Below are positions 1 to 36,936 of a stretch of DNA of 36,936 nt, one piece after another. The stretch is from Candidatus Bipolaricaulota bacterium. GTDB lineage: Bacteria > Bipolaricaulota > Bipolaricaulia > Bipolaricaulales > Bipolaricaulaceae. A program made the position numbers and the translations under genes. Each line of letters starts with the position of its first letter. Position 1 is the stretch's first letter. The notes beneath the pieces are model-generated. The model did no database searches. It was not told the origin of the DNA and worked only from the letters and a program-made list of their open reading frames with translations. The DNA lies in contig CALKES010000010.1 of the NCBI GenBank assembly GCA_938084715.1, positions 1 through 36,936 of the forward strand. The letters run 5' to 3'.

Positions 1-986
1 AACCGGATGTCGTTTTGGTAGAAGAGGCGGATATCCTCGATCCCCCAGCGGAGCATGGCCATCCGCTCCACCCCTAGCCCAAACGCAAACCCCGTCACTT
101 CCTCCGGGTCGTAGCCCACCTCGGTGAGCACCGCCGGGTCCACCATCCCCGCCCCCATGATCTCCAGCCACTTCCCCGGGGGCTTCCGGATGTGAACCTG
201 GGCCGAGGGCTCGGTGAACGGGAAGAAGTCGGCCGAGATCCGCATCTCGTAGCCGGGACCGAAGAAGGCGCGGACGAACTCCTCGAGGATCCACTTGAGG
301 TGGGCCATCGTGAGCCCCTTCTCCACCCACAGAAGCTCGATCTGGTGAAACACCGGGGAGTGGGTGGCGTCGGGGTTGTCCCGCCGGTAGCAGCGGCCCG
401 GGCACAGGATCCGCACCGGGGGCGGCCGCGACTTCATCACCCGGATCTGAACCGGGGAGGTGTGGGTGCGGAGGAGGACCCCGTCCTCGATGTAGAACGA
501 GTCCCAGTCGTCCCGGGCAGGATGATCAGGCCCGATTGCCAGGGCCTCGAAGTTGTAGTAGTCCGTCTCCACCTCGGGACCGGTGGCGATGTCGAACCCC
601 AGCCGCAGGAAGATCTCCTCGATCTCCCGCCGAACCTGGGTCAGGGGATGGAGGCGCCCAAGGGGCCGCCACGTCCCGGGGAGGGTGAGGTCGTACCGCT
701 CGGCCTGGAGCCTGGCCTGCACGGCGGCTTGGGCCACCTCCGCCAGCCGGGCCTCGAGGGCCGCGGTGATCTCCCCCTTGAGGGCGTTGAGGAGCCTTCC
801 AGCCTGGGCCCGGTCCTCGGGGGGGAGGGTGCGAAGGGAATCGAGGAGGGCCGTGACGAGCCCCTTCCGGCCCAGGAACCGGACCCGGAGGGCCTCCACC
901 TCCTCGGCGGTGTGGGCCGAGGCGCTGGCGAGGGCCCACTCCCGCCGCACCGCTTCGCACCCAGCCCGCACCTCGTCGAGGGTCAC
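1..986 (-). CDS. pheS: Phenylalanyl-tRNA synthetase alpha subunit, C-terminal end cut by window
   Basis: Charges tRNA-Phe with phenylalanine as the catalytic subunit of the cytoplasmic alpha2beta2 enzyme. The protein has an N-terminal coiled-coil region (roughly residues 1-90) and then the class II core: the motif 2 region with THTSPVQIR, an HQIE stretch and motif 3 GFAFGLGVERMAM near the end. It breaks off at FYQNDIR, so only a few residues are missing compared with the usual length of about 330-350. The start is a GTG at 986, 7 nt downstream of a TATAAT box, with no Shine-Dalgarno sequence, which suggests a leaderless mRNA. The gene is divergent from the M24 peptidase. pheT, its usual partner, would lie outside the window. 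The family call is firm; the exact start is likely. Confidence 0.96.
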   Translation of the reverse strand, partial: MTLDEVRAGCEAVRREWALASASAHTAEEVEALRVRFLGRKGLVTALLDSLRTLPPEDRAQAGRLLNALKGEITAALEARLAEVAQAAVQARLQAERYDLTLPGTWRPLGRLHPLTQVRREIEEIFLRLGFDIATGPEVETDYYNFEALAIGPDHPARDDWDSFYIEDGVLLRTHTSPVQIRVMKSRPPPVRILCPGRCYRRDNPDATHSPVFHQIELLWVEKGLTMAHLKWILEEFVRAFFGPGYEMRISADFFPFTEPSAQVHIRKPPGKWLEIMGAGMVDPAVLTEVGYDPEEVTGFAFGLGVERMAMLRWGIEDIRLFYQNDIR

Positions 987-993
987 GGCCAGG

Positions 994-999
994 ATTATA
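994..999 (-). promoter_or_regulatory. -10 box of a leaderless pheS promoter
   Basis: A perfect TATAAT on the minus strand ends 7 nt before the pheS GTG, so transcription would begin at or next to the start codon. No clear -35 element is visible at the usual spacing. Confidence 0.6.
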
Positions 1000-1030
1000 G
1001 CCCCGCCCTGGAAATCGCTCCTCCCGCCTC

Positions 1031-1036
1031 TAGAAT
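1031..1036 (+). promoter_or_regulatory. -10 box upstream of the M24 peptidase
   Basis: TAGAAT on the plus strand lies 31 bp beyond the divergent pheS -10 box. It could drive a leaderless start at the ATG at 1046, or a message of about 40 nt leader leading to the Shine-Dalgarno-preceded ATG at 1082. Confidence 0.45.
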
Positions 1037-1081
1037 GGCCCGTCCATGGCCACGCGAGGTCCACGGGGCCGAGGAGGGGAA

Positions 1082-2170
1082 ATGGACTACGCAGGGAGAC
1101 GGGAGAGGCTTTGGCAGAGCGCCCGGGAGCGGGGGCTGGAGGGGTTCCTCGTGGTGAACGTGGAGCGCTCCGATCGCCCCAACCTCCGCTACCTCACGGG
1201 GTTCACGGGGTCGTTTGGGGTCCTCCTCGTGGGGGAAAAGAACCTCTTCGCCACGGATTCCCGGTACACGGAGCAGGCGGGAAAGGAGGTCGCCGGCCTC
1301 CCCGTGGAGGAGGTGAAGGGCCGCTGGCTCCCCTGGCTCGGGGAGCGGCTCAGGGCCCTCGGGCTCAAGCAGGTGGGGATCGGCGCCCACCGGACAAGCG
1401 TCCACGTCTTCCAGGAGCTCTCCCGACTCGCAAGCCCCGTCGAGCTCGTCCCCCAGGCGGGCCTCGTCGAGGAGCTCCGGCGGATCAAGAGCCCCGCGGA
1501 AGTCGAGCGGATCGCCGCGGCAGCGGAGCTCACCGACGCGGGGCTCCGCTGGGCTCTCGGGGAGCTCCGACCGGGGCGGACGGAGCGGGAGGTGGCCCTG
1601 GACCTAGAGATCTGGTACCGCCAAAGCGGGGCGGAAGGTGTGGCGTTTGAGCTCATCGTCGCCTCGGGCCCGGGAAGCGCGATGCCCCACTACCGCCCTG
1701 GAAATCGGAGGATCGCCCAGGGGGACGTCGTCCTGTTCGACGTCGGGGTTCAGGTGGACGGCTACTGCTCGGACCTCACCCGGGTCGTGGCCGTGGGGGA
1801 GCCCGGGCGCGAAGTCCGGGACGTGTACACCCTCGTCCTGGGGGCGAACCGGGCCGGCCTGGAGGCCGTCCGGGGGGGGAAGCCCGCCCGGGAGGTGGAC
1901 GGCGCGGCCCGGGACGCGATCGCCCGCGGGGGGCACGGGGACCGGTTCGGCCACGGCCTCGGGCACGGGGTGGGTCTCGAGGTCCACGAGGCCCCCACCG
2001 TGGGCCCGGCCTCCGAGGACACCCTCGCCCCCGGGAACGTGATTACGATCGAGCCCGGGGTGTACCTGCCGGGGAAGTTCGGGGTGCGGATCGAGGACCT
2101 CGTCGTCGTGACGGAGACCGGCTGCCGGGTCCTCTCCCGCTTCCCCAAAGACGAGCTCCTCGTTCGGTGA
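1082..2170 (+). CDS. Xaa-Pro aminopeptidase/dipeptidase, M24 family
   Basis: Cytoplasmic metallopeptidase that removes N-terminal residues next to proline or splits Xaa-Pro dipeptides, aiding peptide turnover. The 362-residue protein has the creatinase-like N-terminal domain (about 1-125) and the pita-bread catalytic domain. Metal ligands are visible: Asp in VLFDVG and in CSDLTR, His in FGHGLGHGVGLEVHE, Glu in TIEPGVY and Glu in RIEDLVV. I chose ATG 1082 because GAGGAGGGG precedes it and homologues begin at about this point; the in-frame ATG at 1046, 9 nt after a TAGAAT box, would add 12 arginine/glycine-rich residues and is the alternative. The stop lies 12 nt before bpsA, so both genes are probably cotranscribed. 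Confidence 0.93.
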   Translation: MDYAGRRERLWQSARERGLEGFLVVNVERSDRPNLRYLTGFTGSFGVLLVGEKNLFATDSRYTEQAGKEVAGLPVEEVKGRWLPWLGERLRALGLKQVGIGAHRTSVHVFQELSRLASPVELVPQAGLVEELRRIKSPAEVERIAAAAELTDAGLRWALGELRPGRTEREVALDLEIWYRQSGAEGVAFELIVASGPGSAMPHYRPGNRRIAQGDVVLFDVGVQVDGYCSDLTRVVAVGEPGREVRDVYTLVLGANRAGLEAVRGGKPAREVDGAARDAIARGGHGDRFGHGLGHGVGLEVHEAPTVGPASEDTLAPGNVITIEPGVYLPGKFGVRIEDLVVVTETGCRVLSRFPKDELLVR

Positions 2171-2182
2171 AGGGCGGAACCC

Positions 2183-3238
2183 ATGGACCTCGCGCACCTT
2201 GCGCAGAAAGTGACGGAGCGGACGGGGATCCCCCTCACCCCTCGAGACGGGGAGCGGATCCTCGCCGCCCTCCTGGCGAGCGAGGACATCTGGCGGATCG
2301 TCGAGCTCTCCCGGATCCCGATCCTCGCCGTCTGCGCCGGGCTGCGGGTCTTGGAGGAGGCGGGGTGGGTCGAGGGGAGGCACGGCCTCCTCCGGCTGAC
2401 CCCGGCGGGGGAGCGGGCCTGCCGGGAGCTCCGGCTCGCCCCGGCGCAAGAGCTCGCGTGCCCCCGCTGCGCGGGCCGGGGGGTCGAGGCCTCGCTTCTC
2501 CGCGAGGTCGCCGAGCGGTTCGGCCGGATCGCCGCCGGCCGGCCCGAGGCCCGGCAGGAGTACGACCAGGGCTACGTCACCGAGGAGACGACGATCGCCC
2601 GGATCGGGTTCATGCTCGCCCACGGGGACCTCGCGGGGAAGGACCTCCTCGTCCTCGGGGACGACGACCTCGTCTCCCTCGCCGCGGCCCTCACCGGCCT
2701 CCCCCGCCGGGTCGCCGTCCTCGACGCAGACCCCCGGATCCCCTCGTTTATCGCCGCCGCGGCGAAGGCCGAGGGCCTCGCGATCGAGACGTACGTCCAC
2801 GACCTCCGCCTTCCCCTTCCCCCTCACCTCCAGAGGGTGTTCGACACGTTCTTCTGCGACCCCACGGAGAGCCTGCGGGGGTTCCTCGTCTTCGCCGGCC
2901 GGGGGATCGCCGCCCTCCGCGGCCCGGGCGGCGCGGGGTACCTCGGGCTCACCCACGCCGAGGCCTCCCTCGCAAAGTGGAGGGCCATCCAAGGGGAGCT
3001 CCTCCGGTGGGGGGCGGTCCTCACCGAGCTTCGGGACGCCTTCCACCGCTACGCGAACTGGCCCTACGTGGAGACCATGCGCTCCTGGCCCCACCTTCCG
3101 GTGAAGCGGCGCCCGGGGCTCCTCGAGCCCTGGTACCGCTCCGCCCTCCTCCGGATCGAACTCGTGACCGCGGCCGCGGTGGACCTCGGGCCTGTAGAGG
3201 GGGACATCTTCGAGGACGACGAGGCGGGGACCACGTGA
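2183..3238 (+). CDS. bpsA: N4-bis(aminopropyl)spermidine synthase (branched polyamine synthase)
   Basis: Adds two aminopropyl groups from decarboxylated S-adenosylmethionine to the inner nitrogen of spermidine, giving the branched polyamine N4-bis(aminopropyl)spermidine known from thermophiles. The 351-residue protein shows the family layout: an N-terminal winged-helix-like region (about 1-85), a CPRC pair (93-96), the motif [10 protein letters not shown] (128-137), the acidic GDDDL motif (159-163) that holds the catalytic aspartate in Thermococcus BpsA, a dcSAM-binding DADP (181-184), and FCDPTES. It sits next to the genes that make spermidine and dcSAM, which supports the assignment. The ATG is 12 nt after the peptidase stop and is preceded by a modest AAGGGCGG. 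Activity as a branched synthase is inferred from family membership. Confidence 0.92.
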
Positions 3239-3271
3239 GGGGGGGCGGCTGGTCCTCGGGGGGGGTTGCCC

Positions 3272-3277
3272 TATAAT
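3272..3277 (+). promoter_or_regulatory. -10 box of a leaderless promoter for arginine decarboxylase
   Basis: A perfect TATAAT ends 10 nt before the ATG at 3288, within the 49-bp gap after bpsA. There is no Shine-Dalgarno sequence between the box and the ATG, so a leaderless transcript is likely. No good -35 hexamer is seen. Confidence 0.6.
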
Positions 3278-3287
3278 CGTCCCCGCC

Positions 3288-3893
3288 ATGGCACGGAAAG
3301 CTGAGCCGAACGCGGAGCCGATGGGGGGCTGGCCGGGGATGGGGCTCACCTCGTTCATCCCCCGGCGGGTCTTCTTCACCCGGGGGGTGGGCCGGCACAA
3401 GGAGGAGCTGCGCTCCTTTGAGCTTGCCCTCCGCGACGCGGGGATCGAGAAGCTGAACCTCGTCCACGTCTCGAGCATCCTCCCCCCGGGGTGCAAGGTG
3501 ATCTCCCGCACGGAGGGCCTCAAGCAGCTCTCCCCCGGGCAGATCGTGTTCTGCGTCTTCTCCCGCTGCGCCTCGAACGAGCCCCACCGCCTGATCGCGG
3601 CCTCGGTGGGCTGCGCGATCCCCGCCGACCGAAGCGCCTACGGGTACCTCTCGGAGTACACCTCGTTTGGGAAAAAGGAGAAGCAGGCCGGGGACCACGC
3701 CGAGGACCTCGCCGCCTCGATGCTCGCCTCCACCTTGGGGATCGAGTTCGACGACGAGCTCGTCTGGGACGCGAAAAAGGAGATCTGGAAGATCTCGGGG
3801 AAGATCGTCCGGACGATGAACATTACCCAGTCCGCGGTGGTGGATAGCAAGGGCTACACCACGGTCGTCGCCGCGGCCGTTTTCCTCCCCTAG
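3288..3893 (+). CDS. pdaD: Pyruvoyl-dependent arginine decarboxylase
   Basis: Decarboxylates arginine to agmatine, the first step of this polyamine route. It is made as a proenzyme that cleaves itself between two serines, turning the second into the pyruvoyl cofactor; the site is visible as Ser62-Ser63 in [12 protein letters not shown]. Length 201 residues fits the family (archaeal forms about 165, Chlamydia about 195); the extra N-terminal 25 or so residues are charged and Pro/Gly-rich. A conserved Glu-containing NITQSAVVD region lies near the C-terminus. It starts a unit with the DHS-like gene, whose ATG follows the stop by only 2 nt. No PLP-type SpeA is seen in the window. Confidence 0.95.
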
Positions 3894-3895
3894 CC

Positions 3896-4939
3896 ATGGC
3901 CAAGAGCCCCACCAAGCAGAAGTTTCTCCGGCACCCGGTGGAGCAGCTCGATCCCACCGCGTTCAACGCCGTCCCCATCCTCCAGGCCATGGGGAAGACC
4001 GCGTTCCAAGCCCGGAACCTCGCCCGGGCGGCGGAGATCTACGACGCGATGCTCCGCGACCCGGAATGCACGATCATCCTCTGCCTCGCCGGCTCCCTGG
4101 TGAGCGCGGGGCTTGGCCGCTCGATCGCCGTCCTCCTCGAGAACCGGATGGCCGACGCCGTGGTGGCCACGGGGGCGAACATCGTGGACCAGGACTTCTT
4201 CGAGGCCCTGGGGTTCCGCCACTACCAGGGGTCCCCGGACGCCGACGACAACGAGCTCCGGGAGCTCATGATCGACCGGATCTACGACACCTACATCGAC
4301 GAGGAGGAGCTGCGGGCCTGCGACCTCACCGTGGCCGAGATCGCCGACCGCCTGCCCCCGGGGGTCTACTCCTCCCGGGAGTTCATCGCCCAGATGGGGA
4401 AGTGGCTCGTCCAGCGGGGCAAGGGGGCGGGCTCGATCACCCGGGTGGCGTACGAGAAGGGGATCCCCATCTTCTGCCCGGCGTTCTCCGACTCCAGCGC
4501 CGGCTTTGGCCTCGTCTACCACCAGTGGCACCACCCCGATCGGCACGTGGCGATCGACTCGGTGAAGGACTTCCGGGAGCTCACGCGGATCAAGATCGCC
4601 GCGAAGGAGACGGGCCTGGTGATGGTGGGGGGCGGGGTCCCCAAGAACTTCGCCCAGGACGTAGTCGTGGCGGCGGACGTGCTGGGGGTCGAGGCCCCGA
4701 TGCACAAGTACGCGATCCAGATCACGGTGGCCGACGTCCGGGACGGGGGGCTTTCGGGCTCGACCCTCAAGGAGGCGAGCTCCTGGGGCAAGGTGGCCCA
4801 AGGACTGGAGCAGATGGTGTTCTCCGAGGCCACCCTCGCCTTCCCGCTCCTTGCGAGCTACGTCTACCACCAGGGGTCGTGGCGAGCGCGGGCGGAGCGG
4901 CGGCTGGCCGACCTCCTCGCGGCCCCCGTCGAGGCGTAG
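3896..4939 (+). CDS. Deoxyhypusine synthase family protein
   Basis: Member of the NAD-dependent deoxyhypusine synthase fold, which moves an aminobutyl group from spermidine to an acceptor: a protein lysine (eIF5A/aIF5A) in eukaryotes and archaea, or a small polyamine in homospermidine-forming relatives. The 347-residue length is close to human DHS. The catalytic lysine is kept (Lys299 in SSWGKV, matching human Lys329), and NAD-site features are visible (LAGSLVSAGLG, TGANIVDQD, MVGGGVPKNF). There is no eIF5A gene in the window and bacteria carry EF-P, so the acceptor is uncertain; homospermidine synthesis, an agmatine-using variant, or protein modification are all open. Close coupling to arginine decarboxylase suggests agmatine or spermidine as donor. 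The family call is firm, the substrate is not. Confidence 0.9.
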   Translation: MAKSPTKQKFLRHPVEQLDPTAFNAVPILQAMGKTAFQARNLARAAEIYDAMLRDPECTIILCLAGSLVSAGLGRSIAVLLENRMADAVVATGANIVDQDFFEALGFRHYQGSPDADDNELRELMIDRIYDTYIDEEELRACDLTVAEIADRLPPGVYSSREFIAQMGKWLVQRGKGAGSITRVAYEKGIPIFCPAFSDSSAGFGLVYHQWHHPDRHVAIDSVKDFRELTRIKIAAKETGLVMVGGGVPKNFAQDVVVAADVLGVEAPMHKYAIQITVADVRDGGLSGSTLKEASSWGKVAQGLEQMVFSEATLAFPLLASYVYHQGSWRARAERRLADLLAAPVEA

Positions 4940-4944
4940 AGGCG

Positions 4945-4974
4945 TTGGCAGTTCTCTAGGGAACTCACTACAAT
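4945..4974 (+). promoter_or_regulatory. Sigma-70-type promoter of speD-speE-speB with embedded palindrome
   Basis: TTGGCA (4945-4950) and TACAAT (4969-4974) are separated by 18 nt. The spacer holds GTTCTCTAGGGAAC (4951-4964), an inverted repeat with 6-bp arms and one mismatch, placed where a repressor could block RNA polymerase. The promoter hexamers are good; the operator role is inference. Confidence 0.6.
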
Positions 4975-4980
4975 CGCCCC

Positions 4981-5050
4981 GCTGTACCCCGGGGGGTTCC
5001 CGGGACAAGCGTCGACATCTCACTTGGGATCGAAGCACAGGAGGTGAACG
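4981..5050 (+). promoter_or_regulatory. Structured 5' leader of speD
   Basis: About 70 nt lie between the predicted transcription start and the speD ATG, in a genome where most leaders are absent or short. Two possible hairpins can be drawn: a very GC-rich one from CCCGGG repeats (about 4987-5005) and a weaker one in which TCG...ATC pairs with GAT-CGA just before the strong AGGAGGTGA at 5039-5047. It does not match a riboswitch class that I recognise by eye. The second helix ends close to the ribosome binding site, so a role in translation control is possible but unproven. Confidence 0.35.
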
Positions 5051-5398
5051 ATGCGGGGACTCGGGAGGCAGCTCGTGGTGGAGATGTGGGACTGCGCGCG
5101 GCGGGTGGACGACCCCTCCAGGCTCCGGGCCGCCCTGGAGGAGGCCGTGCGGCGGGCGGGGGCGACCCTCATCGACGTCCAGGTGCACCCCTTCAACCCC
5201 CACGGCGCCTCGGGGATGGCGCTCCTTGCCGAGTCCCACATCTCGTTCCACACCTGGCCGGAGCTCGGATACGTCGCGTTGGACGTGTTCACCTGCGGGG
5301 AACGGGTCGAGCCGGAGCGGGCGGTGGAGGTGTTCCGGGACCTGTTTTCCCCGCGGCAGGTGAGCGTGGTCGAGATCCGGCGGGGGATCCGGCCGTGA
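5051..5398 (+). CDS. speD: S-adenosylmethionine decarboxylase proenzyme, short prokaryotic form
   Basis: Makes decarboxylated SAM, the aminopropyl donor for SpeE and BpsA. The 115-residue protein is the short class 1B form. Self-cleavage between Glu61 and Ser62 in AESHISFHTWPE would give the pyruvoyl group on Ser62; His67 and Cys82 (VFTCGER) correspond to the processing and catalytic residues of the Thermotoga enzyme. A strong AGGAGGTGA precedes the ATG. Its stop overlaps the speE GTG (GTGA), so production of donor and transferase is coupled. Confidence 0.96.
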   Translation: MRGLGRQLVVEMWDCARRVDDPSRLRAALEEAVRRAGATLIDVQVHPFNPHGASGMALLAESHISFHTWPELGYVALDVFTCGERVEPERAVEVFRDLFSPRQVSVVEIRRGIRP

Positions 5399-6240
5399 GG
5401 GAGAACTGGATCGCCGAGGACCAGGCCCCAGGGGTGCGACTCTCTTTGCGTGTTCGGGAAAGGATCCTCTCCTCCCGCACCCCTTACCAAGCCCTGGAGA
5501 TCGTGGACACGGAGGCCCTCGGCCGGGCTCTCCTCCTCGACGGGCGGATCATGGTCACCGAGCGGGACGAGGCCTTCTACCACGAGATGCTTGTTCACCC
5601 CGCCCTCCTCCGCCACCCCGCCCCCCGGAGGGTGGCCGTCGTCGGGGGCGGGGACGGCGGGGCCCTGAGGGAGGTCCTCCACCACCCCGTAGAGGAGGCG
5701 ACCTTGATCGAAATCGATCGGGACGTGATCGCCGCCTGCCGGGACCACCTTGGGGAGGTGGGCCAGGGGGCGTGGGAGGATCCCCGGGTGCGGATCGTGA
5801 TCTCCCCCGCGGAGGCGTTCCTCCCCCAGACACCGGGGGCGTTCGACGCCGTGATCGTGGACTCCACGGACCCGATCGGCCCGGGGGAGGCCCTCTTCTC
5901 GCCCGAGTTCCTCCGGGCCTGCCGCCGGGCCCTGCGGCCCGGGGGAATCGCCGCCTTCCAGGCCGGGTCCCCGTTCTACACCCCGGGGGTCCTCCGGGAC
6001 CTCGCCGCGGAGCTCCGGTCCCTGTTCCGCTCCGTGGTCCCCTACCTCGGGTTCGTCCCGAGCTACCCCTCGGGCCTTTGGGCCTACGTCCTCGCCTCCG
6101 ATGAGGCCGCCTCGGCCGAGGAGGTCGAGGCCCGGTTCCGGGCCCGGGGGCTCGCCACCCGGTACTACACCCCCCGGCTGGATCCGGGCGCGTTCGCCCT
6201 TCCGACCTTCGTCGAAGCGCTGGTCAAGGGGGACCGATGA
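5395..6240 (+). CDS. speE: Spermidine synthase family aminopropyltransferase
   Basis: Transfers an aminopropyl group from dcSAM to putrescine or, in thermophile pathways, to agmatine. The 281-residue protein has the N-terminal beta-strand domain, the dcSAM-binding VVGGGDGGA (83-90), an acidic residue in IEIDRD, and the gate/active-site motif VDSTDP (155-160) with catalytic Asp156. The residues after that site (SPAEAF) differ from the GDA motif of many spermidine synthases. The GTG start overlaps the speD stop by 4 nt; the open frame extends further upstream but only as a shadow of speD. Its stop overlaps the agmatinase ATG. Whether putrescine or agmatine is the acceptor cannot be read from sequence. 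Confidence 0.92.
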   Translation: MRENWIAEDQAPGVRLSLRVRERILSSRTPYQALEIVDTEALGRALLLDGRIMVTERDEAFYHEMLVHPALLRHPAPRRVAVVGGGDGGALREVLHHPVEEATLIEIDRDVIAACRDHLGEVGQGAWEDPRVRIVISPAEAFLPQTPGAFDAVIVDSTDPIGPGEALFSPEFLRACRRALRPGGIAAFQAGSPFYTPGVLRDLAAELRSLFRSVVPYLGFVPSYPSGLWAYVLASDEAASAEEVEARFRARGLATRYYTPRLDPGAFALPTFVEALVKGDR

Positions 6241-7049
6241 TCGGGCCGCTGCGGTTTCTGGGGCTCGACACCCCTCTCGAGCGGGCGCGGGTGGCGATCC
6301 TCGGGGTCCCGCTTGAGCGGACCGTATCCTGGCGTGGCGGACCGGCCCAGGCCCCCACGGTGATCCGCGCCGCCTCGGACTCCATCGAGCTCTACTCCCA
6401 CCTGTTCCGGTGCGACCTCCGCCCGATCGGGGTGTGCGACCTCGGGGACGTGGACCCCCACCTCCCGATGGAGGAGATGCTCGCCCTGGCCGAGCGGGAG
6501 GTGGAGCGGCTTCTTCGGTTGGGGAAGGGGGTCGTGGTCCTCGGGGGGGAGCACACGGTGGCCCTCCCCGCGGTCCGGGCCGCCTCCTCCCAGGGGCCCC
6601 TCCAGGTCGTGGCCCTCGACGCCCACACCGACCTCCGGGACGACTACGGGGGGGAGCGGGTGGCCCACGCCACGGTCCTCCGGCGGGTGGAGGAGCTCGC
6701 CTCCCGGCTCGTCATCGTTGGGGCGCGGTCGTTTGTCGGGGACGAAGTGGACGAGCCGGTGTTCGCCAAGCCAGGGGAACTCCCCTCCCGCCTCGACCCG
6801 GGGCTCCCCGTCTGGCTTACCCTCGACCTCGACGCCCTCGACCCCTCCCTCTGCCCGGGGGTCACGAACCCCGAGCCGGGGGGGCTTTCCTACCCCGAGG
6901 TGATCGAGATCTACCGGGCCCTTTCCCGGTTCCGGGTGGTGGGGATGGACCTCGTGGAGCTCGCCCCCCCGTTTGACCCCTCCGGGGTTTCGGCCGTCAC
7001 GGCGGCGAAGCTCGTCCTGGAGGGGATCGCCGCGTTCTGGGGGCGCTAG
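6237..7049 (+). CDS. speB: Agmatinase / aminopropylagmatine ureohydrolase
   Basis: Arginase-fold hydrolase that removes urea from agmatine (giving putrescine) or from N1-aminopropylagmatine (giving spermidine, as in Thermus). Binuclear Mn ligands are all present: His106 in GGEHT, Asp128/His130/Asp132 in DAHTDLRDD, and Asp197/Asp199 in LTLDLDALDP. Length 270 residues is slightly short for the family. Placement after speE, with an ATGA overlap, fits the aminopropylagmatine route. The stop codon TAG shares bases with the stop of the convergent kinase gene (CTAG), leaving no room for a terminator between the two units. Confidence 0.93.
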   Translation: MIGPLRFLGLDTPLERARVAILGVPLERTVSWRGGPAQAPTVIRAASDSIELYSHLFRCDLRPIGVCDLGDVDPHLPMEEMLALAEREVERLLRLGKGVVVLGGEHTVALPAVRAASSQGPLQVVALDAHTDLRDDYGGERVAHATVLRRVEELASRLVIVGARSFVGDEVDEPVFAKPGELPSRLDPGLPVWLTLDLDALDPSLCPGVTNPEPGGLSYPEVIEIYRALSRFRVVGMDLVELAPPFDPSGVSAVTAAKLVLEGIAAFWGR

Positions 7050-7951
7050 TCGGGAGGAGCCCCGGGGAAGCGGGGGCCTCCGGAGAGGAGGGCCACGATC
7101 TCCGCTGGACGGGGGAACCGGTCTTCCTCGGACCCGGCCAGGGCCGCGGCGGCGGCGGCAAACCCCATCGCCTCGTAGAGGCCCCGACCGGCGGCGAGCC
7201 GGGTCGCGCACGCCGCGCTGAAGGCGTCCACCGCCCGGCCCGGGAGCCCGACCGGCCGTCCGTAGCCGGGAAAGCGGGTCACGCCCCCCGCCTCCACGAG
7301 GTACGTCCCCTCCGGCCTCCCGGTGATCACGAGGTTGGATAGCCCCAGGTCGAGGAGGGGGTGGCGGGCCGGGACCCCAGGCTCCGTCGCCCACCCCATC
7401 TCCACCCCGAGCTCGTCGGGGGTGCCCACCACGAGAAGAAGCCGGCTCCACGGGATCGAGCCGGCGGAGCGGGGGGGATGGGCCCCGAGGACCGGCCGAT
7501 CCGCGGAGAGGCCCCGCAGGACGGAGCCCACGGCCGGGAGGGTGAGGTCCACGAGCACCACGGCCGCCTCCTGGATCGCGGCGAGGTGCCGGCTCACGTA
7601 GGACCCATCGGCCCGGGCGTTCGCGCCCGGGGACCGGGCCCCCACCCTCTCCGGCCCGGCGAGGACCACCGACGCGCCGGTGGGAAGGCCGGGAACGCGC
7701 TCCACGGCGGTCGTCCGAACCCCTGCCTGGGCCAGGGCGGAGAGAACCTCCTCCCCAAAGGGGTCGTTCCCCACGCAGCCGTAGACCGCCACCTCCGCCC
7801 CAAGGCCGGCGACGGTGAGGGCCTGGACCACCCCGGAACCCCCAGGGCGAGGGGCCAGGCCGCGGGCGGGAACGGTCTCGCCCGCCCGGGGGAGAACGTC
7901 CACCTGGGCCACCAGGGCCATCTCCAGCACCCCAAGGACCGCGATCCTCAC
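7046..7951 (-). CDS. PfkB/ribokinase-family carbohydrate kinase, atypical
   Basis: Cytoplasmic kinase fold that in other members phosphorylates sugars, nucleosides or similar alcohols. The 301-residue protein has the N-terminal glycine motif in modified form (PGGSGVVQA) followed by VYGCVGNDPFG. The C-terminal signature is unusual: where most members have DTTGAGDAF, this one reads LPGRAVDAF, keeping the catalytic aspartate but losing the two anion-hole glycines. It may be a weak or altered kinase. The GTG start overlaps the stop of the upstream metallo-hydrolase. It is the last gene of the leftward hydrogenase operon and meets speB tail to tail at CTAG. The substrate is unknown. Confidence 0.8.
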   Translation of the reverse strand: MRIAVLGVLEMALVAQVDVLPRAGETVPARGLAPRPGGSGVVQALTVAGLGAEVAVYGCVGNDPFGEEVLSALAQAGVRTTAVERVPGLPTGASVVLAGPERVGARSPGANARADGSYVSRHLAAIQEAAVVLVDLTLPAVGSVLRGLSADRPVLGAHPPRSAGSIPWSRLLLVVGTPDELGVEMGWATEPGVPARHPLLDLGLSNLVITGRPEGTYLVEAGGVTRFPGYGRPVGLPGRAVDAFSAACATRLAAGRGLYEAMGFAAAAAALAGSEEDRFPRPAEIVALLSGGPRFPGAPPD

Positions 7952-9276
7952 AGGGTGACCGTCTCGTTCCACCCCGGGATCTGGACCCGGCAGCCGCGGG
8001 AGGAAAGCTCCCGGGCCAGGGTCCCCAGGGCAGGGGGCTCCCCGTGGACGAGGAACACGACCTCCGGGTCGGCGTGGAGGGCCCAGTCGATGAGGATCGC
8101 CCGGTCGGCGTGGGCGGACAGGCCCTCGATCCGGTGGACGCTGGCCCGGACCGGAACCACCGACCCCAGCACCTCGACCCGCGTCGCCCCGTCCTCGATC
8201 TCCCGGCCCAGGGTTCCCTCGGCCTGGTAGCCCACAAACACGAGGGCCGACTCCGGCCGCGGCAGGTTATCCCGAAGGTGGTAGAGAACCCGCCCCCCGG
8301 TGCACATCCCCGAGCCAGCGATGATGATCGCCCCGGAGTCCTCCCCGATCTTCTTCGACGCCTGCCGGGTGAGGGTGTACTCCAGGAGCTCGAACTCAAA
8401 CGGGTTCTCCCGGTTGCGGAACAGGCGCCGGGCCGGGGCAGGAAACCGCTCCGTGTACCGCTCGAAGATCTGGGTCGCCCGGACGGCGAGGGGGGAGTCG
8501 AGGTAGATCGGGCAGGAGGGGATCTGCCCCTCCCGCCACAGCTGATATAGGATGTAGAGGACCTCCTGGGTCCGCTCGAGGGCGAACGAGGGGATGACCA
8601 CGTTCCCGCCCCGGGCGAGGGTCTCGACGATCACCTCCCGGAGCAGGTCCACGGACTCCTCGAGGGGCGGGTGGTCCCGGTCGCCGTAGGTCGCCTCCAG
8701 GACGAGGACGTCGGCCTTGGGCGGGTAGGAGGGGTCCTCCACGAGGGGCTTGCCCCGGTTCCCGAGGTCGCCGGAGAAGACGACCGTCTTCCCCTCCACC
8801 CGGACCTCGACGAACGCCGCCCCCAGGATGTGCCCGGCGTCGTGGAACCGCGCCCGGATCCCCCCTCCGAGGTCCACCTCCTCCCCGTACTCGACCCGGG
8901 TCCGGAACAGGTCGAGGCTCGTCAGGGCGTCGTCCACGGAGTAGAGGGCGGCCTCGCCCTCCTCCTCCTGGATCCGCGCCGCGTCGAGGAGCATCACCTG
9001 GGCGATGTCCCAGGTGGGGACGGTGCAGGCCCCCCCGCCCCGGAACCCCTCCCGGACGAGGCGCGGGACGAGCCCGAGGTGGTCGAGGTGGCCGTGGGTC
9101 AGCAGGACCCCATGGAGGTTCTTCGGTTCAAAGGGGAACGGGGCGAGGTTCCGCGCCTCCAGGTCGGGGAGCCCCTGGAACATCCCGCAGTCGACGAGGA
9201 CCTCCCGCCCCGCCGCCTCGAGGTGGAAGCAAGAGCCGGTCACGGTCCCGGCGGCCCCCGCAAACGTGAGCCTCAT
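7948..9276 (-). CDS. Beta-CASP metallo-beta-lactamase-fold hydrolase, RNA exonuclease-like
   Basis: Likely Zn-dependent ribonuclease of the CPSF/YSH1-like group. The 442-residue protein begins with the typical FAGAAGTVTGS strand, then VDCGMFQG, HGHLDH (metal motif 2), DAGHILGAA (motif 3), SGDLG (motif 4), a beta-CASP domain ending in SGSGMCTGGR, and a late HGEP segment. The ATG at 9276 has GAGAGGTGA upstream and lies 7 nt after the stop of the second NuoF-like gene. It overlaps the kinase gene downstream (GTGA). Members of this family are common in thermophiles; what RNA this one acts on, and why it ends a hydrogenase operon, is not evident. Confidence 0.9.
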   Translation of the reverse strand: MRLTFAGAAGTVTGSCFHLEAAGREVLVDCGMFQGLPDLEARNLAPFPFEPKNLHGVLLTHGHLDHLGLVPRLVREGFRGGGACTVPTWDIAQVMLLDAARIQEEEGEAALYSVDDALTSLDLFRTRVEYGEEVDLGGGIRARFHDAGHILGAAFVEVRVEGKTVVFSGDLGNRGKPLVEDPSYPPKADVLVLEATYGDRDHPPLEESVDLLREVIVETLARGGNVVIPSFALERTQEVLYILYQLWREGQIPSCPIYLDSPLAVRATQIFERYTERFPAPARRLFRNRENPFEFELLEYTLTRQASKKIGEDSGAIIIAGSGMCTGGRVLYHLRDNLPRPESALVFVGYQAEGTLGREIEDGATRVEVLGSVVPVRASVHRIEGLSAHADRAILIDWALHADPEVVFLVHGEPPALGTLARELSSRGCRVQIPGWNETVTL

Positions 9277-9283
9277 CCAGGCC

Positions 9284-10903
9284 TCACCTCTCGCCGAGGG
9301 CGCGGACCGTGGCCTGGCACTGGGGGCAGCCTCCCCCGTCGAGGTGGGAGGCGAACTCCTCGGGGAAACCGGCGAGGGCGGTGCGAACGGGGAGGGCCAC
9401 CGACTGCCCCAGGGGGCACAGGGACGCGGCCCGCATCGCGTCCACAATCGTAAGCATCTGCTCCAGGACGGACCGGGACGCCCCTCCCCCCTGGAGGCGC
9501 CCGATAAGCCGCACCAGGACGTCGGTCCCGCTCCGGCAGGGGACGCACTGGCCGCACGACTCGTGGTGGAAGAACCGGAGCACGCTGCCCAGGGTGTCCA
9601 CGACGCAGGCCCGCTCGTCGAGGACGAGGACGGCCCCCGAGCCGAGGGCCGCCCCCCGCTCGCCCAGGGAGTCGAAGTCGAGCCGCGTGTCGAGCTCCCC
9701 CGGCGGGAGGAACGCCCCCGCCGCCCCGCCGATGAGGACGCCCTGGAGGGTCCGCCCCGGGAGGAGCCCGCCCCCGAGCTCGTACACCAGGACCCGCAGC
9801 GGGGTTCCCATCTCCACTTCCACAAGCCCGGGGTACCGGACGCTCCCCAGGACCGTGTACACCTTCGTCCCGGGACAGGTGGGGGTCCCGAGGGTCCGGT
9901 ACCAGGCCGGGCCCCGGCGGACGATGTCCGGGACGTTGGCCAGGGTCTCCACGTTGTTGACGACGGTCGGCTTCCCCCACAGGCCCGCGGTCACGGGGTA
10001 GGGGGGCCGGATCCGGGGCCAGCCCCGCTTCCCCTCCAGGGATTCGAGAAGCGCCGTCTCCTCCCCGCACACGTAGGCTCCCGCCCCGGGCCGGACCTCG
10101 ACGCGGAACGAGAAGTCGGTGTCGAACACCCGCTCCCCAAGGATCCCCAAGCCCTCCGCGTCGGCGATCGCCTTTCGGACCCGGCTGATGGAAAGGGCGT
10201 ACTCCCCGCGGATGTAGAGGATCCCCAGGTGGGCCCCCACGGCGTAGCCGGCGAGGGCCATCCCCTCCAGCAGCTTGTGGGGGTCCCCCTCGAGGATGAG
10301 GCGGTCCTTGAACGTCCCCGGCTCCCCCTCGTCGGCGTTGCAGACGACGTACCGCTCGCCCGGGGGGGCGCTCCGCACCGCGGACCACTTGATCCCGGTG
10401 GGGAACCCCGCCCCGCCCCGGCCGCGGAGGCCGGAGCGCTTGACGAGCTCGATCACGTCCTCGGGCCGCAGCTCCGTGACCGCCCGGCCGAGGGCCTCGT
10501 ACCCCCCCTGGGCGATGTACTCCTCGATCCGCTCCGGGTCGATCACCCCGCAGTTGGCCAGCACGACCCGGGTCTGGCGGGCGAGGAGCTCCCCGGGCCG
10601 GGCCACGGGGGCCGCGGTGGGGAGGCGCAGCCGGGCCACGGGCCGGCCCTTGAGGAGGTGCTCCTCGGCGATCTCCCGGCAGTCGGCGGGGGTGACCTCG
10701 GCGTAGTAGACCCCGTCGGGCTGGACCGCGATCACCACCCCCCGGCCGGAGATCCCCAAGGTCCCCGTCTCCACCACCTGGACCTCGCCCGAAAGCCCAA
10801 GCTCCTCCACCGCCGCCCGCAGGGCCGAGAGGACAGCGTCCACTCCCGCGAGGCGGGCCTCGTCGTCCACTCCCACGAGGACGTGGACTCGCGCGAGGGT
10901 CAT
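9284..10903 (-). CDS. Second NuoF/HydB-like flavin subunit with degenerate N-terminal domain
   Basis: Soluble FMN- and NAD(P)H-binding subunit paired with the NuoE-like gene just upstream. The 539-residue protein keeps [13 protein letters not shown] and CNADEGEPG (nucleotide and FMN binding), [14 protein letters not shown], and the [4Fe-4S] motif ESCGQCVPCR with a later Cys in CPLGQ. It differs from the full HydB at 11355-13148 in two ways. The thioredoxin-like N-terminal domain has lost all four [2Fe-2S] cysteines (C to G, A, T and S by alignment with HydB), and the C-terminal double-[4Fe-4S] ferredoxin domain is missing, leaving only a CPQC stub. The ATG overlaps the stop of the NuoE-like gene. 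The electron partner is unknown. Confidence 0.9.
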   Translation of the reverse strand: MTLARVHVLVGVDDEARLAGVDAVLSALRAAVEELGLSGEVQVVETGTLGISGRGVVIAVQPDGVYYAEVTPADCREIAEEHLLKGRPVARLRLPTAAPVARPGELLARQTRVVLANCGVIDPERIEEYIAQGGYEALGRAVTELRPEDVIELVKRSGLRGRGGAGFPTGIKWSAVRSAPPGERYVVCNADEGEPGTFKDRLILEGDPHKLLEGMALAGYAVGAHLGILYIRGEYALSISRVRKAIADAEGLGILGERVFDTDFSFRVEVRPGAGAYVCGEETALLESLEGKRGWPRIRPPYPVTAGLWGKPTVVNNVETLANVPDIVRRGPAWYRTLGTPTCPGTKVYTVLGSVRYPGLVEVEMGTPLRVLVYELGGGLLPGRTLQGVLIGGAAGAFLPPGELDTRLDFDSLGERGAALGSGAVLVLDERACVVDTLGSVLRFFHHESCGQCVPCRSGTDVLVRLIGRLQGGGASRSVLEQMLTIVDAMRAASLCPLGQSVALPVRTALAGFPEEFASHLDGGGCPQCQATVRALGER

Positions 10904-11358
10904 CGCCCCTCCCGGTACCGGGCGATCGCGGCCCGGACCTTCTCCGGGGTCAGGTTCCCCACGACCTCGTCGTCGACCATCATCGCCGGGGCGACCCCGC
11001 AGGCGCCAAGGCAGCTCGTGAACTCGAGGGTGAACAGGCCATCGGGCGTCGTTTCCCCAACGTCCACCCCGAGGGCCCGCCGCAGCTCGTCGAGGGCCGA
11101 CCAGGCCCCGGCGACGTGGCAGTGGGGGGAGACGCAGAGCCGGACGATGTGCCGGCCCCGAGGCCTCAGGCTGAACATGGAGTAAAACGTGACCGCGTCC
11201 CGGACCCGGGACAGGGGGAGCCCGACGTGGCGGGCGGCGAGCTCCAGGTCCTCGGGGAGGAGGTACTGGCCGGGGTTCGTCCCCTGGAGGTCGTGGAGGA
11301 GGGCCAGCAGGGCCTCCGGCGCGGGTGGATAGCGGGCGAGGACGGCTTCCTTCGTCAT
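10900..11358 (-). CDS. Second NuoE/HydC-like [2Fe-2S] subunit
   Basis: Thioredoxin-fold [2Fe-2S] protein of the NuoE family, about 152 residues, that normally docks on a NuoF-type flavin subunit. The cluster ligands are intact: CVSPHC (C-x4-C) and CLGAC (C-x3-C). An N-terminal helical region precedes the fold. The gene overlaps HydB upstream (ATGA) and the second NuoF-like gene downstream (ATGA). It is a divergent paralogue of the HydC at 17137-17610, so the operon has two NuoE-NuoF pairs. The ATG at 11358 was chosen because an upstream in-frame start would run far into HydB. Confidence 0.92.
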
Positions 11359-13148
11359 CGGGCCTCCTCCCGGGGGAGCTTCCGCACCGCCCCAAACGGG
11401 CAGGCGTCGAAGCACGCCCCGCAGCGGATGCAGAGCTCATCCACGATCCGGTACGGGCCCTGCCGGGGAGCCCCCTGGGCCGCCCCGGTGGGACAGGCCC
11501 GCCGGCAGGCGTCGCAGGACCGACAAAGTTCAGGTTCGACCACGTACCGGACCAGGTTCGGACACACCCCGGCCGGGCAGGAGCGGCGGGCGATGTGGGC
11601 CTCGTACTCGTCCCGGAAGTAGCGGAGGGTGGAGAGGACCGGGTTGGGGGCCGTCTGCCCAAGCCCACACAGCGCGGTCGCCTTCATGGCCGCCCCGATC
11701 TCCTCCAGGCGGGGAAGGTCCTCGGGGGTCCCCTCCCCCTTCACGATCCGGTCCAGGATCCCGAGCATCATCTGGGTTCCGACCCGGCACGGGACGCATT
11801 TGCCGCACGACTCATCCGCGGTGAACTCGAGGAAGAACCGGGCCATGTTGACCATGCAGGTGGAGCTATCGAGGACGATCAGGCCGCCCGAGCCCATGAT
11901 CGCCCCGTGCTGGGTGAGGGAGTCGTAGTCGACGGGGACGTCGAGGAGGGAGGCGGGAAGGCACCCCCCCGAGGGGCCACCGATCTGGACCGCCTTGAAC
12001 TCCCGCCCCTCGGGGACCCCGCCCCCGATCTCGAACACGAGCTCCCGGAGGGTGATCCCCATCGGGACCTCGACAAGGCCGGTATTCCGGACGTTCCCGG
12101 CCAGGGCAAACACCTTCGTCCCCTTGCTCTTCTCCGTCCCCACCGAGGCGAAGGCCTCGGGGCCCCCGAGGAGGATGTGGCGGACGTTGGCGAACGTCTC
12201 GACGTTGTTGATGAGGGTAGGCCGGCCCCACAGCCCGCTCGTGGCCGGGTAGGGTGGGCGCGGCCGGGGCTCCCCCCGCCGACCCTCGATCGAGGCGATG
12301 AGGGCCGTCTCCTCCCCGCAGACGAACGCCCCGGCCCCGATCCGGATCTGGACGTCAAACGAGAAGTCGGTGTCGAAGATGCCCGGCCCGAGGACCCCGA
12401 GCTTGCGGGCCTGGGCGAGGGCGACTTCAAGCCGGCGAATGGCCAGGGGGTACTCGGCCCGGACGTAGACGAAACCCTGGCCCGCCCCGACCGCGTAGGC
12501 GGCGATGGCCATCCCCTCCAAGACCGCGTGGGGATCCCCCTCGAGGACGGCCCGGTCCATGAACGCCCCGGGGTCGCCCTCGTCGGCGTTGCACACGACG
12601 TACCGGGGCGGGGGTCCCCCGGCCCGGACGAGCTCCCACTTCTTTCCCGTGGGAAACCCCGCTCCCCCCCGGCCGCGGAGGCCAGATCGCTTCACGGCCT
12701 CGATCACGTCCTCGGGCCGCATCCCGGTCAGGGCCCGCCCGAGGGCCTCGTAGCCCCCGAGGGCGATGTACTCCTCGATCCGCTCCGGGTCGATGACCCC
12801 GCAGTTGGCGAGGACGACCTTCTTTTGGCGGGCGAAGAACGGGATCTCCTGGGGCTTGGGCGCCGCCCCGGCCCAGAGGAGCCGCTTCACCGGCCGCCCT
12901 TTGAGGAAGTGCTCCTCGACGATCTCCGGGGCGTCCTCGGGCCGGACCCGGACGTAGAACGTCCCCTCGGGGTAGACGAGGAGGACCGGCCCGAGCTCGC
13001 AGGGCCCCATGCACCCCGTTTCCACAAACTGGACCTCGGGGAGGAGGTCGTGGGCCGCGGTCGCCTCGAGGAGGGCCCGCTTCACCCGCTCGCTTCCCGA
13101 CGACTGGCAGGCCGTCCCCGAGCAGACGAGGACCTGGATCCGCCTCAC
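11355..13148 (-). CDS. hydB: HydB: NAD(H)/FMN-binding subunit of bifurcating-type hydrogenase
   Basis: Flavin subunit where NAD(H), ferredoxin and the hydrogenase chain would meet. The 597 residues comprise an N-terminal thioredoxin-like [2Fe-2S] domain (CSGTAC, then TGCMGPC), the NuoF core with [13 protein letters not shown] and CNADEGDPG, the [4Fe-4S] motif [10 protein letters not shown], and a C-terminal ferredoxin domain with [17 protein letters not shown] and [11 protein letters not shown]. That C-terminal domain is typical of electron-bifurcating HydB and is absent from ordinary HoxF. The GTG start overlaps the protease stop; the stop overlaps the second NuoE-like ATG. The bifurcating role is inferred from domain layout. 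Confidence 0.94.
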
Positions 13149-13570
13149 GACGCCTCCCCGGTGAGGTAGGCGCGGAGCCTTCCCACAAGGGCCTCGGCGG
13201 CCCGCCGGGTGCGGGGGGACAGGCCTTCCCCGAGCGAGAAGTCCCGGGCGGGGATTGTGACAAGCCACGCCTCGGGGGCCCGGCCAAACAGCGCCTCCGC
13301 CCAGGCGAGGATCCCCCGGGGGGTGAAGGCGTGGGCCAGGGCGGGGCGGTCCCCGGGCCGGATCCGCTCCCAGCGGACGGGCCCGGCCCCCGGCCGGGCG
13401 TCCACGAAGATCACGAGGTCGGCCACCGCCACCTGGGGGATGAGCTCAGGGGTGAGGTCCTGGGCCCCCAGGACCTTCACCTCGTCCGTGCTCGGGAGCC
13501 GCCCGGCCACCCATAGCCCGACCCCGTCGTCCCGGCGGAGGGGGTGCCCAAGCCCGATCACGAGGATCAT
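13145..13570 (-). CDS. hoxW: [NiFe] hydrogenase maturation protease
   Basis: Endopeptidase that clips the C-terminal tail from the large subunit after nickel insertion. The 141-residue protein starts with the family signature [13 protein letters not shown], has a nickel-binding acidic residue in that motif and a second one in FVDARPG, and the usual length of about 150. It lies between the large subunit and hydB with 4-nt overlaps on both sides, so its substrate is almost surely the adjacent HydL. Confidence 0.93.
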
Positions 13571-15009
13571 GGGGCCCGCACCACCTCGTCCAGGACCTCC
13601 CCCCCAGGGCCGAGGAGAACGACCCGGAGGGGCATCGCCCCCGCGGCGTGGACGGAGCAGGAGAGGCAGGGATCGTAGGCGCGGATCCCCCCCTCGAGCC
13701 GGTTGAGGAGACCCTCGGGGATCTTCTTCTTCCCGTTCAAGTACCGCGCCGCAATCTGGGCGACGGTCCGGTTCATGGCGAGGTTGTTGTGGCCGGTGGA
13801 GACGATGAGGTTCGCCTTGACGATCACCCCGGTCTCATCGACCTCGTAGTGGTGGAGGAGGGTTCCCCGGGGGGCCTCGTGAACCCCGACCCCGACAAGC
13901 TCGTTCACCCCCGCCTCGGCCCGGACCCGGGGGGAGAGAACCTCCGGGTCCTCGAGGTACTGCCCGACCCGTTCCAGGGCGGCCACGATCTCAATCAGCC
14001 GCGCCCAGTGGTAGTGGAACGAGCTGGTGACCGCCTTCCCGTCGGCGCTTTTCCGGAACCGACCCAGGGCCTCGTCGGCCAGGGGCGTCCCGATCCGATC
14101 GCAGCAGTTGAGGCGGGCCAGCGGCCCCACCCGGTACATCCCCTCGGGGTACCCCCGGGGGCGCCAGTACGGGAACTTGAGGTAGCTCCAGCCCTCCACG
14201 GCCTCGCCGAGATACTCGTCGTACCGCGACGGATCCAGGCCGTCGGCAACGATCTTCCGGTCGCTGTCCACAAACCGGAGCCTCCCGTCGTGGTGCTCCC
14301 ACAGGCCGTCGGGGGTGACGAGGGACATGAACAGGGAGGGAAAGTTCCCGAACGTCTCCACCTCCTCCGCCCACGCGGGAACGGTCTTCTCGTAGAGATG
14401 GAGGGCGTCTTGGGCGATCCGCCGGGCCTCGGGGAGCTTGGCGGCGAGCCGGTCCCGGGCCTCGGGGGAGAGGGGCGTCCGGACGCCACCGGGGACGGCC
14501 CACGCCGGGTGGACCCGCCGGTCCCCGAGGGCGGCGATGACCTCCTGCCCGAACGCTCGGAGCCGGATTCCATCGAGAGCAAGCTGGGGGTTCTCGGCGG
14601 CAAGCCCAAACACGTTCCGCTTTCCTGGCTCGGCGTCCCAGCCAAGGAGGAGGTCGGGGCTGGCGAGGTGGAAGAAGGACAGGGCGTGGGACTGGATGTA
14701 CTGGCCGCAGTTCATGAGCCGGCGGAGCTTGTCCGCGGGGCGGGGCGGCCGAACGGCGAGGATCGCGTCCCCGGCCTTGGCCGAGGCCAGGAGGTGGGAC
14801 ACCGGGCAGATCCCGCAGATCCGGGCGGTGATCCCCGGCATCTCCCACACCGTGCGGCCCTGGCAGAACCGCTCGAACCCCCGGGCCTCGGTGACGTGGA
14901 ACCGGGCCTCCCTCACCTTCCCTCCCCCGTCGAGGTGGATGGTGATGAGCCCATGGCCCTCAACGCGCGTCACGGGGATCTTGATCTCACGCACGGTCTC
15001 CCCCTTCAT
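13567..15009 (-). CDS. hydL: [NiFe] hydrogenase large subunit (HoxH/HydL-like)
   Basis: Carries the Ni-Fe active site that interconverts H2 with protons and electrons. The 480-residue protein has both cysteine motifs: [10 protein letters not shown] (Cys65, Cys68) and DPCLSCSVH (Cys448, Cys451, His454). A 26-residue tail follows His454 and would be removed by the neighbouring protease. Features match soluble group 3 enzymes (HoxH and the HydL of bifurcating HydABCSL). The ATG overlaps the stop of the small subunit, and the stop overlaps the protease start. Confidence 0.96.
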
Positions 15010-15533
15010 CCGAACCGGAGGTCGGCCCCGACGAGCTCCGGCCGCCGGCCGGCGAGGAGCCCCTGGAGGAACTTCCAGATCCGGTCCGCCGACGGCGGGC
15101 AGCCGGGGACAAAGCGGTCCACCCTCACCACCGCGTGGAGGGGCAGGGCCTGGGGGAGGAGCTTGGGGACCGCCCCCTCCTCGAGCCCCGGGACCTCGCC
15201 CTCCCCGTACACCGCCCGGAGGACCTCCTCCCGGGGGATCGGGTTCCGGAGCGAGGGGACGTTCCCCGTCACCGCACAGTCCCCGAACGCGACGACGAGT
15301 TTCGTCTTCTCCCGCATCTCCCGGAGGAGGTGGAGGTGCTCGGTGTTCCCCACCGCCCCCTCCACGAGGAGGACGTCCACGTCGTCGGGGTACTCCTTGA
15401 TGTCCACGATTGGGGAGTAGACAAGCTCGGCTTTACCCGCGAGCTCGATCAGCCGCTCGTCGAGGTCGAGGAACGACATGTGGCACCCCGAGCAGCCCGA
15501 GAACCAGACGGTGGCCAGTCGCACCTTAGGCAC
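15006..15533 (-). CDS. hydS: [NiFe] hydrogenase small subunit (HoxY/HydS-like)
   Basis: Short small subunit of about 175 residues carrying only the proximal [4Fe-4S] cluster, as in HoxY. Ligands are seen in [20 protein letters not shown] and PGCPPSADR. It passes electrons between the Ni-Fe site and HydA. The GTG start has AAAGGAGG just upstream and overlaps the hydA stop by 8 nt. There is no Tat signal, fitting a cytoplasmic enzyme. Confidence 0.95.
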
Positions 15534-16227
15534 GGGGCCTCCTTTCCGTCACCTCGGCCAGGATCTCCGGGCGCTTGACCTGCTCCGAAGTGGCCTTCCC
15601 CTTCTCAAACAGCGCCCCCACGGGGCAGGCTTGGACGCACTTGCCACACCCGGTGCAGGTGGGGGACTGCGCCCAGGGTCCCCCGAGGTCGGGCTCGACG
15701 AGGGTCTCCACCCCCCGGCCGGAGAAGCCCCAGGTGAACGCCCCCTCGACCTCGGCGCAGGCCCGGACGCAGCGGCCGCACAGGACGCACCGGTTGTGGT
15801 CGAGGCCAAACTTGGGGTGGCTCGCGTCCAGCGGCAGGGCCGGGAACCGGTACGGAAAGGTGACGTGGTCCATCCCAAGCTCGGTCGCGAGGTCCTGGAG
15901 CTCGCAGTGCCCGCTGGAGACGCAGAACGCGCAGATATGGTTCCGCTCAGCAAACAGGAGCTCGAGGATCGTCCGCCGGAGGGCGGCCAGCTTCTCGGAG
16001 TGGGCGACGACGTCCAGGCCCTCTTGGGCCGGGGTCGCGCACGAGGGAACGAGCCTCCCGTTCCAGTTGCGAATCTCCACCAGGCACAGCCGGCACGCCC
16101 CCCGGGGGGAGAGGGACTCGAGGAAGCAGAGGGTGGGGATGCGGATCCCGGCCCGCCGGGCCGCCTCGAGGATCGTCTCCCCAGGCTCGGCCTGGACCGG
16201 CGTATCGTCGATCCTAAGCTGAATCAC
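15526..16227 (-). CDS. hydA: HydA/HoxU-like iron-sulfur subunit
   Basis: Electron-transfer subunit linking the hydrogenase pair to the flavin modules. Its 233 residues match HoxU: an N-terminal [2Fe-2S] domain (CFLE, GACRLC, SCATP), the NuoG-type cluster region [16 protein letters not shown] in the HoxU form, and two [4Fe-4S] motifs ([11 protein letters not shown] and [11 protein letters not shown]). It lacks the H-cluster domain of [FeFe] HydA, so the catalytic role falls to HydL. The GTG start overlaps the upstream stop (GTGA). Confidence 0.95.
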
Positions 16228-16592
16228 CCCTTCACCTCCCGGACGGCGACAACCCGCTCGGCGAGGGGGCGGCCGTTGACCACGTGCTCGGCCACGATCC
16301 GCCGGGCCAGGGCCTCGTCCACCTCCCCGTAGATCGTGATCCGCTCCGGCTCGTGGACCTCGACGATCGGTTCCTGGGCCGCGAGGCCCTTCTCCCCGGT
16401 CTGGGTCACGGTCACGTCCCGGAGGTTCCTCCGGGCGACCTCGTCGAGGATCGCCCGGAGGGTCGCCCGGGCGCCGGCGGCGATCCCTGATGTGCCCATC
16501 CCCACCACGATCTTGACCCGGGTGGGGCCCCCGCGGAGGCGGAGGTCCGCCTCGGCCCGCTCCCGGATCTTGCGGAGCTCCTCCAGCTTCAC
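16224..16592 (-). CDS. Thioredoxin-like ferredoxin-family protein without cluster cysteines
   Basis: Small protein of 122 residues with the fold of the [2Fe-2S] thioredoxin-like proteins found in HydABC operons. The backbone pattern is clear (VVGMGTSGIAAGAR, then TQTGEKGLAAQEPIVEV), but positions that hold cysteine ligands elsewhere are Gly, Ser, Glu and Ala, and I see no cysteine in the whole protein. It should not bind a cluster in the usual way and may be structural or regulatory. GTGA overlaps join it to the ATPase gene before and hydA after. Whether the loss is lineage-wide needs an alignment. Confidence 0.85.
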   Translation of the reverse strand: MKLEELRKIRERAEADLRLRGGPTRVKIVVGMGTSGIAAGARATLRAILDEVARRNLRDVTVTQTGEKGLAAQEPIVEVHEPERITIYGEVDEALARRIVAEHVVNGRPLAERVVAVREVKG

Positions 16593-17140
16593 CGTTCCTC
16601 CTTCAATCCCACGTGGGCCAGACCCTCCTCCAGCTCCCGCTCCACGAACGCGAGCACATCGGGGTGGGTGAGCGGAACCTCCCCGAGGTGCTCCCGGAGC
16701 TCACGGGTGGAAAGGGTCCACGCCGCCCGATCATCCCTGAGCTCGACGGTGAACTCAACCTCGGGGTGGGTGGCGAGGAGGGGGACGAGGGTCCCGGGGA
16801 GGTCCCCCAGGGGCGGCCGGTCGGGGTGGTCCCACCCCAGCCGGGCCCAGACCCTTGTCCCTCCCCCCTCCCTTCCCTCGACCCGGCACTCCCCGCCCGT
16901 CGCCTCGGCGGTCTGGACAAGGAGAGGGAGCCCAAGCCCGACCCGGGCCCCGGGCTTTGTGGAGAAGAAGGGGTCCGTGACCCGAGAGAGGAGGTCCTCC
17001 GGGATCCCCGCCCCGTCGTCGACCACCTCGAGGAGGAGGCTGTCCCCCCTCCGGGCGAGGGAGATCCCGATCGAGCGGGCGCCGGCCCGGAGGGAGTTTT
17101 GGACGAGGTCCGCCAGGTGCATGGCGAGGTCGGCGATCAC
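16589..17140 (-). CDS. GHKL-type ATPase (histidine-kinase fold) of hydrogenase operon
   Basis: Protein of 183 residues that is mostly a GHKL ATP-binding domain: N box HLADLVQNSLRAGA, G1 box DDGAGIP, G2 box GLGLPLL. It has no sensor region and no phospho-acceptor histidine domain before the N box, and about 80 residues of unknown type follow. Genes of this shape usually sit beside hydC in [FeFe] HydABC operons, where their role is not settled; a regulatory role is plausible. The GTG start overlaps the hydC stop, and the stop overlaps the next GTG. Confidence 0.85.
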   Translation of the reverse strand: MIADLAMHLADLVQNSLRAGARSIGISLARRGDSLLLEVVDDGAGIPEDLLSRVTDPFFSTKPGARVGLGLPLLVQTAEATGGECRVEGREGGGTRVWARLGWDHPDRPPLGDLPGTLVPLLATHPEVEFTVELRDDRAAWTLSTRELREHLGEVPLTHPDVLAFVERELEEGLAHVGLKEER

Positions 17141-17610
17141 CCCGCGCTCCCCCGGATCCGGCGCAGGATCCCCTTGACCTTCTTCGGGTCGAGTTTCCCG
17201 TACACCTCGTCATCCACCATCATCACCGGGGCCAGGCCGCACGCCCCGAGGCAGCGAACTCCCTCGACGGTGAACAGGCCGTCGGCCGAGGTCCCCCCCA
17301 GGCCCACCCCGAGCTCCTCCTCGATCGCCTTGAGGACGGACTCCGCCCCCCGGACGTGGCACGCCGTCCCCAGGCACAGCCGCAGGGTGTGCTTACCCAC
17401 CGGGCTGGTGCGGAAGAAGTGGTAGAAGGTGACGACGCCCCGGACCTGGGAGGGGGGGACCCCCAGCGCCCGGGCCACCGTGGCCTGGGCCTCGGGGGGG
17501 ATGTAGCCGAGGGAGCTCTGGACCCGGTGGAGGGCCTGGATGAGCTCGGAGGGCTTTCCGGCAAACGGCTTGACGAGTTCGGCAACCTTGGACTCTACGG
17601 TGGTCGTCAA
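17137..17610 (-). CDS. hydC: HydC/HoxE-like NuoE-family [2Fe-2S] subunit
   Basis: Partner of HydB in the flavin module. The 157-residue protein has an N-terminal helical bundle (HRVQSSLGYIPPEAQ region) and the thioredoxin-like fold with ligands CLGTAC and CLGAC. The start is a TTG at 17610 with an excellent AAGGAGGA just upstream; it shares TTGA with the stop of the PHP gene. No in-frame ATG or GTG fits better. Confidence 0.94.
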   Translation of the reverse strand: MTTTVESKVAELVKPFAGKPSELIQALHRVQSSLGYIPPEAQATVARALGVPPSQVRGVVTFYHFFRTSPVGKHTLRLCLGTACHVRGAESVLKAIEEELGVGLGGTSADGLFTVEGVRCLGACGLAPVMMVDDEVYGKLDPKKVKGILRRIRGSAG

Positions 17611-18362
17611 CGGTCCTCCTTGATCTCGGGGCCGGGGCGGACGCGGCGCCCCCCCTGGCCCAACACGGCCAGCCGAAGCTCCCCCAGGCTCGGCTCGGCG
17701 AGGAAGAGCTCCGTCCACGCCCTCCCGATCTCCGCCGGGTAGTGGGCGTCCGAGCCCCGGAGGAGGGCCTTCCCGGCGAGGGCCGGCCAGCTCTGGAGGG
17801 CGGCGGAGACGGGGGTCCAGGGGGCGATCTCCACCGCCGGCCACTCCCCGGGGGGGAAGAGCCCGAGGACGGCGAGGAGCCCCCCCGGAAGTCGGTCCAC
17901 GTGGGCGGGGACGGCGAGCCCCCCCAGGGCCTCGACCCGCCGCACCACCTCGGCCAGCGGGAGGGCAACCGGGGAGAGGAGGAGTCGCTCCTCCCGCCGG
18001 ACGATCTCCCCTTCCTCGTCGACCACGACCTGGTCCCCGAACAGCTCGGGGTCGCAGGGGACCTCGGGAAGGACGGCATGGAGCTCCGCCTGGAGCTCTA
18101 GCGCGGGTTCTTCGTCGGCAAAGTACGCCAGGACCTCGACCTCTTCGGCGGCCTGAATTTCCATGCCCATAAGGACGGCCGGACGTCCGGCGGCCAGCCG
18201 CCGGACGTAGGGGCCGTTCTCGGCGGCATTGTGGTCGCAGACGGCGATGAGATCAAGCCCGGCGCGGCGGGCCTCGGCCACGATCCGGGCCGGGGAGAGC
18301 TCCAGGCTCCCGCAGGGGGAGAGGGCGGAGTGGATGTGGAGGTCGGCCCGCCACCACCTCAT
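17607..18362 (-). CDS. PHP-domain phosphoesterase-like protein
   Basis: Predicted metal-dependent phosphoesterase of 251 residues. Motifs of the PHP fold are visible: DLHIHSALSPCG at the N-terminus, VCDHN about residue 40, PAHVDR in the middle and GSDAHY near the end. Relatives often occur in HydABC-type hydrogenase operons next to DRTGG proteins, with no known substrate. The ATG overlaps the stop of the second DRTGG gene. Confidence 0.85.
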   Translation of the reverse strand: MRWWRADLHIHSALSPCGSLELSPARIVAEARRAGLDLIAVCDHNAAENGPYVRRLAAGRPAVLMGMEIQAAEEVEVLAYFADEEPALELQAELHAVLPEVPCDPELFGDQVVVDEEGEIVRREERLLLSPVALPLAEVVRRVEALGGLAVPAHVDRLPGGLLAVLGLFPPGEWPAVEIAPWTPVSAALQSWPALAGKALLRGSDAHYPAEIGRAWTELFLAEPSLGELRLAVLGQGGRRVRPGPEIKEDR

Positions 18363-18691
18363 GGATGGAGGAGACGGTGGAGGCGCCCGGCGACCTCGAA
18401 CGCGGGCTCGGAGGAGAGGAACAGGTTCACCCCCTCCGCCGCGGCCCGGGCCACCACGTCGGGGCTCGGCCGGTTGCCCCGGGCGAACACGACCCCCGCG
18501 AGATCCCGGAGCTTGGCCACAGCGACGACGTTGAGGTGGCGCTGGTGGGTGATCCAGAGGTCCCCGGGCCGGGCGTGGGCCAGCACGTCGGAGAGGAGGT
18601 CGGAGCAGTACCCGCCCCCCACCTCCCGGGTGAGATCCCCGGTGGCGAGGGCCTCCAGTCCCAATTCGGCGACGACGCGCGCGAGCTTCAT
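18359..18691 (-). CDS. DRTGG-domain protein (second copy)
   Basis: Small 110-residue protein of the DRTGG family, a fold thought to bind nucleotides or act as a regulator. It starts MKLARVVAELGLEALATGD and contains YCSDLLSDVLAHARPGDLW, the same pattern as its paralogue at 19122-19520. AGGAGG before the ATG overlaps the TAG stop of the upstream ATPase gene. The function is unknown. Confidence 0.8.
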   Translation of the reverse strand: MKLARVVAELGLEALATGDLTREVGGGYCSDLLSDVLAHARPGDLWITHQRHLNVVAVAKLRDLAGVVFARGNRPSPDVVARAAAEGVNLFLSSEPAFEVAGRLHRLLHP

Positions 18692-18700
18692 CGGCTCCTC

Positions 18701-19159
18701 CTAGAAGAACGGGACCCCAAGGAGGATCGTGGCCCGGACCACCGTGCCCTTCCCCACCCGGGATCGGATCTTAAACAGGTCGGAGTTCTGCTCCATGTTG
18801 GTGATCCCCAAGCCCGCCCCGAACCCCAGCTCCCGGGCCCAGTCCGGGGCGGTGGAGTAGCCGGGCTGGCTGGCGAGGTCCACGTCGGCGATCCCGGGGC
18901 CCCGGTCGGAGAAGAGGAGCTCCACCCGGTCCTCCTTGACGAGGAGGATGATCCGCCCCCCCTCGGAGTAGAGGACCATGTTCATCTCCCCCTCGAAGCA
19001 GACCACGCTCGCCCGCCGGACGACGTCGGGGCTCATCCCCAGGGCGAGGAGCTCCCTCCGGACCTCGGTGGAGACGGTCCCGGCCCGGTCGAGGTCCCGG
19101 GGGGCGACCTCGTAGATCCGCCTAAGCCGCAGGGCGGGCGGGGCCTGAGGGGAGGTCAA
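18701..19159 (-). CDS. Anti-sigma-factor-like ATP-binding protein
   Basis: RsbW/SpoIIAB-like GHKL ATPase of 152 residues. Its ATP-site motifs are visible: FEGEMNMVLYS (N box), DRGPGIAD and GFGAGLGITNM. In other genomes such proteins stand between DRTGG genes in hydrogenase operons and are thought to regulate. I take a TTG start at 19159, which overlaps the first DRTGG gene by 38 nt and has no clear Shine-Dalgarno sequence; homologues have about this N-terminus, but the start is uncertain. Confidence 0.82.
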   Translation of the reverse strand: MTSPQAPPALRLRRIYEVAPRDLDRAGTVSTEVRRELLALGMSPDVVRRASVVCFEGEMNMVLYSEGGRIILLVKEDRVELLFSDRGPGIADVDLASQPGYSTAPDWARELGFGAGLGITNMEQNSDLFKIRSRVGKGTVVRATILLGVPFF

Positions 19160-19520
19160 GGCGGAACCCCTTGCGTTTCGCGGGGCGGAGCCCGGCCTGG
19201 TAGAGAAGGCCGCAGGTCTCGTACATGTCCCTGGAGGCGGCGAGGAGGGGGATCCCTGCCCCGGCGGCGTACTCCACCGTGGCCTGGGTCGGGTACTTCC
19301 CCCGGACGAACAGGACCGCCCCCATGTTCATCACCTCCGCCACCCGCACCACCTGGGGGGTGGTCATCCCGGTGATGAGGAGGACCCCTTCCTCCTGGAC
19401 CATGGCCAGGACGTCGGAGAGGAGGTCGGCGGCAAACGCCCGGGTCACCTCCCGCTCGGCGTGCTCCGCCCCGGTGACGAACTCCGCCCCAAGGAGCCCT
19501 GCGAGGTCGGCGAGCTTCAT
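19122..19520 (-). CDS. DRTGG-domain protein (first copy)
   Basis: A 132-residue DRTGG-family protein with FAADLLSDVLAMVQ and a segment (VRGKYPTQATVEYA) like the ones in regulators of hydrogenase operons. A strong AGGAGG overlaps the stop of apgM and lies close before the ATG. It is a paralogue of the gene at 18359-18691 and is separated from it by the anti-sigma-like ATPase. The role is unknown; a nucleotide-sensing regulator is a guess from the family. Confidence 0.8.
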   Translation of the reverse strand: MKLADLAGLLGAEFVTGAEHAEREVTRAFAADLLSDVLAMVQEEGVLLITGMTTPQVVRVAEVMNMGAVLFVRGKYPTQATVEYAAGAGIPLLAASRDMYETCGLLYQAGLRPAKRKGFRLDLPSGPARPAA

Positions 19521-19528
19521 CGTTCCTC

Positions 19529-20761
19529 CTAGGAGCCGAACTTGGGCCCGAGGTCGCAGTACCCGAGGAGCTGGGGGACGAGCCGGCCCGTAAAGCGGCC
19601 GAGCCCCCCTTCCCCCGCGGCCCGTTCCCCAAACGCCCGGACCCGGTCCGGCCGGACCGCGGGGCCCACAAACAGGGCCGGGACGGGGTCGGCCGTGTGC
19701 TCCTTCACCCCCGGGGGCGTGGTGTGGTCCCCCGAGACGCAGAGGTGGACCTTGTCCAACGGGAGCCTCGCGACCAGGGTCCCGAAGAACTCCCGATCGA
19801 TCCGCTCGATGAAGGCCCGCTTGGCCTCGGCGTCCCCGTCGTGGGAGGCGTTGTCGGTGCCCTTGATGTGGACGAAGACGAGCTCGGCCCGGTCGAGGGC
19901 GGCGAGGGCGGCGTCGGCCTTGGCCCGGAGGTCGGTCTTGAGGTCCCCCGTGGCCCCGGGGACGTCGAGGACGGTGAGGCCAGCGAGCTTGGCCACGCCC
20001 TTGTACAGGGCCCCGCCGGCGACGCAGACCCCCCGAATCCCGTACTCGACGGTGATCGGCCGGAGGTGGGGCATGACCGCCGCCCCCCGGAGGAGGACCG
20101 CGTTGGCAGGCCTCTCCCCCCGCCGGATCCGCTCCCGGTTGAACGGGTGGTCTTGGAGGACCTCGTGGGCCCGCCGGGTGAACAGGTTCACCGCATCGGC
20201 GGTCCTCCCCGCCGCCGGCTCCAGGGGCCGGCACCGCTCCACGGGCTTCCCCTCCTTCCGGGGGTCCGTGTCGGTGACCGCCGGGGAGGCCCCGGCCCCC
20301 CGGAGGACGAGGGCCCCCCGGTGCTCGGTGGAGACGCGGAACAGAAGCTCGAGCCCGAACTCGTGGAGGTCGATCCCGGCGATCGCCCCCTCGAGGGGCT
20401 TCCCATCGGGGAGCCGCCCCGCCCGCCGGTCCACGACCACGAGCTCCCCACCCCGCTCCTCCACCGTGGCGAAGTTGGCGCGGAAGCAGACGTCCCCGCC
20501 CCGGACGTCGAGGCCGATCCCCAGGGCCTCGAACGCCCCCCGGCCCGTGTAGACCCTGAACGGGTCGTAGCCGAAGATGGAGAGGTGGGAGGTATCGGAG
20601 CCGGGGCGGACGCCGGGCCCCACGGGGTCCATAAGCCCCACGGCCCCCCGGGCGGCGAGCTCATCCAGGACCGGGGTCGCCGCGGCCTCGAGGCAGGTGG
20701 AACCCCCGAGGTCCGTCGGCCGGCCCCCCAGCCCGTCCAAGATCACCAGGATCCCCGGCAT
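19529..20761 (-). CDS. apgM: 2,3-bisphosphoglycerate-independent phosphoglycerate mutase, archaeal type
   Basis: Interconverts 3- and 2-phosphoglycerate in glycolysis and gluconeogenesis. The 410-residue protein is of the alkaline-phosphatase superfamily ApgM type: ILDGLGGRP at the N-terminus (metal Asp), SDTSHLSIFGYDP with the phospho-acceptor Ser, and later HIKGTDNASHDGD and SGDHTTPP metal motifs. The ATG comes 1 nt after the stop of the TatT-like gene, so cotranscription is likely. Its presence before hydrogenase genes is unusual but may simply tie carbon flow to H2 metabolism. Confidence 0.94.
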   Translation of the reverse strand: MPGILVILDGLGGRPTDLGGSTCLEAAATPVLDELAARGAVGLMDPVGPGVRPGSDTSHLSIFGYDPFRVYTGRGAFEALGIGLDVRGGDVCFRANFATVEERGGELVVVDRRAGRLPDGKPLEGAIAGIDLHEFGLELLFRVSTEHRGALVLRGAGASPAVTDTDPRKEGKPVERCRPLEPAAGRTADAVNLFTRRAHEVLQDHPFNRERIRRGERPANAVLLRGAAVMPHLRPITVEYGIRGVCVAGGALYKGVAKLAGLTVLDVPGATGDLKTDLRAKADAALAALDRAELVFVHIKGTDNASHDGDAEAKRAFIERIDREFFGTLVARLPLDKVHLCVSGDHTTPPGVKEHTADPVPALFVGPAVRPDRVRAFGERAAGEGGLGRFTGRLVPQLLGYCDLGPKFGS

Positions 20762-20762
20762 C

Positions 20763-21605
20763 CTACTTCCCCTCGATCTGCCCCATGAGGGCCACAGCCC
20801 GAACCTTCACGTACCCGTTCTCCAGGGCCTCCTCCCCGACCGGGGCGTCGATGATCTTCTGGAGCTCGGCGCGGGCCTCGGCCCATCGTTCGGCCGGCAT
20901 GAGGTAGTACTCAGCGTAGAAGAGCCGGTTCTCGAGGTAGTCGGGGTAGGAGGCGATCGCCTCCTCGAGAAAGGCCTTCACCTTCGCCGGGTCCTTGCTG
21001 AACGGGTGCTTGGCCCAGTACCCGGCCAGAGCCCGCAGGGGCCCTCCGAAAATGTAGCCCCGGTCGAGCTCCAGGCACCGCTCCATCAGGGCCATGAGCT
21101 TCTTGTCGTCCCCCCGCAGGGCAGCGGCGAGGAGCCCCACCGCACCCCCCAGCTCGACCTTCCGCGCCCAGTTGGAGTAGGTCCAGAACAGGGCCGCGAC
21201 GTCCGTGGAAACCTTCACCGCCTCGACGAACCCCCGCTCCCGTTCGACCCGGAAGAACTCGGGGTCGGTCCGCAGGGCCCGTTCCCCGTACTCCTGGCCC
21301 CTGGCGTGACCGTCCGACTTCTCCTTGTCGGGGAGGAAGAGGTCGGCCAGGGTGTAGTAGAAGCGGGAAAGCCTGCCGAGGATGTAGGCATTGGTGCTAT
21401 CCTGGGCCAGAGCTTGCTCGTAGAGGGCGATCGCCCGCTCGAGGAGGGCCCGCAGGGCCGGGGCCTCGCTCTCCACGTACTGGGTTGCCCACAGCTCGGT
21501 AAACAGGGCGTCGGCTTGGGAGATGAGGTCCGCGGTCGTCTGACCGAGGGAGGGTGCCGCCAACGCGGCCAGAAGTAGCAGGACAGCCGTCCACTTCGTA
21601 CGCAC
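20763..21605 (-). CDS. TatT-like secreted TPR protein (TRAP transporter component family)
   Basis: Protein of about 280 residues with a signal peptide (WTAVLLLLAALAAPSLG) and then helical repeats of the type seen in TatT, a periplasmic TPR protein linked to TRAP transporters. The family-like C-terminal part reads GGPLRALAGYWAKHPFSKDP and SYPDYLENRLFYAEYYL. There is no lipobox cysteine, although many relatives are lipoproteins. No TRAP genes are nearby. The start is one of two adjacent GTGs (21605 or 21608) after GGAGGTGG. It appears to be the first gene of the hydrogenase operon. Confidence 0.75.
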   Translation of the reverse strand: MRTKWTAVLLLLAALAAPSLGQTTADLISQADALFTELWATQYVESEAPALRALLERAIALYEQALAQDSTNAYILGRLSRFYYTLADLFLPDKEKSDGHARGQEYGERALRTDPEFFRVERERGFVEAVKVSTDVAALFWTYSNWARKVELGGAVGLLAAALRGDDKKLMALMERCLELDRGYIFGGPLRALAGYWAKHPFSKDPAKVKAFLEEAIASYPDYLENRLFYAEYYLMPAERWAEARAELQKIIDAPVGEEALENGYVKVRAVALMGQIEGK

Positions 21606-21632
21606 CACGACCACCTCCAGGGGGTTTTCCGT

Positions 21633-21661
21633 ACTATACGGACGCCCCCCGGAGCCGGCAA
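21633..21661 (-). promoter_or_regulatory. Promoter of the TatT-apgM-hydrogenase operon
   Basis: On the minus strand TTGCCG (21661-21656) and TATAGT (21638-21633) are separated by exactly 17 nt, about 28 nt before the GTG with its GGAGGTGG. It is the only convincing leftward promoter I see between here and 7046. Confidence 0.65.
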
Positions 21662-21670
21662 CGTCGGCCC

Positions 21671-21700
21671 GTGGCAGGGGACAGGAAGCCCCGCTATAGT
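21671..21700 (+). promoter_or_regulatory. Promoter of the ferredoxin gene
   Basis: GTGGCA (21671-21676) and TATAGT (21695-21700) with an 18-nt spacer, followed by a short leader with AAAAGGAGGTG before the ATG at 21728. It is back to back with the leftward operon promoter. Confidence 0.6.
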
Positions 21701-21727
21701 AGGGCCCCAACCTGAAAAGGAGGTGTC

Positions 21728-21907
21728 ATGGCGGTCAAGGTCGATCACGATCTGTGCACGGGGTGCGGCCTGTGCACCCAGGTGTGCCCCGAGGTGTTCG
21801 AGGTCGGCGACGACGGGTACGCCCACGTGATCCAGGGCGCCAACACAGCCCTCCCGTGCGTGGACGAGGCCGTGGACCAGTGCCCGGTGGGCGCGATCAG
21901 CAAGTAG
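21728..21907 (+). CDS. Single [4Fe-4S] ferredoxin
   Basis: Small 59-residue electron carrier, about the size of Thermotoga ferredoxin. Cluster ligands are CTGCGLC near the N-terminus (Cys10, 13, 16) and the Cys in DQCPVGA near the end; Cys20 (QVCPE) and the Cys in LPCVDE are placed to form the disulfide known from Thermotoga. AAAAGGAGGTG before the ATG is a near-perfect ribosome binding site. With its own promoter and terminator it is likely expressed at high level. It is a natural partner for both hydrogenases in this window. Confidence 0.95.
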   Translation: MAVKVDHDLCTGCGLCTQVCPEVFEVGDDGYAHVIQGANTALPCVDEAVDQCPVGAISK

Positions 21908-21912
21908 AAAGG

Positions 21913-21944
21913 GGGGACGGGCCCAAGGGCCCGTCCCCTTCTTC
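21913..21944 (+). terminator. Strong intrinsic terminator after ferredoxin
   Basis: A perfect 12-bp inverted repeat (GGGGACGGGCCC, AA, GGGCCCGTCCCC; 21913-21938) is followed by TTCTTC. The tail is pyrimidine-rich and not a pure T run. It starts 5 nt after the ferredoxin stop and ends right at the patatin ATG. Confidence 0.8.
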
Positions 21945-22724
21945 ATGAAGCGGGTGGGGCTGGCCCTCAGTGCGGGGGGGGCCCGGGGGATCGCCCACGT
22001 TGGCGTCCTCCAGGCCCTTCTCGAGGCGGGGATCCCCGTGGGGGCGGTGGCGGGGACGAGCGTGGGCGCCTACGTCGGGGGCCTGTTCGCCGCCGGAGTC
22101 CCCCTGGACGAGATCACCCAGCTGTGGGAGGAGGCGGGGCTGTGGCAGACGGCGCGGTTCCTCCTCCCCACCGTCCCCTGGCGGGGGTGGAGCACGGGGG
22201 AGGAGCTGCGGCGGAGGCTCCGGGGGATGGTCGGGGAGCGGCGGATCGAGGACCTCCCCATCCCATTTGCGGCCGTGGTCACCGACCTCCACTCCGGACA
22301 GGCCGTCGCCCTGCGGCGGGGGGACCTCGTGGACGCGATCCGGGCCTCGATCTCTGTGCCTGGTCTCTTCGTCCCGGTGGAGGTCGAGGGCCGGACCGCC
22401 ATCGACGGGGGGGTCGTCCACCCCCTCCCCGTGGACGTGGCCCGGGCCCTCGGGGCCGAGGTGGTGGTCGCGGTAGACGTCCTTCTCCCCCCGGAGGAGA
22501 AGCGCCTCGGCCGGGTGACGGTGTTCTCGGTCCTCTTCCAGATGGCAACGATCTTCCAGAAGCGGATCGCGGACCTGGAGATCGCGCTCCTCCGCCCGGA
22601 GGTGGTGATCCGCCCTCGCTTTGGGGATCGGGCTCCGACCTACACCTCGGCCGGGGAGGGGCGCGCGGCGGGGTACCGGGCCGCCCAGGAGGCCCTGCCC
22701 GGGCTCCAGGCCCTCCTCGGATGA
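21945..22724 (+). CDS. Patatin-like phospholipase, RssA-type
   Basis: Serine acyl hydrolase with the patatin fold. The 259-residue protein has the oxyanion loop SAGGARGIAH at residues 9-18, nucleophile elbow GTSVGA, and the second dyad residue in DGGVVHPLP. The start is fixed because the motif begins at once after MKRVGLAL. There is no ribosome binding site: the ferredoxin terminator ends at the ATG, so expression must come from read-through or from a leaderless transcript. Its stop overlaps the transporter start (ATGA). The lipid substrate is unknown. Confidence 0.92.
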   Translation: MKRVGLALSAGGARGIAHVGVLQALLEAGIPVGAVAGTSVGAYVGGLFAAGVPLDEITQLWEEAGLWQTARFLLPTVPWRGWSTGEELRRRLRGMVGERRIEDLPIPFAAVVTDLHSGQAVALRRGDLVDAIRASISVPGLFVPVEVEGRTAIDGGVVHPLPVDVARALGAEVVVAVDVLLPPEEKRLGRVTVFSVLFQMATIFQKRIADLEIALLRPEVVIRPRFGDRAPTYTSAGEGRAAGYRAAQEALPGLQALLG

Positions 22725-23572
22725 GGGGCTCCTTCGCGCCGGCAGGGACCCTCGGGTTGGGGGTCCTCTCCCTTTCCTGGGCCGCGCTCCTCATCCGGTT
22801 CACCGCTTCCCCCTCCCTGGCCGTGGCTGCGGGGAGGATGGCCCTCTCCGCCCTGGTCCTCACCCCCGTTGTGGTCGCAGCCCGCCCGCCCCTGTCCCGG
22901 TCAGGAGCGCGGCTCGCCGCCCTGGCTGGGTCCTTCCTCGCCCTCCACTTCGCCCTGTGGACGGAGTCCCTCCGCCTCACCACCGTGGCGAGCTCGGTGG
23001 CTCTCGTCACGACGAACCCGATCTTCGTCGGCCTCCTGTCGTGGGCCGTCCTCGGGGAGCGGCCGTCGCGCGCCCTGTGGGAGGGGATCCTCCTCTCCGT
23101 GGCCGGGGGGCTCCTCATTGGGTGGGGGGACTTCGCCCTCGGGGGGAGCGCGCTCCTTGGGGACATGCTTGCCCTCCTCGGGGCGGTGGCAGCGTCGGCC
23201 TACCTCCTCCTCGGCCGGCGGGCCCGGCAGGAGGGCGCCCTCCTCCCCTACGTCGCCCTCGCCTACGGGGTCGCCGCCCTGCTCCTCCTCGCCGCCGCCG
23301 GAGGGGGCGGGGCGCTCCCGCCTCTCCCGGGAGACTGGCTCTGGATCGGCCTCCTTGCGGCCGGCCCCCAGCTCCTCGGGCACACGAGCGTGAACTGGGC
23401 CCTGCGGCGGTTCCCCGCCTCGGCGGTGGCCGTGGCGATCCTCGGGGAGCCCGTAGGGGCTACCCTGTGGGCGTACCTCCTCTTCCGCGAGGTCCCGAGC
23501 CCCCTCCAGGGGGCCGGGGTGGCCCTGGTCCTCCTCGGGATCGTCCGCGCCCTGCGCGGGGTCCGGCTCTAG
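22721..23572 (+). CDS. EamA/DMT-family membrane transporter
   Basis: Inner-membrane protein of 283 residues with about ten hydrophobic helices in two EamA repeats (roughly 5-140 and 150-280). Typical segments are seen: HFALWTESLRLTTVASSVAL in the first half and GHTSVNWALRRFPAS in the second, with GEPVGATLWAYLLF near the end. Such proteins export metabolites or amino acids; the substrate cannot be told from sequence. It overlaps the patatin gene by 4 nt. Confidence 0.92.
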   Translation: MRGSFAPAGTLGLGVLSLSWAALLIRFTASPSLAVAAGRMALSALVLTPVVVAARPPLSRSGARLAALAGSFLALHFALWTESLRLTTVASSVALVTTNPIFVGLLSWAVLGERPSRALWEGILLSVAGGLLIGWGDFALGGSALLGDMLALLGAVAASAYLLLGRRARQEGALLPYVALAYGVAALLLLAAAGGGGALPPLPGDWLWIGLLAAGPQLLGHTSVNWALRRFPASAVAVAILGEPVGATLWAYLLFREVPSPLQGAGVALVLLGIVRALRGVRL

Positions 23573-23574
23573 GC

Positions 23575-23580
23575 TAGGAT
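23575..23580 (+). promoter_or_regulatory. -10 box of a leaderless ahcY promoter
   Basis: TAGGAT ends 6 nt before the ahcY ATG at 23587 and lies just after the transporter stop. No clear -35 hexamer is seen in the coding sequence upstream. Confidence 0.4.
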
Positions 23581-23586
23581 CAAGGG

Positions 23587-24801
23587 ATGCCCGAGCTCGT
23601 CCGGCAGGGAGAGGAGCGGATCGCCTGGGCCGGTGCCCACATGCCTGTCCTCCGGTCCCTGGAGGAGGACCTCCGCCCGGAAAGGCCGTTTTCCGGGAAG
23701 CGGATCGCGGTGTGCATCCACCTCGAGGCGAAGACGGCCCGGTTCGCCCTCGCCCTCCAGGCCCTGGGGGCCGAGGTCGCCCTCGCGAGCTCCAACCCCC
23801 TCTCGGCCAAGGACGACGTCGTCGCCGCCCTCCGCGGACGGCTCGAGGTCCACGCCCGGTACGGGGCGAGGGAGGAGGAGTACCTCGACTTCCTCCGCAG
23901 GACCCTCGGGATCCGCCCCCACCTCGTCCTCGACGACGGGGGCGACCTCACCCTCCTCCTCCACGGGGAGGCCGCAGCCCTCGGGGAGGACGTGATCGGG
24001 GTCTGCGAGGAGACGACGACGGGCCTTCTGCGCCTGAGGAAGCTCCAGGGGGAGGGGCGGCTCCGGTTCCCGGCCGTGGCGGTGAACGACGCCCGGATGA
24101 AGCACCTGTTCGACAACCGCCACGGGACCGGGCAGTCGGTGTGGGACGCCGTGATGCGGACGACGAACCTCCTCGTGGCAGGGAAGCGGGTCCTCGTCGT
24201 GGGCTTCGGCCCGTGCGGCCGGGGCATCGCCGACCGGGCCCGGGGCCTTGGGGCCCACGTGACCGTGGCCGAGGTCGACCCCGTCCGGGCCTCCGAGGCC
24301 CTCCTCGCGGGGTTCGCCGTCGCCCCAGCCGGGGAGGCGATCGCCCAGGCCGACTTCGTCGTCACGGCCACGGGGTGCGTCGGGGCCGTGGGGTACGAGG
24401 ACCTCCTCCGGGCCAAGGACGGGGTGGTCCTCGCCAACGCCGGCCACTTCGACGTCGAGATCGACGTCCGGGCCCTGCGGGAGCGGGCCCAGGCCCGTCG
24501 GGTGCGGGACCACGTCGAGGAGTTCACCCTGCCGAACGGGAAGCGGGCCTACCTCCTCGCCCAGGGGCGGCTCGTGAACCTCGTCGCCGGGGACGGCCAC
24601 CCGGTCGAGATCATGGACCTCTCGTTCTCCCTCCAGCTCCTCTCGCTTCTCTGGCTTTCCCGGGAGGGAGGAGGGCTCGCCCCCGGGGTCTACCCCGTCC
24701 CCCCCGTGGCCGACGAGGAGGTCGCGCAGCGGTTCCTCCGGAGCCGGGGGGTGCGGATCGGCCTCCTCACCCCCGAGCAGCGGGCCTACCTCGGGAGGTA
24801 G
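23587..24801 (+). CDS. ahcY: S-adenosylhomocysteine hydrolase, archaeal/Thermotoga type
   Basis: Splits S-adenosylhomocysteine left by methyltransferases into adenosine and homocysteine, using bound NAD. The 404-residue length equals the Thermotoga enzyme. Motifs: CEETTTG, AVNDARMKHLFDNRHGTGQS with the active-site Lys and Asn, the Rossmann glycine loop VVGFGPCGRG, and NAGHFDVEID. The C-terminal tail ends at EQRAYLGR and lacks the KPDHYRY end of the eukaryotic form. Some archaeal relatives act on S-inosylhomocysteine, so the exact substrate is open. The 3' end overlaps the convergent DUF429 gene by 35 bp. Confidence 0.94.
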   Translation: MPELVRQGEERIAWAGAHMPVLRSLEEDLRPERPFSGKRIAVCIHLEAKTARFALALQALGAEVALASSNPLSAKDDVVAALRGRLEVHARYGAREEEYLDFLRRTLGIRPHLVLDDGGDLTLLLHGEAAALGEDVIGVCEETTTGLLRLRKLQGEGRLRFPAVAVNDARMKHLFDNRHGTGQSVWDAVMRTTNLLVAGKRVLVVGFGPCGRGIADRARGLGAHVTVAEVDPVRASEALLAGFAVAPAGEAIAQADFVVTATGCVGAVGYEDLLRAKDGVVLANAGHFDVEIDVRALRERAQARRVRDHVEEFTLPNGKRAYLLAQGRLVNLVAGDGHPVEIMDLSFSLQLLSLLWLSREGGGLAPGVYPVPPVADEEVAQRFLRSRGVRIGLLTPEQRAYLGR

Positions 24802-25537
24802 TGATCGGGACAAGGATGTAGCCCGTCTCCCGGTCCCCGAACGCCCGGTACCCCTCCTCCCCCCAAGTCCAGAGGTGGAGCGCGGTGTAGGCGCAGAGGA
24901 GGGCGTCGAGGAAGTCCTCGGCCGCCTTCAGCCGTCGCCCCCGCTCCCCGTGGATCCGAAGCCCGTCGAGCAGGGGAGCCGCGTCAAGGGGGGGCGTGCG
25001 CCGGGAGAGGGTGGAGAGGAGCTCCTTGAGTCGCTCAAGTTGGCCCCATCGGAACTCCAAGGTTCGCCCGGGGCGAGCCTTGTACTTGAGGGTCCTCGGG
25101 AGCCGGAAGAGCTCCACCGCCGTGGGGTGAGGGTAGACCTCGACGACCTGGCGCCCGGCGCTTCCCCGCTCGACCCGGGGCCCGTGGGTGAACCCGTGGG
25201 CCTGGAGCTTCTGGAGCAGGGCCTCCCCCCGGACGACGGGCCCGAGGCGCGCGCGGTTCGCCGGGTACGCCCCCGCCTCCGCGCGCCGGTAGGCCGCCGA
25301 GAGCTCCCGGTCGCAGCCCCGCGTTCCCCAGTCGTTGGGGACCACCAGGGGGGCGTCCACGGCCACGAGGGCTCCCTCCCGGTCGGCTCCCTCGAGAACG
25401 AACGCCACAACGTCCTCGTCGTCCCCGAGGGCTGAGCTCCAGGCGAGGGGCCAGGCCCGCTTCCCGTCCCACGCCAGGACGACCCCGCCGCTCGGGTTCC
25501 GGGGGGACCAGGCGAGGTCCAGGCCGATGAACCGCAC
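24767..25537 (-). CDS. DUF429 protein, predicted RNase H-like fold
   Basis: Protein of 256 residues with the N-terminal IGLDLAWSP strand and the VAVDAPLVVPN segment typical of DUF429, a family predicted to have an RNase H-like fold. A conserved VYPHPTAVELF is in the middle and a DALLCAYTA helix near the end. The GTG start follows the stop of the upstream secreted-protein gene with no gap (TAG then GTG). The tail overlaps ahcY by 35 bp on the opposite strand. The function is unknown. Confidence 0.82.
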   Translation of the reverse strand: MRFIGLDLAWSPRNPSGGVVLAWDGKRAWPLAWSSALGDDEDVVAFVLEGADREGALVAVDAPLVVPNDWGTRGCDRELSAAYRRAEAGAYPANRARLGPVVRGEALLQKLQAHGFTHGPRVERGSAGRQVVEVYPHPTAVELFRLPRTLKYKARPGRTLEFRWGQLERLKELLSTLSRRTPPLDAAPLLDGLRIHGERGRRLKAAEDFLDALLCAYTALHLWTWGEEGYRAFGDRETGYILVPITTSRGRPAARG

Positions 25538-26587
25538 CTAGGGAATCTCGGGGGTCGCCTCGAGGATCGAGAGCCGGTACGCCCCGCTTCCAGCCCGGCG
25601 GACGATCCGGATGAAGAGCCGGCACACCCCGTCGAGGAAGCAGTCCTCCGCGAGGGGAGCGCAGTCCACCCCTGGGTAGCACGGGACGCGGGTCACCGAG
25701 GGCCGGGAGACGTTCAGGCACTGGGCAAGGACGTCCCCGCAGGGGTCGTGGATGAGGTACACGTCGACGACCATGTTCCCCGGATCGACCCACACCAGGA
25801 ACGCATCTCCGTACGACGCCTGAATCCTGTACCAATCCTGGAAGTCGTCCTCCCCGAGGTTCCCCACGTAGTGGCCGGGGCCGAGGAGGACCGCGTCCTC
25901 CCCAGGGCCGAAGCTCTCGGGGAGGGTCTGGCGGGGGACGGTGGCGAGGTCCAGGCCGGGGAGGAGGCACTCGGCGGGGAGGTCGCCCACCACGCACCCA
26001 AAGGCCGGCCCCGCGCTGCACTCCGGGGCCAGGGGGGCAGGAGGGGGTGGAGGGGGCGGCAAAGTGGGGGTGGGGAGCGGGGGAAGAGGGATCGGGGTCG
26101 GCAGGGCCGGGGTCGTCCCCAGCCTCAGGCTCCCCCAGGTGAACCCCACGTGGGGGTCGCAGGTGAGGACCCGCTGGGCGATCACGATGAGCTCAGGTCC
26201 CGTGGGGAAGATCCGGGTCTCCCCCCGGACGGGGTAGGCCACCACGCACTGGGGGTTCCCCGGCTCCGCGTTCCGGAGCCAAAACTCCGTCCGCTGCCAG
26301 TAGACGTCCCCAGGGGTCTGGTAGTAGAGGCGGATGAGGACGTCCCGCCCCAGCTGGCACGTCGTGCAGATGTCGGTTGCCACGCCCTCCAGGGTGAGGG
26401 GAATCCAGTTCCCCACCGGAACCCCGGTGAACCGCCAGATGGCCCGGTCCCCCAGGCGGGGGCTGGTGAGCCAGCACTCCCCCCCGCGGGGATCCCCAAG
26501 GCAGGTGAACTCCTCGGCCTGCCGCACCTGGGCCGCGGCCGGGAATCCGAGGACGAAGGCAAACAGTACCGCAAGAGCCCCGTTCAC
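25538..26587 (-). CDS. Secreted protein with proline-rich linker and PPC-like domain
   Basis: Exported protein of 349 residues that I do not recognise in full. A signal peptide (ALAVLFAFVLGFPAAAQ) is followed by a cysteine-containing N-terminal domain (about 20-165), a proline/threonine/leucine linker with a run of seven prolines, and a C-terminal domain. The latter has the DFQDWYRI and AFLVWVDPGNMVVDVYLI pattern of bacterial pre-peptidase C-terminal (PPC) domains. At least twelve cysteines suggest disulfides. I prefer the GTG at 26587, which has GGAAGGGGG upstream, over a TTG 27 nt earlier. It is probably cell-surface or extracellular; no catalytic motif is seen. Confidence 0.75.
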   Translation of the reverse strand: MNGALAVLFAFVLGFPAAAQVRQAEEFTCLGDPRGGECWLTSPRLGDRAIWRFTGVPVGNWIPLTLEGVATDICTTCQLGRDVLIRLYYQTPGDVYWQRTEFWLRNAEPGNPQCVVAYPVRGETRIFPTGPELIVIAQRVLTCDPHVGFTWGSLRLGTTPALPTPIPLPPLPTPTLPPPPPPPAPLAPECSAGPAFGCVVGDLPAECLLPGLDLATVPRQTLPESFGPGEDAVLLGPGHYVGNLGEDDFQDWYRIQASYGDAFLVWVDPGNMVVDVYLIHDPCGDVLAQCLNVSRPSVTRVPCYPGVDCAPLAEDCFLDGVCRLFIRIVRRAGSGAYRLSILEATPEIP

Positions 26588-26616
26588 ACCCGAGCACCCC
26601 CTTCCAAAAGGCAATC

Positions 26617-26646
26617 ATTCTAGGGCGAAGGGGGGCCCTCGGACAA
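26617..26646 (-). promoter_or_regulatory. Promoter of the secreted PPC-like protein gene
   Basis: On the minus strand TTGTCC (26646-26641) and TAGAAT (26622-26617) are 18 nt apart, leaving a leader of about 23 nt that contains the GGAAGGGGG ribosome binding site. Confidence 0.55.
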
Positions 26647-26655
26647 GTGTGCGCG

Positions 26656-27675
26656 TCACCTTCGCCCGCGCCCCGCCCAGGCAAGCCAGAGGGCGCTGTA
26701 GTCCGAGCGGGGGTTCCAGAAGAGGTACCCATCGGCCCCCGCCTCCTCCGCCGCCCGGATCTGGTGGGCGATGTACGCCGGAAGGGTCATCCCGACGGGG
26801 ATCGCCATCTCGAACGCCTGGAGGTAGGGGCGGATCGGCTTCTCCACCCGCGCCCGGGCGTCCCGCACCGCCTGGTAGACGGTCCCGTAGGGGTCGTCCT
26901 TGAACGCCCGCTCGGCGTAGTGGGACGGGTAGACCATGGGGGAGAGGGCGTCCACCCATCGGGCGATCCCCTCAAGCTGCTGGCCGATGGGGTCGATCTT
27001 CCGAGCGTTCCAGGGGAACGTGACCCGGCCGTAGACGTCGGCCGAGAGGGGGAGGGTGAGCCGGGAGCGGGCCTGCGCGAGGAACGCCTCCACCGCCCCG
27101 CAGCGGGCGGAGTAGTCCGGACCGATCGGCCCATCGTCGGGGAACCGGATGTAGTCGAACTGCAGCTCATCGAACCCCGCCGCGGCGACCTCGGCGGCGA
27201 TCTCCAGGTTGTACGCCGTCGCCGCAGGGACCGTCGGGACGACCCACGGGGAGTCGTACCCGAGGTAGCGGGCGAGGAGGGGGTCGTAGAACACGACCTG
27301 GCGGGCAATCGCGTACATCCCCCGGGCGTGGACCGCCCGGACAAGGGAGGGAAGGTCGAGGACGGGCCTTACCGCCCCGATCCGCCGGGCGAGCTCCACC
27401 CGTGAGGCGTAGCACACCTCCCCCTGGTTGTTCTTCACGTCCACGACCACGGTGTTGAGGCCGAACTCGGCAAGCTTTCCAAGGACGGCCTCGAGGTACC
27501 CCGGCTGGGCGGCGGCGTAGGCGGTGAGGTACACCCCCCGGCGGTCCGCGAGCGGGGCCCGGGCGGAGGGGGAGGCGGGGGCGCCGAGGACGGCCGCGTT
27601 GGGCGCCTGGGCGCTCAGGCTCAGGCCGAACAGGGCGAGGAGGAACCCGGCCCGGCCGAAGGGAAGGCGCGTCAT
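26656..27675 (-). CDS. Secreted DUF4015 putative glycoside hydrolase
   Basis: Exported protein of 339 residues with a signal peptide (AGFLLALFGLSLSAQA) and a TIM-barrel-like domain of the DUF4015 group, thought to be glycoside hydrolases. Family-like segments are RRGVYLTAYAA, NTVVVDVKNNQGEV, GFDELQFDYIRFPDDG, ADVYGRVTF and DALSPMVYPSHYA, ending in GYLFWNPRSDYSA. Acidic residues in VDVKN and FDYIRFPDD are candidate active-site residues. ATG 27675 has no ribosome binding site and lies 9 nt after a TACCGT box. The glycan substrate is unknown. Confidence 0.85.
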   Translation of the reverse strand: MTRLPFGRAGFLLALFGLSLSAQAPNAAVLGAPASPSARAPLADRRGVYLTAYAAAQPGYLEAVLGKLAEFGLNTVVVDVKNNQGEVCYASRVELARRIGAVRPVLDLPSLVRAVHARGMYAIARQVVFYDPLLARYLGYDSPWVVPTVPAATAYNLEIAAEVAAAGFDELQFDYIRFPDDGPIGPDYSARCGAVEAFLAQARSRLTLPLSADVYGRVTFPWNARKIDPIGQQLEGIARWVDALSPMVYPSHYAERAFKDDPYGTVYQAVRDARARVEKPIRPYLQAFEMAIPVGMTLPAYIAHQIRAAEEAGADGYLFWNPRSDYSALWLAWAGRGRR

Positions 27676-27684
27676 CGGGGGGGC

Positions 27685-27690
27685 ACGGTA
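27685..27690 (-). promoter_or_regulatory. Possible -10 box for a leaderless DUF4015 transcript
   Basis: TACCGT on the minus strand ends 9 nt before the ATG at 27675, with a run of C residues between. The match to TATAAT is only four of six and there is no clear -35. Confidence 0.3.
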
Positions 27691-27739
27691 CCCCGCCTGG
27701 GGAAGGGGTACCGGGACCCCCGTCCGCCCGCGGGGAGAC

Positions 27740-27767
27740 TTGCCCATCCCCCGGGCGGGACTACCAT
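27740..27767 (+). promoter_or_regulatory. Promoter of the HAD phosphatase gene, leaderless type
   Basis: TTGCCC (27740-27745) and TACCAT (27762-27767) are separated by 16 nt; the ATG follows 6 nt after the -10 box, so the transcript would begin at or near the start codon. Confidence 0.45.
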
Positions 27768-27773
27768 TCGCCC

Positions 27774-28532
27774 ATGCCGGTCCGGGTTGTCCTTGCCGAC
27801 CGCCGTCTGTCCGCGTTCCTCTTCGACAAGGACGGGACCCTGCTCTCGTTCGACCATTGGTTCGCCGTCATGCGGGAGCGGGCGCGAAGGCTCGCCGGGG
27901 AGCTCCGGCTCACCGAGGAGGAGCACCGGGCGCTCCTCCGGTTCTTCGGGCTCCGCCCCGAGGGAGGAAGGGCCGAGGACTGGGGGATCATCCCCCTTCC
28001 CCGGGTTGACGCGGAGGAGGCGACCGCCCGGTGGCTCGCCGAGCGGGGGAAAGGCCCCCTGCCGGCAGCGCGGAACCTCGTCTCCCGGACGTTCCGGGCC
28101 GTGGACGAGGCCTTCCCGTTCGAGCGGTTCCTCCAGCCCACCCCGGGGGCGGGGGAGGCGCTGCGGGCCCTCCGGCAGGCCGGAGCCCGGACCGCGCTCG
28201 TGACCCACGACACGGGGGAGGCGGCGTGGCGCCATCTCCAGGCCCTGGGGTGGGGGGAGCTCGTGGACGCCGTGGTCGGCTTGGACGGCTGCGGGGAGCG
28301 CAAACCCAGCCCCGCCCCGGTCCTCACCGCCCTCCGGGCCCTTGGGGTCCCTCCGGGGGAGGCGGTGATGGTGGGGGACACGGCGAGCGACCTCCAGGCG
28401 GGGAGGGCAGCGGGGTGCCGGCTCTCCGTCGGGGTCCTCACGGGCCTGGGGACGGCCGAGGAACTCTCCCCCCACGCCGACCTCCTCCTCCCCGACCTCC
28501 GGGGCCTCTCCCTCACCGCCGGCCCTCGATAG
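27774..28532 (+). CDS. HAD-superfamily phosphatase
   Basis: Phosphoglycolate-phosphatase-like hydrolase of 252 residues. All four HAD motifs are visible: FDKDGTL (nucleophile Asp), VTHD, the Lys in ERKPSP, and GDTASDLQAG. A helical cap lies between about residues 30 and 115. It probably removes phosphate from a small metabolite; the substrate is unknown. Its 3' end faces the lower-GC patch that follows. Confidence 0.9.
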   Translation: MPVRVVLADRRLSAFLFDKDGTLLSFDHWFAVMRERARRLAGELRLTEEEHRALLRFFGLRPEGGRAEDWGIIPLPRVDAEEATARWLAERGKGPLPAARNLVSRTFRAVDEAFPFERFLQPTPGAGEALRALRQAGARTALVTHDTGEAAWRHLQALGWGELVDAVVGLDGCGERKPSPAPVLTALRALGVPPGEAVMVGDTASDLQAGRAAGCRLSVGVLTGLGTAEELSPHADLLLPDLRGLSLTAGPR

Positions 28533-28992
28533 CCTGGGGCCTTCTTCTGCGCGGGACGCTCTCCGCCCCTTGTCGGACTGCGGCGGGAAGCCCCGCATCA
28601 TGCCCTCCGTCCCGCCCACCACGGACCCCATCATCATTAAACTGAACTGCTGGGCCACCGTCCACTCATCGTCTCTCGTACTCACCTCATCTTTCGCCGC
28701 TTCGGCCCCCCCTCGGCCCAGACCCACCTGTGTCCGTCGGTGGTGGCAAGCGCCAGCTCTCATCCCCCCGGAGCTACATCTGAAAACGTCTTCGGGTGCC
28801 AGATCGTAAGACCCAGGGTCTGACCTCAAAGGGTTGGCGTCAGGGCAGGGGGAGAACTCGGGGCTCTCAGCTAGAGCACCCATGGCGATCCTGAGATGGC
28901 TGCTTCCGGTTCACCCCCTGGCCCCCCCGGTCCACAGGGCCCCAGGCGGGTAGACCAGGGCGACGGGCGATTCGCGACCGCCAGGCGTGGGG
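28533..28992 (+). other. Intergenic stretch of 460 bp without a recognised gene
   Basis: This is the longest gap in the window, between two convergent genes. Base composition is visibly less GC-rich in its first 300 bp. I see no convincing coding frame: a 79-codon frame at 28570-28809 and leftward frames have no ribosome binding site or family pattern. It holds a perfect short palindrome (28809-28821), an inverted repeat TCTCAG/CTGAGA (28865-28896) and a tRNA-like but incomplete stretch around 28860-28927. It could be a decayed insertion boundary or a non-coding RNA locus. Confidence 0.5.
28809..28821. repeat. Short perfect palindrome AGACCC-A-GGGTCT
   Basis: Two 6-bp arms around a single base, in the gene-free stretch. 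It could be an operator or a chance repeat; no adjacent promoter is clear. Confidence 0.35.
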
Positions 28993-29904
28993 CTACCGGA
29001 ACTTCTGCATTGCCTTTCTGAGTCCGTTGAGGTTTGTCACAACTCCCGACAAGAGGAAGTACGGCAGTCCGACGTACATCTGTTCCGGACGAAGTCCCCC
29101 GGCCGACCGGCACCCGTAACAGCCGGGGCTTACGTTCATCCGACCGGACAGGATCGGCACCGTCGTCACGTCCGCACACGACGCCTGCATCCCAGCAAAG
29201 GTGGCACTGGCCCGCGGGCCTCCACTGTCGAAAAGAAGGGCATTGGCCACCCACATCGCCTGAAACGGCGTCGCCTTAAGGATCACAACCTCCGGGGCGA
29301 TCGGGAACCGATCGAGCGCACCGACGATCTCCCCCACGACCGTTCCCTGGGGCAGCTTGGGAATCTCTGCCATGATCCGAGCGGCCACCTCCTGAGAGAT
29401 GGCCAGCCCGTGCTCAAAGGGCACCTGGCCGTTGGCGACCTTCTCCGGGAATGGGGCCATGCCAAGGGCCGCTCGGGCCGCGAAACACGCCTGATGTGCG
29501 ACGTCGAGCCACCAGACCTCACCGCGGGAACCGCGGTCGATCGCCTGACAGTGGCGCAGGGGCTCCGGTGCCAGCCGGACGCCGTCTGGGATACCGTCAC
29601 CGTCGCGCAGGAGGCGCACCGCAACGGGGGCGCTCTCCAGCTTGAGGGTCTCGACCAGAGCCCTGGCCAGGTCACGCAGCTCAGCCAACCCGGTCCCTCC
29701 ATCCGGGGTCGCCAGCCCCTGCCCACCGTGCTCGATGCGGATCGCCTTCACGGGACATTGATCGGCGCAGATCCCGCAGCCGGTACACCCGTCCGAGTCA
29801 AGCAGGGCTATCTTGTTCCCAGCGCGGCCGAGTGCGCCAATAGGACAACTTTCGATGCACCGGCCACAGTTGATGCAGATCTCCTGATCGATGGCCCACG
29901 TCAT
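28993..29904 (-). CDS. Ferredoxin-domain / DUF169 fusion protein
   Basis: Protein of 303 residues. The N-terminal 60 or so residues are a double [4Fe-4S] ferredoxin (CINCGRCIESCPIGA and CTGCGICADQCPVKA). The rest is a DUF169 domain, with PVAVRLLRDGDGIP at its start and CYGCRS near the end. DUF169 proteins are of unknown function and are common in anaerobes; the fusion suggests a redox role. AAAGGAG lies 7 nt before the ATG, an ordinary ribosome binding site unlike many neighbours. GC content and codon use are looser than in flanking genes, which suggests acquisition by transfer. It follows the mbh operon in the same direction after a 214-bp gap. Confidence 0.85.
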   Translation of the reverse strand: MTWAIDQEICINCGRCIESCPIGALGRAGNKIALLDSDGCTGCGICADQCPVKAIRIEHGGQGLATPDGGTGLAELRDLARALVETLKLESAPVAVRLLRDGDGIPDGVRLAPEPLRHCQAIDRGSRGEVWWLDVAHQACFAARAALGMAPFPEKVANGQVPFEHGLAISQEVAARIMAEIPKLPQGTVVGEIVGALDRFPIAPEVVILKATPFQAMWVANALLFDSGGPRASATFAGMQASCADVTTVPILSGRMNVSPGCYGCRSAGGLRPEQMYVGLPYFLLSGVVTNLNGLRKAMQKFR

Positions 29905-30118
29905 CCCGTGTCTCCTTTCGGGCGAGCCTCCGAACTCAGGATCGGTGGTGACGACAGATCCGGCTTCTTTGCCGAGTCGCGCGCAATGGCTTGCCTCCGT
30001 TCGATGGTACGTCGGGGACTCACCGCCCTCCAGGAGTGGGATCTCGTCCGCCGCGGGACCCCTCAGATGTTCCCGCACGGGGACGGGCTCCTAGCCCCAC
30101 CCACCGGGCCTCCGGCCG
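29905..30118 (-). other. 214-bp gap between mbhN and the DUF169 gene
   Basis: Read leftwards, it contains a small hairpin soon after mbhN (GGGCT-AGG-AGCCC) without a T run, and then unremarkable sequence up to the DUF169 ribosome binding site. I see no strong promoter. The GC content falls from the mbh side to the DUF169 side. Confidence 0.4.
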
Positions 30119-30511
30119 CTACTCCACGGTGAGGGCGGCGGAGCTGCGGTCGGTGTCGGAGAGGAGGAAGTCCGGGCTCTCGGAGAGGGCGTCCACCGGA
30201 CAGGCGTCCACGCACTGGGCGCAGAACGTGCACCGCGCCACGTGCATCCGGATCTTTTTGGCCTCGGGCAGGAACTCGATCACCTTCGCCGGGCAGACCC
30301 GGATGCAGAGCTGGCAGCCGATGCACTTGTCCCGGCTGTAGGCGATCTTCCCCCGGAACCGCGGCGGAACCGGAACGGGCGGGACAAGCTGTGCCTTCCC
30401 CTCCTTCACCTTCCCCAGGAACCCCAGCACCGACCTCGGCATGTATTTGGCCGGAAAGCGGTTCGTGGCCGGCCGGGTGAGGAGCTGGGAGAACAGGGTC
30501 TTGAGGATCAT
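30119..30511 (-). CDS. mbhN: Membrane-bound hydrogenase subunit MbhN (NuoI-like ferredoxin)
   Basis: Peripheral iron-sulfur subunit of about 130 residues that would take electrons from ferredoxin and pass them to MbhJ. Two [4Fe-4S] motifs are present: CIGCQLCIRVCP and CTFCAQCVDACP. The N-terminal 45 residues are the basic, amphipathic NuoI-type region. The ATG overlaps the mbhM stop. It is the last gene of the operon. Confidence 0.93.
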   Translation of the reverse strand: MILKTLFSQLLTRPATNRFPAKYMPRSVLGFLGKVKEGKAQLVPPVPVPPRFRGKIAYSRDKCIGCQLCIRVCPAKVIEFLPEAKKIRMHVARCTFCAQCVDACPVDALSESPDFLLSDTDRSSAALTVE

Positions 30512-31500
30512 CCGACCACCATCCGGTCGAGCACAATCAGGATGAGCCCCGCCACGGCCACCGCGGTGATCTGAAGCCAGAACCCCCGCGCCACCTGGTC
30601 GATCTTGAGCCGGGCCATCGCCACCCGGACCGTGGTCACGGCGGCGAACATGACGATGAAGATCTTCACGAGGTGGAAGAGGAGGTCCACGGCCTGGGCG
30701 CCAGCCCCCTTGAGCCCAAGGAGCCCGGCGATCCCGTAGGGGGCAAAGAGGATCACAACGAGGGCGGCCATGGCGATCGTCTTCGCGGCGTCCGCAAGGT
30801 AGAAAAGCGCAAGATACGTCCCGGAGTACTCGACCATGAGCCCTCCGGCGATCTCGGTCTCCGCTTCAGGGATGTCAAACGGGATCTTGGAAAGCTCCGC
30901 AGGCGTCACGACGAGGAGGCAGGCGGCGAGGATCGCCAGGCCGATGACCCCCAGAGGGCCCACCTGGGCCCAGAGGGGAGAGGCGGCGATCGCCTCAAGC
31001 GAGAACGCGGGGCCCACCCCGAGGGTCGAAAGGCGCCACACGACCCCAATCACGGCCACGGCGAGGGGAAACTCGTAGGACATGAGCATCACGATCTCCC
31101 GCTGGGCGCCCACGGTGGCCAGGGGCGAGCCCGAGGCAAACCCCCCGAGGGCCATCGCCACGGCGGGGACGGCGAGGAGGTAGAGGACGAGAATTGCATC
31201 CCCGTAGCCTCCGAGGACCGCCGGGAACGGGCCCCAGGGGAGGTAGAGGAGGACCGTGAACGAGGCGGCCACGGCCAGGAACGGCATCGCCCGGAACAGC
31301 CACGCCACGGCGTCCTTGGGGACGACGGTCTCCTTCACGAGGAGCTTGCCTAGGTCGAGGAACGGCTGGCGGAGGGGGGGACCGATCCGGGCCTGCATCC
31401 GGGCGGCGAGCTTCCGGTCGAAGCCCTTGTAGACGAGGCCAAGGAGCCCGCCCCCGACGAGGACCGCCGCCCCCTGCCAGAGGATCTGCAGCCCGCTCAT
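30508..31500 (-). CDS. mbhM: Membrane-bound hydrogenase subunit MbhM (NuoH-like)
   Basis: Integral membrane subunit of 330 residues with about eight helices that anchors the hydrogenase arm and links electron flow to ion movement. NuoH family marks include GFDRKLAARMQARIGPP near the N-terminus and PFDIPEAETEIAGG in the middle, with its conserved acidic residues. The ATG overlaps the mbhL stop and the stop overlaps the mbhN start. Confidence 0.94.
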   Translation of the reverse strand: MSGLQILWQGAAVLVGGGLLGLVYKGFDRKLAARMQARIGPPLRQPFLDLGKLLVKETVVPKDAVAWLFRAMPFLAVAASFTVLLYLPWGPFPAVLGGYGDAILVLYLLAVPAVAMALGGFASGSPLATVGAQREIVMLMSYEFPLAVAVIGVVWRLSTLGVGPAFSLEAIAASPLWAQVGPLGVIGLAILAACLLVVTPAELSKIPFDIPEAETEIAGGLMVEYSGTYLALFYLADAAKTIAMAALVVILFAPYGIAGLLGLKGAGAQAVDLLFHLVKIFIVMFAAVTTVRVAMARLKIDQVARGFWLQITAVAVAGLILIVLDRMVVG

Positions 31501-32750
31501 GCCCCACCCCCCGCCGGCGACAACCCCCGGAGGACCCGCTCGGTCTTGGCCCGGGAGAGCTTGAGGAGCTCCTCCATGAGCAGGGTCGCCCCGGACCCGT
31601 CCCGGACCACGTGCACCCGGTCCATGCAGCACATGCAGGGGTCGATCGAGGCGGCGATGATCGGGATGTCGGCCACCTCCTGGTCCCGGAACATGGGGAC
31701 CCAGCTCATGAGGTTCGAGTAGGTCGGCGCCTTCACCTTCCAGGCCACGGGCTCCTCCACCCCGGCCTCGAGGCGGATGTAGTGGATGACCTCCCCCCGC
31801 GGGGCCTCGTGCCACCCCAGGCCCTCCCCTTCGGCCTTCTTGAGGTGGGCGAGGAGCGCCGGGATCTTGGGGAACGAGGTGATCTCCCCTTCCGGCATCT
31901 CGTCGAGGCACTTCTCGATGAGGTCGAGGGACTGCCCGATCTCGAGGAGCCGGACCACGGCCTTGTCGTACACGTCGCCCCGGGGCTCGAGGCCCCAGTC
32001 CCGGGGGGTGATCGCCCGGACCCCGAGCTCCCCGTAGACGAGGTACGGCCGGTCCTGGCGGACGTCCTTGGAGAGCCCCGACGCCCGGGCGGTGGGCCCG
32101 ACCGCGCACAGGGCCTCGGCCTCCTCAGGGGTGAGGACCCCCACCCCCCGGGTCCGGGCGGCGACGGACGGATCCCGCAAAAACGCGTCGAGGAGCTCCT
32201 CGAGAAGCCCCCGGTAGTGGCGGACCATCGCCTCGACCTTCGGGACCTGCGCGGGGGCGATGTCCCGCCGAACGCCGCCGTAGATCGGGATCGAGTAGTC
32301 GATCCGGTTCCCCGAGAGCTCCTCGAGGACGTCGAGGACCTCCTCCCGGACCTTCCAGGTGAGGTGGAGGAGGGTGTCGAACCCCAGCTCATGCGCCGCG
32401 ACCCCGGCCCAGAGGAGGTGGGAGTGGATCCGCTCCAGTTCCGAGAAGATCACCCGCAGGTACTGGGCCCTCGGGGGGACCTCGATCCCCGCCGCCCGCT
32501 CCACCGCCAGCGTGATCGCGATCGGGTGGGAGATCGAGCAGATCCCGCAGATCCGCTCGGAGAGGTAGAGGACCTGGATCAGGTTCCGCTTGAGGCCCAT
32601 GAACTCGATCCCCCGGTGGGCAAACCCCGGCCGAACCTCGACCCCCCGGATCCGCTCCCCCTCGACTTGGAACGTGAACCGGATCGGCTCCTTGAGCGCA
32701 GGATGAATTGGACCAATCGGAATCTCGTAGACCTTCTGCCCGTCAGCCAT
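31497..32750 (-). CDS. mbhL: Membrane-bound [NiFe] hydrogenase large subunit MbhL
   Basis: Catalytic subunit of a group 4, H2-evolving hydrogenase. Both Ni-Fe ligand pairs are present in the 417-residue protein: ERICGICSISH (Cys68, Cys71) and DPCMCCMDR (Cys372, Cys375). This argues against the sulfur-reducing MBS/Mbx relatives, which lack a complete site. An extra cysteine (374) lies inside the second motif. A 39-residue tail follows Arg378; in related enzymes a tail after this arginine is cleaved during maturation. No protease gene is linked to this operon. The start overlaps the mbhK stop by 8 nt. Confidence 0.94.
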   Translation of the reverse strand: MADGQKVYEIPIGPIHPALKEPIRFTFQVEGERIRGVEVRPGFAHRGIEFMGLKRNLIQVLYLSERICGICSISHPIAITLAVERAAGIEVPPRAQYLRVIFSELERIHSHLLWAGVAAHELGFDTLLHLTWKVREEVLDVLEELSGNRIDYSIPIYGGVRRDIAPAQVPKVEAMVRHYRGLLEELLDAFLRDPSVAARTRGVGVLTPEEAEALCAVGPTARASGLSKDVRQDRPYLVYGELGVRAITPRDWGLEPRGDVYDKAVVRLLEIGQSLDLIEKCLDEMPEGEITSFPKIPALLAHLKKAEGEGLGWHEAPRGEVIHYIRLEAGVEEPVAWKVKAPTYSNLMSWVPMFRDQEVADIPIIAASIDPCMCCMDRVHVVRDGSGATLLMEELLKLSRAKTERVLRGLSPAGGGA

Positions 32751-33261
32751 CGCGTTTCTCCCACTCCACGGTCCGCTTCACGAGCTTGGCCGTCTCGGGG
32801 TCGCCCTTCCGCCAGGGGTGGCCGGGAAAGTCGTCGGGGAGGAACACGTGGTCCGTCCGCGGGATCCCCGAGAACTGAACCCCCAGGAACTCGATCTTCT
32901 CCCGCTCGGTCGTCTCCGCCCCGGGGAGGAGGGAGCAGATCGAGGGGACCGTCGGGTCGGAGGCGGGGACGGGGACGCGCAAGGTGACCATGACCTCGCC
33001 CCCGGGGGTCCCGTACCCGACGGCGAAGTGGTACAGGAGCTCGATCGTCTCCCCGAGGTCCCGGCCGGAGATGATCGAGATGTGCAAGGGGCCGGCTCCC
33101 TTGAGGGCGGAGACGGCCGGGAGGAGCCCGTCCCGGCCGATCGTCGCCCACAGCTCGGGGACCTCGACCGGGGCCCGGACCCCGACCTTCCGAGGCCGGA
33201 GCTCGACCTCCAGCCCCGGCACGGCCCGCACGAGCGCCTCCTTCACCTGGTCCGCCGTCAT
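32743..33261 (-). CDS. mbhK: Membrane-bound hydrogenase subunit MbhK (NuoC-like)
   Basis: Peripheral, cluster-free subunit of 172 residues that helps to assemble the small and large subunits. The NuoC-like pattern is visible in PVPASDPTVPSICSLLPGAETTEREK, here split in my reading as a β-strand region and the conserved E-R-E helix, with GIPRTDHVFLPDDFPGHPWRK near the end. The ATG overlaps the mbhJ stop. Confidence 0.92.
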   Translation of the reverse strand: MTADQVKEALVRAVPGLEVELRPRKVGVRAPVEVPELWATIGRDGLLPAVSALKGAGPLHISIISGRDLGETIELLYHFAVGYGTPGGEVMVTLRVPVPASDPTVPSICSLLPGAETTEREKIEFLGVQFSGIPRTDHVFLPDDFPGHPWRKGDPETAKLVKRTVEWEKRDG

Positions 33262-33686
33262 CCCCTCTCCGCCACCTTCTCGAGCTTCGCCACCGCGGTC
33301 ACGACCCCGTGGACGATCGCCTCCGGCCGGGGGGGACAGCCGGGAACGTAGACGTCCACCGGGATGACCTCGTCCACCGGTCCAACCACGTTGTAGCTGT
33401 CGTAGAACACCCCCGAGGTCGAGCCGCAGCCCCCGACCACGACCACGGCCTTAGGGTCCGGTGTCTGCTCGTAGACGCGCTTGAGGCGCTCGAGCATCGG
33501 CCTCGTCACCGGGCCCGTGACGAGGAGGACGTCGGCGTGGCGCGGGGTCCCCACCAGCTTGATTCCGAACCGCTCTACGTCGTAGCGGGGGGTGAGGGCG
33601 GCCACGATCTCGATGTCGCAGCCGTTGCAGGAGCCCGTCGCCACGTGGAACACCCACAGCGCCCGCTTGAACGAGGAGAGTCCCAT
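33258..33686 (-). CDS. mbhJ: Membrane-bound hydrogenase small subunit MbhJ (NuoB-like)
   Basis: Carries the proximal [4Fe-4S] cluster next to the Ni-Fe site. The 142-residue protein shows ligands in GSCNGCDIE, GGCGSTSG and PGCPPRPE. The start is the ATG at 33686, 2 nt after the mbhI stop; an upstream open frame exists only as a shadow. The stop overlaps mbhK. Confidence 0.95.
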   Translation of the reverse strand: MGLSSFKRALWVFHVATGSCNGCDIEIVAALTPRYDVERFGIKLVGTPRHADVLLVTGPVTRPMLERLKRVYEQTPDPKAVVVVGGCGSTSGVFYDSYNVVGPVDEVIPVDVYVPGCPPRPEAIVHGVVTAVAKLEKVAERG

Positions 33687-33688
33687 CC

Positions 33689-34012
33689 CTAGCCTCCCAC
33701 AAGCACGATCAGGAACACGAGGGCGAGGACCACGACGAGCCACGCCACGTAGTCCCCGAGGAACCCGGTGTGGAAGGCCCGGAGCCGCTCGACGTACGGC
33801 CGGAGCCCCTCCACGAACCCCCAGTAGAGGTGCCCGGCCCCGACGTGGGCCCCTTCGGCCTTTTCTCCCGACAGGAACGGAAGCTCCCCCTCCCCCCGCC
33901 GGTAGTCCCTCCGGCCCCGGGACCAGAGGAGGAGGGCGAGGAAGGTCGCCCCGGCCGCCCCAGCCAGCCAGACGAGCGGGCTCCAGAAGCCGTACCCGGT
34001 GAGAAGGGTCAT
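33689..34012 (-). CDS. mbhI: Membrane-bound hydrogenase subunit MbhI
   Basis: Small membrane protein of 107 residues with one helix near each end (WLAGAAGATFLALLLW and LVVVLALVFLIVLVGG) and a charged middle. Its place between the MrpD-like and NuoB-like genes matches mbhI of Thermococcales, where it joins the ion-pumping and hydrogenase parts. The assignment rests on position and topology more than on motifs. Confidence 0.8.
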   Translation of the reverse strand: MTLLTGYGFWSPLVWLAGAAGATFLALLLWSRGRRDYRRGEGELPFLSGEKAEGAHVGAGHLYWGFVEGLRPYVERLRAFHTGFLGDYVAWLVVVLALVFLIVLVGG

Positions 34013-35547
34013 CGCCCAAGCACCGCCTGGAGGTAGACCTCCCGCCCCGTCCACAGGGCATCCGCCGCCGGCGTCACGAGGTGCCGGACGACGAGATCGG
34101 GGAAGAGCCCGAGGAAAAGGACCCCGAGGGCGAGGGCCCCCATCGCGATGAGCATCGGAACGGGGACCGGATCGGGCTTCCCGAGCCGGGGCCCGAGGAA
34201 CGCCCCCTGGAACGCCCGGACGAAGACCGCGAGAAGCAGGATCGAGGCGAGGATCGCCAGGGCCGAGAGGATCGGGGAGAGGAGGAAGCTCCCCTGGTAG
34301 ATCATGAGTTTCGAGGCAAAGCCGTTGAGGGGCGGGATCCCGGCCAGGGCCAGGGCCCCAAGGAAGAAGAACCCGCTGGTCCACTTGAGGTTGTGCCCCA
34401 GCCCCCCCAAGGAGCCGAGGTTCCGGCCTCCCGCGGCCCTCTCCACCGCCCCCACGGCGAGGAAGAGGAGCCCGATCGCGAGGGCGTCGTTCAGCATGTG
34501 GAAGATCCCGCCCCGAAGGGCGAGGAGGCCGTAGCCCGGGCGGGAGGCGACGGTCGTGAGCCCCACTCCAACCCCAAGGAGCATGAACCCGATCTGGGAG
34601 ACGGCTCCGAAGGCCACGAGCCGGCCGAGGTCCATCTGGACCACGGCCATGAGGGAGGCCACGAGGAGGGTCAAGGCCCCCATCCCGACCACGAGCCACC
34701 CTACGCCCGGGTCGGACAGGCCCCCGTAGAGGGTGAACAGGATCCGGAACAGGGCGTAGAGGGAGACCTGGGTGTTGGCCACCAGGAGGACCACCCCGTG
34801 GGCCGGGGCCTCGCCGTAGGCATCCGGGGCCCACATGTGGACGGGAACCGCCCCAACCTTCATGAGGAGCCCCCCGAGGAGGAGGGCCAGGGCCACCCGG
34901 TCCACCGTCGAGCCGCGGAGGAGCCGGGCGAGGTGGGCGAGGTTGAGGGCTCCGTACTCCCCGTAGAGGAGGGCGATCGCGAGGAGGAAGAACAGGCCCC
35001 CCACGGTGTAGAGGACCATCGTCTTGAACGCCGCCTCCGGGCCCCGGGAGGTCCACGTCCGGTAGCCCACGAGGCCGCAGGCGGCGATCGAGGTGACCTC
35101 GAAGAAGACGAACAGGTTGAAGAGGTCCCCGGTGAACGCCATCCCGAGCATCCCCGCCCAGAGGAGGGTCCCCAGGGTCAGGGCGAGGGTCTTCCCCTCC
35201 TCCTCGGCAAGGTACCGGGCGGCGTAGGCGAAGCCCACGAGGGCGACGAGGGTCGCAATGAGCCCCATGAACGCCCCCAGGGCGTCCACGGCGAGGATGA
35301 TCCTTATGGGAAAACCGCCCGGGGCAAGGGTGTCCCGCGGCCAGGCCGCCCCCAGGGTGTAGACCTGGATCCCCGTCGTGTAGACCTGAACGGCCACTAA
35401 AGCAACAAGGGCCGCCGTCGCCGCCGCGACGAGGAGGAGCCAGAGGTCCCGGAGGGACCGGCCGAGTTTCCCCCAAAGCGGCAGGGCAAACGCCCCAAGC
35501 AGGGGGACGGCGATCGCCAGGATCGGGGCGTGAACGGTGAGGTTCAT
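34009..35547 (-). CDS. mbhH: MrpD/NuoM-like antiporter subunit MbhH
   Basis: Polytopic membrane protein of 512 residues with about 14 helices, homologous to MrpD and to NuoL/M/N. Key residues for ion translocation are visible: Glu150 in NLFVFFEVTS, Lys230 in LLMKVGAVPVHMWAPDAY, and a Lys in PPLNGFASKLMI. It would pump Na+ or H+ when the hydrogenase arm reduces protons. Only one such subunit is encoded here, as in MBH; MBS has two. ATG 35547 overlaps the mbhG stop. Confidence 0.94.
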   Translation of the reverse strand: MNLTVHAPILAIAVPLLGAFALPLWGKLGRSLRDLWLLLVAAATAALVALVAVQVYTTGIQVYTLGAAWPRDTLAPGGFPIRIILAVDALGAFMGLIATLVALVGFAYAARYLAEEEGKTLALTLGTLLWAGMLGMAFTGDLFNLFVFFEVTSIAACGLVGYRTWTSRGPEAAFKTMVLYTVGGLFFLLAIALLYGEYGALNLAHLARLLRGSTVDRVALALLLGGLLMKVGAVPVHMWAPDAYGEAPAHGVVLLVANTQVSLYALFRILFTLYGGLSDPGVGWLVVGMGALTLLVASLMAVVQMDLGRLVAFGAVSQIGFMLLGVGVGLTTVASRPGYGLLALRGGIFHMLNDALAIGLLFLAVGAVERAAGGRNLGSLGGLGHNLKWTSGFFFLGALALAGIPPLNGFASKLMIYQGSFLLSPILSALAILASILLLAVFVRAFQGAFLGPRLGKPDPVPVPMLIAMGALALGVLFLGLFPDLVVRHLVTPAADALWTGREVYLQAVLGR

Positions 35548-35891
35548 CCCGAAAGCTCCGTCACCTTCCGTCCGTCCAACGAGCCCTTGTGGCGGTGGAT
35601 CACCACGGCGAAGGCGAGCATGAGGGCCGTGGTGGCAAGCCCGATCACGATGCTCGTCAGGGTCAGGGCCTGGGGCGTGGGGAGGACCATCGCCGCGTCC
35701 GGCGGGGCGTAGGTCCAGATCGGGACCACCCCGCCCTGGACGTACCCCGTGGCCACGAGGTACAGGTTCACCCCGTTCTCGATGATCTTGAGCCCGATCA
35801 CGACCTTGATGAGGTTCCTCCGGAACAGGAGGGCCCACAGCCCGAGGAGGACGAGGACGATGCAGACGACGAACGGGAGGTTACCGATCAT
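35544..35891 (-). CDS. mbhG: MrpC/NuoK-like subunit MbhG
   Basis: Membrane protein of 115 residues with three helices and the family segment IGLKIIENGVNLYLVATG. The ATG at 35891 has GGAGGTGGGG before it; a GTG two codons upstream is the alternative. It overlaps mbhF by 11 nt and mbhH by 4 nt. Confidence 0.92.
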   Translation of the reverse strand: MIGNLPFVVCIVLVLLGLWALLFRRNLIKVVIGLKIIENGVNLYLVATGYVQGGVVPIWTYAPPDAAMVLPTPQALTLTSIVIGLATTALMLAFAVVIHRHKGSLDGRKVTELSG

Positions 35892-36330
35892 CCCCACCTC
35901 CGAACAGGGCGAAGAGGACGACCACCGCGCCCAGTCCCCCGATCACCTTGAACCCCACCGCCCAGTTCATGGGGGGGAGGGTCCCGCCCGTGTTGAGGTA
36001 GCCTGGGTTCGGCCCGGGAGCGACCGGGGCGCCGAACAGGCCCCCGGAGCCCGCGAGCACGTTGAAGAAGAACGTGTACCCGATCCCGAGGAACCCCAGG
36101 ACGACGAACGCCACACCCCCGAGGTCCTCGAGGACCGAGAGCGGGGACTTGAGCCCCTTCACGGCGGAGGTCCCGAACGCCACGAGGAGGAGGGCGACCG
36201 CGGAGGCGGCGACCGCCCCGCCCTGGAACCCCCCGCCGGGGGTGAGGTGCCCGTGGAGGATCACGTACCCCCCAAACAGGAGGGCCACCGGGACGAGGAT
36301 CCGGGCGATCGTGCGGACGACGACGCTCAT
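35881..36330 (-). CDS. mbhF: MrpB-like subunit MbhF
   Basis: Membrane protein of 149 residues with four helices and the MrpB signature GHLTPGGGFQGGAVAAS. A Gly/Pro-rich loop (PVAPGPNPGYLNTGG) precedes the last helix. It is part of the Mrp-derived sodium/proton module. The ATG overlaps the mbhE stop. Confidence 0.93.
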   Translation of the reverse strand: MSVVVRTIARILVPVALLFGGYVILHGHLTPGGGFQGGAVAASAVALLLVAFGTSAVKGLKSPLSVLEDLGGVAFVVLGFLGIGYTFFFNVLAGSGGLFGAPVAPGPNPGYLNTGGTLPPMNWAVGFKVIGGLGAVVVLFALFGGGDDR

Positions 36331-36593
36331 CGCCGGATCCTCCGCAGGATCAGGGCCACCCCGACGACGGCGGTGAAGAGGACCGTCGCCTCGCCCAACG
36401 TGTCGTAGCCCCGGTAGTCGAAAACAATCGCGGTGACCACGTTGTTCGTCGCCGCCTCCCCTTGGGAGAAGGCGTTGAAGTAGCGGTCCATGAGGGCCAG
36501 GCGCGGGGCCCCAAAGGGCCGCATCCGCGCCGCCCCAAGGAGGAGGCACCCCGCCACGACGAGGAACGCCGCGAGGACGATCCAGCGCCTCAT
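36327..36593 (-). CDS. mbhE: MrpA C-terminal-like subunit MbhE
   Basis: Membrane protein of 88 residues with two helices and the MbhE pattern NNVVTAIVFDYRGYDTLGEA, shared with the C-terminal part of MrpA. It overlaps both neighbours by 4 nt. Confidence 0.92.
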   Translation of the reverse strand: MRRWIVLAAFLVVAGCLLLGAARMRPFGAPRLALMDRYFNAFSQGEAATNNVVTAIVFDYRGYDTLGEATVLFTAVVGVALILRRIRR

Positions 36594-36841
36594 TCCTCCT
36601 CCTTCCGCCGAGTTTTGCGGATCGCCAGGACGAAGATCGCCGTGGTGAGGGCCGCCCCCACCCCGGCCTCGGCGATCGCCACGTCCGGGGCCTGGAGGAG
36701 GTAGAACTGGAGGGCGAGGAGCAGGCTCGATGCCCCCAGGGCGATCACGCTCGCCAGGAGGTCCTTCAACCCCACGGCGAGAACCGAGCCGGCCACGATG
36801 AGGAGAAGGATCAGGACCTGCAGGACGGCGAGGATCGTCAT
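36590..36841 (-). CDS. mbhD: MrpA C-terminal-like subunit MbhD (DUF4040)
   Basis: Membrane protein of 83 residues with three helices and the DUF4040 pattern, including LQAPDVAIAEAGVGAALTT. In full-length MrpA this region is fused to MbhE; here the two are separate, as in Thermococcales mbh operons. Confidence 0.92.
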   Translation of the reverse strand: MTILAVLQVLILLLIVAGSVLAVGLKDLLASVIALGASSLLLALQFYLLQAPDVAIAEAGVGAALTTAIFVLAIRKTRRKEEE

Positions 36842-36936
36842 CGCGTCTCCCGTGGTCCATGGCCCGCCTCTTCGAGGCGGTCCACCACCGCCCGGAACGG
36901 CCGGATCCCCGACCGGTGGGCGGCCCGGGCCAGGGC
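36838..36936 (-). CDS. mbhC: MrpG-like subunit MbhC, C-terminal end only
   Basis: The last 32 codons of a gene cut by the right edge of the window. The peptide begins ALARAAHRSGIRPF, which fits the end of MrpG (MnhG) proteins, and the stop overlaps the mbhD ATG (ATGA). The position agrees with mbhC in the Thermococcales order. Confidence 0.8.
   Translation of the reverse strand, partial: ALARAAHRSGIRPFRAVVDRLEEAGHGPRETR

Follow-up and report, generated by a model that had tools for sequence, protein, structure and literature searches.

In a Candidatus Bipolaricaulota bacterium, a [NiFe] hydrogenase operon carries a set of five genes for two DRTGG proteins, two GHKL ATPases and a predicted PHP phosphoesterase. 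This set travels with one kind of electron-bifurcating core across many phyla, whatever catalytic module is attached to that core, and it is characteristic of a single HydBC subtype, the one carrying HydD. On balance, we favour (with a probability of roughly 0.55) the reading that the set is a nucleotide- or redox-sensing kinase-phosphatase module that controls HydD-type bifurcating complexes, again whatever their catalytic module. HydBC-type bifurcating enzymes set the balance of NADH, ferredoxin and H2 or formate in anaerobes and, to our knowledge, little is known about their control. (Here, the set refers to DRTGG1, GHKL1, DRTGG2, PHP and GHKL2, the quartet to the first four of these, GHKL2 excluded, and the window to the whole stretch of 36,936 nucleotides that was analysed.)

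Between positions 16589 and 19520 of the window, the minus strand encodes DRTGG, GHKL1, DRTGG, PHP, HydC and GHKL2, in this order, with HydC (17137-17610) positioned between PHP and GHKL2. Pfam matches, folds and residues bear out the place, strand and order that a sequence-only reading had given for the two DRTGG proteins, the anti-sigma-like ATPase, the PHP protein and the second GHKL protein around hydC. This tightly packed Bipolaricaulota operon runs from a gene for an iPGM-type phosphoglycerate mutase (found upstream of GHKL1 in 41 loci) through the set, HydD, HydA, the [NiFe] HydSL pair, HydP and HydB to a second HydC-HydB pair. Neighbouring genes overlap or abut (the PHP gene starts at 18362 and that of DRTGG2 stops at 18359, for example), which is the pattern of one operon. 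The features are as follows:

19529..20761, minus strand: iPGM-type phosphoglycerate mutase (PF10143), directly upstream of the set
19122..19520, minus strand: DRTGG1, 132 aa, first gene of the set (PF07085; AlphaFold model with pLDDT 90)
18701..19159, minus strand: GHKL1, RsbW/SpoIIAB-like ATPase (PF02518 and PF13581; TTG start uncertain)
18359..18691, minus strand: DRTGG2, 110 aa, paralogue of DRTGG1 (PF07085, 25.0 bits)
17607..18362, minus strand: predicted PHP phosphoesterase, 251 aa, full metal-ligand set (PHP_C above cut-off)
17137..17610, minus strand: HydC (BfuC), thioredoxin-like [2Fe-2S] protein (PF01257, 1.5e-51)
16589..17140, minus strand: GHKL2, kinase-type ATP-binding domain and small C-terminal domain (PF02518 only)
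16224..16592, minus strand: HydD, 122 aa, cluster cysteines lost (no Pfam match; home-made profile and cysteine pattern across loci)
15526..16227, minus strand: HydA (BfuA) without H-cluster domain (Fer2_4, NADH-G_4Fe-4S_3 and Fer4 only)
15006..15533, minus strand: HydS, [NiFe] small subunit (PF01058)
13567..15009, minus strand: HydL, [NiFe] large subunit (PF00374)
13145..13570, minus strand: HydP, putative [NiFe] maturation protease (no Pfam match; kept after HydL in related loci; named by position, compare hydP of A. mobile)
11355..13150 (start approximate), minus strand: HydB (BfuB) (PF01512, PF10589, two Fer4, PF01257)
10900..11415, minus strand: HydC2, second HydC paralogue (PF01257)
9284..10960 (start approximate), minus strand: HydB2, second HydB paralogue (PF01512, PF10589)

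The motifs RICGIC and DPCLSC in the translation of HydL identify the catalytic unit as [NiFe]; no H-cluster protein was found in the operon or elsewhere in the draft genome (96% complete), and on both points the sequence-only reading was right. A HydA without H-cluster, a HydB with an FMN domain, an N-terminal [2Fe-2S] and two C-terminal [4Fe-4S] clusters, HydC, HydS and HydL all lie in one operon, which by its gene content is predicted to belong to the NiFe-HydABCSL electron-bifurcating hydrogenases. The Fe_hyd_lg_C domain in HydA that defines [FeFe] group A3 HydABC enzymes was found neither in the operon nor in the 96%-complete genome. Note that HydB2 lacks the C-terminal pair of [4Fe-4S] clusters and falls in a separate clade of the HydB tree.

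DRTGG1 matches PF07085 above the cut-off and DRTGG2 falls 0.2 bits below it; the two have an invariant D-L-x-S motif in common, and the DRTGG fold of DRTGG1 is supported by its model, which matches 2ioj and the CBS-DRTGG structure 3l2b. (Weak PDB matches to designed Pizza proteins were rejected as repeat noise.) GHKL1 has the GHKL fold together with the ExxxN and DxGPGI boxes of SpoIIAB/RsbW kinases, E45, N49 and D74-G78 being invariant, and its best solved relative is SpoIIAB; no CBS domains were found on GHKL1 in this operon. In the PHP protein, a predicted phosphoesterase with EndoQ and TM0559 among its profile relatives, the metal-ligand motifs (HxH, DHN, E68, H154 and SDAH) are complete and invariant. 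The model of GHKL2 (pLDDT 91) matches the CA domains of histidine kinases and the N-terminus of MutL; neither Pfam nor the model revealed a phospho-acceptor (HisKA/DHp) domain with its histidine in GHKL2, only the ATP-binding domain.

The order of the set is repeated in about 30 Bipolaricaulota genomes and in many other phyla, so the arrangement is not due to chance. Its partners include [NiFe] HydSL, [FeFe] HydA (L081, L084, L181, L185, L188, L191), formate dehydrogenase (L041, L104, L176) and HdrA (L043, L044, L046, L083, L092, L094, L097, L098, L128). On the HydB tree, the catalytic partner changes at least seven times among set-bearing HydBs, and gains and losses of the set number six over the whole tree. 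The idea that a set proper to [FeFe] operons is here carried by a [NiFe] operon had to be given up: [NiFe] is the usual partner in Bipolaricaulota, and the [FeFe] HydBs of Caldifarciminota are placed within the [NiFe] clade. The set in this operon is not a leftover of an [FeFe] hydrogenase.

HydD is present with 37 of 40 set-linked HydBs versus 5 of 23 others (Fisher 1e-8, kinship ignored), and GHKL2 keeps company with HydC and HydD even where the quartet sits elsewhere. HydBC operons without HydD are also without the set, including the second HydBC operon of this genome (L133), and where a genome also encodes HydBC complexes of the other type, these are without both. The suggestion that the set serves the bifurcating unit and not the type of active site therefore stands as to independence from the active site, but does not extend to every bifurcating unit. 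A survey of co-occurrence with HydBC revealed the association both with and without [FeFe] catalytic subunits. The earlier concern, that a set regularly found without HydBC-type genes would make the link unspecific, applies to gene neighbourhoods, since the set is frequently unlinked from HydBC in Nitrospirota, many Spirochaetota and Chloroflexota, but not to genomes: a HydB-type gene is present in 42 of 42 genomes with the PHP gene of the set versus 37 of 58 in the first of two phyla, in 25 of 25 versus 48 of 105 in the second (kinship ignored in both), and, in a third count, in 14 of 15 genomes.

Judged by their sequences, the relatives of the set look like signal transduction. A CBS pair is fused to GHKL1 in relatives; in L188 GHKL1 is fused to a sensory Fe_hyd_lg_C domain and an FeS domain, and in L109 a stand-alone sensory gene lies between GHKL1 and DRTGG2. 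PHP and GHKL2 are fused in L094, a Rex gene heads the set in L181, and an ECF sigma gene precedes it in L177. In Nitrospirota, kinase and NtrC genes stand in front of the set, a receiver domain is fused to GHKL2 and, at Fdh-type loci, to HydC, and one predicted sigma-54 site lies ahead of each of four HydC-HydD-HydB-FdhA operons. Among the long HydCs compared, receiver fusions are confined to these Nitrospirota Fdh-type proteins; those of Hdr-type loci were rejected as such fusions, their N-terminus being flavin/ferredoxin-like. (The quartet beside RseC genes in L178 and L180 was rejected as part of an Rnf operon, its neighbours encoding RuvA, thioesterase and integrase.) None of the CBS, receiver-HydC or Rex elements of relatives was found in this genome, and its own input and output are therefore not visible.

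Whereas the anatomy and the association are observed, we infer the ligand, the kinase and phosphatase activities, the phospho-target and the direction of control. The DRTGG proteins would sense either a nucleotide (adenine or nicotinamide) or the redox state of an Fe-S cluster; in relatives, GHKL1 may contribute to this sensing through a CBS pair or a sensory H-cluster domain of its own. GHKL1 would serve as the kinase, PHP would take off a phosphate or degrade a nucleotide signal, and GHKL2 might relay the resulting state to the HydC/HydD core or to the expression of that core. A narrower version, which we regard as rather unlikely, is a phospho-switch on the core itself, in which GHKL1, GHKL2 and PHP would set the phosphorylation of HydC/HydD-linked targets by energy charge or redox state and so gate bifurcation independently of the catalytic module; these targets would be the receiver fused to HydC in Nitrospirota and free-standing proteins elsewhere.

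Two points weigh against a control module: the CBS, receiver-HydC and Rex elements of relatives are missing from this genome, and GHKL2 has no phospho-acceptor domain, ATPases of the MutL type not being kinases. The set might instead be assembly or maturation machinery for HydBC(D), with the GHKL proteins acting as Hsp90/MutL-like ATPases, HydD as a scaffold, and PHP and DRTGG proteins handling or checking a nucleotide cofactor. That the model of GHKL2 resembles both kinase domains and the N-termini of MutL, and that its gene adjoins those of HydC and HydD, is in keeping with this, and the A. mobile enzyme would fit maturation equally: HisK and HydD are not part of the purified enzyme and are assumed to act in maturation and/or regulation (PMC8880783). 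However, links to CBS domains, a sensory hydrogenase, receiver domains and Rex/NtrC are features of signalling, the quartet is frequently unlinked from HydBC, and HydBC enzymes without HydD do without the quartet; we hold maturation to be possible, if doubtful.

Classical partner-switching, with GHKL1 as an anti-sigma factor that a phosphorylated antagonist releases from its bound sigma factor, would suit the kinship of GHKL1 with SpoIIAB, the six sigma70 region-2 genes of the genome and the sigma gene of L177. Yet no STAS anti-anti-sigma protein (PF01740) was found in the 96%-complete draft genome, which makes SpoIIAB-style switching improbable here, and apart from L177 no sigma gene lies beside the set in the neighbourhoods examined with Pfam. 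Least credible is a passive hitch-hiker, inherited from an ancestral [FeFe] operon and with no present role beside [NiFe]: the set does occur in [FeFe] operons, including that of Halanaerobium, but the catalytic residues of GHKL1 and PHP are intact, some 30 [NiFe] genomes preserve the gene order, and the Caldifarciminota [FeFe] HydBs are nested as described above.

Returning to a control module, its retention through repeated changes of partner, its variable sensors and the receiver-HydC fusion suggest that control should be looked for at the core and not at the active site. HydD and the set also provide a sequence marker that divides two classes of HydBC complex.

A literature search by family name found no paper combining hydrogenase, DRTGG and PHP; the sole paper found on a DRTGG domain and hydrogenase deals with a lactate gene of D. 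vulgaris. The closest known system, the NiFe-HydABCSL of Acetomicrobium mobile (PMC8880783), likewise has HydA without H-cluster, HydB, HydC, [NiFe] SL, hydD, hydP and hisK in its operon, HydD, HydP and HisK being the sole extra genes named in the text of that paper, whereas the window adds two DRTGG proteins, GHKL1, PHP and a second HydC-HydB pair. In Bacillota [FeFe] HydABC operons (Halanaerobium Halsa_1862-1871, PMC4237134; C. thermocellum, PMC3492117, PMC3561251), HydB likewise has genes for NuoE, a histidine kinase, PHP and an anti-sigma-like protein next to it, but these operons encode a HydA that has an H-cluster and frequently lie next to a gene for a sensory [FeFe] protein, both of which are missing from the window. 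The BfuABC family (PMC9304861) shares the BfuB/BfuC core, to which the modules for the third substrate are attached interchangeably; its published maps leave accessory regulatory genes uncoloured, whereas here they are a mark of the HydD subtype. GHKL1 shares its fold and ATP boxes with the SpoIIAB/RsbW anti-sigma kinases, but no STAS partner was found for it in this 96%-complete genome, and its relatives carry CBS pairs. Finally, the regulatory region of CBS-DRTGG pyrophosphatase (3l2b/3l31) resembles the set in its DRTGG fold and in the CBS domains found among relatives, whereas the DRTGG proteins of the window are free-standing beside a GHKL ATPase and not part of a pyrophosphatase.

The window contig (36,936 bases) comes from a draft genome of 1.38 Mb with 71% GC. 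Gene calls in the window confirmed the coordinates and gene list that the sequence-only reading gave for the regulatory set, namely DRTGG1, GHKL1, DRTGG2, PHP and GHKL2 (16589-19520, minus strand), with HydC between PHP and GHKL2. The set is part of a tightly packed minus-strand series in the order iPGM, DRTGG1, GHKL1, DRTGG2, PHP, HydC, GHKL2, HydD, HydA, HydS, HydL, HydP, HydB, HydC2, HydB2, in which adjoining genes abut or overlap and clear AGGAGG sites precede several gene starts. HydP is protease-like. The earlier description of the operon as [NiFe] without an H-cluster protein was also borne out: HydL keeps both RICGIC and DPCLSC, HydA has no H-cluster domain, and no Fe_hyd_lg_C protein occurs across the whole draft genome, which is 96% complete. 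Two further features of the series are as follows (L-numbers denote loci from other genomes, except where stated).

20761-19529, minus strand: iPGM-type (glycolytic) phosphoglycerate mutase, directly upstream of the set
9284-11415, minus strand: HydC2-HydB2, a second HydC-HydB pair, also present in L081, L084, L041 and L037

The iPGM gene also lies directly upstream of the set in about 40 related loci, and could possibly couple the hydrogenase to glycolytic flux. (In L039 of genome G094, another PHP gene of the set's family, at 10902-11642, lies between the set and iPGM; elsewhere in the window, at 3288-7049, are genes that read as polyamine-pathway-like, with a putative pyruvoyl arginine decarboxylase, deoxyhypusine synthase, spermidine synthase and agmatinase.) HydB2 is without the C-terminal 2x[4Fe-4S], retains FMN-site and N3-type cysteine motifs, and forms a separate clade on the HydB tree; the HydC2-HydB2 pair is shared by almost every [NiFe] operon of Bipolaricaulota and by the [FeFe] operons of Caldifarciminota.

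A GHKL1-alignment scan of named genomes returned 283 relatives, and the neighbourhoods of the best 80 of these were mapped with home-made profiles. In the mapped neighbourhoods, the order DRTGG-GHKL1-DRTGG-PHP, with GHKL2, HydC, HydD and HydB nearby, was found in Bipolaricaulota, Caldifarciminota, Planctomycetota, Acidobacteriota, Aquificota, Cloacimonadota, Nitrospirota, Spirochaetota, Bacteroidota, KSB1, Sumerlaeota, Thermodesulfobacteriota and others. The partner of the set is [NiFe] HydSL in about 30 Bipolaricaulota genomes, [FeFe] HydA in L081, L084 and the Spirochaetota loci L181, L185, L188 and L191, FdhA in L041, L104 and L176, and HdrA in L043, L044, L046, L083, L092, L094, L097, L098 and L128. 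(The [FeFe] side consists of these six loci and published operons of Halanaerobium, C. thermocellum and Thermoanaerobacter, Bacillota lying outside the survey.) Four Spirochaetota operons (L112, L119, L132 and L174) have HydC, the set, HydD, HydB and a short HydA with no adjoining catalytic gene.

For comparison, we took HydB loci without the set from the same genomes. These loci, which include the second HydB locus of the window's genome (L133) and Fdh-, Nuo- and Nfn-like operons, mostly lack HydD: of 40 set-linked HydBs, 37 have HydD nearby, versus 5 of the 23 others, several of which come from genomes that have the set elsewhere. On HydB trees, the [FeFe] Caldifarciminota sequences are nested within the [NiFe] Bipolaricaulota clade and the FdhA locus L041 pairs with a [NiFe] locus. 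Moreover, the partner changes at least seven times among set-bearing rows, and over all rows the set changes 6 times and HydD 8 times. Thus, the tie to HydD and the repeated partner changes show that the set follows the HydD-type core and not the active site. The proposal that the set serves the flavin unit or the redox state rather than a type of active site stands in this respect, but is limited to the HydD-type core, since HydBC without HydD is mostly without the set.

Where GHKL1 does not adjoin HydBC, a HydB-type gene is present elsewhere in 14 of 15 genomes, the exception being a Chloroflexota draft. Among 100 Bipolaricaulota genomes the PHP family of the set occurs in 42, all of which have a HydB-family match, versus 37 of the 58 without PHP (Fisher 2e-6, kinship uncorrected); in 130 Spirochaetota genomes the corresponding values are 25 of 25 and 48 of 105 (Fisher 1e-7, likewise uncorrected). 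In these samples the set is therefore rarely found in a genome without HydBC-type genes, but the quartet (the set minus GHKL2) is apart from the HydBC operon in many Spirochaetota and in Nitrospirota, so the link is one of shared genomes and function more than of strict gene position. In Spirochaetota such as L181, L185 and L191, where the quartet is either divergent or at another site, GHKL2 is still beside HydC and HydD.

SpoIIAB is the top solved-structure match of GHKL1 in a profile search, and the ExxxN and DxGPGI boxes are invariant in 17 aligned relatives. PHP has its full metal-ligand pattern intact, with EndoQ and TM0559 nearest by profile comparison. The DRTGG1 model (pLDDT 90) has structural matches in AF1212 and in the CBS-DRTGG portion of a pyrophosphatase, and D32, L33, S35 and T50 are invariant across both DRTGG subtypes. 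In GHKL2 an ATP domain of the kinase type is present, whereas a phospho-acceptor domain is missing. The matches of its model, to ATP domains of histidine kinases and to MutL N-termini, are partial in both cases. HydD (16224-16592) has lost cluster cysteines of which many relatives keep three or four. (The [NiFe] clade shows this loss, as do some [FeFe] Spirochaetota, L181, L185 and L191.)

GHKL1 of most other phyla has a tandem CBS pair, a known adenine-nucleotide sensor. In L188, GHKL1 forms one protein with a sensory H-cluster-like and FeS domain; in L109, where the set adjoins an HdrA-type core, GHKL1 and DRTGG2 are separated by a sensory H-cluster-like gene. PHP and GHKL2 are a single protein in Phycisphaerae. 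A gene resembling Rex, the NADH-responsive repressor, heads the quartet in L181, divergent from [FeFe] HydABC. In Nitrospirota, the set comes after a HAMP kinase and an NtrC-type regulator and before a receiver domain, which in L123 is part of GHKL2, and HydC is fused to a receiver domain in a separate HydC-HydD-HydB-FdhA operon. A sigma-54 type promoter opens the latter in 4 of 4 readable loci, with only six such sites in 435 kb (both strands) of Nitrospirota loci; note that the four loci are mutually related and count as few events. Taken together, these fusions, neighbours and promoters are features of signal transduction directed at the HydC/HydD core or its expression. The main rival is that the set serves maturation, because HydD and HisK are missing from the purified A. 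mobile enzyme (PMC8880783). (In L153, at 11928-12710, and in L154, L156 and L157, the first gene of the sigma-54-controlled HydCDB-Fdh operon is a fusion of a receiver domain and a GCV_H-like lipoyl protein. In Spirochaetota L183, L184 and L186 some 2.4 kb break up the set; the L184 insert, 10729-12816, is a methyl-accepting chemotaxis-like gene that separates DRTGG from GHKL1.)

The set in the window is the plainest version, with no CBS pair, no receiver on HydC, and neither Rex nor STAS in the draft genome; five receiver-domain matches lie elsewhere in the genome. What it senses and what it acts on therefore have to be deduced from its relatives.

A literature search limited to non-subscription papers returned none on the set as a whole or on how it is tied to HydD. 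Already published are [NiFe] HydABCSL with HydD, HydP and HisK (PMC8880783), BfuBC (HydBC) with exchangeable third-substrate modules (PMC9304861), and kinase and phosphatase genes beside [FeFe] HydABC (PMC3492117, PMC4237134).
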